Below, one piece after another: positions 1 through 64,000 of a stretch of DNA of 64,000 nt. The stretch is from positions 1 through 64,000 of the forward strand of contig JAJKFH010001908.1 in assembly GCA_023333565.1 (NCBI GenBank), given 5' to 3'. This DNA is from Puffinus mauretanicus (lineage: Eukaryota > Chordata > Aves > Procellariiformes > Procellariidae). The first letter of the stretch is position 1. Every line of letters begins with the position of its first letter. A program made the translations under genes and the position numbers. Below the pieces are notes generated by a model. That model made no database searches. It was not told where the DNA came from and was given only the letters and a program-made list of their open reading frames with translations.

Positions 1-99
1 TGTTTGAGATATTATTGAAGCCCCTCTAGTGCAAGTGCAAAGTTACAGTGGAAGTTTAAAGTCTTTTTAGCAACTTTTTTGTGCATGTGTGTATTGGAT

Positions 100-560
100 G
101 TCCATGTCCAGGTTTTTGCAGTGGGGAAGCTGCAGTGGTCTCTCTGAGGAGAGGCCAGGGGCTGCCCCATGTCACACACAGCTGGTTCCAGACAGTTCCA
201 GCCAGCTCCAACAGACCCACCACAGGACAGAGCTGAGCCCATCAGCCAAGCTGGTGGCACCTCTATGATAACACATTTAAGAAAAGGAGAAAATACTAGA
301 CAGCAGAAAGGAAAAGAAGTATAAGACACAACAGTGAAAGCACCAAGGTCAGAGAAGAAGGAGGCGGGGGAGGTGCTCCAGATGCTGCAGCAGAGATTAC
401 CCTGCAGCCTGTAGGAGAGACCACAGTGGAGCAGGTGTTTCCCTGCAGACCGTGGAGAAGTCCATGGTGGACCAGGTATCCATCCTGCAGCCCATGGAGG
501 ACCCCATGCCAGAGCAGGTGGATATTTCCTGACAGGAACTGTGGCCGGTGGAGAGCCCAC
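100..560. repeat. Left half of an old avian interspersed repeat, split by ERV1
   Basis: This segment is GC-richer than its surroundings and contains imperfect internal repeats of the type GGAGCAGG...CTGCAGCCCATGG, spaced about 30-70 bp apart (about 375-560). The same pattern resumes directly after ERV1, and removing ERV1 plus one CCCAC copy joins the halves smoothly (…GAGCCCAC / TCTGGAGCAGG…). The pattern resembles a common bird LTR-like interspersed repeat, but I cannot name the family. The open frames across it are not convincing genes. The left limit is approximate. Confidence 0.55.
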
Positions 561-1066
561 TGTCGTGGTTTAACCTGGCAGGCAGCCAAATACCACGCAG
601 CCGCTCACTCACTCCCCCCACCCCCAGCGGGACGGGGAGAGAATCGGAAGGGTAAGAGTGAGAAAAACTCGTGGGTTGAGATAAAGACAGTTTAATAGAA
701 CAGAAAAGGGATAAATAATGATAGAATATACAAAATGAGGGATGCACAATGCAATTGCTCACCACCCGCGCTGACCGATAACCAAGTAGCGATCGGTACT
801 TCCTGGATCACGCCTACTCTTCATATACTGAGCATGACATCACATGGTATGGAATACCCCATTAGCCAGCTGGGCTGGCTGTCCTGATCATGTTCCCTCC
901 CATCTTGTGTACCTAGCTCAGTCAGTAGGCATGGAGCTGTCCTTGGACTAGGAGGGCACTTAGCAACAACTGAAAACATCAGTGTGTTATCAACATTCTC
1001 CTCATACTAAATCCAAAACACAGTACTAGGAAGAAATTTAACCCTATCCCAGCCGAAACCAGGACA
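561..1066 (-). repeat. ERV1 3' LTR
   Basis: 506 bp, bounded by TGTCGTGG on the plus strand (CCACGACA in element sense) and GGACA/TGTCC. It abuts the CCCAC target copy at 556-560 and the polypurine tract at 1067. The CRE-like site at 835-842 reads TGACATCA in plus sense, a CpG-to-CpA change from the palindrome kept in the 5' LTR. Confidence 0.93.
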
Positions 1067-1498
1067 GTATCCACCCCTTATTCCATACCATTTACGTCGT
1101 GCTTAGGTCTCACATCTTTTTTTAATACATTTCAATTAACCACCACTATCTTTCTTTATATATACACATATATATATATATGCATGCACAGATATCATTC
1201 CCTTGGTCTATGGACTATCCCTCTAAAATGTCCACTGAGTTCATTTGGTCCATGACTTTGGGCTCCATCTGTTATAACAGTCTTTCAGGGCCGAAGAGAT
1301 GGTGTGCGGTGTTGGGCCATTGCATCCTGAAGCCAGTTCTCATTTCGGTACTGCTGCGCTCGTCCAGTTCTATCATCATTGCACTTTGCTCGGTTTCATC
1401 GGAGTTAGTTCATTCTTCACTAATCTGGGTGATTTTCACTGCTATACCACTGCTATATCATAGAAATAATGATATACAATATCATGTAACAGTTGACA
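1067..1498 (-). other. ERV1 non-coding 3' segment with polypurine tract
   Basis: This lies between the end of integrase and the 3' LTR. In element sense it ends with AATAAGGGGTGGATAC, a purine-rich tract directly before the LTR (1067-1082) that is the likely plus-strand primer. It includes a TA/CA dinucleotide run at about 1159-1185. The frames on either strand are not maintained between copies, so I see no env, accessory gene or dUTPase here. A short hydrophobic frame starts ATGATATTGTAT in the related ERV3 but stops after about 10 codons in this copy. Confidence 0.75.
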
Positions 1499-2391
1499 TC
1501 AAAATTCAGTTCCTTGGCTATTTTCACCCAAAATCAAATCCCCTTGAGGTACACACCAGACCTCCCCATCCTTTACCCACCAAGTGTACCCAGGTCCCTG
1601 AGCAAAAGCAATCCCACGGATGGGTTTTCCCTTGCCAGAGGCAGGAGTAACCCAGACTGTCTTCCCCAGCATATTTCTTATGTGCACAACAGGGACTTTA
1701 TCTCCATCTACAGTACGTAAGAGTCTTGATTGGGCAGGGCCAGCTCGATTGGCAGATCCCCTGGTATTGACTAACCAGGTGGCCTTTGCTAAATGTGTGT
1801 GTCCCAATGCTTGAATGTCCCACCACCCATTGCTCTCAACGTAGTCTTTAGCAGTCCATTGTATCGTTCGATTTTCCCAGAGGCTGGTGCATGGTAGGGG
1901 ATGTGATAGACCCACTCAATGCCGTGCTCTTTGGCCCAGGTGTCTATGAGGGTGTTTCGGAAGTGAGTCCCGTTGTCTGACTCAATTCTTTCTGGAGTGC
2001 CATGTCGCCATAGGACTTGGTTTTCAAGGCCCAGGATGGTGTTCCGGGCAGTGGCATGGGGCACAGGGTATGTTTCTAACCATCCGGTGGTTGCTTCCAC
2101 CATGGTGAGCACATAGCGCTTACCGTGTCGGGTTTGTGGGAGTGTGATATAATCAATCTGCCAGGCCTCCCCATATTTATATTTCAACCATCGTTCTCCA
2201 TACCAAAGAGGCTTTACTCGCTTGGCTTGTTTGATTGCAGCACACGTTTCACATTCGTGGATAACCTGTGCAATAGCGTCCATGGTTAACTCCACCCCTT
2301 GATCACGAGCCCATCTATACGTTGCATCTCTTCCTTGATGGCCTGAGGCGTCATGGGCCCACGAAGCTATAAATAATTTACCCTTATGTTG
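1499..2391 (-). pseudogene. pol: ERV1 integrase region (frameshifted)
   Basis: The domain joins viral cDNA ends to host DNA. In element order it shows an HHCC zinc-binding module (HDASGH, then CETC), the catalytic core with D in QIDYITLP, D in ESDNGTHF and E in GKIERYNG, and a C-terminal part ending LILGENS. All three catalytic acids are present. The frame is open from after the amber codon at 2392 down to about 1797. There an extra GT in a short GT run (about 1793-1802) shifts the frame, and the rest continues in the next frame to a stop at 1499. Compared with ERV2 this copy keeps a Trp codon and lacks the 4-nt duplication that break ERV2 and ERV3 near the zinc-binding module. A 6-nt in-frame loss lies near the C-terminus (WWVKDGE). 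Confidence 0.85.
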
Positions 2392-3240
2392 CTAGTCCAA
2401 ATCCACCTGAGCCACTTCAATCTTAGCAGCCTGGTCCACCTGCTGGTTATTTTGATGTTCCTCAGTGGCCCGACTCTTGGGCACGTGAGCATCTATGTGA
2501 CGTACTTTTACAACCAGGTTCTCTACTCGGGCAGCAATATTTTGCCACAATGCGGCAGCCCAGATGGGTTTACCTCTGCGCTGCCAGTTGTTCTGCTTCC
2601 ACTGCTGCAACCACCCCCACAGGGCATTTGCCACCATCCATGAGTCAGTATAGAGATAAAGTACTGGCCATTTTCCTCGTTCAGCAATGTCCAAGGCCAG
2701 CTGGATGGCTTTCACCTCTGCAAACTGGCTTGATTCACCTTCTCCTTCAGCAGTTTCTGCAACTTGGCGTATAGGACTCCATACCGCAGCTTTCCACCTC
2801 CGATGTTTTCCCACAAGGCAACAGGACCCATCAGTGAACAGGGCATATTGCTTCTTGTTTTCTGGTAGTTTATTATACAGTGGGGCCTCTTCAGCACGTG
2901 TCACCTCCTCCTCTGTGGATATGCCAAAATCTTTGCCTTCTGGCCAGTTTGTGATCACCTCCAAGATTCCTGGGCGACTGGGGTTTCCTATTCGGGCCCG
3001 TTGTGTGATCAGTGCGACCCACTTACTCCACGTAGCATCGGCTGCATGATGTGTAGAGGGGACCCTCCCTTTGAACATCCAGCCCAGCACCGGCAGTCGG
3101 GGTGCCAAGAGGAGCTGTGCTTCAGTACCAACCACTTCCGAAGCAGCTCGAATCCCTTCATATGCTGCCAATATCTCCTTCTCAGTTGGAGTGTAGCGGG
3201 CTTCGGATCCTCTGTATCCCCGACTCCAGAACCCTAAGGG
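2392..3240 (-). pseudogene. pol: ERV1 RNase H / connection region (bounded by stops)
   Basis: RNase H removes the RNA strand of the RNA-DNA hybrid during reverse transcription. The acidic residues sit in FTDGSC, SQFAEVKAI, LYTDSWM and HIDAH, in the usual order. The segment is in the same frame as the RT part, but is separated from it by a TGA at 3241-3243, where ERV2 has CGA (a CpG transition). It ends at a TAG at 2392-2394, where ERV2 has TGG. The ATG used by a naive caller at 3169-3171 is internal and not a real start. Part of the Gag-Pol precursor in an intact element. Confidence 0.85.
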
Positions 3241-4178
3241 TCAACCTCGAGTCTCCCCTGGGGCTTTCTGCCAGAGGCTCCAGGTAGGGCCATTCTCCCC
3301 GGCTGCGGTGTAGAGCACATTCTTTACATCTTGTCCTGCCCGGACTGGCCCAAGGGCTACTGCATGAACTATCTCCCGTTTAATTTGTTCAAAGGCTTGT
3401 TGTTGCTCAGGGCCCCATTTGAAATCGTTCTTCTTCCTGGTCACGTGATAGAGAGGGCTTACGATCTGACTGTAATTTGGAATATGCATTCTCCAAAAGC
3501 CCACAACGCCTAAGAAAGCTTGTGTTTCCTTTTTGCTAGTTGGTGGGGACATGGCTGTTATTTTGTTGATCACATCTGTTGGGATCTGACGATGTCCATC
3601 TTGCCATTTTATTCCTAAAAACTGGATCTCCTGTGCAGGTCCCTTGACCTTACTTTGTTTTATGGCAAAACCAGATTTCAGAAGGATTTGAATTATTTTC
3701 TTCCCTTTCTCAAAAACTTCTTCTGCTGTGTTGCCCCACACGATGATGTCATCAATGTATTGCAGGTGCTCTGGAGCCTCACCCTGTTCCAGTGCAGTGT
3801 GGATCAGTCCATGGCAAATGGTAGGGCTGTGTTTCCACCCCTGGGGCAGTTGGTTCCAGGTGTACTGGACGCCCCTCCAAGTGAAAGCAAAATGTGGCCT
3901 GCACTCTGCCGCCAAAGGGATGGAGAAGAAGGCATTAGCAATGTCAATTGTGGCGTACCATTTGGCTGCCTTTGACTCCAGTTCATATTGAAGCTCTAGC
4001 ATGTCCGGCACGGCAGCACTCAGTGGCGGCGTGACTTCGTTCAGGCCACAATAGTCTACTGTTAGTCTCCACTCTCCATTAGACTTTCTCACTGGCCATA
4101 TGGGACCGTTAAAGGGTGAGCGAGTCTTGCTGATCACTCCTTGGCTCTCCAGTCGACGAATCAGCTCATGGATGGGGA
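3241..4178 (-). pseudogene. pol: ERV1 reverse transcriptase region
   Basis: RNA/DNA-dependent DNA polymerase core of the element. It shows the fingers motif GEWRLTVDYCGLNEV, palm D in YATIDIANAFFSIPL, LPQGWKHSPTICHG and the catalytic YIDDI at 3748-3759. Then come the thumb (FLGIKWQDGHRQIP) and the connection (FLGVVGFWRMHIPNY, SPLYHVTRKK). The motif wording matches ERV-L class III polymerases. The frame is separated from protease by a 4-nt deletion near 4180 relative to ERV2 and ends in TGA at 3241-3243. The catalytic residues are intact, so loss of function comes from the flanking breaks. Confidence 0.9.
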
Positions 4179-4688
4179 TCAGTCTCGGTTGGTGCGATAT
4201 TGCCGCCGGTGCACTGTTGTGGTAGCGATTGGTACCTGCTGTTCTTCAACCCTCAGCAACCCCACAACAGAAGGGTCCTCCGAGAGACCAGGCAAGGTGG
4301 ACAGCTGTTTAATTTCCTCTGTCTCCAGGGCAGCTATACCAAAAGCCCACCGGTACCCTTTTGGGTCCTTGAAATACCCTCTCCTGAGGTAGCCTATGCC
4401 AAGGATGCACGGAGCCTCTGGGCCAGTCACAATGGGGTGCTTCTGCCACTCATTCCCGGTCAGGCTCACTTCGGCCTCCAATACAGTTAACTTTTGGGAT
4501 CCCCCTGTCACTCCAGAAATACAAATGGGTTCTGCCGCTTTATAGCCTGATGGCATCGGGGTACACTGTGCACCAGTGTCTACGAGAGCCTTATACTCCT
4601 GTGGCTCTGATGTGCCAGGCCATCGATTCCACACAGTCCAGTAAACCCAGTTGTCCCTTTCCTCCACCTGGCCGGAGGCAGGGCCCCT
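4179..4688 (-). pseudogene. pro: ERV1 protease region
   Basis: Retropepsin-type aspartic protease that matures the Gag and Gag-Pol precursors. The active site reads ALVDTGAQ and the flap/C-terminal part reads APCILGIGYLRRG. It follows the gag UAG (4689-4691) directly and in the same frame, so there is no need for its own start; the GTG at 4667 is only an open-frame artefact. The frame ends at 4179 because four bases present in ERV2 (in GACTCTCTGATC) are missing, creating a TGA. Otherwise the domain looks whole. Private differences from ERV2 include GIGYL for GIDYL. Confidence 0.88.
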
Positions 4689-4691
4689 CTA
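4614..4691 (-). promoter_or_regulatory. Candidate UAG readthrough signal at the gag-pro junction (ERV1)
   Basis: The gag stop TAG (4689-4691) is followed by a 10-nt spacer, then by a 5-bp stem CCTCC/GGAGG (4674-4678 with 4661-4665) with an 8-nt loop GGCCAGGT. The loop segment GCCAGG can pair with CCTGGC at 4614-4619, about 40 nt downstream, which gives an H-type pseudoknot. This arrangement resembles the UAG-spacer-pseudoknot of gammaretroviral gag-pol readthrough. The pairing was done by eye. Confidence 0.5.
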
Positions 4692-6620
4692 GTTCTGGTC
4701 ATAGTATCCATCTCTCACTTCGTGCAAACGTGAGTTAAGAATTTCTTCATTGCAATTACAGTCTAAAGTAAGATCAGCCCTTCTACTCTGTCGGGGGAAC
4801 TGTTCACTGGAAACTGGACCGTCGTGAGACAGGTTTTTCCTGAAAACTGGAGCAGCATTTTTCCTGGGAGAACCCCTTTGTGTGATTGTTTTTCCTTGCA
4901 ACTCACGTACACGTGCCTCTAGGATGAAGGTAGGTTTTCCATCCCACTGCCTCATGTCCTCTCCGTGGTCACGCAGGTAAAACCACAGGGTGCCCCGCGG
5001 TGTGTACTTTCTATATCCTCTCTCTTGAGGAGAAAAACTCTGACTCCTAATGGCTGAGATACTGGTCCATACAGGTGGCGAATAGGACATATCCTCTTTG
5101 AATTGCTGGAACTCCCGGGACAGTTTCTCCACAGCCGAGACAAGGGAGGAGGAGACAGTTTCTTCAAAATCCCGAAGTCTGCTAACCACTTCATCCACCG
5201 TTGGTGCTTCTTCCTCTTTCCAGGACAGTACGGCCAACGAACTGGCATACGATGCTGGTGCGCTCCGTACCAACTTCCGCCACATGGGTCGCATGCACTG
5301 GACGTCATCTGGATCTTTGGGTGTTCGGGCGTCGTCCAGGTCACTATAAACCATCTCCAGCACGCCTAGTTCTCTCAGGTACTGGATACCTCTCTCCATA
5401 GTGGTCCATTTGCCTAGGCGATATATAACATCTTCCTTGAAGGGATACCTTTCCTTCACGCCTGACAGCTGTCGCCTCCAGAGGCTGAGGACCTGTGTCC
5501 CTTTTCCAATTGCTTTGTCAATACCCGCTTCCCTAGCAAGGGATCCCAGGTGTTTGGCTTCCTTCCCCTCTAATTCCAGGCTACTGGCCCCATTATCCCA
5601 GCATCGGAGCAGCCAGGTGACAATATGCTCGCCTGGACGACGGCCGGAATCTTTCCGCATATCTCGCATCTCATTCAGGGATAAGGATTGGGTGGTTTCC
5701 GTCTCATTTATGAGTTCTTCCTCTTCCTCCTCCCCTCCTCGTGATAGCCCTGCTTTTCCATCATCCTTTTCTAAACGACCTGACTTCCGCCTCAAAGATT
5801 TCTTCTTCTGTACAGGGGCGACAGATACCAGCGACGTTTGGTCCTCTAGTTCAGCTGTAGTACCCGTCGCGAGGGTTTGGGTAGCTGCAGTGCCTGTCGC
5901 GGGGGTTGGAGTAACTGCAGTGACTGTTGCCGGGGTCTGAGTAGCCATAGTGGTTGTTGTGGGGGCTGAAGTAGCCACGGTGCCTGTCGCAGGGGTTTGA
6001 GTAGCCACAGTGGTTGTCGTGCGGGTTGAAGTAGCTACAGTGCCTGTCATGGGGGTTTGAGTAGTCACCGTGTCTGTTGCTGGGGTTGATCTCTGGACAG
6101 TATTCCTGAATAGTTGTTTAACTCTAAACAAGGCCTGAACCACATTCAGAAGACATAGCAATATGAACATGCTCGTTTGAACATCCCAAGGATATTCAAA
6201 ATTCTCGGGGAATATCGTGGACATCTTCATGAAGAGGATAGAAGAAAAAGGAGTTTCTGAAGATATGGAAGGGAAGGTGAACAAGTGGGAGAAAGTGTCC
6301 CATCCTGTCTCCCCACTAAATTCATCCTCTGAGGTGAAGACATAAGAAGTGTAATTATTAATAGTTTCCAAAAGATAGCTCCCGAAGAACAGGAATGATG
6401 GCAGTGCTGAGTACAGGCTCGTGACCAATAATTTTATCATAACATAAAGCCAGATCACACAGTATAGCAAAGCAATGACCTTAATCCATTTCCCAGAGAT
6501 GATCAACCCCACATACAAACTGATAATCAGCAGTATAGACAGCCAGTAAGGTGCTATATACCACAACTCCAAAAACAGATCCAAAAACTCTGAGAGCAAA
6601 TAAATCAACATTGTGAACAT
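4689..6620 (-). CDS. gag: ERV1 Gag with N-terminal multi-pass membrane domain and Thr-rich repeats
   Basis: An open frame of 643 codons from the first ATG after the leader (6618-6620) to TAG at 4689. Residues 27-43 and 46-70 are strongly hydrophobic, 72-84 less so, and a further segment at about 151-165 (FILLCLLNVVQALF) could also span a membrane. An N-glycosylation-type NYT lies at 89-91. Residues about 178-260 are Thr/Pro-rich imperfect 10-residue repeats of the type TGTVATQTPA. Next comes a basic then acidic linker (KKKSLRRKSGRLEKDD, GGEEEEEEL). From about 320 a capsid-like helical region follows (RRPGEHIVTWLLRCWDNG onward), then a basic tail. No CCHC zinc knuckle is present. A membrane-spanning N-terminus is not the usual Gag plan, where a myristoylated or basic matrix is the rule. 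The gene is kept open in ERV2 as well. Confidence 0.85.
   Translation of the reverse strand: MFTMLIYLLSEFLDLFLELWYIAPYWLSILLIISLYVGLIISGKWIKVIALLYCVIWLYVMIKLLVTSLYSALPSFLFFGSYLLETINNYTSYVFTSEDEFSGETGWDTFSHLFTFPSISSETPFSSILFMKMSTIFPENFEYPWDVQTSMFILLCLLNVVQALFRVKQLFRNTVQRSTPATDTVTTQTPMTGTVATSTRTTTTVATQTPATGTVATSAPTTTTMATQTPATVTAVTPTPATGTAATQTLATGTTAELEDQTSLVSVAPVQKKKSLRRKSGRLEKDDGKAGLSRGGEEEEEELINETETTQSLSLNEMRDMRKDSGRRPGEHIVTWLLRCWDNGASSLELEGKEAKHLGSLAREAGIDKAIGKGTQVLSLWRRQLSGVKERYPFKEDVIYRLGKWTTMERGIQYLRELGVLEMVYSDLDDARTPKDPDDVQCMRPMWRKLVRSAPASYASSLAVLSWKEEEAPTVDEVVSRLRDFEETVSSSLVSAVEKLSREFQQFKEDMSYSPPVWTSISAIRSQSFSPQERGYRKYTPRGTLWFYLRDHGEDMRQWDGKPTFILEARVRELQGKTITQRGSPRKNAAPVFRKNLSHDGPVSSEQFPRQSRRADLTLDCNCNEEILNSRLHEVRDGYYDQN
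5857..6088 (-). repeat. In-frame ~30-bp tandem repeats in ERV1 gag
   Basis: About eight imperfect copies of a unit near 30 bp (in plus sense GGGGTTTGAGTAGCCACAGT and variants), each coding ten residues. ERV2 has two more units (20 residues longer), so the array varies in length without breaking the frame. Alternate units differ (ATQTP and TPTP types), suggesting a 60-bp higher-order unit. Confidence 0.8.
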
Positions 6621-6706
6621 CGAGTACTAAACTGATATAATGAATGCTTATAACAAATTTGTTTTAACCCGTTTGGGTCAGATGTGTCGTTATCTGAACC
6701 CTTTGA

Positions 6707-6724
6707 GCCCCACGTTGGGCGCCA
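6707..6724 (-). other. ERV1 primer-binding site, tRNA-Lys1,2 type
   Basis: In element sense it reads TGGCGCCCAACGTGGGGC, the 18-nt complement of the 3' end of tRNA-Lys1,2 as used by several betaretroviruses, visna-type lentiviruses and spumaviruses. It lies 12 nt inside the 5' LTR (spacer GTCCTCTTTTTT), a longer gap than the usual 0-3 nt. Confidence 0.85.
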
Positions 6725-6736
6725 AAAAAAGAGGAC

Positions 6737-7255
6737 TGTCGTGGTTTAACCTGGCAGGCAGCCAAATACCATGCAGCCGCTCACTCACTCCCCCCACCCC
6801 CAGCGGGACGGGGAGAGAATCGGAAGGGTAAGAGTGAGAAAAACTCGTGGGTTGAGATAAAGACAGCTTAATAGAACAGGAAAAGAGGGGAAAATAATAA
6901 TGATAATGATAAAATATACAAAATGAGTGATGCACAATGCAATTGCTCACCACCTGCGCTGACTGATAACCAAGTAGCGATCGGTACTTCCTGGATCACG
7001 CCTACCGTTCATATACTGAGCATGACGTCACATGGTATGGAATACCCCATTAGCCAGCTGGGCTGGCTGTCCTGATTATGTTCCCTCCCATCTTGTGTAC
7101 CTAGCTCAGTCAGTAGGCACGGGAGCTGTCCTTGGACTAGGAGGGCACTTAGCAACAACTGAAAACATCAGTGTGTTATCAACATTCTCCTCATACTAAA
7201 TCCAAAACACAGCACTAGGAAGAAATTTAACCCTATCCCAGCTGAAACCAGGACA
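6737..7255 (-). repeat. ERV1 5' LTR
   Basis: 519 bp, ending at the CCCAC target copy (7256-7260). It holds a full CRE palindrome TGACGTCA at 7023-7030 and, in element sense, a TATTAAGC stretch at about 6867-6874 where other copies keep the ATTAAA polyadenylation-like signal. It is the promoter-side LTR because transcription runs leftward. Confidence 0.92.
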
Positions 7256-7690
7256 CCCACTCTGGAGCAGGTTTATCCTGAAGGACTGCAGCCCATGAGA
7301 AGGACTCACACTGGAGCAGGGAAAAGTATGAAGAAGAAGGAGCGGCAGAGAAGAACAGTTATGAACTGACCACATCCCCATCCCCTCTGTGCTGCTTGGG
7401 GTGTGGGGGAGGATGCAGATGAGTTGGGAGTAAAGGAGTGATGTGGAGACTGAAAAAAAGTGGGGGCAGGGGTAAGGTGTTGTTTTAATTTGTCTTTATT
7501 TTTCACCATCAGCTTTATTTTAATTGGTAATTAATTACATTAATTTTCCCCAAGTCAAGTCTGTTTTGCCAGGGATGGTAATTGGTTACTAATCTCCCTG
7601 TCTTTATCTTGACCCATGAATTTTTTTGTCTTATTTTCTCCCCTTGTCCTCTTGAGGAGGACGAGTGAGAGAGAGAGCAGCTCGGTGGAC
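7256..7690. repeat. Right half of the old interspersed repeat, split by ERV1
   Basis: It continues the pattern at 100-560 (TCTGGAGCAGG, CTGCAGCCCATG) and then changes to a T-rich stretch with CTGTCTTTATCTTGACCCATGA and a GA-rich block (GAGGAGGACGAGTGAGAG). This looks like the R/U5-side of an old LTR. The first five bases are the right CCCAC target copy. The end near 7690 is approximate; beyond it the sequence becomes ordinary AT-rich DNA. Confidence 0.5.
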
Positions 7691-10029
7691 ATTTGGTAGC
7701 TGGCCTACTTTGAAAGCAAGGCTTAAAAAATCTCTGACAAATGTGGCTTATATGTACCAAGGAAAGCTAAATACTCATCGTAAAATTTTCAGCCTTCACA
7801 TAACTGTTCCACATTTACAAAACTCTGGGGAGGAGTGGAAACACATTTTTATAAGAAATGATCTGTAGGCTGTTGAAGTTCAGAGTTATTAATTATTGGC
7901 AGATGGCCAAGAATAGACAGCATAATCCTTTAATCTGTTGGGGATTCAGATTTTTTATCCCGACCTTAGTATTCAGTGTCTCTAATTGTGACTTTGATTT
8001 TTTTTCAGATTAGTCGTTGGGTATCTTGAAGATTTTTGTCCTTAGCTTCATGATAAATAATCTGTTTTATCAATACAAAATGTGCCATATTGCTGAAAGC
8101 CAAGAAACAAATAATATTTTTAAAAATAACCTTTCATTCCAAAATTTATATCCTTCTACACTAGTAAGAACTAGTAATACAAGTATCTAAACAATGAGAA
8201 GTCAAAACTCAATAATAGGAATTGCTTTCATTGTCCTTTGAGTTTATTCAGACCTTCCCATCATGCCTTTCTCTCTGGTTTTTACCACAAAGTAGGGAAG
8301 CTCAGAGCTTTAGGAATATCCCTGAGCTTCTACCAATATGCTATTTGTAATTAATGGCTCCCATTTCCATTCCCCAGTATTTTTTCCGTATGATATGAAT
8401 CTGAAACCAGACAATGGAAACCAGTTGATCATGTAGAACTACAAAAGACTTTCTGTACATGAAAAGAACATTTGCTGTAGAACAACATTTTGATTCTGTA
8501 TGATATGTACCAACCCTATATTCCCCGGGAATCTCTAAATCTGGGTTCCTCCCACTTATTATTTTCCCCATTGTTGTGAATGGAGTTTTGTCATTGTCTT
8601 CAAATTTGGCTAAATATGTATAGCGCAGTGGAAGTTTATGAAACACTCAAGTGAAGGAAAAAGTATTGGGTTACTATATCCAATTTTGTGTTAGCTATTC
8701 CAGTAAGAAAGATGTTGACCTGTATGTGTGCATTTATATAATACATCTTTATAAATATGTGTAAAGAAAAATGTCCAGATCAGTCAGGTTTCTGTCTACA
8801 AGATCCTTCAATATGTACCATTCTGTTCTTTGTGGAATACACCACTCCTACCAGTAGTTTTGATAAAAATTAATTTCTATATGCAAGTATTTTTTCTAAA
8901 ATATTTTCTTTGTGGATATATCTATCTAAATAGAAAGTATTTCAGTTTTGCTTACTATTACTGTTTCTCTTTTTGTATCTTAATTTTTTTAGTATTGCAA
9001 AACACACCACAGCATACATTAATCAAGAATAATTTCTGTATTACAGTATTTTGCATTTTGTTTTACATTTGAATATATTCCAAAGTCACTCAAAGTATCT
9101 CTTTCATTTTCCCTAATTACCTTTTGTTCATCACATCAATATGTTGCTATAGAAACCATTGTATTATCAAAAACCAAGTTATTTTTATTACAGTGGTCCT
9201 CTATAGCAAAATCTGTTTGGAATGGAAGAGAAATATTAGATTTGAAACAGAAAAAAAGAAAGAATTGTCTTATACCTACAGAAAATAATTTTGTAAATGT
9301 CATGTTTCACTTTCAGAAGTGATTGGATTAGCCTCGGTTTGGTCTTTTATCTCTGTAGCTGAAATATCCTTTAAATGAACTTTGATTGATAAAAGTGAAT
9401 TTGATTTATGTTTTGGTAATACTGGAGTAAGACAGTACTGCTGATAAAAAGAAGAAAGCAGGAAGCAGTTCAGCTATATGTCTTTAAGTAATTTTCAAAA
9501 GATAAGATACAAGCATCTGTACAGTCTGTAAAGTACACATTTTACTAGTTAATTTGATTCAAATAACTGAAAAGTTTGATATTTCTCACGTGCTTGTACC
9601 TCCACATAAATTAAATATAGCAAATCTTTTAGTTAAGGAATACATTTCAGAGCCTGGTTTGCACAGTATTGGTATTAAAAAACGGGGGATAAGAGCTTAT
9701 TCAGCATGCAGTTACATTTCTATACTATACACCTCTGCAAAGTCTTATAAAATTCTATTACAAGGCTATCAAATTTAATCAGTCAGTCAGTTTTGAGCCA
9801 AAGTCTTGCACTCCCTACATTTCAAACCTGTCATGCTAATACAAAACAGGCACTAGCTGTTTCCATCTTTGAAATCTTATTGTGATCACATAAATAAATA
9901 AAGCAAAAGATTGCCTTAAGTCAGGTTGTTTTTCTTTCATGTCATTAAAGCAACCATTTCTTCCTTTTCTTTACAGTTCTGCCATTACAACTACATTGAG
10001 ACTACACTAAGATGTGGAAAGGTGCACAT
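7691..10029. other. AT-rich stretch without recognisable genes
   Basis: Low-GC sequence with scattered short frames only. I see no coding pattern, RNA gene, LTR or LINE motif. Short A/T runs occur (for example around 8040-8130 and 8880-9070). Confidence 0.6.
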
Positions 10030-11345
10030 GACTTAGTGCTTCAATGAAGGGATACAGGCTTTTTAGGAGGAAAGGCTGGGAAGGCAAGGAGGGGGAGTTG
10101 CCCTTTATGTGGAACAGCTGGAATGGAGGTCTGACTCCATGATGCCTCCAGGAGTCAGTCAAGAGCTTATGGGTAAAGACTAGTGGGCAGACCAACATGG
10201 GTGTTATTGTAGTGAGAATCTGCTATAGACCTCCTGATCAGGAAAAAGTAGATATGGCCTTCTTCAAACAACTGGAAGAAGCCTCACATTCACAGGCCCT
10301 GGTCCTTAACGGGGGACTTTAACTACCCTGACATCTGCTAGAGGGACATGCAGCATGACTCAGTTAATTTGGAAGATTTTTAAAGTGTGTTGAAGACAAC
10401 TTCCTGGCACAGGTAACTGAAGAACCAGTAAAGAAACGTGCTCTGCTGGACCTGATACTTATGAATAAGAAAGAACTATTCAAGGATGTGAAAGTCAAGG
10501 TAGCCTTGGCTGTGGTAACCAGGAGATGGTGGAGTTCAGGATCCTAAGAGGAGGGAGGAAGGCAAAAAAGAAGGACCACAACCTGGATTTCAGGAGAACA
10601 GACTTCAGACTCTTCAGAGACCTGCTTGGAAGAACCCCATGTGATAATGCCCTGGAGAGAAGAGAGGTCCAGGCCAGTTAGCTTAACCTCAGTCCCTGGA
10701 ATTGTGATGGAGAAAATCCACCTGGAATGTATTTCCAAACACATGAAGGACAAGAAGGTGATCAGGAGTAGTCAGAATGGATTTATGAAGGAGAAATCAT
10801 GCTTGACCAACCTCAGTGAGGTGATTGGTTTGATAGACAAGGGGAGAGCAGTTCATGTTATTTACCTTAACTTTAGCAAAGCTTTTGACACCATGTCCCA
10901 TAACATCCTCATAGAGAAGCTGACCAAGTATGGTTTAGATAAGTACACAGAGAGGTGGATTGAAAACTGGCTGAACAACCAGGTCCAGAGGGTTGTGATC
11001 AGTGGTGAAGGATTCAGCTGGAGGCCAGTCACTGGTGGTATACCCCAGGGGTCAATACTGGGGCCAATACCGTTAGAACTTTTCATTAATGACCTGGATG
11101 AGGGGATGGAATGCACCCGCAGCAATTTCACAGATAATACAGAACTGAGAGAACTGGTTGGTACACCAGAGTGTTGTGCTGCCATATAGAGCAGCAACCT
11201 GCTCGACAGGTTGGAGAAACAGGCAGAGAGGAATCTCAAAGTTCAGCAAGGGGAAATGCAAAGTCCTGCATATGGGGAGAAATAACCCCAGGCACCAGTA
11301 TACACTGAATAGAATAACAGCCATTTGTTGGATAACCTTTGGGAC
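10030..11345 (+). mobile_element. Old CR1-type LINE fragment, internally deleted
   Basis: From about 10047 the plus strand translates, with interruptions, to CR1 endonuclease features (GYRLFRRKGWEGKEGGVALYV, then CYRPPDQEK). From 10626 to 11189 it shows reverse transcriptase features ([41 protein letters not shown]). The endonuclease end (near 10640-10670) runs straight into RT motif [10 protein letters not shown]. The intervening roughly 0.7 kb seen in the complete CR1 at 45685-50118 is therefore missing. FADD is replaced by FTDN, so the polymerase is dead. The divergence and several stops indicate an old insertion. No target duplication was recognised. Confidence 0.85.
10626..11189 (+). pseudogene. 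CR1 ORF2 reverse transcriptase remnant
   Basis: An open stretch of 187 codons covering RT palm motifs of a CR1 ORF2. The N-terminal 15 or so codons belong to the end of the endonuclease part, and the rest starts at [10 protein letters not shown]. The catalytic FADD box reads FTDN, and the frame closes soon after. The upstream endonuclease remnant (10047-10625) has several stops. It served target-primed reverse transcription when intact and has no present coding function that I can support. Confidence 0.8.
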
Positions 11346-14300
11346 AGTCCCTTTTAGATTAAAATAGTAATGTTCAGACACTAATGTAAGTGTCTGAACT
11401 GCCTCTCTCAGTTGTCCTCCTTGGCTCTAAGGTAGCAAAGGTCTTTTGTGCATTGTGTGCACTGGTGCAACCTAAGTCCTAAAAGAAATACGGTAAAGAT
11501 GTTGCCATGTCCAAAGTTGTTCACGCCAAACTTAATAGGTATGCTAGGCAAGGATGTCAGATCATCCCAACAAACAATGCAAACTACGTAAGATGTGAAA
11601 CTGACTTCATCCCATTTAGATCAGTGTTTTACTCACCAATGCCGAATTGCAATATATATTTGTAACACAACGCCAGAAGCAAAATTTTACTTGGTAATGT
11701 TTTTCTACATACTTGGTCAGGAGGAGAGGAGAAGAAACCAGCTGCAGAGCTCCACACAAGTGGAGGAACTTATGGACCTCCTTTCTTCCTCCTTTCCCTG
11801 TCCTCTAAGGCTCTTACTTAGACTTCTTTCCTATATGCTGTATTAGGAAAAAGGGGTAGGAATCTAGTGACAGTGAGAGATGACAACAAAGTATATTAAG
11901 CTTGGAGGCAGGCAAGCAGAGCTGAGCTCAAAAGTGCAGCAAGTGGTTTTGGAAGCAGTTATCATTCTAATAGCTGATTTGATGGAACTTGATCAAATTA
12001 CATCCAGTGCGTCCAGGGCATTCCTGTGCAGTATGCAGTATGCAATGCTTAGTTAATTATTCAAGAAAGTCCATACTAAAACAGTCAGGCCACCAAAAGG
12101 AGAAAGATTGGGCTGAAAAAGACAGACTATTAGTTTCAGCAGCTGTGCAAGACAACTCTTTTTTCTTTCCCTTCAGAAATTTTAAACGATGAGCTACCCA
12201 AGGATGCAGAAAGGGAACAAACAAGCTAAGAAGAAAAGAAGGAAGAAGGAAGAAAAAAATCGGTGTACTAGAATAGTGAAATTGGAAAGCATGTATTATT
12301 GTCTGCTAGGCACTGAAACCTAGGAAACCAAGTAAATAAACTTATACAACAGCTGTTCCTAATCTTAGCATTTCTGCTGCTAACCAGACTAAATTTAAAA
12401 CTGCATGTTATCACACACTAAAGCATCCCCACCCATACTTAAAAAATATGTATATCTGAAGATGATGCCTCATATCATGCAATAATGTGTGGTCTGGAGG
12501 CAGAGAAGATGAAATTGAAACTCTTTGTATTCTCAAAATGAACTTTAAATCTAACCTGAATATTATGTGAGTCAACCACAAAAAGGATTTAGTCTTATAT
12601 CTGTCAGTTGCTTTGTTCCTATTTTTCAGCCAAGCAAAAGTATTCCGAGAGTACCTATTTTAAACGAAGTATCTATTTTTTACTTAAAAGGAACACTTAT
12701 CAACTCTTTTGGATATCCATGGTCTCTTAAAGTCATACAACACTAGTTACGACAGCTTTAGGGAAACAAACAATTATTAGCTGATAATGTCTCTTGGGTC
12801 AGTAATGGTTTGGAAAAAGGAATTTTCATACCCAAGCAAGCTGTGGTAATCATATATTTATGCCACTATTATTTGATGTTGCCAGTCTTATTTCTGCCTC
12901 CATGAGATATTTCTTAGAGATATGTGGGACTGAAGAAGTGCTATTGTTGTCAAAATAAACATTCTTCTTTTTTTTTTTAACGTATTAAGAAATAATTCTT
13001 GATTATTTAATGTTTTTTTTTTTTTATCCTGCAGTATGTTTACTGCTTAACCAGATGCAGTAAGAATACATTTCTTCTCCTGAGAGAAACATAACTGTCC
13101 CAAGGAAATAATCAAAAACCTCCAGCACCATGCTGTCACTTTAGATTCACAAAGGAGGAAAAAACTGACTATGACAAGAAAATTCTTTGGGAGGTGTTAA
13201 GGGTTTCAAAGACCATGCTAGTCCCTAAAAGAAGAATATGGCCTGGTCTAACCCAGTTCCTATTTTCTTTCTTTCCTTGCCAGAGCAGTGGTCCAAAATC
13301 CTTCTAAACTCACCTTTACACCAGTTTCAATCAGTATCCTGGTTCAGCCAAAGTAGACAACAATAATGTAACTCACAAATTAAGACATTCTCAGAAGTGA
13401 AAGAAAGCCATGATTTAAAACCATTTTCTTATGGACTTAAAACAGGATTTCAGAATAAGGTGTCCCCATGTTTCATGTTGGGCCCTAACACCCCAGCTAT
13501 GCATTGATTCTCATTCCTGTCTGTGGGGTGATCATTTAACCAGGACTTACAATGATCCAGTCAGTGATACATTCTGCCAAAAAGATAATGCCTCCTCAAC
13601 ATCGCTCAAGGAGTGATGGTTCAGTGTGCTTTATAGTGAGATACTGCGCAAAAAGGAATACCCTTAAAACCAGCAAGATTTCTAAGAATTTAAGACTTTC
13701 CCCGCTATAGTTCAAATTTATCCCATCTAATAGCGCGTCTGGTTGTTTTTTTTTTTTTTTCAGTACAAGGTCAAGACTGTCAGACCAATATTGGCGGGAA
13801 CATTAATGTGTTCTTATTTATTGGTTTCTTTATTTAAACTGCTTTCCAGTAAGGAATGGATAGGGAATGGGGTTTAAATTCTGAATTGTTCTTCCGTAGT
13901 TCAGCTGGTCAACTAACTAGTAACAGCTTGTAAAAAATGTAGTCTTCAGGAGTCTGAAATTGGTTATAATTTATGTCCAATTATCCTATCTTTTCCATCT
14001 TGTGAAGATGGCATTGACAGTATAAATTAAAAATTGTTCTTGGCTCCAGACAGACAGACTGAAATATCAGAACATGAATCATACCAGTGAGTTTTAAATG
14101 TAATTAGCATGGAAAGCACTGGATGGTCATTCTCTGAAATGTTCCTGGGTAATTTCCAATTTCTTCACAGGGAATCGTGTGCCCATAATACCAGAGACTG
14201 ATGCAAGTGTAAGTGGTGCAAATGTCCACCTCTCCAGATATTCAGAACCCATAATGACAAAGTGAACCTGAGTTTTGCTCTAGAGGAAATGCAGGATTCA

Positions 14301-15453
14301 CATTTGTCACCTATGTGCTCAAGATGTACACAACGGGTCTAATTCTCTCTGACATTTTGCTGCACCCTGTTTTGAAAACTCTCAGATAGCCTTTCCTATC
14401 TTTAATCCCCTGTTAATTCCTCAGAAATATTTCTGAGACATTATTCACTTGCTGTTGTCCTCTGTACGTGTGACCCAGTCATGTACCAGGATATCAAATT
14501 TCTTTACTAAAAGTAAACAGATTAATATGTAGTAATATTTATCTAAGTTTCATTAGCAGTAATTTCTACAGAATTAGTACAAGAATAATGTATCTGTAGG
14601 ATGCTCTCTCCCCTACTTACATTAAGTCTGTTCTTGTTCCTTAAATTGAAATAAATGGCTGATCTTGTTATCCAAAGGACCATCATGTTCTGCATAATAA
14701 TGTTGTATTTTAAACAATAATGTATTTTGTATTAGCTACATTTCTTTTGTGTCTGTCATAATATTTTCTCTTTTTCTCATTCCCCAACTAATTTTTCCTT
14801 TTAAAAAAATGCCAAAAAACAAAACTCTGTTGAGGATTCTTGAATTTTCTAGAAATATTTGCTTAAGAGAAACACAGTTAAAAAATTGTTATTTATTATT
14901 CCCATGGTCCAGTTCCAGATATTTTGACAGCAGATCAAATTACCAATAAGTGGATTAAATGGAAGTCATTATATGTAAAATAGGAAAGCTGCTCCATAAT
15001 ACAATAAGAAATAGATAAAATTCAATATATGACAAAGTAATTTCAGAGGCAATTGTTGAATTCTGAAAATAAGCTTTACTTAAATATACATAATTATGTA
15101 TTACATTTTTATGGGATAGTTAAAGAAATATCTACCAAAATCTCTTCTTTCCTCACGGCCAATTCTGCAAAAACACCTGGTAAGATTTTTCTATTTTTTA
15201 ATTTCTCTATGAATATTTGATATATGCCAAACATTCAGAAAAAAGTCTAGAACTTAAATACAATCTTCAGTACTGCTATGTATAATGACTTTTTGTAATA
15301 CATAAATGCATTGCTGTCTTGCCTACTTTGAACATTTCCTTTTGACTGCTTCTTACAGCATCAATGAGGAAAGAGAAAGAGTGATTTGTGATTTTCCAAG
15401 AATTCCACTTTATCTTTCCAAAAGTGAATTGACCTCTTGAGTGTATTATATAA
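11346..15453. other. AT-rich stretch without recognisable genes
   Basis: No coding pattern stands out. It contains T runs at about 12967-12978, 13013-13024 and 13746-13760, and purine-rich AAGAAAAGAAGGAAGAAGG at about 12230. Frames here are under 90 codons and show no recognisable domain. Confidence 0.6.
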
Positions 15454-16961
15454 ATCATAGAATCATAGAATCATTAAGGTTGGAAAAGACCTCTAAGATC
15501 ATCGTGTCCAACCATCAACCCAACACCACCATGCCCACTACACCATGTCCCTAAGGGCCTCATCTACACGTCTTTTAAATACTTCCAGGGATGGAGACTC
15601 AACCACTTCCCTGGGCAGCCTGTTCCAAGGCCTGATCACTCTTACAGAAAAGAAATTTCTCCTAATGTCCAGTCTAAACTTCCCTTGGCGCAACTTGAGG
15701 CCATTTCCTCTCATCCTATCGCTAGTTACTTGGCACAAGAGACCAACACCTCCTTTCAGGTAGTTGTAGAGCGCGATGAGGTCTCCCCTCAGCCTCCACT
15801 TCTCCAGGCTAAACAACCCCAGTTCCCTCAGCCGCTCCTCATAAGACTTGTGCTCCAGGCCCTTCACCAGCTTCGTTGCCCTCCTCTGAACACACTCCAG
15901 CACCTCAATGTCCTTCTTGTAGTGAGGGGCCCAAAACTGAACACAGTATTCGAGGTGCGGCCTCACTAGTGCCGAGTACAGGGGCACGATCACCTCCCTA
16001 GTCCTGCTGGCCACACTAGTTCTGATACAGGCCAGGATGCCGTTGGCCTTCTTGGCCACCTGGGCACACTGCCGGCTCATGTTCAGCCGGCTGTCAACCA
16101 GCACCCCCAGGTCCTTTTCCTCTGGGCAGCTTTCCAGCCACTCTTCCCCAAGCCTGTAGCGTTGCCTGGGGTTGTTGTGGCCCAAGTGCAGGACCTGGCA
16201 CTTGGCCTTGTTGAACCTCATACAGCTGGCCTCGGCCCATCGATCCAGCCTGTCCAGGTCCCTCTGCAGAGCCTTCCTACCCTCCAGCAGATCAACACTC
16301 CCGCCCAACTTGGTGTCATCTGCAAACTTACTGAGGGAGCACTCGATCCCCTCATCCAGATCGTTGATAAAGATATTGAACAGGACCGGCCCCAGTACTG
16401 AGCCCTGGGGAACACCACTCGTGACCGGCCGCCAACTGGATTTAACTCCGTCACCACAACTCTCTGGGCTCGGCCGTCCAGCCAGTTTTTTTACCCAGCG
16501 AAGAGTGCACCTGTCTAGGCCGTGAGCCGCCAGCTTCTCTAGGAGAATGCTGTGGGAGACAGTGTCAAAGGCTTTACTGAAGTTCAGGTAGACCACATCC
16601 ACAGCCTTTCCCTCATCCACGAGGCAGGTCCCCTGCTCATAGAAGGAGATCAGGTTGGTCAAGCAGGACCTGCCTTCCATGAACCCGTGCTGGCTGGGCC
16701 TGATCCCCTGGTTGTCCCGGACATGGCTCGTCAGTGCCCTCAAAACAAACCGCTCCATGATCTTCTCCAGCACCGAGGTCAGGCTGACTGGCCTGTAGTT
16801 CCCCGGATCCTCCTTCCAGCCCTTCTTGTAGATGGGCGCCACATTGGCAAGCCTCCAGTTGTCCGGGACCTCCCCAGTTAACCAGGACTGCTGGTAAATG
16901 ATGGAGAATGGCTTGGCACGCTCCTCTGCCAGCTCCCTCAGTACCCTCGGGTAGATCCCAT
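15454..16961 (-). mobile_element. 5'-truncated CR1 LINE
   Basis: Minus-strand CR1. Its 3' terminus lies at about 15454 with the family's short tail (plus-sense AATCATAGAATCATAGAATCA followed by GGTTGGAAAAGACCTCTAAG). The body aligns closely with the complete CR1 at 45685-50118. Similarity stops at about 16961 inside the RT-coding part, which is the usual 5' truncation of LINE insertions. Confidence 0.95.
15538..16961 (-). pseudogene. CR1 ORF2 RT and C-terminal part (nearly open)
   Basis: The frame is open through the whole preserved RT region, with [37 protein letters not shown], the catalytic FADDTKLGG and the C-terminal domain ending in EALRDMV. The first 20 or so codons of the open frame (16962-17019) come from flanking DNA. 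Around 16445-16500 the protein reads [15 protein letters not shown], while the related copy reads [15 protein letters not shown]. One extra T near 16490 and one missing T near 16450 cancel each other, so the local frame is wrong yet the ORF stays open. A small in-frame loss follows YLKGG. It has no endonuclease and so cannot move by itself. Confidence 0.88.
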
Positions 16962-18569
16962 GCCATCTGCTTAAATAAGCAGATAATGTAGAAGGGCTGA
17001 TTTCCAAAGAGAACTCCATCTTTTCACTTGCCTTTTTGATACTGCAAGCAATTATATTTGCAAATAATTGTGGATATTCTCAAGCACATAGATGTCTAAA
17101 TACCAGAATGGGCCCACCAAAGAAGTAATTAGACTCAAATGTACAATAAAATGAGCCCTCAATTAATTACAGATTTAAAAATACAAACACAAAGTGGAAA
17201 TTGAGCTACAATACTATTGAAAATGAGAAAGAAAAAAAATCCTTATATGGTAAACCACATGTTCCATCATTTCTGTCTAACCACAATACTTTTATTTAGA
17301 CATTCCACTTAGCAGCAAATAACCACAAAGTCCTATCCCAAGATTCTTCTAGGAAAATAATAATCCTGCATATTATAATAAAAAAGCTTAAAACATAAAT
17401 AGTCTTGGCACTCCCATAGGACCGTGAAAGATTATAACTAGAAACAATTGCAATTTTCCCACAGTTCCCAACAAAGTGGTCAAGAGATTAGATTCAGAAG
17501 ATGCATGTGATGTTTTTATTGCCCTGTACCTGTGAAGTTAGTGGCATTTCTGGTTGTGGTTGTGAAAAATTTTCCATTTCAACTCAATGGTATTTTATTC
17601 TTGATTCATATGATTACTAGACAAAGAATAAGAAAGAGAAGTATCAAACCACCATAAGTATCTCCCATGCTGGAGAGTGTTTTCTATCTGTAGAGGCACA
17701 CTAAATCAGCACCGTTTGCTGAGATTTTTAAGGAAGTATAGTACCTGAATTAGAATCCTTATATCTATAAGCAGAGCTTGTCTCCACAGGTTTCTCCTTT
17801 GATCTCCAAAAGTTTCTTCTACATATCATCCACTTTATTCTCAGAATCACCTACTATATGAGCCAACACATTAATTTGCCTGCCAGTGTTTCAGATGTTT
17901 CTTCTCTGTAACCACTTTGTAATAAAATGTTGCAGTTTCTCATTTCTGGAGATTAATTTCTCACACTTTCTATTACTGAATGATCACGGACTTGCCATGT
18001 GAGCAGACAATATTAACTTTTTTGAATATCATGCTTTAATGAAGTTGTTATAAACTTGTTGTTGTTTTATAGCATCCTGGTTACCACATTTACTTCCTAG
18101 CAACAGAATAATATTTCCTAGGGAAGTGAAATTGTCATCGGTAGTGGCAACATTCAGCTAACAGAAAGCTGATCTGAAGAAAGATTTAAGATAGCAGCAT
18201 CAAGCAGACTAAAAGATTTAGGAGCAGAAGTCACATTCCTTCTTATTGCTTATTTTTGAAAAACCTCCTTTACTTGCTGATGATTTTCCTTTGGCTCAAG
18301 GCTTATTTCACTAATTTTCCTCTGTTCATTTGCTGAGATGGCTGCCCTACTACACCCACTTCCTCTATCAGTTTAAAAATGTGATGTGAAAACAGAAAGG
18401 AATTTTTCAACAAAAATGTTTTTCGATTAAATAGCAATGAAATATCAACTGTAAGTTTTAGTGACAATATGTCTGTTTTCACAAAAATGTCACTAGAATA
18501 CACAGGCCCAGAGTCAAATCTTAGAGCAGAAACAGAGGAGACAAGACTCATTACTCTAGAAGAGGCAGC

Positions 18570-18910
18570 AACCTGATGATCAGAGCTAACACGAATGTAT
18601 TCATGTGGGTATGGGCGTTAGCCTTATGCCCTATTTATCACTGGCGGCTTATGTCAGCCCCACATTTGCCCCGGCACACCGGCCTGTGGAGCAGAAAAGA
18701 AGTTCCCAGCCTTCCCGCTGCATTCCCACGCCTCTCGTGTTACACAGCTGGGGATGTGGGGGCGATTTATTACCCATGTCTCGGGACTGGCTCCGGAGCA
18801 CGCAGCTGTGCAGCCCTTCACACTGCAGATATGGACACCTCTGGTGGAAGTGCTCCTTTTGGAGGGGCCTTGATCTGGTGTCTGTCGTATGCCAGAAAAA
18901 AGGCTTAACC
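18570..18910. other. GC-richer block of unknown nature
   Basis: A compact block with clearly higher GC and several CpGs (GGGCGTTAGCC, TGCCCCGGCACACCGGCC, GGGGGCGATTTATTACCC) set in AT-rich DNA. Two overlapping plus-strand frames (18576-18908, 18605-18988) show no recognisable domain. It could be an old repeat, a conserved non-coding element or an exon-like fragment; I cannot decide. Confidence 0.3.
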
Positions 18911-20454
18911 ACAGAGATACTGACTGAGAAGACTGGAAGAAGGGGGAGCAGAGAAGGCAGTCTCATTTGTTTTTTGGGATGCCGTTGAAAAAACGAATAA
19001 TTTTCTGTGGTACCTGAGGTTTGTTTTCGGGTTTTGTTGTTTTGTATTGGGTTTTTTTTTTCCATGACGTAGTATTGCTGTTATCTAGCCAGCTGTAATT
19101 CATATGAAAGACATACTGACAGCCAGTACTTCCCAGACTTTCAAATCCTAAAAATAACACCTCATGCAGTATAAGCCACTGAAAATGTATCCCTGAATTT
19201 ATGAAACATTTACACACTGCCATATTCTCACACTGAACAAAGAATTGCTGTACCAGATTTGGATGATAGATACCACATGTACAGATCCGTCTAATGCCAT
19301 CTTAGCTTCCTAAAACTACCTTGTTTTCCTGCTTGCTCTCTATAGTGAGGTGCAATGCTGGATTCAATTGGCAAATGGGTTTCTATTCATCAACTGATGG
19401 TTACACTCAATTAGGAGATTGCTCTACTGCCTGCAAGAGCAATTTGTAAGGTATATAGGCCTTGATCCCAAGACAGAAATCAGAAGTACACTTTCCTCTG
19501 AATTCAACAGGCTTTAGATAGAGTGTTCTTTGCTGATGGAGTATCTGGCACAACAAATTCAAATGGAAATGGAAAGTACAACAGGGCCTGGTTAGAAATA
19601 TATGAATAACCTGTGGAAAATGCAAAATGCTCCAACTAACTGTGCCAATGAGCCAGATGCTGAAGTTGGAATAAATTTCATTATTACTAACCAAAAGAAA
19701 AAGGGAAGGGAGAGTAATGCTGTTGATCTAACAAGACACTTTAAAAATTCAACGCAATTTGCTATTCAAGTTTTTTCCAAGATGTTTTTATAAATAATCA
19801 CTATTATTATTTATATACTGTGAAAATTGTTCCCCTTCCTGCTCTTTTCACCTGACATAACCCTTGTCAATGCAAGACCAAAGCTTTTCGCTTGGAAAAC
19901 TGTGCTGAAACATGAAGGTTTTGTGCTTCAAGGGCACACTGATGCAGAAGCCTGGTGCAGTACTGTTGCTGATATAAAGGCATTTGCTGAGGTCATCCGC
20001 CTTGGTACAATGTTACCCTATAAATAGGAAAACATGAATAATTTACTCACGTCTGAAGTAGCTGATAACCCGTAACTTACACATAAGTGGAAATGTATCT
20101 CTGATGCCATCTGTTGCTGAACATCGAACGTAACTATTACGATGGTGTTATTAAAAAAAAAGTTTGATACATTTTTTAACTGTAAGACCAAACACTTCAA
20201 CAAAATGTCTTTTTTCAGAATTAACTCGTAAAAGTAGCCTTCCTAAGACACTGGGTGTTTATATGTATGCATGTATATTTTGTGTGTGGAACATCCATAT
20301 TATACCATCACTGAAACATTCATCTTACTACAAACCCATGAACAATTATTTTTCCAGGGATATAACTTTCAAATCTCAGTAACAGCCAAGGAAAAAGTTG
20401 AATCTGGTCTTTACTTGGAACAGTGGTCGTAAAGCATTATTCACAGTATTTTGT

Positions 20455-20530
20455 GTTTATATGTATATAACTATATAGGTACATATGTATATATGTATCT
20501 ACACATGTATGTGCATATATGTGTAAATTT
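20455..20530. repeat. TA/CA-rich microsatellite-like tract
   Basis: Imperfect TATATG/TACATA repetition (for example TACATATGTATATATGTATC) over about 75 bp. Confidence 0.6.
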
Positions 20531-23500
20531 ATACACATTAATTATTTAATTATAAATTTAAACCTAATGGAGAGTATATAGCTGATCTGGTACAATACAA
20601 AACCATATAGAGGTACAAGCTCTAATTATCCAGGATGGTGCTCTTGTAATTCACATCAATTTTGGTGCTCTATAGTTTGTTTCCACATTAACTGTAGGTC
20701 CCAGCAGCACCCTTATCACCCTTACCAATCATCTTAGCTATTGCTCCTCCCAACCAGGGCTATGCAGTTGTCCACTCTCCAACTACTTTGATATGGTATC
20801 TCAAAGGAAGTTCTATGCTGTAGGAGTGAAGAGGATATAGATTTTGGAGGGAAAGCCAGTACCAGATGGGTGAAATAGAAGAAGGCATAGCAGCAGGAGC
20901 AGCAGGAGCAAGAACTAAGACTAACTTCTTTTTTTTTTCCTTCTCATTTTTGTTATGGCAACATTTAATTTGCCAATCTTTCTGAGAAGTCTTTGAGCTA
21001 AACCTGTGTGAACTAATGGAACCAAAATAATTTGTTTCAAATATATTTTCATCTGCATGGAGTTTTTAAATTAAAATTAGTACTTATTGTCACTGACATA
21101 ATGGCTATCATTAGGAATGGAACAGTAATATTAGTCTGATTGTGTACAATCCTGTTGTACTAGAAAAGTCGGTGCTTTTTTGAACAAAACATTACTTAAA
21201 ACCCTAAGAAAAATATCCCTTGCAGAGAAGAACTAATTCCCTACTCTTTAGACAACAGGTGATGGATAGCTAAGAGAGATAACCAATGTCATACAATCAG
21301 ATATTTGAAATAAGTTTTATGCTCAGTTGCTACTGAATCCATAGCAATGGACAGTTGTTCTGTAGCTGTATCACAAGTGTCTTGGAAAGAGATTTAAAGA
21401 GGAACAGCACATTGGTTCTGTGGATGTTTGCTTACATGGACTGTAAATCCTTCTAAGACATGGAAAACTGCACAGTGCTACTTCTCAGGAAATGGAAAAT
21501 CAAGGACAGCTTCTTTCAGAGAGGGGAAAGAGTCTATAGCTGTATATTGTATAAATGAGAATATGCACTGATTAGGTTATTCAAGGTCTTAAGACTAAAC
21601 ACTAATGAAAATGAAAAAGAATATGCTTCCTAGCCCAAGATACTGATTTTTTTTTTATTTTTCTAGCCTGTTTTCTTGATTTGAACAATGACCTTTGCCT
21701 AGACCAAGCTGTACAATAGTGAAACACGTTTGTGGGTATAGATTTGTCCTGGGAAAGTCTGCTGCAGTGTTAACAGCTATAATTTTAGGGACTGAAGTAT
21801 CCAAAGGAATTCTTAAACTGAGCTAAAATTCTGTCATTTGCCCAATTCCTGGGCTCAAACCAAAAGTTTTAAGTGTTTTAGCTCAATGTGTATTTGTTCA
21901 TATTTTTTATTATTTTCTTCTACATCTTGTGTAACAAGTGAAAAACCTGTACATACACTCACCTAGTCAGAAGAGAATAAAACTCCAAAGAGAAATAAAT
22001 TCAAGTCAGGAATGATTGATAAAGGGAAAAACAAATTACTTAGCTGGGGAGCTATAGGTATTTTTCACTTTTGCTCCTTATTTATAAAGCTTGCCAAGTG
22101 GAGAGTGTTAAAAGGAAAAGGAGCATGTAGAAGTCCTTGGAGAACTGAGGAATGTCTCCACAACATGCTTTCCGCTATGTGAAATTTGCATGTAACGAGC
22201 AAGAAAATGTCATAGCATGAATAGCTTTTAAAGCAGCATTTGCTGCCAGTATGTTCTGTGATGTTGCAAGTGTCATGCACTGCAGCTGTGATTCAAGAGG
22301 CTGGTGGTCTCAAGGTTTCTCAGGCTTCCATGGCTAGGAAAGTGATGGCAGTACGAGGACAGAAAGACACTTACAATTGTTCTTGGATGCCATTTTATGC
22401 CAAGGTTTCCAGCAGGCATTATGTCCTTTTCTCTTTGCTGTGCTTCTGCCAGCTCCTATATTCCCATCAGAGTGCTGCAGTTTTTCTCTAGCTTTTCAAG
22501 ATGTAGTGCGAGATGCAGGAGATCAACCAGCTGATGAGCTAGCTACATAGGCATGGGAACTTTCAGAGCAGGAAAGGTATAGCACTGTCCCACAGACGGG
22601 AAGCATTTGTTTCTCTCCAGTTGAAGTCCCACAACGCATTTTCCCTATATTTGTGCACCCAGGAGGAAATTGTGGCCACTAGTACATGAAATAATATGGC
22701 TGCAGAGATTCCCCTTCCTTACTCCATCTGGCATACTTCCCAAATTAACTTTCTTCAGAACCAATCATACTCATAGCAAACTCAGAGCACAATAGACTTT
22801 GTCTAACTCTACTTAAATTTGGGTAGTACTGTGCAGCATTTTGGATTTCTGTTGGAGTCAGTGTTTATTCCTGTCTCATTTTGCTTAGAAGCAGATGTGG
22901 TTTCTTCTTTATGTAACCATTTTTCGTTATACTTCACCCTGGATAAATTTGTAGTAGCTCCATTTATTTCAGTTAGAGTAAGGAAGAGGAATATTCAACC
23001 TTTGGCTTAAAATTAAATTCGTTTCCTGTTGTATTCAATGTCATTCCAAATTATGCAGAATTTTAGCTGCATATCAAAGGTGAATTGTCAGGTTCTTAGG
23101 GCAGGCACCATGTTTTCTGCATAAAATATTTAACACAATGAAGGTCAGTGATCTAACTGCACCCTGAAGCAGTGTCAGGACACAAAACCTAAATAATAAT
23201 AAGGGGCATGTTTAAAGACTTTCTGTATTCAATAAAAACACTCGTACTAACTTCAAGAGCTTCTGCTCAGACTCTCGTTTTTCATTAGAGTTGGTTAATT
23301 TTTACATTGACTTATATTCACTTAAAAGTACTGTGTATAGTGCTTCTGGCTGTTTCACATTTTTTTCTCCTTACTGATCCTACTTTTGTCTGCAAATAAT
23401 ATTGTATGTTAGTAAATAATGCTGAAATGTTAACAAATACAACTTAACCTCCTTTGGCCTCCCTTTTCTCCATTGTTTAATTTGATTCAATTATATAGTT

Positions 23501-26500
23501 TTAAAAATAAAGTCAAGTAAAGCAATAGATCGATATAATAATACTTTAACAAATGTCAAAATGTAACTAGGACTGGCTTTCCTGTGACTGTTTTAAATTG
23601 TATGTTATGCAAATTGGCTCCAACCTTCCATCTAAATGGCTTGCTGCAGAAGATGTCCACGTTATAAGTTGGTTCTAAATCATGAACTAAACACTGTATT
23701 ATCACTCTTCTGGGGTAGTGGTGGTTTGGCGAGGAGGGAGGAGCTTGGCACTACAGATATAGCATGTTTCTTTTCATCGCTTGTCATAATTTCAAACCAA
23801 CACACTTGACACCATATTATTTTCACCACAGGCTTTTATTTTTCCAAATGGGATTGTTGGGCTGTTCTCATTTCTATTAAATAGTAAAAAATATTTTTTT
23901 CTAGAAAACCTTAAATAATATATGAAGAAGAAGAATTTATGTAGTCTGTGAATCTTTTACAAAATCTGAATATTATAGATATTAAAGCCTTCTCTAGATG
24001 GTAGCAGAATAAGCAAATCCTATGTAGAGCCTTGTAAAATTATGCAGTAATGTCATAGCGCTATTCAAAGCAATTTACAGATAAAGTTATCTTTTTGGAT
24101 ATTTCCTATGTAAACAAATATTTCTTTTTTCATAAGAACCAGAATAAGCTTGAATGAAATGAAGAATAGATCCTGAAGTGTGCACAGTTTGTCGGAGCTC
24201 CGCTGTGCGTGTGGACAAGTGTGACAAATAGCAACTACTTGAGGACCTGTCAAACACATACTCAGCCAAGTTTGGTGTCACTTGTAAAGTATGGGGTGAA
24301 GCACCAGCTTCTTCCAAAGCTAAAAAGAAAAGGGGGCATCGCCATTATCTGAACAGAATGGATGTAAGGGTCAGAACAGTTAGGTGGTCATTCACAGCAT
24401 GCATTGGTTAGACTCTAAAACTTCATGCCACGGGACATTGTTCACGTTAAATACTTTACATAATTCAAAAAGCAGCTGAATAGTTTCATACAAAAACTTT
24501 CTTTTCTGCAAAGACTCTTTCCAGTCAGTCACTCCCAGCATGAACTGGTGCCACCAGGTGCAGGACTTAACATTTTCCTTCCCTTGAACTTCATGAGATT
24601 TCTGTTGGCTCATTTATCCATTGAAAGCTGAGAGATATGAAAGAATCTGAATACAGACAATCTTTACAAATATAAAATAACACATTTGAAGTTTATTTAA
24701 GACTGAAGATAATGTAAGAATCCATGTATACAGACTGTCTATTGATAAATTTCTGTCTTGTTGTTGTCAGAAGTAACAGGAAGCTGGATATAATGATGCA
24801 GATCCTTTTCATTCTTTGTGCATTATGAGACCACAATTTATTTTATCTCCACTCTAGCCAAAGATACTATGGCATATTTTCTACCTCAGTATCCAATCCA
24901 AGTCTTTGATCTGATTTTATTCTACATTTGTCTGATATGCATTTCCTAAGAAACACTACAACTAGTCATTGCTGTTGTGGATAAAAGTTCAGCTAAATAG
25001 AAACATGAGTCCAAACTCTAAAAAAAAGTTAAATTAGTTATCCTATTAATAATATCAGTGTTATAGTAAATGGTGTTAGTTAATCTATAAGATCAAACAA
25101 CCTTGGTTAATTTGCGCCAATATCTACCATGTTGGTAGACATTCTAGCACTGATAGCAGAAAAGAGAGGAACTCACCAAAAGGCTCTCAAATTTAAAACC
25201 TCCAAAGAGTGTTACACTGCTATTTTAAAGCACTGATTCTTTACTTAATTTTTTTCACACTCTTATCATCAGAGTACGGAGTCTGAGACAGCATGATTTT
25301 GAAGACTTGGTTGATAAATTGGTGATGACTTTAAAAATATATAGATAGATATTTCTGTAAGTTGCCATCTTGCTTTTTTTCTGTGTCTTGATCAATCACT
25401 GTTCATTGGCAAGTTGTTCAGATATTGTATGAAGAGACATTCAGCTTAAAACTTTTATGGGAGCTTGTCTACCCATGAATTTATTTTAAACTCCAAGCTT
25501 GTCTGTTGTGGGAAAAATTGAGGTGTATAAGTTTGCACAGATTTTATGCCCATGATACAATTTAGTGTATTCTTTGTCTGACATCTGCAAAGAGAAAATC
25601 CTCATGCAACATCTCAGTTTAGTTACTTTTTTTCTATTGGAATTATGTGCCTTTTTTGGGAAATCTTGTGCTACTGGACAGAAATAGCAATCAAATATTC
25701 CTTTGAGCATATAAATTTAAAAACAACTGTGCCCCTTCTTGAAAAATCTAACTAGTGCTATTAAACCTTTTTTTTCTTTACCATAAAAAGCACTGTAGGA
25801 TCAAATCATTTCCTTTCAGGACATGCAGTTCAGCCAAGATAAGTTCTCCTGTTCATCATCAGCACAAAACAGCAGTGGATATGAATCACTGAATTAAATC
25901 TTATTAAATTCTAAGAGCTTTTCTTCCAATAACACTTACACTGCAATTCTTAATGCATAATCCAAAAGAAGTAGAATAATTGAATTGGTTTAGAGTGTCA
26001 GATACTTTGAAACAATCTAAACATCACTAACACTGTCAGGATTTTGAAATTCAAGAAGGTGTCTGTTTCCCTTGAGATAAAAACTTTAAAAATAAGTTTG
26101 CCTCTTGATTTTTTTAAATGCATTTGTGTTTGTGAGCAGTTTCCAATGCAGAGCTTATAACTTAGTTTCACAAACTAAAAATCACAGAAGTACGTAATGC
26201 TCCCATACATCATTTTATACATTCAAAACCAGGATCAAATAATTTAATTTGATAATAATATTTAATACGTTTCCAAAGAAGATGATATGAAACAGTTGTC
26301 TGCAATAGGCAGAGAACTCAACTCAATCTTCCACAGGGTTTTTTTTTCAGTTCTAAACCACTGATAAACAAAAACGTGAAACCACTACATATAATATTTA
26401 CTGTTCTCTCTTCCTTTAGTTTGCTAGAGATCACTTTACTGAATGGCTTATACAAAACCATTCTCTGGTGTCTTCTGAAGAGCTCAGGGAGAGATCCAAA

Positions 26501-27440
26501 AAACATTTATACTACAAAATACAAAGTAACTGGGATCTACGCATGAAAGTCGAAAAAGTTGATCAGCAACTCCCAATTAACTACTTAGGTGCCTAACAGT
26601 CTGCAGGCAACCCAAGTTGTGCCAGAAAAAATGTTAATGCCCAAAGTTTGGCAATGTACAGACATAGAGGTTCTGCCATCTTGGCTGAACCAAGCAGCTC
26701 ACCCAGCCTTAAGTTGTTTATGATTCACAAAACTGGTGTCGCTGGGCTTAAGGCCCTAAGGGAGCTAAACAGATATGCACATTCTTTGCATGTTTAGTAG
26801 TTGCTATCAGCATAAATCACAGCCACAGTGATTTTCATTAAAAACACAGCCCCTGGAGGAAGGTTTGCTGCCTACCTTTTCAATAGTAGCTTAGAGCTTA
26901 GCACAGATGTCCAGGTTCTTGGCCATCTTTAGCGTACAGAGATAAAGCATTTGCTTCAGAAAAGATCTGCTGTAACGATCATATGGTTTACAAAACTGGA
27001 ACAAAGACACTTCCCATGTTCCCATCGAATCTGTGCCACTCTTCAGTTAAAAACGTAAGTAAAATTCAATACCTGTAAGGAAAGGATGCATAACTTTGAA
27101 GCCTAGAGGGTACTGCATTTCTTTGCAAACTTCTGTCAACACAAAGAGCAGTCACTGGGCCCATCTCTTGTGGTCTCTGGGCTTCAGTTCCACACATCCA
27201 GATTCAACTAGATTATTATTGCTGAGCAATTCTCAGCTTTTAGGCATTAAGCTAGAAAATAATGGATTAAAAATAGTAACTTACAGTAACTAATTACAAG
27301 TAAGAATGTGCTTTTGAAAAATTGATATCTTTAACAGGGAAGTTCTTGTTCAAAAATCAGCAGGGAACTGCTATATAGTAATGGCAGAGGTAAAAACTGA
27401 TGCACTATTTCTTAATGTATTTCTTAACTGGGAAAATCTG

Positions 27441-28027
27441 TGTGCAGGTTTTGGCTGGGATAGAGTTAATTTTCTTCATAGTAGCTTGTATGGGACTATG
27501 TTTTTGATTTGTGCTGGAAACACTGTTGATAATACAGGGATGTTTTTGTAACTGCTGAGCAGTGCTTACACAGAGTCAAGGCCTTTTCTGCCTCTCACAC
27601 CATCCCACCGGCGAGTAGGCTGGGGGTGCACAAGAAGCTGGGAGGGGACACGGCTGGGACCCCAACTGACCAAAAGGATATTCCATACCATATGACATCA
27701 TGGTCAGCATATAAAGCTGGGGAAAGAAGAAGGAGGGGGGGACATTCCGAGTGATGGCGTTTGTCTTCCCAAGTAACTGTTACGCGTGATGGAGCCCTGC
27801 TTTCCTGGAGACGGCTGAATACCTGCTTGCCGATGGGAAGTAGTGAATGAATTCCTTGTTTTGCTTTGCTTGCATGCGTGGCTTTTGCTTTACCTATTAA
27901 ACTGTCTTTATCTCAACCCATGAGTTTTCTCACTTTTACTCTTCCGATTCTCTCCCCCATCCCACGGCGGGGGAGTGAGCGAGCGGCTGTGTGGGGCTGA
28001 GTTGCCAACTGAGGTTAAACCATGACA
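27441..28027 (+). repeat. Solo LTR 1, related ERV-L-like subfamily
   Basis: 587 bp, from TGTGCAGGTTTTGGCTGGGA to GGTTAAACCATGACA, with a perfect 5-bp target duplication ATCTG (27436-27440, 28028-28032). It carries a TATAAAG box at 27710-27716, a CRE-like TGACATCA at 27693-27700, ATTAAA at 27896-27901 and the U5 motif TGTCTTTATCTCAACCCATGAG shared with the proviral LTRs. No internal sequence remains, so it arose by LTR-LTR recombination. Its middle differs strongly from the other LTRs here, marking another subfamily. Confidence 0.92.
27710..27716 (+). promoter_or_regulatory. TATA box of solo LTR 1
   Basis: TATAAAG, 17 bp downstream of the start of the CRE-like TGACATCA (27693-27700) and 180 bp upstream of ATTAAA, as expected for a U3 promoter. 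The other LTRs in this window have no such clear TATA box. Confidence 0.55.
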
Positions 28028-28032
28028 ATCTG

Positions 28033-29524
28033 GTTTACATAACATAAACATAAATGGAGTACCATTTACACAGGTTAATCACATAGGTATTGTGGCAATG
28101 AAACCTGGATCTCTGCTTCAAGTGTCTCTTGGCTTATATTTGTATTATTTTTTTATTGTCTTTGAGAATTCCACTAGCAAGCAAAATGATCATTCAATGA
28201 TCTAGTAAAATAGTCACACAGAGATATCTGTGGGAAATGTAATTGCGGAACATCATGTCAGATAATCTGTGGCCTGGTCTGTCCTCTGCTAAGAAATTTT
28301 TTATGATCCACCTCTATATTGTAGGTATCTAGATCTGAGCCAGTCTTCAAGACTCCTTTCTTGGTCCATGAAGAGAAATAGGCCCATTTACAGTCTGATT
28401 TATCTCATCTTGTTGCTGATGTCTAAACTGAAGCAGAAGTACTGTACTTGTTTCTCATGAGCAACTCTAATTTGAATCATCCTGGAATGATAAGCTCATT
28501 GCAGATGAATTTGACCCAGTGATCTAGTCTGTCACACAGGTGTAGAGAAAAGTGTATCAGTATCTTCCACATAGAAATCTTTGTAGTGTCCTATAGTTCT
28601 TATGCAATTTAATCCTCTGACTGCAAAGAATAAGGTATCATCTTCTTCAGACAGCTTGTAGCAAAACAATGAGGTGGAATTTGTACAATATTTACACCTA
28701 TATGTTTAAGGAGTTTTTTCATATGTCATCTTGGATTTGTCCTTTCCTGAAATTAAAATACTATATAAGTACTCACTGTTTACTCTTGCACTGAGATTTT
28801 AAGGTCTTACAAACTACCCTCTGTTGTTGGCACATAATGTTGTTCAGTATGTTTCTCTTTCTCAGTGTTTAGCAGTCTTATGACAAGGGCTGGTAACCTG
28901 GGGAATGCTTTGTCTGACAACCAAATATTCAATGTATTACCATAAGCAGGCTGCAAACCTCATTGTGAGAAAACACTTCCTTCCAGCAACTGTTGTTAAC
29001 ATAGGACATCATAAACATTTTTCCATCTAAGAAGAGAAGACTTGGGTTTGTTAACAAGCCTCCTAGCAGTGTCTTTCTTCTGTACATTGCCTTCAGAAAG
29101 CTCTTTGACAGCTAGTGAATAAAATGTATTTCTTGAAGGAGAAAATCTTAATCACCAACATTTGTCCTGTTGGAATATTGCCATTGTAGGCAACAGGAAA
29201 GGAAGCTTATCATGGTGAGTTTATCATGGAGACTAGTGACTAGAAGTATGTCTCTGCCTCATGTCTTGTGATGTAGAAAGCAATCAGGACATTTTATTAA
29301 AAAAAAAAAAATAGTATGAAGTACATCAACACACAGAAAACAACCAGAAAACAAAGCTGATAATCCTAGAATGAAGACTGAACCATAGAAAAACATTCAT
29401 TTACACAAGACGAAGTTATCTAACCTGTAAACTAACGCCAGATGGCATAAATGCTCTCCAGAGATCACCTGTTCTTCTCTCTGCAAATCAAATGCCAAGA
29501 TAAACATTACTTTTAGCTTTTCTA
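28033..29524. other. AT-rich stretch without recognisable genes
   Basis: No transposon, coding or RNA signature seen. An A run lies at 29299-29311. Confidence 0.6.
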
Positions 29525-29529
29525 GCCTC

Positions 29530-30057
29530 TGTCTTGGTTTCAGCTGGGATAGAGTTAAAATTTCTTCCTAGTGCTGAGTTTTGGATTTAGTATAAGAAGA
29601 ATGTTGATAACACACTGATGTTTTCTGTTGTTGCTAAGTATCTTGTCAAGGACAACTACCCTCCAGGAAGCTACCAAGCTACTACCCTCCCAAGACTGGG
29701 AGGAGGGAACACAGCCAGGACAGCTAGCCCAGCTGGCCAACGGGGTATTTCATACCATGTGACGTCATGCTCAGTATATGAACGGTAGGCGTGATCCAGG
29801 AAGTACCGATCGCTACTTGGTTATCGGTCAGCACGGGTGGTGAGCAATTGCATTGCGCATCACTCATTTTATATATATTATTTTTTATTATTATTATTAT
29901 GATTTTCTCTTTTCTGTTCTATTAAACTATCTTTATCTCAACCCACGAGTTTGTTTCCTCACTCTTACCCTTCCGATTCTCTCCCCGCCCTGCTGGGAGC
30001 GGGGAGTGAGCAAGCAGCTGCGTGGTATTTGGCTGCCTGCCAGGTTAAACCACGACA
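29530..30057 (+). repeat. Solo LTR 2, same subfamily as ERV3
   Basis: 528 bp from TGTCTTGGTTTCAGCTGGGA to GGTTAAACCACGACA, with a perfect target duplication GCCTC (29525-29529, 30058-30062). It shares with the ERV3 LTR the stretch CTACCCTCCAGGAAGCTACC, the intact CRE palindrome TGACGTCA (29760-29767), an ATT-rich run (about 29876-29900) and ATTAAA (about 29920). The open frames across it are not genes. Confidence 0.94.
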
Positions 30058-30062
30058 GCCTC

Positions 30063-33000
30063 ATAGATATCACTCATCACTGCCCTACAACACACCATTT
30101 TGCTGTTACAGTATTGGATACAGGACAAATAAATGCAATTTTCATGCCTGAATCTAGTAGTGAATTCCTGCCATGGCAAGATCTAACAATCAAACAATTG
30201 TGCATAGATGAATAGAAAATGATGTTTGTTTAGTATGCTGACCACATCACAAAGCTGTTAAAGAACAGAAAAACATCTGAACAAATTAATATTGATTTTT
30301 TCATGTTTCTCTCAAAATCAAATGTGCTCAGCACTTGTTGAGAGTAAAATTGGGTAAAAAAAAAAGAAAAAGTGAAATTCATAAGTTGATTTCTTAAAGG
30401 ACTTCATTTCAGATGATTTTGAAGAAGCTGTTATAAAATAAAGGGAAGAGATCCGGTACTACGTTATACATTGACAAGGAACTATAGCTTCTTTTCTCAT
30501 ATCATCGTCACTGAGGAATAACTTCATTAAGTTTTAAGTGTTATGATTTGACTGGGTTAATCTGACTAAATGTTGGTGACTGCAATGTTAAAATCACCTG
30601 AGGTCCGTCGTTGCTGGCAAAGAGCTGATCAGTGTGGAAGCTAAGGTATAATGCACCTCATCTAAATTAAACCTCACTGTCTGGTCAATGGACTTAAACC
30701 TGAACTCCAGTGAATATATTGACTAGACCTCTGTTATCTATAACGGGAAACTAGACAACTAATTCCAAATGAAGGCACCTACTTTACTGATACCTAGATT
30801 TGAGTGAAATGAATCCCACCCACAGGTGAATCTGAATTCATCTATCTTTTCCATGTCATGAGAAAATAATTAAAATAATTGTATTATAGCAACTACATAT
30901 TATTTCCCTATTTCAGCATTTATATCTTTTGTGTTACCATTTTCAAAAAATGACCGAGGGAAGATAAGATTAGAAACCAAATGTAGGCAGCAGAACAAAG
31001 TTCTTGATTTTCTGAAGCCCTAATCCTGCAAAGTTCATGCATATGCTATCCATTTCAGGGACATTCACTGATTTTTTTCCAGCTTTGAAGATCAACCCAC
31101 TTCTGCTTGAATAACTGTCTCTTAACCAGGGATTTATTTATCCTTCCTAATTTTAGGCAGTCAGGTATAAAAATTTTGGAGATAAATCCTTATTTAGTCA
31201 CCTAAATACCATTTTAAGCATTAATTTAGTGATTTACTTACAGCAGTGAAAAGGCATCTTAAGTGGTCAAGCCTTAAGCTGGTCCTTTAATGCCAATGGA
31301 GCAGCAAACTGGAGTTAGCCTTTTACGTTTATGAAACAATAAGGCAACTGATAGAAGCTCCGCTTTTTCAGAGAAAAAACAGCCAAGCCACTGCACTAAG
31401 CAATTCCTTTTATTAATTCTTTTAAGAAGCAAATGATCTTAAGTACATGAGATTTTTATTACAGTATTTTTAAAGAGTTCATTGAAAGCTGAAACACTGT
31501 GCTGCTCTTTGGCTTTTTTTTTTGCTTGTAGTTTGTCTTTAATTGAATACAAATCCATTAGCTAGCAAGGGATTTGAGAACACAAAATATAGCCAATGTG
31601 CCCTGACTTTAAACATCTGTTAGGGATTGTTTTATAGTGTTCCACTGAAAAACTCTATGGGTTTGAGGAAAAGACACCTTCCATATAAACAACATTTTTA
31701 TTGCATTTATAGCTGAAAGTATGCTAGGACTGATTCTGCAATGTGACATTGACAGATGTGCACCAGTTGAAGTTCTCAGGGCCCTGAGGGCACTAACAAA
31801 CCTTCTTGGCCCTGCCCAGCCCCACCTAGAGCCTCCCCCTGCCCCTGCCCCATCAACACTGCAGGAGTGCCAGTTTCCAGCCTTGTCCCTGTCCCCTGGT
31901 CAGACCTGTTGGCCCTACGCGGCAGCTCCTCTCCTGGCCCCTTCTCCTTTTGCCCCCAGCTTGGCTCCTGGAGGGATCCCAGACCTGGTTCATCACTTGT
32001 CATGTCAGGGGCTACCAATGGACCCTGTTACCAGTCCCCAGCTCTGTCTCCCGTGTCCAGTCCCTGCAGGACTGCGCATCAATGGTGAGAGCGCACCCTG
32101 AGTGGGGTCACCCTCAGCTCCTGGCTTGGCCCCCTCATGGAGTAGCTTGTCCCTCAGTTCTCCATCACACTCATTACTGAATGTGTCTGTGACATGGAGA
32201 CAGACTCCTCCACATCAGGTATTAATACTCCTTTGGATCTCTCAAACAATGCCATGTTTGATTAATTTTGGTACAAAGATCTTGTTTTTAAGTAAACATA
32301 TTTACTAGTAATGTTTCTGACACTTTCTGAAAAGAAAAACAAGCAGGCAAAACAACTATAGTTCATTTAACTATGTTTTATTATTATGATGAAAAGCAAT
32401 TACAACTCAGGTTTCAGTTTACTCCTCATTCTCAGCAACAGAATTCACAGTGGTAAAACTTGTTTGTCATAGAGATGAAAGTGCTTTAGAGTAGTATCTT
32501 TTCCACCTAAAATAGCTCAATGTTTTAAATCATTTTTACACTAAATTAATTCCTTTTTGTCTGTTAATAAATATGTCCATTTTTTATTAAAAAAAAAAAA
32601 ATCAGGCAAAATTATTTCTTAGGAAACCTAATTTAATTACTTGTTTTCCTCTTACTAAAATTCCACATATCCATACTTTCTGCCGCTGAGAGACATGAAA
32701 AGATTTTTGCTATATATGTGATAAATATCTGGTGGTGTTTCTGATGCACCTGGAAAAGAGACGGAAAGGAGGAAATTATTAGATAGTTGAAGACTCATAT
32801 GATTAAGTGCAAATCTATTATTATATTCAACTTTCCAACCTTGTATGTAGGTATGCAAGCTATCAAAATGGAGGCAGTACAGGCCATAGAATAGACATTA
32901 CTGTAAATAATATAATTTTACTGGCTCCAAGGTATAATGAGTTGTAATAAGAATGTCATAAAAGGAAGGGTAATCTGGTGCAAAGAAAGATGTTATCAGG

Positions 33001-34076
33001 TGGAGGTGTCTTCCAATCTCCGAATCAGCCAAAGCTAAAAAGGCTTTGTGTCACTGTTGCCCATTAATTTGCAATTGATTTTTTCTATTCTAAGAAAGAA
33101 AACATACTATCAGGAAAAGAATTTGAGTTACCTGGAATTAACTCTTCCTTGAATGGTCAGCCTGTCAGACAGTTCTGCTGAAATTGTTAACTGTTTTCAA
33201 GGAGGGCCTTAGTGGTATTTAAATAGAAGCAAAGTGAGATCCAAAAAGCAGCCTTACAGAAGACTCAGTAAAGCAGGACAGAAGAGGAAGCACAAAGAAG
33301 CAAAGGAAAAATAACTCTTTCACTAAGCTAAGGGTTTTCTGCTTCTCCACCCAAAACCTGTACAAGCCATTAAATGTATAAAATGTTGTAGGAAAACTTG
33401 AGTGGATATGTGTAATATCTGGTTATGGCCCAGTGTTAGGCTTTCATTGGTTGAATGAATTTGAGACAGATTCCAACATTTCTGTAAACATGAATGTAAA
33501 GGAGAATGTAAATGTCTGAGGTTTTGCTTTCTATTTCACTATATTAATTCCTTTAAGGTTTTTTTTATTATTATTTTTAGTTTTTGCTCAATGGGATAAA
33601 CTTTAAAGGGGTGATGTTATTCTTTCCTTAGTTGCTATTGCAACTAAGCCAGTATTTTTATTCAATATTGCTTAAAAGAGAACCATATGTATAGCTATTA
33701 TTTTTCCACACATTTTCATCTTATTTTGGAGCTTTTTTGCCATCTTCTCGCTTTCCTGCTCATTCCTCATCCTCCAAACTGGTATGCTTATTCTGCCTTG
33801 TTCTGAGCAGAAGTCTAATAACAATATGATCTTGTCTGCAAGGAAAATATTTTAACTTTTTTTTTAAAAAAAGGGTAAGGAAATAATTCACAAAAGGAAA
33901 CTGAACAAGAAAAGAATGGAAGTCTTTTGCCTTAGTTCAAATTTATACAGCCATATGTTTAGAAAGTAAGAACACCCTATAAATGAGACTCTGAAGAGGC
34001 ATTTAGATAGTGACAGAGATTAATGCAAAGAAATCAGATTGTAAATCAGCTTCAAAAATCCCCCCCACCCCCATAT
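30063..34076. other. Mostly AT-rich stretch without recognisable genes
   Basis: No coding pattern that I can support. It contains A runs (30356-30370, 32588-32600, about 33860-33875) and the GC-rich block at 31740-32180 listed separately. Confidence 0.55.
31740..32180. other. GC-rich, C-rich block of unknown origin
   Basis: C-rich sequence (CCCCTGCCCCTGCCCC, CCCCTTCTCCTTTTGCCCCC) with sharp edges against AT-rich DNA. Several overlapping frames of 68-126 codons exist on both strands, but all are Pro/Leu/Ser-rich low-information translations. It is probably an old interspersed repeat, though an eroded CpG-island-like element is possible. Confidence 0.35.
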
Positions 34077-34081
34077 TATAG

Positions 34082-34599
34082 TGTCGTGGTTTAACCTGGC
34101 AGGCAGCCAAATACCACGCAGCCGCTCACTCACTCCCCCCACCCCCAGCGGGACGGGGAGAGAATCGGAAGGGTAAGAGTGAGGAAAACTCGTGAGTTGA
34201 GATAAAGACAGTTTAATAGAACGGGAAAAAAAGGGAAAATAATAATGATAATGATAAAATATACAAATGAGTGATGCACAATGCAATTGCTCACCACCCG
34301 CGCTGACCGATAACCAAGTAGCGATCGGTACTTCCTGGATCACGCCTACTCTTCATATACTGAGCATGACATCACATGGTATGGAATACCCCATTAGCCA
34401 GCTGGGCTGGCTGTCCTGATCATGTTCCCTCCCATCTTGTGTACCTAGCTCAGTCGGTAGGCACGGGAGCTGTCCTTGGACTAGGAGGGCACTTAGCAAC
34501 AACTGAAAACATCAGTGTGTTATCAACATTCTCCTCATACTAAATCCAAAACACAGCACTAGGAAGAAATTTAACCCTATCCCAGCCGAAACCAGGACA
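34082..34599 (-). repeat. ERV2 3' LTR
   Basis: 518 bp with TGTCGTGG and CAGGACA ends in plus sense, next to TATAG at 34077-34081. The CRE-like site at 34367-34374 is TGACATCA. In element sense ATTAAA precedes the CTGTCTTTATCTCAAC motif. Confidence 0.93.
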
Positions 34600-35044
34600 G
34601 TATCCACCCCTTATTCCATACCATTTATGTCGTGCTAAGGTCTCACATCTTTTTTTTTTAATACATTTCAATTAACCACCACTATCTTTCTTTATATATA
34701 CACATATATATATATGCACGCACAGACATCATTCCCTTGGTCTATGGATTATCCCTCTAAAATGTCCACTGAGTTTATTTAGTCCATGACTTTGGGCTCC
34801 ACCTGTTATAACAGTCTTTCAGGGCCGAAGAGATGGTGTGTGGTGTCGGGCTGTTGCATCCTGAAGCTAGTTCTCATTTCGGTACTGCTGCGCTCGTCCA
34901 GTTCTATCATCGTTGCACTTTGCTCTGTTTCATCGGAGTTAGTTCATTCTTCACTAATCTGGGTGATTTTCACTGCTATACCACTGCTATATCTTAGAAA
35001 TAATGATATACAATATCATGTAACAGTTGACATCAAAATTCAGT
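34600..35044 (-). other. ERV2 non-coding 3' segment with polypurine tract
   Basis: Equivalent to 1067-1498 in ERV1. It begins (element 3' end) with the AATAAGGGGTGGATAC tract next to the LTR and contains a TA-rich run at about 34697-34716. No conserved open frame, so no env. Confidence 0.7.
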
Positions 35045-35852
35045 TCATTGGCTATTTTCACCCAAAATCAAATCCCCTTGAGGTACACACCGGACCTCCC
35101 CATCCTGTCGCATCACCCACCAAGTGTACCCAGGTCCCTGAGCAAAAGCAATCCCACGGATGGGTTTTCCCTTGCCAGAGGCAGGAGTAACCCAGACTGT
35201 CTTCCCCAGCATATTTCTTATGTGCACAACAGGGACTTTATCTCCATCTACAGTACGTAAGAGTCTTGATTGGGCAGGGCCAGCTCGATTGGCAGATCCC
35301 CTGGTATTGACTAACCAGGTGGCCTTTGCTAAATGTGTGTCCCAATGCTTGAATGTCCCACCACCCATTGCTCTCAACGTAGTCTTTAGCAGTCCATTGT
35401 ATCGTTCGATTTTCCCAGAGGCTGGTGCATGGTAGGGGATGTGATAGACCCACTCAATGCCATGCTCTTTGGCCCAGGTGTCTATGAGAGTGTTTCGGAA
35501 GTGAGTCCCGTTGTCTGACTCAATTCTTTCTGGGGTGCCATGTCGCCATAGGACTTGCTTTTCAAGGCCCAGGATGGTGTTCCGGGCAGTGGCATGGGGA
35601 ATGGGGTATGTTTCCAGCCATCCGGTGGTTGCTTCCACCGTGGTGAGCACATAGCGCTTGCCGTGACGGGTTTGTGGGAGTGTGATATAATCAATCTGCC
35701 AAGCTTCCCCATATTTATATTTCAACCATCGTTCTCCATACCAAAGAGGCCTTACTCGCTTGGCTTGCTTGATTGATTGCAGCACATGTTTCACATTCAT
35801 GGATAACTTGTGCAATAGCGTCCATGGTTAAGTCCACCCCTCAATCACGAGC
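35045..35852 (-). pseudogene. pol: ERV2 integrase region
   Basis: Integrase core and C-terminal domain, with the catalytic acids in QIDYITLP, ESDNGTHF and GKIERYNG all present, ending LILGENSQ. The frame from 35815 downwards is open to 35045, but its first dozen codons are read out of frame. A 4-nt tandem duplication (about 35770-35778, plus-sense GATTGATT) lies just after the CETC of the zinc module, and a TGA at 35853-35855 replaces a Trp codon upstream. Both lesions are shared with ERV3 and absent from ERV1. Confidence 0.87.
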
Positions 35853-36610
35853 TCATCTATATGTTGCATCTCTTCCTTGATGGCCTGAGGCGTCATGGGC
35901 CCACCGAGCTATAAATAATTCACCCTTATGTTGCCAGTCCAAATCCACCTGAGCCACTTCAATCTTAGCAGCCTGGTCCACCTGCTGGTTGTTTTGATGT
36001 TCCTCAGTGGCCCGACTCTTGGGTACGTGAGCATCTACGTGACGTACTTTTACAACCAGGTTCTCTACTCGGGCAGCAATATCTTGCCACAATGCGGCAG
36101 CCCAGATGGGTTTACCTCTGCGCTGCCAGTTGTTCTGCTTCCACTGTTGCAACCACCCCCACAGGGCATTTGCCACCATCCATGAGTCAGTATAGAGATA
36201 AAGTACTGGCCATTTTTCTCGTTCAGCAATGTCCAAGGCCAGCTGGATGGCTTTCACCTCTGCAAACTGGCTCGATTCACCTTCTCCTTCAGCAGTTTCT
36301 GCAACTTGGCGTATAGGACTCCATACAGCAGCTTTCCACCTCCGATGCTTTCCCACAAGGCAACAGGACCCATCAGTGAACAGGGCATATTGCTTCTCGT
36401 TTTCTGGTAGTTTATTATACAGTGGGGCCTCTTCAGCACGTGTCACCTCCTCCTCTGTGGATATGCCAAAATCTTTGCCTTCTGGCCAGTTCGTGATCAC
36501 CTCCAAGATTCCTGGGCGACTGGGGTTTCCTATTCGGGCCCGTTGTGTGATCAGCGCGACCCACTTACTCCACGTAGCATCGGTTGCATGATGTGTAGAG
36601 GGGACCCCCT
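35853..36610 (-). pseudogene. pol: ERV2 RNase H region and start of the zinc module
   Basis: RNase H with FTDGSC, SQFAEVKAI, LYTDSWM and HVDAH, followed by the linker to integrase and the first half of its zinc module (HDASGH). It is shifted relative to protease-RT by a 2-nt deletion near 36603-36608, where ERV1 has two more bases in ACCCTCCCTTTG. It closes at the TGA at 35853-35855. Frame read upstream of about 36610 (to 36701) is out of phase and not real protein. Confidence 0.85.
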
Positions 36611-38232
36611 TTGAACATCCAGCCCAGCACTGGCAGTCGGGGTGCCAGGAGGAGCTGTGCTTCAGTACCAACCACTTCCGAAGCAGCTCGAATCCCTTCA
36701 TATGCTGCCAATATCTCCTTCTCAGTTGGAGTGTAGCGGGCCTCGGATCCTCTGTATCCCCGACTCCAGAACCCTAAGGGTCGACCTCGAGTCTCCCCTG
36801 GTGCTTTCTGCCAGAGGCTCCAGGTAGGGCCATTCTCCCCGGCTGCGGTGTAGAGCACATTCCTTACATCTTGTCCTGCCCGGACTGGCCCAAGGGCTAC
36901 TGCATGAACTATCTCCTGTTTAATTTGTTCAAAGGCTTGTCGCTGCTCAGGGCCCCATTTGAAGTCGTTCTTCTTCCTGGTCACATGATAGAGAGGGCTT
37001 ACGATCTGACTGTAATTTGGAATATGCATTCTCCAAAAGCCCACAACGCCTAAGAAAGCTTGTGTTTCCTTTTTGCTAGTTGGTGGGGACATGGCTGTTA
37101 TTTTGTTGATCACATCTGTTGGGATCTGACGATGTCCATCTTGCCATTTTATTCCTAAAAACTGGATCTCCTGTGCAGGTCCCTTGACCTTACTTTGTTT
37201 TATGGCAAAACCAGATTTCAGAAGGATTTGAATTATTTTCTTCCCTTTCTCAAAAACTTCCTCTGCTGTGTTGCCCCACACGATGATGTCATCAATGTAT
37301 TGCAGGTGTTCTGGAGCCTCACCCTGTTCCAGTGCGGTGTGGATCAGTCCATGGCAAATGGTAGGGCTGTGTTTCCACCCCTGGGGCAGTCGGTTCCAGG
37401 TGTACTGGACGCCCCTCCAAGTGAAAGCAAACTGTGGCCTGCACTCTGCCGCCAAAGGGATGGAGAAGAAGGCATTAGCAATGTCAATTGTGGCGTACCA
37501 CTTGGCTGCCTTTGACTCCAGTTCATATTGAAGCTCTAGCATGTCCGGCACAGCAGCACTCAGTGGCGGCGTGACTTCGTTCAGGCCGCGGTAGTCTACT
37601 GTTAGTCTCCACTCTCCATTAGACTTTCTCACTGGCCATATGGGACTGTTAAAGGGTGAGTGAGTCTTGCTGATCACTCCTTGGCTCTCCAGTCGACAAA
37701 TCAGCTTGTGAATGGGGATCAGAGAGTCTCGGTTGGTGCGGTATTGCCGCCGGTGCACTGTTGTGGTAGCAATTGGTACCTGTTGTTCTTCAACCCTCAG
37801 CAACCCCACAACAGAAGGGTCCTCCGAGAGACCAGGCAAGGTGGACAGCTGTTTAATTTCCTCTGTCTCCAGGGCAGCTATACCAAAAGCCCACCGGTAC
37901 CCTTTTGGGTCCTTGAAATACCCTCTCCTGAGGTAGTCTATGCCAAGGATGCACGGAGCCTCTGGGCCAGTCACAATGGGGTGCTTCTGCCACTCATTCC
38001 CGGTCAGGCTCACTTCGGCCTCCAATACAGTTAACTCTTGGGATCCCCCTGTCACTCCAGAAATACAAATGGGTTCTGCCCCTTTATAGTTTGATGGCAT
38101 CAGGGTACACTGTGCACCGGTGTCTACTAGAGCCTTATACTCCTGTGGGTCTGATGTGCCAGGCCATCGAATCCACACAGTCCAGTAAACCCGGTTGTCC
38201 CTTTCCTCCACCTGGCTGGAGGCAGGGCCCCT
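36565..38232 (-). CDS. pol: ERV2 protease plus reverse transcriptase (long open pro-pol part)
   Basis: The longest open pol segment in the window. It begins in frame directly after the gag UAG. It shows the retropepsin ALVDTGAQ and CILGIDYLRRG, then GEWRLTVDYRGLNEV, YATIDIANAFFSIPL, LPQGWKHSPTICHG, YIDDI (37288-37299), FLGVVGFWR and the connection with PTEKEILAAYEGIRAA. It stays open until a 2-nt deletion near 36605 makes the last dozen or so codons spurious. It would only be made as Gag-Pol by readthrough of UAG. It is truncated relative to a full pol because RNase H and integrase fall in other frames. Confidence 0.88.
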   Translation of the reverse strand, partial: RGPASSQVEERDNRVYWTVWIRWPGTSDPQEYKALVDTGAQCTLMPSNYKGAEPICISGVTGGSQELTVLEAEVSLTGNEWQKHPIVTGPEAPCILGIDYLRRGYFKDPKGYRWAFGIAALETEEIKQLSTLPGLSEDPSVVGLLRVEEQQVPIATTTVHRRQYRTNRDSLIPIHKLICRLESQGVISKTHSPFNSPIWPVRKSNGEWRLTVDYRGLNEVTPPLSAAVPDMLELQYELESKAAKWYATIDIANAFFSIPLAAECRPQFAFTWRGVQYTWNRLPQGWKHSPTICHGLIHTALEQGEAPEHLQYIDDIIVWGNTAEEVFEKGKKIIQILLKSGFAIKQSKVKGPAQEIQFLGIKWQDGHRQIPTDVINKITAMSPPTSKKETQAFLGVVGFWRMHIPNYSQIVSPLYHVTRKKNDFKWGPEQRQAFEQIKQEIVHAVALGPVRAGQDVRNVLYTAAGENGPTWSLWQKAPGETRGRPLGFWSRGYRGSEARYTPTEKEILAAYEGIRAASEVVGTEAQLLLAPRLPVLGWMFKGGPLYTSCNRCYVE

Positions 38233-38235
38233 CTA
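38158..38235 (-). promoter_or_regulatory. Candidate UAG readthrough signal at the gag-pro junction (ERV2)
   Basis: TAG at 38233-38235, a 10-nt spacer, the stem CCTCC/GGAGG (38218-38222 with 38205-38209), the loop AGCCAGGT and the distal partner CCTGGC at 38158-38163. The loop differs from ERV1 at its first base, outside the GCCAGG that pairs distally, so both helices are kept. Confidence 0.5.
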
Positions 38236-40224
38236 GTTCTGGTCATAGTATCCATCTCTCACTTCGTGCAAACGTGAGTCAAGAATTTCTTCATTGTAAT
38301 TACAATCCAAAGTAAGATCAGCCCTTCTACTCTGTCTGGGGAACTGTTCACTGGAAACTGGACCGCCGTGAGACAGGTTTTTCCTGACAACTGGAGCAGC
38401 ATTTTTCCTGGGAGAACCCCCTTGTGTGATTGTTTTTCCTTGCAACTCACGTACACGTGCCTCTAGGATGAAGGTAGGTTTTCCATCCCACTGCCTCATG
38501 TCCTCTCCGTGGTCACGCAGGTAAAACCACAGGGTGCCCCGTGGTGTGTACTTTCTATATCCTCTCTCTTGAGGAGAAAAACGCTGACTCCTAATGGCTG
38601 AGACACTGGTCCGTACAGGTGGAGAATAGGACATATCCTCTTTGAATTGCTGGAACTCCCGGGACAGTTTCTCCACAGCCGAGACAAGGGAGGAGGAGAT
38701 AGTTTCTTCAAAATCCCGAAGTCTGCTAACCACCTCATCCACCGTTGGTGCTTCTTCCTCTTTCCAGGACAGTACGGCCAACGAACTGGCATATGATGCT
38801 GGTGCGCTCCGTACCAACTTCCGCCACATGGGTCGGGTGCACTGGACGTCATCTGGATCTTTGGGTGTTTGGTTGTTGTCCAGGTCACTATAAACCACCT
38901 CTAGCACGCCTAGTTCTCTCAGGTACTGGATACCTCTCTCCATAGTGGTCCATTTGCCTAGGCGATATATAACATCTTCCTTGAAGGGATACCTTTCCTT
39001 CACGCCTGACAGCAGTCGCCTCCAGAGGCTGAGGACCTGTGTCCCTTTTCCAATTGCTTTGTCAATACCTGCTTCCCTAGCAAGGGATCCCAGCTGTTTG
39101 GCCTCCTTCCCCTCTAATTCCAGGCTACTGGCCCCATTATCCCAGCATCGGAGCAGCCAGGTGACAATATGCTCGCCTGGACGACGGCTGAAATCTTTCC
39201 GCATATCTCGCAACTCATTCAGGGTTAAGGATCGGGTGGTTTCCGTCTCGTTTATGAGTTCTTCCTCTTCCTCCTCCCCTCCTCGTGATGGCCCTGCTTT
39301 TCCATCATCCCTTTCTAAACGACCCGACTTCCGCTTCCAAGATTTCTTCTTCTGTACAGGGGCGACAGATACCAGCGACGGTTGGTCCTCTGGTTCAGCT
39401 GTAGTACCCGTCGCGAGGGTTTGGGTAGCTGCAGTGCCTGTCGCGGGGGTTGGAGTAATTGTAGTGACTGTTGTCGGGGTTTGAGTGGCTGCAGTGCTTG
39501 TCGCACTGGTTGGAGTAACTGCAGTGACTGTTGGCGGGGTCTGAGTAGCCATAGTGGTTGTTGTGGGGGTTGAAGTAGCCACGGTGCCTGTCGCAGGGGT
39601 TTGAGTAGCCACAGTGGTTGTCGTGCGGGTTGAAGTAGCTACAGTGCCTGTCATGGGGGTTTGAGTAGTCACTGTGTCTGTTGCTGGGGTTGATCTCTGG
39701 ACAGTATTCCTGAATAGTTGTTTAACTCTAAACAAGGCCTGAACCACATTCAGAAGACATAGCAATATGAACATGCTCGCTTGAACATCCCAAGGATATT
39801 CAAAATTCTCGGGGAATATCGTGGACATCTTCATGAAGAGGATAGAAGAAAAAGGAGTTTCTGAAGATATGGAAGGGAAGGTGAACAAGTGGGAGAAAGT
39901 GTCCCATCCTGTCTCCCCACTAAATTCATCCTCTGAGGTGAAGACGTAAGAAGTGTAATTATTAATAGTTTCCAAAAGATAGCTCCCGAAGAACAGGAAT
40001 GATGGCAGTGCTGAGTATAGGCTCGTGACCAATAATTTTACCATAACATAAAACCAGATCACACAGTATAGCAAAGCAATGACCTTAACCCATTTCCCAG
40101 AGATGATCAACCCCACATACAAACTGATAATCAGCAGTATAGACAGCCAGTAAGGTGCTATATACCACAACTCCAAAAACAGATCCAAAACCTCTGAGAG
40201 CAAATAAATAAACATTGTGAACAT
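38233..40224 (-). CDS. gag: ERV2 Gag, intact, membrane N-terminus and Thr-rich repeats
   Basis: 663 open codons from ATG at 40222-40224 to the TAG at 38233-38235. The plan matches ERV1 Gag: hydrophobic segments at about 27-43 and 46-70, NYT at 89-91, another membrane-type segment at about 151-165, a Thr/Pro-rich repeat region (two 10-residue units longer than ERV1), a KKK-rich basic then EEEEE acidic linker, a capsid-like region and a basic tail without a zinc knuckle. Differences from ERV1 are mainly single substitutions (for example WVKVIALLYCVIWF for WIKVIALLYCVIWL). It is the only completely open gag besides ERV1. Its promoter LTR is gutted, so expression would need another promoter. Confidence 0.88.
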   Translation of the reverse strand: MFTMFIYLLSEVLDLFLELWYIAPYWLSILLIISLYVGLIISGKWVKVIALLYCVIWFYVMVKLLVTSLYSALPSFLFFGSYLLETINNYTSYVFTSEDEFSGETGWDTFSHLFTFPSISSETPFSSILFMKMSTIFPENFEYPWDVQASMFILLCLLNVVQALFRVKQLFRNTVQRSTPATDTVTTQTPMTGTVATSTRTTTTVATQTPATGTVATSTPTTTTMATQTPPTVTAVTPTSATSTAATQTPTTVTTITPTPATGTAATQTLATGTTAEPEDQPSLVSVAPVQKKKSWKRKSGRLERDDGKAGPSRGGEEEEEELINETETTRSLTLNELRDMRKDFSRRPGEHIVTWLLRCWDNGASSLELEGKEAKQLGSLAREAGIDKAIGKGTQVLSLWRRLLSGVKERYPFKEDVIYRLGKWTTMERGIQYLRELGVLEVVYSDLDNNQTPKDPDDVQCTRPMWRKLVRSAPASYASSLAVLSWKEEEAPTVDEVVSRLRDFEETISSSLVSAVEKLSREFQQFKEDMSYSPPVRTSVSAIRSQRFSPQERGYRKYTPRGTLWFYLRDHGEDMRQWDGKPTFILEARVRELQGKTITQGGSPRKNAAPVVRKNLSHGGPVSSEQFPRQSRRADLTLDCNYNEEILDSRLHEVRDGYYDQN
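39401..39692 (-). repeat. In-frame ~30-bp tandem repeats in ERV2 gag
   Basis: Imperfect 30-bp units coding TGTVATQTPA-like decapeptides, about ten copies against about eight in ERV1. Units beginning GTCGCACTGG and GTTGTCGGGG are extra relative to ERV1. Confidence 0.8.
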
Positions 40225-40310
40225 CGAGTACTAAACTGATATAATGAATGCTTATAACAAATTTGTTTTAACCCGTTCGGGTCAGATGTGTCGTTATCTC
40301 AACCCTTCGA

Positions 40311-40328
40311 GCCCCACGTTGGGCGCCA
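40311..40328 (-). other. ERV2 primer-binding site, tRNA-Lys1,2 type
   Basis: TGGCGCCCAACGTGGGGC in element sense, separated from the LTR edge (40337) by the 8-nt spacer GTCCTTTT. Confidence 0.85.
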
Positions 40329-40336
40329 AAAAGGAC

Positions 40337-40422
40337 TGTCGTGGTTTAACCTGGCAGGCAGCCAAATACCACGCAGCCGCTGGTTAAAGAAATTTAACCC
40401 TATCCCAGCCGAAACCAGGACA
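40337..40422 (-). repeat. ERV2 5' LTR remnant (internal deletion)
   Basis: Only 86 bp remain. The first 45 bases match the U5 end (TGTCGTGGTTTAACCTGGCA… to GCAGCCGCT) and the last 35 or so match the U3 end (AAGAAATTTAACCC…CAGGACA). They are joined by a short filler, GGTTA. About 430 bp, including most of U3, R and the polyadenylation-like signal, are missing. The outer edge still abuts the target copy TATAG (40423-40427), so the loss happened inside an originally complete LTR. Confidence 0.9.
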
Positions 40423-40427
40423 TATAG

Positions 40428-43400
40428 GTAGTATTTCTTTCTCTTTCTTCCACTGATTATGTGTTGCATACAGATCTCATCAATTATTAAACATAGATGA
40501 TGTGAAGTTGTAGACCTGCATTGGGTGAGTCTTTAATGGTAAATTAAAACTGATGGTGTAGGTAACTGTGTTCTGGGATCTTATAACCTTGTTGAGCCAA
40601 ATGTTAGAAGATCATTGGATCTATCTGTAGTTTAACCAATAGTTGATGCAATAACTTGTGACTACACCTAAGAGCAATTAGTCATCAAATCATTAACCGT
40701 GCGAGCAATCAATTGCTGAACAGAATTCTGGAACTTCAAGGCATCCTCAGTATTTGCTGTAATTGGTTTGGAAACTACATCTTGTGTATGGTGCCTGTAT
40801 TTTCTTTATGGCAATAGTATCTGAGCATATCAAAGACACTAATGAATTTTATTAGCACTGCTTCTTTTTAATAGAGATTATAATAATTCTTGGGAGGTTT
40901 TGATTTTTTTTGTTTTGTTTGTTTTCTGGTAGAGGATGGAGACAGAAGGTTTAACAAGCTGTCCAAAATTACACAGGAAACCCAGCCAGGCTTGGAGAGA
41001 CAGATCTCTTGAGATTATGTCATTCATTGTCTAACAACAAATCTATTCATCTTTGCAATTACTGTAGATTTACTAAATATTAAGAGTAAGATTCTTAAAA
41101 AAAAAAAAACCTCAGTCTTACTTATGATTCTAATTCTGCTTTTTCTGCTTCTACTGCATTTTCTACTGCTTTTTCTTCTGCTGGTGAAGAAAATACAGAA
41201 GCCAAAAGACAGACTTTTAAAAGAAAGAAATTTTATTACATACTTTTATAAGAACAGAATTGGGCAGATGATGAATATTTTTGAAAATTTCACTTATAAC
41301 CTTTATCAAATCTACAGTGACCTTGGTGAGAAAAAATACTAAAACATAATACTAATTAAAAAAAAAAAAACAACAAACTACCCTATAACAAATAATAAAA
41401 AAGAAGCATCATTTCAAGATCTTCATGACATAAATTCACAGACCAAAGTTAAACATTAGTTTTTCAGAGTTTCTGAGTTCACTGTGTTTAAGGAATTTGT
41501 CAATATTTGGAAAGACTCACACGTTCCAAATGAAATGGTCCAAGTAATGGTCAACAAGGAACAAAGAGCCATAATTCCAAAATGATAATTGATATTATTT
41601 ATCCTGCTGTAGAGTTCTTTCATACCTTTCATAGCTGAGAGTCTGTCACAAAACACAGCCTTGATATTTTAAACTGTGTTTCCTCCTTGCAATTCACAAA
41701 TAAAGTACTTGCTACTTGCAGCCCTGTTTCTCTATGGACTCTCAAAATATGTCTTTATCCTTATATCCCTATCATATATTTTTTCAGGAATTTGAAATGT
41801 CTAATAATTTCACAGCTTTTCTGGAATGTTCTGAAATCTTGATTCAAACATCAAATATGTAACACAAAATTAGTGGATTTCTGAAGTCATTAAAAAAAAA
41901 AAAGACCTTATACCTTTGCTGTTGTTGCTTGTTGCTATTGTTGTTTTCCTCAAGGAAAAGGCTTAGGATTTTCATCTTCATTAAAATCTTGAATGACTAT
42001 TGACTTCATTATATACAATCTCCAAGAATAAAATGCCTGTGAGTCTATTCGTATGTCGTCAGAGGCCAAGGGTAATAGGGCAGACATCACAAGAATTTTA
42101 CCAGTCTCAGAAAAGAACACAAAGAAATTAATCTTTTTGTTACAGAATTGTTGTAAAAACAAAATCAAAATGTATCTTTTCCAGAGTTTTTATTTCTTAA
42201 AACTGAAAATTTTTTAAATTACACTTAATCATAACATTTGGGCTGAATGAAGTAAAATTGCTTTTAAGTCGCTGAAATTGCATTAGTAGTGAATTTGTCT
42301 CCTTGTATCTTTCTTTAATTAACATGTTGCTATTCTATATTAGTTTCTGATAATCTAAAAATAAGTTATTTCAGAAAAGATTTGGATAACCTTTTACTGC
42401 TGAAAAGAAAAAGTAACCTTTTGAAACAGTCTATTTTTTAATATATACATGCACCCATTTTACAGTGGTTAGAAGTGTATTAAAACAGCCTCTTCTATTT
42501 ATTCATAAAAAGTACAATGTATTTATTTCTTTTGGAATACCATTTCAAATAACAACGTAACAGTGGTAACCTCCATAGCATGCTTGTGGTCACACACAAA
42601 TAAACCTTGGTCATTTTTATTGTCAGTAGGTGTAGCTTGGGAGTTCTAAAGATAATTTAGTAACTAGCTTGGGTTATACTATTAGTTAACTGCGTACTTT
42701 GAGATTTTTTTTTCTTTCTCTCCCTTTTTTTCCACAGTCATCTTTACCTCAAGCGGGAAAATCTACAATTCAAATATAAGTAATGATTTCAGATACAATT
42801 CACTGAAGAAAACTTGCTATCTGGGCTTGAAGGAAAAAACTTCTATTCTTCCAATTAACAATTTTTTCTTTCTCCTTTTAAATGTACATTTGCATTTGTG
42901 TTATAAAAATTACAACAAATCTAGCAAATAGCTGGAAACACAAAGTTTTATTGTTGTCAATAACACCAGTCTATTTTCTCCCTTCTGTTTGCTTCTAGAC
43001 ATTGATCTTCACCTGTACTACCTTCTATTGCTTTGTTCAAGCTCTGGTGATTTTGTTAGCTTTTTTGTTATTCCCTTGATACTGATTTTTCCTTTAGTTC
43101 TGTTTTTTTCCTTTGCTAGACTTGGTAGTTTCTTCTCTCACCAAAAAATCTCAGACATCTCTTCAGAACCCAGTATCTTAATTAAAACTGGGTATTGATG
43201 TACTACTTAGTTTGGTTTAGTAGTACATCAATAAAGTATAGAGCACATCGGAAGGCAAAGTCTCCCAGAGCATTCTGAGGTATTTTGTATTGATTTAAAT
43301 TACTTTCCACAGAGTAACTTTGTACTTCATCTGGTGCAGGTAATACTATACTCTCTCTGGAGCCATTAGTATGATGTTGATTTCAAACATTATGGTCAAA

Positions 43401-45684
43401 ATTCTGGTCACTCTTGCAATGGGAGACTGCAGGATGAGAAGCATACAGGTAATCCTGTCTCTCTTTTTCCTTTTTTGAGGCAGCCAAAAGCTTGTACACA
43501 GGGAAAGAGTCCTCTTATGACATGGGAAAAAAAGCACAAAACCCCCACATTTTAAGGGTTGCCAAAAGTATGGTATCAAGATTAGTGGTAGTTTATTATT
43601 ATAGTGATCAGTGTGGGGTGCATTCCTCTAAGATCTGAGTGAAGTGATGGAAACAACTCTGAACAGGTAATGGCATACTGCAGACATTCAAACTCCTACC
43701 AGTGTCAGCAGATGCTGATGGTCGGAGTTTTGTTTCTGGTTGCTTCCTCCACTCTTCCAAGACTTTGCTCCAGGTGAAGGTTATCTGTCCCTAAACCACT
43801 AACTTTCAGGTTTCTTATTTTATTTGTGCCGGTCACTCAGTCCCCTTTTCTCGGTCCCTTCCTCCTGAAGAAAGAGAGAATGGAAACACCTTTAAGCAGT
43901 TTAACTGCAGAGAAGAGAACAGGTACTTGCCCTGAGGCTTAGAATTGAGTTGAATCATTGTTGCACAATGCAGGTTTGGAGAAGCTTCCATCTCATAGCT
44001 TTTTCCAAATGAGATGAGGACAAGCTATTAGATCTGGATGCTGGTACCAGCAGCTCAGGAATCTAGACTCCAGCAACAGTGTCAGGTCTCTGTATGGGCC
44101 AGCATCTTTCTGAATCCTCTCTTCTTTTTTCCTTCTCATCTTCACTGCAGCTGGTGCTCCATAGCAGATACAAACAGGACTATTAGACCAAATTTAGGGG
44201 AAGAAAGAGATTTCTGGTGCATAGGAAGAGAAGATGTGAGCCTCTCTGACCACAGACATCACAAGAGCTGGGGATTAGAGAAGTTAAAGTGGGAAAGACT
44301 AGGATCACACTGCAGTGACTATATCCCTCGTTCGATTAAGAAAAGGGTTTGAATATAGGAAAATAGATAATAACTGTCTCATAATGTCCACCTTGTTATG
44401 TATCCAGAGTCATTCTGTCTGCAAGCAGTATTGCCATAATTCTTGCACAGGTCTCAAATCTGCCACCCCCATTTACTGACTCTGAATATTTACTTCTGTT
44501 TCTTCTACTCATCAACCTATTTATCCATCCATCCACCTTTTCACCTTTCTTGGGAAGCCCTCATTACCTATCACATCACAAGCTGTGACTAAAATCTGTT
44601 TAGAGTGGACTTGATATCAGACTCAGATAGTTCTGGCAGTTTGGATAAAGTCCAGTCAGGAATACTGTTACAGAAATTATCGCTCTTGCATCCAGCTTAT
44701 GAGAGTTGTTTTGAGATAGAGGATAAGCAAAAATGTTGGGATACCATGGGCTAAATACAGTCCTAGTCTAGTCTCTGCTTGATATCCCAGAGCAGAATGG
44801 CCTAAATAGAAGATGCTTATAACAGTACTATTCTGATCGTTCTTTTAGCCCAAATCAATCAAGGGGAGGATGCTGCATTCAGTCTATCAGCCTGGTTTGG
44901 AAAGACTTAGATGAACCAGTGTTTTGAGGGGGGTGGTCATGTCAGAGGGGTAATTCCTGCTCAATGGGAAAATCCTTTCCCCACATTTATCTCCTCAGCA
45001 GAAGAAACTCTAACAATATATTGTGTCTCCCAGCTCTTCATCTGAGTTTGACTCTCCTTTAATCTATCTTCTTCCACTCCACTCTTCATATCTGGGGTGG
45101 AAAAATGCAGTTCTGCCTATACCACTGAAGAGCTTTAAACCAGCCCTGAGATGTGGTATAAAGCATTCCCAGCTATGTATCAAGCGGTTGCATTTTATTC
45201 TGGACAAAGTTTTGTGTTTGTCATTTTCAGTCCTGCATACAAAGGAAGGAGAAGAGGCCTGAGACACAGAGCAGTTTCACCAACATTGGTATATCTCCAC
45301 AGTCAGTAATGTCCAGCAAAATAACTGCAGTTCCTCAAACAAAGGAGGTAGGAGCTGGAACCTCATTTTCCCTCTAAATAAGTGTTCCATTGAGCACTTC
45401 AACATAGTTTGGATTAATATAGGCTGCCTATAAAGCCACATGCAGTAAAATGAATTCAGACATATTTTATAACTAAAGGTTCTATCTCCATGGGTCATTT
45501 CTAAGTATCTGACCTAGCAGAGCCTAAAGAGTCAATTATTTCTGGATTATTATAAGCAGTGGCTTCATTTCCTAGTGATTTAGTTGTATTTCGTTGAGGG
45601 GAAAGGGGCAGCTGAGGATTTGGTGTACATAAGGTATTACTGAAGATAATCTCTCAACTTTTCACATTCCTCTTTCTTATTTAG
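40428..45684. other. AT-rich stretch without recognisable genes
   Basis: No coding, RNA or transposon signature that I can support. It contains A runs (41098-41109, 41359-41371, 41890-41901) and a pyrimidine-rich TTCTGCTTTTTCTGCTTCTA stretch at about 41130-41190. The frame at 44038-44352 has no recognisable domain. Confidence 0.55.
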
Positions 45685-45769
45685 AATCATAGAATCATAG
45701 AACCATACAGGTTGGAAAAGACCTCTAAGATCATCGTGTCCAACCATCAACCCAACACCACCATGCCCA

Positions 45770-48571
45770 CTACACCATGTCCCTAAGGGCCGCATCTACA
45801 CGTCTTTTAAATACTTCTAGGGATGGTGACTCTACCACTTCCCTGGGTAGCCTGTTCCAAGGCCTGACCACTCTTTCAGTAAAGAAATTTCTCCTAATGT
45901 CCAATCTAAACCTCTGTTGGTGCAACTTGAGGCCATTTCCTCTCGTCCTATCGCTAGTTACTTGGCAGAAGAGACCAACACCCACCTCGCTACAACCTCC
46001 TTTCAGGTAGTTGTAGAGCGCGATGAGGTCTCCCCTCAGCCTCCTCTTCTCCAGACTAAACAACCCCAGGTCCCTCAGCTGCTCCTCATAAGACTTGTGC
46101 TCCAGGCCCTTCACCAGCTTTGTTGCCCTCCTCTGGACATGCTCCAGCACCTCAATGTCCTTCTTGTAGTGAGGGGCCCAGAACTGAACACAGGATTCAA
46201 GGTGCAGCCTCACCAGTGCCGAGTACAGGGGCACGATCACCTCCCTGCTCCTGCTGGCCACACTATTTCTGATACAGGCCAGGATGCTGTTGGCCTTCTT
46301 GGCCACCTGGGCACACTGCCGGCTCATGTTCAGCCGACTGTCAACCAGCACCCCCAGGTCCTTTTCCTCTGGGCAGCTTTCCAGCCACTCTTCCCCAAGC
46401 CTGTAGCCTTGCATGGGGTTGTTGTGGCCGAAGTGCAGGACCCGGCACTTGGCCTTGTTGAACCTCATACAGTTGGCCTCAGCCCATCGATCCAGCCTGT
46501 CCAGGTCCCTCTGCAGAGCCTTCCTACCCTCCAGCAGATCAACACTCCCGCCCAACTTGGTGTCATCTGCAAACTTACTGAGGGAGCACTCGATCCCCTC
46601 ATCCAGATCATTGATAAAGATATTGAACAGGACCGGCCCCAGTACTGAGCCCTGGGGAACACCACTCGTGACCGGCCGCCAACTGGATTTAACTCCGTTC
46701 ACCACAACTCTCTGGGCTCGGTCGTCCAGCCAGTTCTTTACCCAGCAAAGAGTGTACCTGTCTAGACCGTGAGCTGCCAGTTTCTCTAGGAGAATGCTGT
46801 GGGAGACAGTGTCAAAGGCTTTACTGAAGTCCAGGTAGACCACATCCACAGCCTTTCCCTCATCCACGAGGCGGGTCCCCTGCTCATAGAAGGAGATCAG
46901 GTTGGTCAAGCAGGACCTGCCTTCCATGAGCCCGTGCTGGCTGGGCCTGATCCCCTGGTTGTCCAGCACATGGCTTGTGAGCGCCCTCACAACGAACCGC
47001 TCCATGATCTTCCCCGGCACCGAGGTCCGGCTGACCGGCCTGTAGTTCCCCGGATCCTCCTTCCGGCCCTTCTTATAGATGGGCGTCACATTGGCGAGCC
47101 TCCAGTCGTCCGGGACTTCCCCACTTAACCAGGACTGCTGGTAAATGATGGAGAGTGGCTCGGCAAGCTCCTCCGCCAGCTCCCTCAGTACCCTCGGGTG
47201 GATTCCATCCGGCCCCATAGACTTGTGAACGTCCAGGTGGCGTACCAGGTCATTAACTTCATCCTCTTGGATTATGGGGGGTTTATCCTGCTCATCGCCC
47301 TTGTTTTCCAGCTCAGGGGGCTGAGTACCCTGAGGATAACTGCTCTGACTATTAAAGACTGAGGCAAAGAAGGTGCTGAGTACCTCAGCCTTATCCTCGT
47401 CCTTGGTGGCAACGTTCCCCCCCGCATCCGATAGAGGATGGAGATTCTCCTTGGCTCTCCTTTTGTCATTAATATACTTGTAAAAGCATTTTTTGTTGTC
47501 TCTCACGACAGTGGCCAGGTTGAGTTCTAGCTGGGCTTTTGCCTTTCTAATTTCCTCTCTGCATGACCTAACGAGATCCCTGTACTAGTCCTGAGTTGCC
47601 TGCCCCTGTTTCAAAGGTGATAAACTCTCCTTTTTTTTCCTGAGTCCCAGCCAGAGCTCCCCGTTCAGCCAGGCCGGGCGCCTTCCCCGCCCGTTCTTCT
47701 TGCGGCACATGGGGACAGCCCACTCCTGCGCCTTTAAGACTTCCTTCTTGAAGAACGTCCAGCCTTCCTGGACCCCTTTGCCCTTCAGAACTGTCTCCCA
47801 AGGGACCCTCTCGACCAGTGTCCTGAGCAGGCCAAAGTCCACCCTCCGGAAGTCCATGGTAGCGGTTTTGCTGACCCCCCTCTTTACTTCACCAAGTATT
47901 GAGTATTCTACCATTTCATGGTCGCTAAGCCCAAGCCGGCCTCCGACCACCACATCTCCCACCAGTCCTTCTCGGTTTGTGAACAGCAGGTCAAGCGAGG
48001 CACCTCCCCTAGTGGGCTCGCTTAACAGCTGCGTCAGGAAGTTATCTTCCACACACTCCAGGTACATCCTCGACTGTTTCCTCTCTGCCGTGTGGTATTT
48101 CCAGGAGACGTCCGGAAAGTTGAAGTCCCCCGCGAGAAGAAGGGCTAGCGACTGGGAGGCTTCTGCCAGCCTCTTGTAGAATATTTCGTCTGCCTCCTTG
48201 TCCTGGCTAGGTGGTCTATAACAGACTCCCAGCAGGATATCTGCCTTGTTAGCCTTCCCCCTCATCCTTACCCACAAGCACTCCACCTCATCATCACTAC
48301 CATTGAGCTCTAGACAGTCGAAGCACTCCCTAACATACAGGGCTACCCCATCACCTCTCCTTCCTCGCCTGTCCCTTCTGAAGAGCTTATAGCCATCCAT
48401 TGCAGCACTCCAGTCGTGAGACTCATCCCACCACGTTTCTGTGATGGCGACTAAGTCATAGCTACCCCGCTGCACAATGGCTTCCAGCTCCTCCTGTTTG
48501 CCGCCCATGCTGCATGCATTGGTATAGATGCACTTGAGCTGGGCTGCCGATTTCTCCCCCGACATTGGCAT
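45770..48571 (-). pseudogene. CR1 ORF2: endonuclease plus reverse transcriptase, one amber codon
   Basis: The start ATG is at 48569-48571. An APE-type endonuclease comes first: TNACSMGGKQEEL, ITETWWDE, GVCYRPPSQD, GDFNFPDVSW and LSDHEMVEY hold the expected N, E, D/N and SDH residues. It is followed by RT with [36 protein letters not shown] and the catalytic FADDTKLGG, and by the C-terminal domain ending DAALRDMV. A single TAG at 47585-47587 (after QD) interrupts an otherwise continuous frame of about 933 codons. Upstream and downstream parts are in the same phase (81 bases from the TAG to the GTG at 47506). In an intact copy the product nicks DNA and copies CR1 RNA at the target site. Confidence 0.92.
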
Positions 48572-48627
48572 GCGGTCCCTAGGCTCTTCTCTAGTGAGCT
48601 TGGTTTTAGCTCCTTCCCCCTTCGAAC

Positions 48628-49718
48628 CTAGTTTACAGCCCTCTCTATGAGCCCCGCCAACTCATACGCGAGAATCCTTTTCCCCCTGTGAGACAGCTGA
48701 ACTCCGTCCGTCGCCAGCAGGCCCGGTGCCATGTAAACCTCCCCGTGGTCAAAGAAGCCAAAATTCCACTGATGGCACCAGCCCCTAAGCCATGTGTTTA
48801 TCCAATGAGTTTTCCTGTTCCCTTCAGCATTCCTCCCCGCCACTGAAGGGATCGAGGAAAACACCACCTGTGCTCCCGATCCTCCCACCAGTCGCCCCAA
48901 TGCCCTGAAGTCCCTTTTGATTCCTTCGGGACTTCTCTCTGCAACCTCCTCACTGCCAGCCTGTATAACCAGTAGCGGGCAGTAATCGGAGGCCTGCACG
49001 AGACTAGGGAGCTTCCTAGTAATGTCCTTCACCCGGGCCCCAGGGAGGCAGCAGACTTCCCTGTGGGATGGGTCTGGCTGACAAATTGGGCCCTCCGTCC
49101 CCCTCAGAAGGGAATCACCAATGACAATTACCCTCCTTTTTTTCTTAGCGGAGGCAGTCGTAATGTGTGGGGCTGGCTGCCTCACCTCGGGCAACCCCCC
49201 GGATGGGCCTTCATCTGCGTCCTCGTTTGTCTGGCCCTCAAGTTCCAGAGCTCCATATCTGTTGTGTAGGGGCATCTGGGAAGGTTGAGGTAAGGGAGGC
49301 CGGGCGGGGGTTCGCCTGGCACCCCGAGCAGGGACCTGTGTCCATTCCCCCCGTCGCCTGGGTCTCCTCCTTCTGCCTGGCGGCAAGAGGGCAGGGGATC
49401 CTCCGCTTCTTGTGGATCCTCTATGTGCTGCCCCTGCCTCAGGGATGGTAGGATGTGGCTCCACCAATCTATCTCCCTCTCACATTCCCTGATACTCCTT
49501 AACCTCTCCACTTCTTCCTTCAGCTCTGCCACCAGGCTGAGCAGATCATGCACCTGGTCGCAGCGCACACAGGCGTCATCTCTGCTGCCCTCCTGCACAA
49601 GGGACAGCCTCAGGCACTCCCTGCAGCTGGAGACCTGGACAGATGTATGTTTGCGTAGGGGCTCCGTCTGGGTTGCCACGTTTCTCCTGGCGATGGCTTT
49701 CGGCCGAGTGGATACCAT
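48628..49718 (-). pseudogene. CR1 ORF1: zinc-finger, coiled-coil and esterase-like protein, frameshifted
   Basis: I place the start at ATG 49716-49718, which sits in a strong context (GCCATGG) and opens MVSTRPKAIARRN. The N-terminal part has cysteines in SSCREC and ACVRCDQ, followed by a heptad-like LVAELKEEVERLRSI, consistent with the zinc-binding and coiled-coil parts of CR1 ORF1. The C-terminal part is an SGNH-type esterase domain, with VIVIGDSLLRG (nucleophile Ser), a VIQAGSEEV block and DGVQLSHRGK (D-x-x-x-x-H). The two parts lie in different frames, and the switch occurs within about 49270-49440. The first frame runs on to a stop at 49182 and the second ends at 48628. It is normally an RNA-binding/chaperone partner of ORF2. 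One indel appears to be the only disabling lesion. Confidence 0.82.
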
Positions 49719-50118
49719 GGCCAGGTCCTCTTCTGGGAGGGCAACGACCACGAGTTGAGCTGGCCTCTGGAGCCTGGAGGGGGGCTGCGCCCTGCTCGCA
49801 CGCCCTGCCGGCCCGAACTGCCGCGCAAACTGCCGCGCCACGCCCCGGGTCGCCGCGCCCCGGGTCGCTCGCGCTCCCTGGGGGCTGTTCTTGTATCTGA
49901 GGGGGTTTGGCCGCCGTCCCTCCTGTCCCCGCCCACGCTGAGTCAGAGCTGCCGCTCGTCAGGAGCTCGCTCCTCCGGCTCGGGGGAGGGGGGCTGGGGC
50001 ACCCTCTGGCTCCCTGCGCTTTTGCCTTCGCGGTTTTTGCCGCGGTTTTGCCGCTTCAGGAAGGGTCCCCCGGCGCGATCCTCCGCTCCGGAGCCCTTCG
50101 CCTCGGTGGCTTCAAGTC
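49719..50118 (-). other. CR1 5' UTR / promoter region
   Basis: GC-rich with many CpGs (CGCGCCACGCCCCGGGTCGC, CGCGGTTTTTGCCGCGG), in contrast to the AT-rich flank from about 50118 on. By position it is the 5' UTR and internal promoter of the CR1. No core promoter motif was identified. Confidence 0.55.
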
Positions 50119-53100
50119 AGAAAGTCACATTCAGCAAGATGATGTTTAACAGTCGCCTTTGAGGTCTAGGAACAGCTCAATGACCCTTTTTCATCACTAC
50201 CGTCAATCCTCCTCAGATTGGTACTGACCCAAAGCCTATTAGCAACTTAAGTCCTTGTCAAGGCCAGGACTTTCAAGCCAAGGTCACATCACAAAGATGC
50301 CATGTAACTAGTGTTAATACTGGAAGCCTCACCAGACAAATGGCTGAAGGAATCTGGAGAGTGAGCTGCTTTCTTAACTCTAGTTGTTCTCTTAAAGTGC
50401 AGATGAAGTAAGTTATGCTGATTTCTTAACTATTCGGTAACTAAGCTGTTACTAGAACATGATCTTTCCATGAACTTTAGGTTCATTACTAAAATTGTGA
50501 AAATGATTTTATAAATACCACGTGATTCCACATAACAAAGGTTACACTTTTGAACATCTCTTCTGCCAGTACTTTTTCCACACTGAAAGTGCATTTATGG
50601 AAGTGCAGTTTAGCAGAATATATGAAATACAGATTTGACTAGGAGACCGATCGGATTAGGAGCTCAGCTGGATACTTTGTACAGCATATTTATGGTTATG
50701 GTGAAGCTAAACAGAGTGTCTAGTTAGGGACTGAGCGATTCCAAAATTTATTCCACTATCTGTAGTTTAAAGGTTCCCCGTCATGAATGACTTATCGTCC
50801 TGTGTAAGGTCAATTTCCTCAATAGTGAGGATGCCCGTGGGAAAACCATAATGTAGTGAGGTTATTTATAATGTTGACACAGTCATTTGTAACAGTAATC
50901 TCTCCTTATATAGTAATAGCAAAGATGCTGAGGATTCTACTGAAGTAAATGCACTGAAAATTTAGTAACAAGAACAAGGCCTAAAATCAAAGCTCAGTGA
51001 CTCTCTGAATAGAGCTGCTAATCTAATTTTTCACAGAATTAAAGGATATACAAACAGTCCAGTCAGTGGGTTTGCTGAATATTTATGACCACTTAATTTT
51101 AAATAATTTTTTATGTAGTAGAAAAAAAGTCCAAATCTTTTGGATATGATTCAACCACCTTTGGTTGAATCAATTTTTTTCCTCTCTAAATTGTTTCATT
51201 GTTAGACTAGTTAGGAGATGGACTATATTTCAAGTTGACCATGGATAGCACAGTTTAATCACAGTGATCTCATCAAGGAGAAGTACTCAACATCATTAAT
51301 CAGTTGGACCTTTTTCAGACATCAGTCCCTTCTCACTCTTCCAATGACTTCTATAGGAAGCTCTTGTTTAAAAATAGATACCATAATCTGTCCACCAAGG
51401 TGAGTATATCAAATTGTGTTAAATGTTCTGTATGGTCTTGGGAGAATAATAAACAGATTAGCCTTTAATGGATACTGGAAATTCCAAACAAAAACTCTCG
51501 TTAAGATCTAAACTTACTTGTATGGCCTGTGCTCTATTTATGTATTCATTTTATTTATTCAATGAAGGACATTACACAAAATTTACCAAAATTTTGGATC
51601 CAAAATTTCTCATTGGATAAAGTTGTTAGAAGGAAGACATGGAATCAAAGTGAGAAGGAAAACATGGAATCAAAATGAGAAGGCAGAGGGCTGGAAAATC
51701 TTAATACCTGCTAGCAGGATGCCTTGGAAGAGAAACACAGGTTGAATATAGGATTGTGGTTATTTGAAGAGCTTATAAATAAAACAGAGCTTCAATTATG
51801 TTGAAACTGAAAGTACAACAGATTTTTAGAGGACTAGAATGCCACAGGTGCTGGAATTCTGTACTGGTAGGCAGAAATATGTTTAGGAACAATAAAGAAG
51901 AAGTTAATATTAACTTGGTTTGGTAAATTCAATATTAAACCTTTACACTGAAGATTACAATGTACATCAAAATTTGCCTACAGATTTTATGGAAGAAAAG
52001 AGTATGATGTATATTAACAGAATCTAGATTATTTTTGTGTTAAACATTCAATATAAAATAACAGAAATTAAAGAAACCGCATCTATGTACATGTGTGTAT
52101 ATATATATATATGTAAGGATATATGTATATACACATGTATATACATCATGACTAAAAAGTCTTGCATTGTAGACAACAATTGCAAATGAGAGCAAAACTT
52201 TGTAGCCACCAAAAATCATAAGCCAAGATAAACCTTTTGTGGGAACATCTGATTCATGGTGGATTCTTCAAATGTGGTACTACCTGTTGTCAAGGGACCT
52301 GTTTTGTAGTTTCCCCAGACATATTTCTCAATAACATATTTTTCTTCCTTAAAGGACTCAGTCATATTATTCTTTCTCTATTCTTATTCAAAGAGAATGA
52401 TGCAAGAATGTCCAATTTTTTTCTTGACAGAGTTTTGCCCAGCAAGAATACTTCACATTAAAATGATGAGCCAACAAAATCACAGTTTAATTGCATTGCT
52501 CCCTGGCAGCTGTTATACTACCATCAATGTATGGATTGATCCAGCAGGGATTTAATTAAGATATAGGTTAGTGGTGGTATCTGTCTAATAACTCCTTCAG
52601 AGCCTATGTAATGTAACTGTATATGTATGTCTGAAAAATTTCTTTGAAATCAAATTACTAAAAAAATGAAAAATGTCTATTCAAAATTAATATGTGGTAG
52701 ATGTTGTTCACTGTTCTGTGACCTGTAAAGTTTGTGAAAACAAAGCACAAATGTAGCCCTTTTACTTCTATATATAAATATTTTATATAGGCACTCCATT
52801 TAGTCTTGTTAAAACTCCAATTTGAAGTCTTCAAGTTTGATCTAGAGAAGACGACATTGTTGAGGAAACAAAGGAAAAAATTAAATGATTCCTTCCCTCT
52901 GCCCTCCATGTCCTAAAACCCATGACTTTATGACTGTTCTGAAGAAAACAAGCAAAAAAATACTTCACAAGTTTCCATTGTTTATTTCTTCTATTTCCCA
53001 CAAATATTTGGGCTAACAACTTGCAGATTATGTATTGTTCCAGTGCAACTGGATCTTTGAAAATCAGAGCCTGAAATGGAATTTGTTTCAGTCTTTTATA

Positions 53101-54076
53101 TGCAGTTGTGGGAAAATATAAAAGTAGTGGTTTTTACAGTTATGCAGTTGAGAGGGATGAGGCACTTGAAGTCTACTGGAGACAAGATGACCCATTCTCT
53201 CATTTTTTAATTTGTTTTTAGAAATAGGTATTTCTTATATTTTAGAAAAATAAAATCATGGGTAACAGTAATTGAAAATGGCCCAAATTAAAACTATAGG
53301 CTTTGAGGCTACACTTCAATCCTTTTCTCTAAGACTTTTATATGACAAAAAACTCAGTTATTTGAGACATTTCACTTCTGCACTCTCATACTTCCCTCTC
53401 CTCTCACTTTAAACTGTAACACCAGTGCCAGAAACCCAGCTAAGATTAAATAAAGCTTGATTTCACTCACTTGCCTCTCCTCAGTGCTGTCTACAAAATG
53501 GATTTAGATGAATGAATCTAACCAGAAGAGGAAGATATTGATTAATAAGAAATTGGCATAAATGCATTCATTACTTAGCTTGCTTGGATGGAAACCATTA
53601 TGTTCATCAAAGGGATAACCAAAATACAAAAGCACATCTTTAAATTATTTTCTCGAAAATATACTTTCTTAAAATTATACTTTCCATTCCTTAGCTTTTA
53701 ATCCAGCAATATTTCAGTTGGCTAACTGTGGCCTACGCTACATTCTGCCTCTGCTTGCACCTGACAAAATGCTCCTGACCACAATGAAGTTACATTTGCC
53801 TTGGATTAAATTTAAGATGAAACTCCCACTTTGCTTAACAATTGAGCATATCCAATTGTATAGACTCCCTAGTCCTTGTCTTTTTTGGTAGCTCTTCCAG
53901 TAGCAGAAGATAGAAGTTAATCAAACCTTTTGAATTATACATAGTAAGGGAATTTAACTGAAGCACCACATTTGTCACAGCTTCTAAATTCCTCAGCATA
54001 AAGAAATGCCCATTACTCTCATATCCAACTTACACAATGGGCAACACATGATTGTTGGCCTAAGGCAGCCCTAACC
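50119..54076. other. AT-rich stretch without recognisable genes
   Basis: No gene or transposon signature recognised. A TA/TG microsatellite-like tract lies at about 52085-52146 (TATATATATATATGTAAGG). All frames are below 85 codons without domains. Confidence 0.6.
52085..52146. repeat. TA/TG microsatellite-like tract
   Basis: GTGTGTATATATATATATAT followed by interrupted TATGTATATACACATG repeats. Confidence 0.6.
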
Positions 54077-54081
54077 ACCAT

Positions 54082-54423
54082 TGTCTTGGTTTCGGCTGGG
54101 ATAGAGTTAAAATTTCTTCCTAGTGCTGAGTTTTGGATTTAGTATGAGAAGAATGTTGATAACACACTGATGTTTTCTGTTGTTGCTAAGTATCTTGTCA
54201 AGGACAACTACCCTCCAGGAAGCTACCAAGCTACTACCCTCCCAAGACTGGGAGGAGGGAACACAGCCAGGACAGCTAGCCCAGCTGGCCAACGGGGTAT
54301 TCCATACCATGTGACGTCATGCTCAGTATACGAATGGTAGGCGTGATCCAGGAAGTACCGATCGCTACTTGGTTGTCGGTCAGCACGGATGGTGAGCATT
54401 GTGCATCACTCATTTTGTATATA

Positions 54424-54459
<36 letters not shown>

Positions 54460-54613
54460 TTCTCTTTTCTGTTCTATTAAACTATCTTTATCTCAACCCA
54501 TGAGTTTGTTTCCTCACTCTTACCCTTCCGATTTTCTCCCCGCCCCGCTGAGACGGGGGGAGTGAGTAAGCGGCTGCATGGTATTTGACTGCCTGCCAGG
54601 TTAAACCACGACA
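54082..54613 (+). repeat. ERV3 first LTR
   Basis: 532 bp, TGTCTTGGTTTCGGCTGGGA to GTTAAACCACGACA. It has the CRE palindrome TGACGTCA at 54312-54319, an ATT microsatellite (about 54424-54460) and ATTAAA at 54476-54481. The TATA box is not obvious. Confidence 0.95.
54424..54460 (+). repeat. ATT microsatellite inside the ERV3 LTR
   Basis: About ten ATT units. The second LTR has the same number (about 60600-60636), while solo LTR 2 and ERV1/ERV2 have shorter, interrupted versions. Confidence 0.85.
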
Positions 54614-54621
54614 GTTCTTTT

Positions 54622-54639
54622 TGGCGCCCAACATGGGGC
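54622..54639 (+). other. ERV3 primer-binding site, tRNA-Lys1,2 type
   Basis: TGGCGCCCAACATGGGGC, one mismatch (A for G) from the site in ERV1/ERV2, after an 8-nt spacer GTTCTTTT from the LTR end. Confidence 0.82.
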
Positions 54640-54765
54640 ACGAAGGGTTGAGATAATGATAGATCTGACCAAAGTGTGTTAAGGCAAAATTGTTATAAGC
54701 ATTCATTATATTGATTGGTCACAATGTTGATTTATTGGCTTTCAAAGTTGTGGGGATAGTTCTCA

Positions 54766-56648
54766 ATGTTGCAATATGTAATACCTTGCTTGCAGTATAT
54801 GTTCCCGGTTGTGCTGTTTATTGCTATTCAGAACTGGGCCAAGATTATAATTCTGCTGCCGTTTTATGATGTGATAAAATCGTTGGTTATAAGTCTAATC
54901 TGTTACCTGTACTCAGTACTGCCGTCACCTCTGTACCTCGGGAACCACGCCTTAGAAACTATTAGTAATTACACTTTTTTCCCCTCGGACAATGAATCTA
55001 AGGGGGAGACAGGATGGGACATTTTGTCTGACTTGTTCATCTTCCCTTCCATAACTTCAGAAAGTCCTTTTTCTTCTATCCTCTTCATAAATACGTCCAC
55101 AATATTCCCTGAGAATTTCGAATATCCCTGGGATGTTCAAACAAGCATGATCATATTGCTATGTCTCCTGAATGTGGTTCAGGTCTTGTTTAGGGTTAAA
55201 CAACTATTTAGGAATATTGTCCAGAGATCAACCCCGGCAACAGTCACCGCAGCTACTCCAACCCCTGTGACAGGCACTGTGGCTACTCAAACCCCGGCAA
55301 CAGTCACCACAGTTACTCCAACCGCTGCAACAGGCACTGTGGCTACTCAAACCCCAACAACAGACACTGCTGGTACTCCAAGCCCCGTCACAGGCACTGC
55401 AGTCACTCAAACCCCGGCAACAGTCACTACAGTTACTCCAACCCCCGTGACAAGCACTGCAGCTACCCAAACCCCAGCAACAGGCACTACAGCTGAACCA
55501 GAGGACCAAGCCTTGCTGGTATCCGTTGCCCCTGTACAGAAGAAGAAATCTTTGAAGCAGAAGTCAGGTCGTTTAGAAAAGGATGATGGAAAACCAGGGC
55601 CATCATGAGGAGGGGAGAAGGAAGAGGAAGAACTCATAAACGAGACGGAAACCACCCAATCCCTATCCATGAGTGAGTTGTGAGATATGCAGAAAGATTT
55701 CAGCCGTCGTCCAGGCGAGCATATTGTTACCTGGCTGCTCCAGTGCTGGGATAATGGGGCCAGTAGCCTGGAATTAGAGGGGAAGGAAGCCAAACACCTG
55801 GGATCCCTTGCTAGGGAAGCAGGTATTGACAAAGCAATGGGAAAAGGGACACAGGTCCTCAGCCTCTGGAGGCGACTGCTGTCAGGCGTGAAGGAAAGGT
55901 ATCCCTTCAAGGAAGATGTTATATATCGCCTAGGCAAGTGGACCACTATGGTGAGAGGTATCCAGTACCTGAGAGAATTAGGTGTGCTAGAGGTGGTTTA
56001 TAGTGACCTGGACAACAACCAAATGCCCAAAGATCCAGATGAAGTCCAGTGCATGCGACCCATGTGGCGGAAGTTGGTATGGAGCGCACCAACGTCGTAT
56101 GCCTGTTTGTTGGCAACATTTTCCTGGGCAGAGGAAGAAGCACCAACGGTGGATGTCGTGGTTAGCAGACTTCGGGATTTCGAAGAAACTGTCTCCTCCT
56201 CCCTTGTCTCGGCTGTGGAGAAACTGTCCCGGAAGGTCCAAGCAACTCGAAGAGGGTATATCCTATTCTCCACCTGTACGGACCAGTATCTCAGCCATTA
56301 GGAGTCAGCGTTCTTCTGCTCAAGAGAGAGGATACAGAAAGTACACACCGCGGGGCACCCTGTGGTTTTACCTGCGTGACCACGGAGAGGACATGAGGCA
56401 GTGGGATGGAAAACCTACCTTGACCCTACAGGCACGGGTACGTGAGTTGCAAGGAAAAAAAATCACACAAGGGGGTTCTCCCAGGAAAATGCTGCTCCAG
56501 TTGTCAGGAAAAACCTGTCTCACAACGGTCCAGTTTCCAGTGAACAGTTCCCCAGACAGAGTAGAAGGGCTGATCTTTGTATTGTAATGAAGAAATTTTT
56601 GACTCACATTCGCAAGAAGCGAGAAACAGATATTATGACCAGGACTAG
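54766..56648 (+). pseudogene. gag: ERV3 unit 1 gag, broken by two stops and two frameshifts
   Basis: It starts at ATG 54766 and ends at TAG 56646-56648. The N-terminus is hydrophobic (MFPVVLFIAI, IIILLPFY, LVISLICYLYSVL) although its sequence differs widely from ERV1/ERV2. NYT, the FPENFEYPWDVQTSM stretch and the second membrane segment (IILLCLLNVVQVLF) are kept. Thr/Pro repeats follow. Two CGA-to-TGA changes (55606-55608 and 55681-55683) interrupt the linker, a 1-nt insertion near 56240 and a 1-nt loss near 56487 shift the frame after the capsid-like region. No zinc knuckle. In the same position as other gag genes, with the UAG and downstream hairpin still present. Confidence 0.87.
55231..55491 (+). 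repeat. In-frame ~30-bp tandem repeats in ERV3 unit 1 gag
   Basis: Imperfect units such as ACAGGCACTGTGGCTACTCA, each about 30 bp and coding ten Thr/Pro-rich residues. The second unit's copy (61407-61667) differs by four clustered bases near 61621-61632. Confidence 0.82.
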
Positions 56649-56723
56649 AGGGGCCCTGCCTCCGGCCAGTTGGAGGAAAGGGAAAACTGGGTTTACTGGA
56701 CTGTGTGGAATCGATGGCCTGGC
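56646..56723 (+). promoter_or_regulatory. Candidate UAG readthrough signal at the gag-pro junction (ERV3)
   Basis: TAG 56646-56648, a 10-nt spacer, the stem CCTCC/GGAGG (56659-56663 with 56672-56676), the loop GGCCAGTT and the distal CCTGGC at 56718-56723. The loop change G to T leaves five distal pairs (GCCAG/CTGGC). An alternative CCAGTT/AACTGG pairing also exists in this copy. Confidence 0.45.
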
Positions 56724-57152
56724 ACATCAGACCCACAGGAGTATAAGGCTTTAGTACACACTGGTGCACAGTGTACCCTGATGCCATCAAACTATAAAGG
56801 GGCAGAACCCATTTGTATTTCTGGAGTGACAGGGGGATCCCAAGAGTTAACTGTATTGGAGGCCAAAGTGAGCCTAACCAGGAATGAGTGGCAGAAGCAC
56901 CCCATTGGGACTGGCCCAGAGGCTCCGTGCATCCTTGGCATAGACTACCTCAGGAGAGGGTATTTCAAGGACCCAAAAGGGTATTGGTGGGCTTTTGGTA
57001 TAGCTGCCTTGGAGACAAAGGAAATTAAACAACTCTCTACCTTGCCCAGTCTCTCGGAGGACCCTTCTGTTGTGGGGTTGAAAAACAACAGGTACCAATT
57101 GCTACCACAACAGTGCACCGGCGGCAATACTGCACCAACCGAGACTCCCTGA
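56649..57152 (+). pseudogene. pro: ERV3 unit 1 protease, catalytic Asp lost
   Basis: It follows the gag UAG in frame. The retropepsin site reads ALVHTGAQ: codon 56757-56759 is CAC where ERV1/ERV2 have an Asp codon, so the catalytic aspartate is replaced. The C-terminal block CILGIDYLRRG is kept. Near 57080 ten bases are missing relative to ERV2 (between two GGGTTG copies), shifting the frame so that the last 20 or so codons to 57152 are spurious. Confidence 0.87.
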
Positions 57153-58954
57153 TTCCCATCCATAAGCTGATTCGTCGACTGGAGAGCCAAGGAGTGATCA
57201 GCAAGACTCGCTCACCCTTTAACAGTCCCATATGACCAGTGAGAAGGTCTAATGGGGAGTGGAGACTAACAGTAGACTACTGTGGCCTGAACAAAGTCAC
57301 GCCGCCACTGAGTGCTGCTGTGCCGGACATGCTAGAACTCCAATATGAACTGGAGTCAAAGGCAGCCAAGTGGTATGCCACAACTGATATCACCAATGCG
57401 TTCTTCTCAATCCCTTTGGTGGCGGAGTGCAGGCCACAGTTTGCTTTCACTTGGAGGGGCGTCCAGTACACCTGGAACCAACTGCCCCAGGGGTGGAAAC
57501 ACAGCCCTACCATTTGCCATGGACTGATCCACACCGCACTGGAACAGGGTGAGGCTCCAGAACACCTGCAATACATTGATGACATCATTGTGTGGGGCAA
57601 CACAGCAGAAGAAGTTTTTGAGAAAGGGGAGAGAATAATTCAAATCCTTCTGAAGGCCGGTTTTGCCATAAAACAAAGTAAGGTCAAGGGACCTGCACAG
57701 GAGATCCAGTATTTAGGAATAAAATGGCAAGATGGACATTGTCAGATCCCAATGGATGTGATCAACAAAATAACAGCCATGTCCCCACCAACTAGCAAAA
57801 AGGAAACACAAGCTTTCTTAGGCGTTGTGGGCTTTTGGAGAATGCATATTCCAGATTACAGCCAAATCATAAGCCCTCTCTATCACGTGACCAGGAAGAA
57901 GAACGACTTCAAATGGGGCCCTGAGCAACAACAAGCCTTTGAAAAAATTAAACAGGAGATAGTTCATGCAGTAGCCCTTGGGCCAGTCCGGGCAGGACAA
58001 GATGTAAAGAATGTGCTCTACACCGCAGCCGGGGAGAATGGTCCTACCTGGACCCTCTGGCAGAAAGCACCAGGGGAGACTCGAGGTCGACCCTTAGGGT
58101 TCTGGACTCAGGGATACAGAGGATCCAAGGCTGGCTACACTCCAACTGAGAAGGAGATATTGGCAGCATATGAAGGGATTCGAACTGCTTTGGAAGTGGT
58201 TGGTACTGAAGCACAGCTCCTCCTGGCACCCCGACTGCCGGTGCTGGGCTGGATGTTCAAAGGGAGGGTCCCCTCTACACATCATGCAACCGATGCTACG
58301 TGGAGTAAGTGGGTCACACTGATCACACAACGGGCCCGAATAGGAAACCCCAGTCGCCCAGGAATCTTGGAGGTGATCACGAACTGGCCAGAAGGCAAAG
58401 ATTTTGGCATATCCACAGAGGAGGAGGTGACGCGTGCTGAAGAGGCCCCACTGTATAACAAACTACCAGAAAACGAGAAGCAATATGCCCTGTTCACTGA
58501 TGGGTCCTGTCGCCTTGTGGGAAAGCATGGGAGGTGGAAAGCTGCTGTATGGAGTCCTAAACGACAAGTCGAAGAAACTGCTGAAGGAGAAGGTGAATCG
58601 AGCCAGTTTGCAGAGGTGAAAGCCATCCAGCTGGCCTTGGACATTGCTGAACGAGGAAAATGGCCAGTACTTTATCTCTATACTGACTCATGGATGGTGG
58701 CAAATGCCCTGTGGGGATGGTTGCAGCAGTGGAAGCAGAACAACTGGCAGCGCAGAGGTAAACCCATCTGGGCTGCCGCATTGTGGCAAAATATTGCTGC
58801 CCGAGTAGAGAACCTGGTTGTAAAAGTACGTCACATAGATGCTCACATACCCAAGAGTCGGGCCACTGAGGAACATCAAAACAACCAGCAGGTGGACCAG
58901 GCTGCTAAGATTGAAGTGGCTCAGGTGGATTTGGACTGGCAACATAAGGGTTAA
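57153..58954 (+). pseudogene. pol: ERV3 unit 1 reverse transcriptase and RNase H
   Basis: RT begins in the region LIRRLESQGVISKTRSPF and meets a TGA at 57233-57235 (Trp in ERV1/ERV2). From there a 571-codon open stretch (57239-58954) covers YCGLNKV, YATTDITNAFFSIPL, LPQGWKHSPTICHG, YIDDI (57572-57583), the connection, and RNase H with FTDGSC, SQFAEVKAI, LYTDSWM and HIDAH. It ends at TAA 58952-58954, where ERV2 has GAA. The polymerase and RNase H catalytic acids are all present. The GTG at 57239 is not a real start. Confidence 0.88.
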
Positions 58955-59823
58955 TTATTTATAGCTCGGTGGGCCCATGACGCCTCAGGCCATCAAGGAA
59001 GAGATGCAACATATAGATGAGCTCGTGATTGAGGGGTGGACTTAACCATGGACGCTATTGCACAAGTTATCCATGAATGTGAAACATGTGCTGCAATCAA
59101 TCAAGCAAGCCAAGCGAGTAAGGCCTCTTTGGTATGGAGAACGATGGTTGAAATATAAATATGGGGAAGCTTGGCAGATTGATTATATCACACTCCCACA
59201 AACCCGTCACGGCAAGCGCTATGTGCTCACCACGGTGGAAGCAACCACCGGATGGCTGGAAACATACCCCATTCCCCATGCCACTGCCCGGAACACCATC
59301 CTGGGCCTTGAAAAGCAAGTCCTATGGCGACATGGCACCCCAGAAAGAATTGAGTCAGACAACGGGACTCACTTCCGAAACACCCTCATAGACACCTGGG
59401 CCAAAGAGCACGGCATTGAGTGGGTCTATCACATCCCCTACCATGCACCAGCCTCTGGGAAAATCAAACGATACAATGGACTGCTAAAGACAACACTGAG
59501 GGCAATGGGTGGTGGGACATTCAAGCATTGGGATACACATTTAGCAAAAGCCACCTGGTTAATCAACACTAGGGGATCTGCCAACTGAGCTGGCCCTGAC
59601 CAATCAAGACTTTTACGTACTGTAGATGGAGATAAAGTCCCTGTCGTGCACATAAGAAATATGCTGGGGAAGACAGTCTGGGTTACTCCTGCCTCTGGCA
59701 AGGGAAAATCCATCCGTGGTATTGCTTTTGCTCAAGGACCTGGGTGCACTTGGTGGGTAATGCAAAATGATGGGGAGGTCTGGTGTGTACCTCAAGGGGA
59801 TTTGATTTTGGGTGAAAATAGCT
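58955..59823 (+). pseudogene. pol: ERV3 unit 1 integrase, catalytic Glu lost
   Basis: Zinc module HDASGH...CETC is interrupted by a TGA (59018-59020) and a 4-nt duplication (about 59096-59103), both shared with ERV2. The core keeps Asp in QIDYITLP and ESDNGTHF, but the third acidic residue is Lys (codon AAA 59466-59468, GKIKRYNG). A TGA at 59586-59588 replaces Arg, and the C-terminal part continues to the end at LILGENS, followed by TAA-like stop at about 59821-59826. The block 58950-59450 is almost identical to the matching part of ERV2. Confidence 0.87.
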
Positions 59824-60256
59824 AATGAACCGAATAGTATGATGTTAATTATTATATGATATTGTATATCATCATTATCTCTATGGTTGCTATAGCAGCA
59901 AAATCACCCAGATTAATGAAGAACAAACTAACTCCAATGAAACTGAGCCAAGTGCAATGACGGTAGAAGCGGATGAGCACAGCAATACTGGAAATCAGAA
60001 CTGGCTTCAGAATGCAACAGCCCAACACCACACATCATCTCTCCTGCCCTGAAAGACTGTTATGAAAGATGGAGCCCGAAGCCATGGACTAAATGAACTC
60101 AATGGACATTTTAGAGGGATGGCCCACAGAGTAAGGGAATGATATCTGTGTATATATAAATATAAAGAGGAGAGAGGTGAGGTTAATTAATTAGAATGTA
60201 TTAGAAATTGTGAAATCTAAGCATGACATAAATGGTATAGAATAAGGGGTGGATAC
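59824..60256 (+). other. ERV3 non-coding 3' segment with polypurine tract
   Basis: It ends in AATAAGGGGTGGATAC (60241-60256), immediately before the second LTR. It contains a 34-codon frame starting ATGATATTGTATATC (about 59855-59960) with a hydrophobic beginning, which is not maintained in ERV1 or ERV2. No env or accessory gene. Confidence 0.7.
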
Positions 60257-60598
60257 TGTCTTGGTTTCGGCTGGGATAGAGTTAAAATTTCTTCCTAGTG
60301 CTGAGTTTTGGATTTAGTATGAGAAGAATGTTGATAACACACTGATGTTTTCTGTTGTTGCTAAGTATCTTGTCAAGGACAACTACCCTCCAGGAAGCTA
60401 CCAAGCTACTACCCTCCCAAGACTGGGAGGAGGGAACACAGCCAGGACAGCTAGCCCAGCTGGCCAACGGGGTATTCCATACCATGTGACGTCATGCTCA
60501 GTATACGAATGGTAGGCGTGATCCAGGAAGTACCGATCGCTACTTGGTTGTCGGTCAGCACGGATGGTGAGCATTGTGCATCACTCATTTTGTATATA

Positions 60599-60634
<36 letters not shown>

Positions 60635-60789
60635 TTCTCTTTTCTGTTCTATTAAACTATCTTTATCTCAACCCATGAGTTTGTTTCCTCACTCTTACCC
60701 TTCCGATGCTCTCCCCGCCCCGCTGAGACGGGGGGGAGTGAGTAAGCGGCTGCATGGTATTTGACTGCCTGCCAGGTTAAACCACGACA
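60257..60789 (+). repeat. ERV3 second (shared) LTR
   Basis: 533 bp. It differs from the first LTR by about two substitutions (GATGCTCTCC for GATTTTCTCC) and one extra G in a G run. It is followed directly by GTTCTTTT and the second primer site, so it serves as 3' LTR of unit 1 and 5' LTR of unit 2. CRE palindrome at 60487-60494. Confidence 0.95.
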
Positions 60790-60797
60790 GTTCTTTT

Positions 60798-60815
60798 TGG
60801 CGCCCAACATGGGGC
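60798..60815 (+). other. ERV3 unit 2 primer-binding site
   Basis: TGGCGCCCAACATGGGGC, identical to the unit 1 site including its one mismatch, 8 nt after the shared LTR. Confidence 0.83.
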
Positions 60816-60941
60816 ACGAAGGGTTGAGATAATGATAGATCTGACCAAAGTGTGTTAAGGCAAAATTGTTATAAGCATTCATTATATTGATTGGTCACAA
60901 TGTTGATTTATTGGCTTTCAAAGTTGTGGGGATAGTTCTCA

Positions 60942-62824
60942 ATGTTGCAATATGTAATACCTTGCTTGCAGTATATGTTCCCGGTTGTGCTGTTTATTGC
61001 TATTCAGAACTGGGCCAAGATTATAATTCTGCTGCCGTTTTATGATGTGATAAAATCGTTGGTTATAAGTCTAATCTGTTACCTGTACTCAGTACTGCCG
61101 TCACCTCTGTACCTCGGGAACCACGCCTTAGAAACTATTAGTAATTACACTTTTTTCCCCTCGGACAATGAATCTAAGGGGGAGACAGGATGGGACATTT
61201 TGTCTGACTTGTTCATCTTCCCTTCCATAACTTCAGAAACTCCTTTTTCTTCTATCCTCTTCATAAATACGTCCACAATATTCCCTGAGAATTTCGAATA
61301 TCCCTGGGATGTTCAAACAAGCATGATCATATTGCTATGTCTCCTGAATGTGGTTCAGGTCTTGTTTAGGGTTAAACAACTATTTAGGAATATTGTCCAG
61401 AGATCAACCCCGGCAACAGTCACCGCAGCTACTCCAACCCCTGTGACAGGCACTGTGGCTACTCAAACCCCGGCAACAGTCACCACAGTTACTCCAACCG
61501 CTGCAACAGGCACTGTGGCTACTCAAACCCCAACAACAGACACTGCTGGTACTCCAAGCCCCGTCACAGGCACTGCAGTCACTCAAACCCCGGCAACAGT
61601 CACTACAGTTACTCCAACCCCCACGATAGGCACTGCAGCTACCCAAACCCCAGCAACAGGCACTACAGCTGAACCAGAGGACCAAGCCTTGCTGGTATCC
61701 GTTGCCCCTGTACAGAAGAAGAAATCTTTGAAGCAGAAGTCAGGTCGTTTAGAAAAGGATGATGGAAAACCAGGGCCATCATGAGGAGGGGAGAAGGAAG
61801 AGGAAGAACTCATAAACGAGACGGAAACCACCCAATCCCTATCCATGAGTGAGTTGTGAGATATGCAGAAAGATTTCAGCCGTCGTCCAGGCGAGCATAT
61901 TGTTACCTGGCTGCTCCAGTGCTGGGATAATGGGGCCAGTAGCCTGGAATTAGAGGGGAAGGAAGCCAAACACCTGGGATCCCTTGCTAGGGAAGCAGGT
62001 ATTGACAAAGCAATGGGAAAAGGGACACAGGTCCTCAGCCTCTGGAGGCGACTGCTGTCAGGCGTGAAGGAAAGGTATCCCTTCAAGGAAGATGTTATAT
62101 ATCGCCTAGGCAAGTGGACCACTATGGTGAGAGGTATCCAGTACCTGAGAGAATTAGGTGTGCTAGAGGTGGTTTATAGTGACCTGGACAACAACCAAAT
62201 GCCCAAAGATCCAGATGAAGTCCAGTGCATGCGACCCATGTGGCGGAAGTTGGTATGGAGCGCACCAACGTCGTATGCCTGTTTGTTGGCAACATTTTCC
62301 TGGGCAGAGGAAGAAGCACCAACGGTGGATGTCGTGGTTAGCAGACTTCGGGATTTCGAAGAAACTGTCTCCTCCTCCCTTGTCTCGGCTGTGGAGAAAC
62401 TGTCCCGGAAGGTCCAAGCAACTCGAAGAGGGTATATCCTATTCTCCACCTGTACGGACCAGTATCTCAGCCATTAGGAGTCAGCGTTCTTCTGCTCAAG
62501 AGAGAGGATACAGAAAGTACACACCGCGGGGCACCCTGTGGTTTTACCTGCGTGACCACGGAGAGGACATGAGGCAGTGGGATGGAAAACCTACCTTGAC
62601 CCTACAGGCACGGGTACGTGAGTTGCAAGGAAAAAAAATCACACAAGGGGGTTCTCCCAGGAAAATGCTGCTCCAGTTGTCAGGAAAAACCTGTCTCACA
62701 ACGGTCCAGTTTCCAGTGAACAGTTCCCCAGACAGAGTAGAAGGGCTGATCTTTGTATTGTAATGAAGAAATTTTTGACTCACATTCGCAAGAAGCGAGA
62801 AACAGATATTATGACCAGGACTAG
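60942..62824 (+). pseudogene. gag: ERV3 unit 2 gag, same lesions as unit 1
   Basis: A copy of 54766-56648 shifted by 6,176 bp. It has the same TGAs (61782-61784, 61857-61859), the same two frameshifts and the same terminal TAG (62822-62824). Differences seen: one Ser-to-Thr change near 61227 (ACTCC for AGTCC) and four clustered bases in the Thr-repeat near 61621-61632. Sharing every lesion shows that the duplication came after the gene had decayed. Confidence 0.88.
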
Positions 62825-64000
62825 AGGGGCCCTGCCTCCGGCCAGTTGGAGGAAAGGGAAAACTGGGTTTACTGGACTGTGTGGAATCGATGGCCTGGCA
62901 CATCAGACCCACAGGAGTATAAGGCTTTAGTACACACTGGTGCACAGTGTACCCTGATGCCATCAAACTATAAAGGGGCAGAACCCATTTGTATTTCTGG
63001 AGTGACAGGGGGATCCCAAGAGTTAACTGTATTGGAGGCCAAAGTGAGCCTAACCAGGAATGAGTGGCAGAAGCACCCCATTGGGACTGGCCCAGAGGCT
63101 CCGTGCATCCTTGGCATAGACTACCTCAGGAGAGGGTATTTCAAGGACCCAAAAGGGTATTGGTGGGCTTTTGGTATAGCTGCCTTGGAGACAAAGGAAA
63201 TTAAACAACTCTCTACCTTGCCCAGTCTCTCGGAGGACCCTTCTGTTGTGGGGTTGAAAAACAACAGGTACCAATTGCTACCACAACAGTGCACCGGCGG
63301 CAATACTGCACCAACCGAGACTCCCTGATTCCCATCCATAAGCTGATTCGTCGACTGGAGAGCCAAGGAGTGATCAGCAAGACTCGCTCACCCTTTAACA
63401 GTCCCATATGACCAGTGAGAAGGTCTAATGGGGAGTGGAGACTAACAGTAGACTACTGTGGCCTGAACAAAGTCACGCCGCCACTGAGTGCTGCTGTGCC
63501 GGACATGCTAGAACTCCAATATGAACTGGAGTCAAAGGCAGCCAAGTGGTATGCCACAACTGATATCACCAATGCGTTCTTCTCAATCCCTTTGGTGGCG
63601 GAGTGCAGGCCACAGTTTGCTTTCACTTGGAGGGGCGTCCAGTACACCTGGAACCAACTGCCCCAGGGGTGGAAACACAGCCCTACCATTTGCCATGGAC
63701 TGATCCACACCGCACTGGAACAGGGTGAGGCTCCAGAACACCTGCAATACATTGATGACATCATTGTGTGGGGCAACACAGCAGAAGAAGTTTTTGAGAA
63801 AGGGGAGAGAATAATTCAAATCCTTCTGAAGGCCGGTTTTGCCATAAAACAAAGTAAGGTCAAGGGACGTGCACAGGAGATCCAGTATTTAGGAATAAAA
63901 TGGCAAGATGGACATTGTCAGATCCCAATGGATGTGATCAACAAAATAACAGCCATGTCCCCACCAACTAGCAAAAAGGAAACACAAGCTTTCTTAGGCG
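62825..64000 (+). pseudogene. pol: ERV3 unit 2 protease-RT, cut by the window end
   Basis: It repeats unit 1: CAC in place of the catalytic Asp codon (62933-62935), the 10-nt deletion near 63256, and TGA at 63409-63411. YIDDI lies at 63748-63759. One private change near 63869 (GGACGTGCAC for GGACCTGCAC, Pro to Arg). The sequence stops at 64000 within the connection region, so RNase H, integrase and any third LTR are outside. Confidence 0.88.

What the first reader, a model, noticed from the sequence alone, without database searches (positions are those of the whole stretch)
4689..6620. Gag that begins with a multi-pass membrane domain and a mucin-like repeat region
In ERV1 and ERV2 the same uninterrupted frame contains strongly hydrophobic segments (residues about 27-43, 46-70, 151-165), an NYT sequon between them, an 80-100 residue Thr/Pro repeat domain, a charged linker and then the capsid-like part. 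Retroviral Gag normally targets membranes by myristate or basic residues, and I know of no described Gag family with this layout. One reading is a Gag inserted into membranes as an integral protein, or a captured membrane/mucin-like module replacing matrix and possibly compensating for the lack of env. This is the strongest candidate for an undescribed system in the window.
Basis: partly seen in the sequence, partly recalled or inferred. Interest (0 to 1): 0.78.

Follow-up and report, generated by a model that had tools for sequence, protein, structure and literature searches.

The report
Bird retroelement Gag with membrane anchor
In a family of old bird retrovirus-like elements that seem to lack an envelope gene, the capsid protein begins with what looks like its own membrane-spanning anchor, which suggests that these elements assemble on internal cell membranes; the mucin-like stretch next to it is probably only a flexible linker.

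Summary
On the minus strand at 4689-6620 and 38233-40224 one uninterrupted gag frame (643 and 663 codons) encodes 3-4 hydrophobic segments, an NYT sequon, a Thr/Pro repeat, a charged linker and a capsid-like part. All four proviral copies carry the hydrophobic module. It recurs across birds: relatives in ducks, hawks, an ibis and a manakin keep hydrophobic segments at about 27-52% identity, and 16 of 18 non-redundant sequences keep the sequon N-X-T while X varies. Basic residues follow the last segment, so the sequon loop should be lumenal and the rest, repeat included, cytosolic. A mucin ectodomain is therefore unlikely; the repeat is also Ala/Pro in Anas ducks and short elsewhere. Nor did the module simply replace matrix: 31 of 35 held proteins with the module have a further helical domain behind it, absent from the window copies. 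ERV1 has no env ORF and a foamy-virus-like integrase. Best reading: co-translational ER insertion of Gag and intracellular assembly, analogous to mouse IAP Gag but multi-pass and probably N-glycosylated. Localisation, glycosylation and budding are untested. New variant of a known kind.

The parts
4689..6620 (-). ERV1 gag, 643 codons, uninterrupted; TAG stop followed in the same frame by a protease-like ORF
6564..6611 (-). hydrophobic segment H1, residues 4-19 (Met4 is a possible start)
6498..6554 (-). hydrophobic segment H2, residues 23-41
   Evidence: KD 2.13
6423..6479 (-). hydrophobic segment H3, residues 48-66
   Evidence: KD 2.53
6348..6356 (-). sequon NYT, residues 89-91, in the loop between H3 and H4
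   Evidence: N-X-T kept in 16 of 18 non-redundant sequences with residues at the site
6126..6182 (-). hydrophobic segment H4, residues 147-165, followed by basic RVKQLFR
5835..6095 (-). Thr/Pro repeat linker, residues 176-262 (30-nt unit)
5061..5678 (-). capsid-like part, residues 315-520
   Evidence: weak CA C-terminal-domain-like matches
38233..40224 (-). ERV2 gag, 663 codons, uninterrupted, same layout
54760..56587 (+). ERV3 gag, in broken pieces; membrane module present
60936..62763 (+). ERV4 gag, in broken pieces; membrane module present
6737..7255 (-). ERV1 5' LTR, TG...CA; target-site duplication GTGGG outside
561..1066 (-). ERV1 3' LTR, 94.6% identical to the 5' LTR including gaps
6707..6724 (-). 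primer binding site, matching the 3' end of tRNA-Lys1,2 (match recalled)
   Evidence: sequence
1789..4688 (-). ERV1 protease-like, RT, RNase H and integrase ORFs (interrupted); no coding-strand ORF of 100 aa or more lies between them and the 3' LTR apart from the overlapping 1499-1915

Best explanation
This is the gag gene of an env-less, class III-like (ERV-L-type) endogenous retrovirus family of birds. Shown by sequence: Gag starts with a conserved module of 3-4 hydrophobic segments with a conserved N-X-T sequon in the loop before the last one, then a basic stretch, a variable repeat linker and the capsid part. Inferred: the first segments are recognised co-translationally and inserted in the ER; the sequon loop is lumenal and glycosylated; linker and capsid stay in the cytosol, tethered to the membrane. 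Gag thus needs neither myristate nor an Env partner to reach a membrane, and assembles on and probably buds into the ER, giving an intracellular replication cycle. The Thr/Pro repeat is a flexible cytosolic spacer that changes by slippage.
For: Module present in 4 of 4 proviral copies of the window. Of 121 proteins held then (P0002 and the 120 listed homologues), 26 matched residues 1-175, some of them only the last segment; they include ducks, hawks and an ibis, and one search added manakins. Of 26 N-termini, 16 have three or more segments at KD >= 1.4, 7 have two and 3 have one; 24 of 26 keep the sequon. Non-redundant set: N-X-T in 16 of 18, X = Y, C, Q or R; the T and N columns are among the six most conserved of 154, median column conservation 0.56. 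In 21 of the 23 rows whose last detected segment is the one before the basic stretch, at least 4 K+R lie in the 25 residues after it; in all 23 there are 3 or fewer before it. No GTRAG donor or upstream ATG in the leader. No env ORF >= 100 aa on the coding strand between the end of pol and the 3' LTR of ERV1. [quoted passage not shown] MuERV-L, an env-deficient ERV-L, gives particles that accumulate in the ER (PMC5930517 passage); Ty1 Gag enters the ER through SRP (PMC3945221 abstract).
Against: No experiment and no dedicated topology predictor was available. AlphaFold confidence in the module is low (10-residue block means 33-57, 29-62). Shuffles keeping the composition of residues 1-175 often give as many segments. 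In 3 of 26 relatives only one segment passes the threshold; two of them (P0022, P0023) are not N-truncated. Two of 26 lack the sequon, and 2 of 18 in the non-redundant set. Selection tests have little power: ERV1/ERV2 module 2 synonymous and 6 non-synonymous changes, omega 0.91 (capsid 0.51); ERV1/ERV3 module omega 0.60, where alignment errors may inflate both rates (capsid 0.64). Most held homologues do not match the module: 110 of 145 lack it, largely because the gene models start later or are joined to other exons (my reading).
Confidence: 0.62

Rival explanations
1. The hydrophobic stretch acts only as an ER-targeting signal (IAP-like) and is cleaved or retro-translocated; Gag does not stay as a multi-pass anchor.
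For: IAP Gag reaches the ER by SRP (only the title of Fehrmann 2003 was seen, in the reference list of PMC3945221); Ty1 Gag enters the ER lumen and is thought to return (abstract).
Against: Several segments and a sequon conserved before the last one are more than a signal needs.
Confidence: 0.17
2. One reading: a captured membrane/mucin module whose Thr/Pro domain is an O-glycosylated ectodomain standing in for Env.
For: 54-64% T+S+P in residues 176-262 of the window copies; weak Pfam Mucin match in 3 of 18 relatives, best E 0.0096.
Against: No hydrophobic segment between repeat and capsid; repeat is Ala/Pro with 3-9% Thr in five Anas sequences, and 12-17% Thr over 34-40 residues in P0029 and P0005.
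Confidence: 0.05
3. The module is a viroporin or FAST/sORF2-like fusogen that moves capsids between cells without Env.
For: Env-less Drosophila elements use a small transmembrane protein, sORF2, for this (PMC11952523 abstract).
Against: Here it is fused to Gag and has several segments; no fusion-peptide or amphipathicity test was made; no Pfam link found.
Confidence: 0.09
4. The hydrophobic part is not in the working protein (downstream start or splicing) and persists by descent.
For: Host-gag chimeric gene models join just after the module (USP4) or inside the linker (AMFR), which suggests acceptor sites downstream of it.
Against: Same frame, start region and sequon kept across distant birds; no GTRAG donor in the leader.
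Confidence: 0.07

Closest known systems
TguERVL2 family of bird ERVL elements (Boman et al. 2019, PMC6523648)
   Different: The word 'transmembrane' does not occur in that paper's main text; its consensus is not held here, so identity was not tested.
Mouse IAP Gag
   Same: Env-less element whose Gag N-terminus sends assembly to the ER (PMC8096092 Discussion).
   Different: From memory, IAP is class II with a short signal-like N-terminus; here class III-like, 3-4 segments, conserved sequon.
MuERV-L / ERV-L of mammals
   Same: Env-deficient; particles accumulate in the ER (PMC5930517 passage).
   Different: 'Hydrophobic', 'transmembrane', 'signal peptide' and 'myristoyl' do not occur in that paper's main text; its Gag was not compared here.
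XtERV-S of frogs (PMC8278194)
   Same: ERV-L-type gag without zinc finger, short 158-bp leader (passages).
   Different: Polybasic N-terminus, no membrane module in the passages seen, has env, tRNA-Ser primer site.
Foamy virus Gag/Env pair (PMC3705266)
   Same: Closest solved integrase is PFV.
   Different: Foamy Gag lacks a membrane-targeting signal and relies on Env (passages); here Gag seems to carry its own anchor.
sORF2 of insect MDG1-group retrotransposons (PMC11952523)
   Same: Env-less LTR element with its own membrane protein (abstract).
   Different: sORF2 is a separate short protein; here the module is part of Gag.

Membership tests
Class III (ERV-L-like) endogenous retrovirus | Pol related to spuma/ERV-L pol | tested here: inconclusive
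   Integrase: the eight best of 24 PDB sequences have E 1.2e-15 to 1e-12; four name PFV, the other four are foamy by recall; HIV from 6.8e-6. RT: gammaretroviral-type and Pr125Pol chains score alike, E 2.4e-42 and 4.5e-41 (source viruses recalled). No RT tree was built.
Class III (ERV-L-like) endogenous retrovirus | No zinc finger in Gag | tested here: met
   No C-x2-C-x4-H-x4-C in P0001 or P0002
Class III (ERV-L-like) endogenous retrovirus | No env (ERV-L proper) | tested here: met
   ERV1 only: no coding-strand ORF >= 100 aa between the end of pol and the 3' LTR
Class III (ERV-L-like) endogenous retrovirus | Capsid related to MERVL/Fv1 | not tested
   Resemblance recalled only; no Fv1 or MERVL sequence was used in any call
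TguERVL2 | DNA similarity to the TguERVL2 consensus | not testable with these tools
   Repeat library not held; layout agrees
IAP-type ER-targeted Gag | Class II Gag with zinc fingers (recalled) | tested here: not met
   No zinc finger
IAP-type ER-targeted Gag | Gag N-terminus directs it to the ER | not testable with these tools
   Needs expression
Integral membrane protein | Hydrophobic segments long enough to span a membrane | tested here: met
   Three 19-residue peaks with KD 1.89-2.53 in P0001
Integral membrane protein | Positive-inside charge bias and sequon on the other side | tested here: met
Mucin domain | S/T/P-rich repeat conserved as such | tested here: not met
   Thr 3-9% in five Anas sequences; linker 34-40 residues in P0029, P0005
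Mucin domain | Lumenal or extracellular exposure | tested here: inconclusive
   Predicted cytosolic from hydropathy and charge only
FAST/sORF2-type fusogen | Separate short protein with a transmembrane segment | tested here: not met
   Module is in frame with the capsid in one ORF

The most novel reading that the evidence does not exclude
Gag serves as capsid and surface protein in one: after budding into the ER the glycosylated loop faces outward on the particle, and this one-piece arrangement replaced Env in a bird-wide lineage, perhaps allowing exit through the secretory route. Birds in turn may have fused the same capsid part to an ER-membrane ubiquitin ligase (AMFR) and to USP4.
Probability: 0.12. 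Interest if true: 0.88.

Novelty: new variant of a known kind. Interest (0 to 1): 0.6.

Why it matters
Loss of env and retargeting of Gag are thought to turn retroviruses into intracellular retrotransposons; the worked example is mouse IAP. A class III-like bird family in which Gag became a multi-pass, probably glycosylated membrane protein would be a second, structurally different route, kept in lineages as distant as ducks and manakins, and would make the question how env-less elements assemble directly testable with one expressed protein. It also says what a number of unnamed 'hypothetical proteins' in bird genomes are.

Full report
What is there. The finding lies on the minus strand. ERV1 runs from a 5' LTR (6737-7255) to a 3' LTR (561-1066); the LTRs are 94.6% identical (gaps counted; 15 mismatches over 521 columns), begin TG, end CA and are flanked by the 5-bp duplication GTGGG. 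ERV2 (34082-40422) has duplication CTATA and an internally deleted 5' LTR; ERV3 starts at 54082 on the plus strand and shares an LTR (from 60257) with ERV4, which leaves the window; 29530-30058 is a solo LTR with duplication GCCTC. The 114-nt leader of ERV1 holds a primer site, no ATG and no GTRAG donor. Gag is intact in ERV1 and ERV2; it ends in TAG and in ERV1 a protease-like ORF follows in the same frame. Pol of ERV1 is present but interrupted: protease-like, RT (PF00078), RNase H (PF00075), integrase (PF00665). There is no env ORF of 100 aa or more on the coding strand before the 3' LTR of ERV1.

The Gag. Residues 1-175 contain segments at 4-19, 23-41, 48-66 and 147-165, an NYT at 89, then RVKQLFR; residues 176-262 are the Thr/Pro repeat (30-nt unit, 7.6 copies in ERV1, 9.1 in ERV2); a charged linker and the capsid part follow. 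AlphaFold gives long helices for the module at low confidence (mean pLDDT 45.3, 18 sequences, P0005, mean 59.6, 84 sequences), and better-predicted helices for much of the capsid part (block means 73-93 from residue 381 to 520 of P0005).

Distribution. A search with P0001 gave 268 proteins with E <= 0.001; the best 120 are listed, and the named ones are from birds except one labelled Klebsiella pneumoniae (P0117), probably contamination. Of 121 proteins (these 120 and P0002), all matched the C-terminal part and 26 the module, some only its last segment. A search with residues 1-265 of P0005 gave 50 proteins, the named ones again from birds; it added Manacus with the whole module, while Turdus and Zosterops matched only in the middle domain. 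Split into module (nt), middle domain (wd) and capsid (ca), the 145 held proteins fall into nt+wd+ca 30, wd+ca 56, ca only 51, nt+ca 4, wd only 3, nt+wd 1. So 31 of 35 with a module also have the middle domain, and the common layout is module - middle domain - repeat - capsid. The middle domain (consensus around GWQGVW..MGRYLE..PPV.WKFTPEQ) has no match in the window by tblastn and is also missing in P0117 and P0130. It is predicted helical, pLDDT block means 58-77 from residue 171 to 240 of P0005; its position is that of a matrix domain, but no fold match was significant.

Topology. In 26 N-termini examined, 16 had three or more segments at KD >= 1.4, 7 had two, 3 had one (P0030 and P0028 are N-truncated models); the sequon was present in the loop in 24 (all but P0127 and P0128). 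Leaving out P0022, P0023 and P0072, where the last detected segment is not the final one, 21 of 23 have at least 4 K+R in the 25 residues after the last segment, and all 23 have 3 or fewer before it. In a non-redundant set of 19 (below 85% identity) N-X-T stands in 16 of the 18 with residues there, with X = Y, C, Q or R; the exceptions are P0127 and P0021; the most conserved columns are E142, T91, Y59, M4, L157 and N89. A conserved N and T around a variable X is what selection for glycosylation predicts. If the capsid part is cytosolic, as RNA packaging requires (established retroviral biology), the sequon loop is lumenal, the short loop GKWIK is cytosolic, and with four segments the N-terminus is cytosolic too. 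The repeat, with no segment between it and the capsid, is then cytosolic and not a mucin ectodomain. This is inference from hydropathy and charge.

The repeat. Its Thr content is 42-43% in P0001 and P0002, 17% in P0005 (40 residues), 12% in P0029 (34 residues), 3-9% in five Anas sequences where Ala and Pro make up 63-78% over 210-380 residues (18 of 22 sequences had the end anchor; the start was a default in P0001 and P0002, which lack the middle domain, and in P0028, where the pattern missed it). It differs in length between ERV1 and ERV2 by 20 residues. This looks like a slippage-prone spacer.

Mosaic. Between ERV1 and ERV3, 250-base pieces (local alignments) are 82-83% identical in the LTR, 73-87% from the LTR end through leader and module, 85% in the repeat, 90-96% in the rest of gag, 91-99% in pol, and 77-82% again near the 3' end; synonymous divergence is 0.445 in the module and 0.098 in the capsid part. 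The LTR-leader-module block and the capsid-pol block seem to have different histories, probably by template switching (inference).

Mechanism. The best-supported reading is a Gag inserted co-translationally in the ER and assembling on its membrane. Shown: module, conservation, sequon, charge pattern, absence of an env ORF in ERV1. Inferred: ER, glycosylation, budding, intracellular cycle. It would work like IAP Gag, where the N-terminal region decides targeting (PMC8096092 Discussion read), and ER accumulation of particles is known in an env-deficient ERV-L, MuERV-L (passage). It is not a member of the IAP family by the one feature tested, the zinc finger, and its integrase is PFV-like. Foamy viruses, whose Gag lacks a membrane signal and needs Env (passages), show the problem that such an anchor would solve.

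Literature. Boman et al. 2019 (section 3.4 read) describe TguERVL2 with a 'broken ENV' match in gag; the same architecture may be meant, and I think the match may rest on the Thr/Pro repeat. Crocodilian ERVs have captured KIT-ligand and nectin3 (passages), so capture is possible in general, but I found no host relative of this module.

Side finding. AMFR isoforms of owls (Strix, Athene, Bubo) and parrots (Pezoporus, Lathamus) join at one place (VPFPTQ) to this gag's linker and capsid, and USP4 isoforms of Buteo, Accipiter and Tyto join at one place (SCLGLQK) just after the membrane module. These are database gene models; no transcripts were seen. In a 26-row capsid tree the AMFR-gag rows group together (88/91) and the USP4-gag rows too (92/89), both under the starred threshold; ERV1 and ERV2 fall with two wood stork (Mycteria) rows (91/88), so the window may come from a related waterbird. 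Owl and parrot gag parts are only 56-61% identical while their AMFR parts are 95-96%, no closer than to other bird gags, so great age, fast change and separate insertions are all open.

Noticed in passing
P0078, P0080, P0082, P0084, P0086, P0087 (protein hits): AMFR (ER-membrane ubiquitin ligase) isoforms of owls and parrots end in this ERV-L gag linker and capsid, same host junction in the five chimeras compared (P0080 has extra residues in between); possibly an old co-opted Gag, since the ligase brings its own ER membrane domain.
   Followed up: partly
P0047, P0067, P0077 (protein hits): USP4 isoforms of Buteo, Tyto and Accipiter join the same gag family just after its membrane module; many crane gag pieces are named USP4, probably by transfer from such chimeras.
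   Followed up: partly
window 54082-64000: Tandem proviral array: ERV3 and ERV4 share an LTR, spacing about 6176 bases, N-terminal gag pieces with 5 non-synonymous and 0 synonymous differences over 282 codons; recent duplication, gene conversion or assembly effect.
   Followed up: partly
window 40304-40422: ERV2 5' LTR lacks most of its interior although its gag frame is intact.
   Followed up: no
window 559-7255 against 54082-60256: ERV1 and ERV3 are mosaic: LTR, leader, gag 5' part and 3' end diverge far more than capsid and pol.
   Followed up: yes
window 15538-17019, 45770-48571, 10626-11189: Other reverse transcriptase ORFs; the one at 45770-47506 has an endonuclease ORF beside it (47585-48571), as in a LINE (bird CR1 is likely, recalled).
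   Followed up: partly
P0117 (protein hit): A bird-type ERV gag filed under Klebsiella pneumoniae, probably host DNA in a bacterial assembly.
   Followed up: no
P0104 (protein hit): King penguin RNA polymerase II CTD phosphatase model with a piece of this capsid inside its frame; gene-model artefact or exonised ERV.
   Followed up: no
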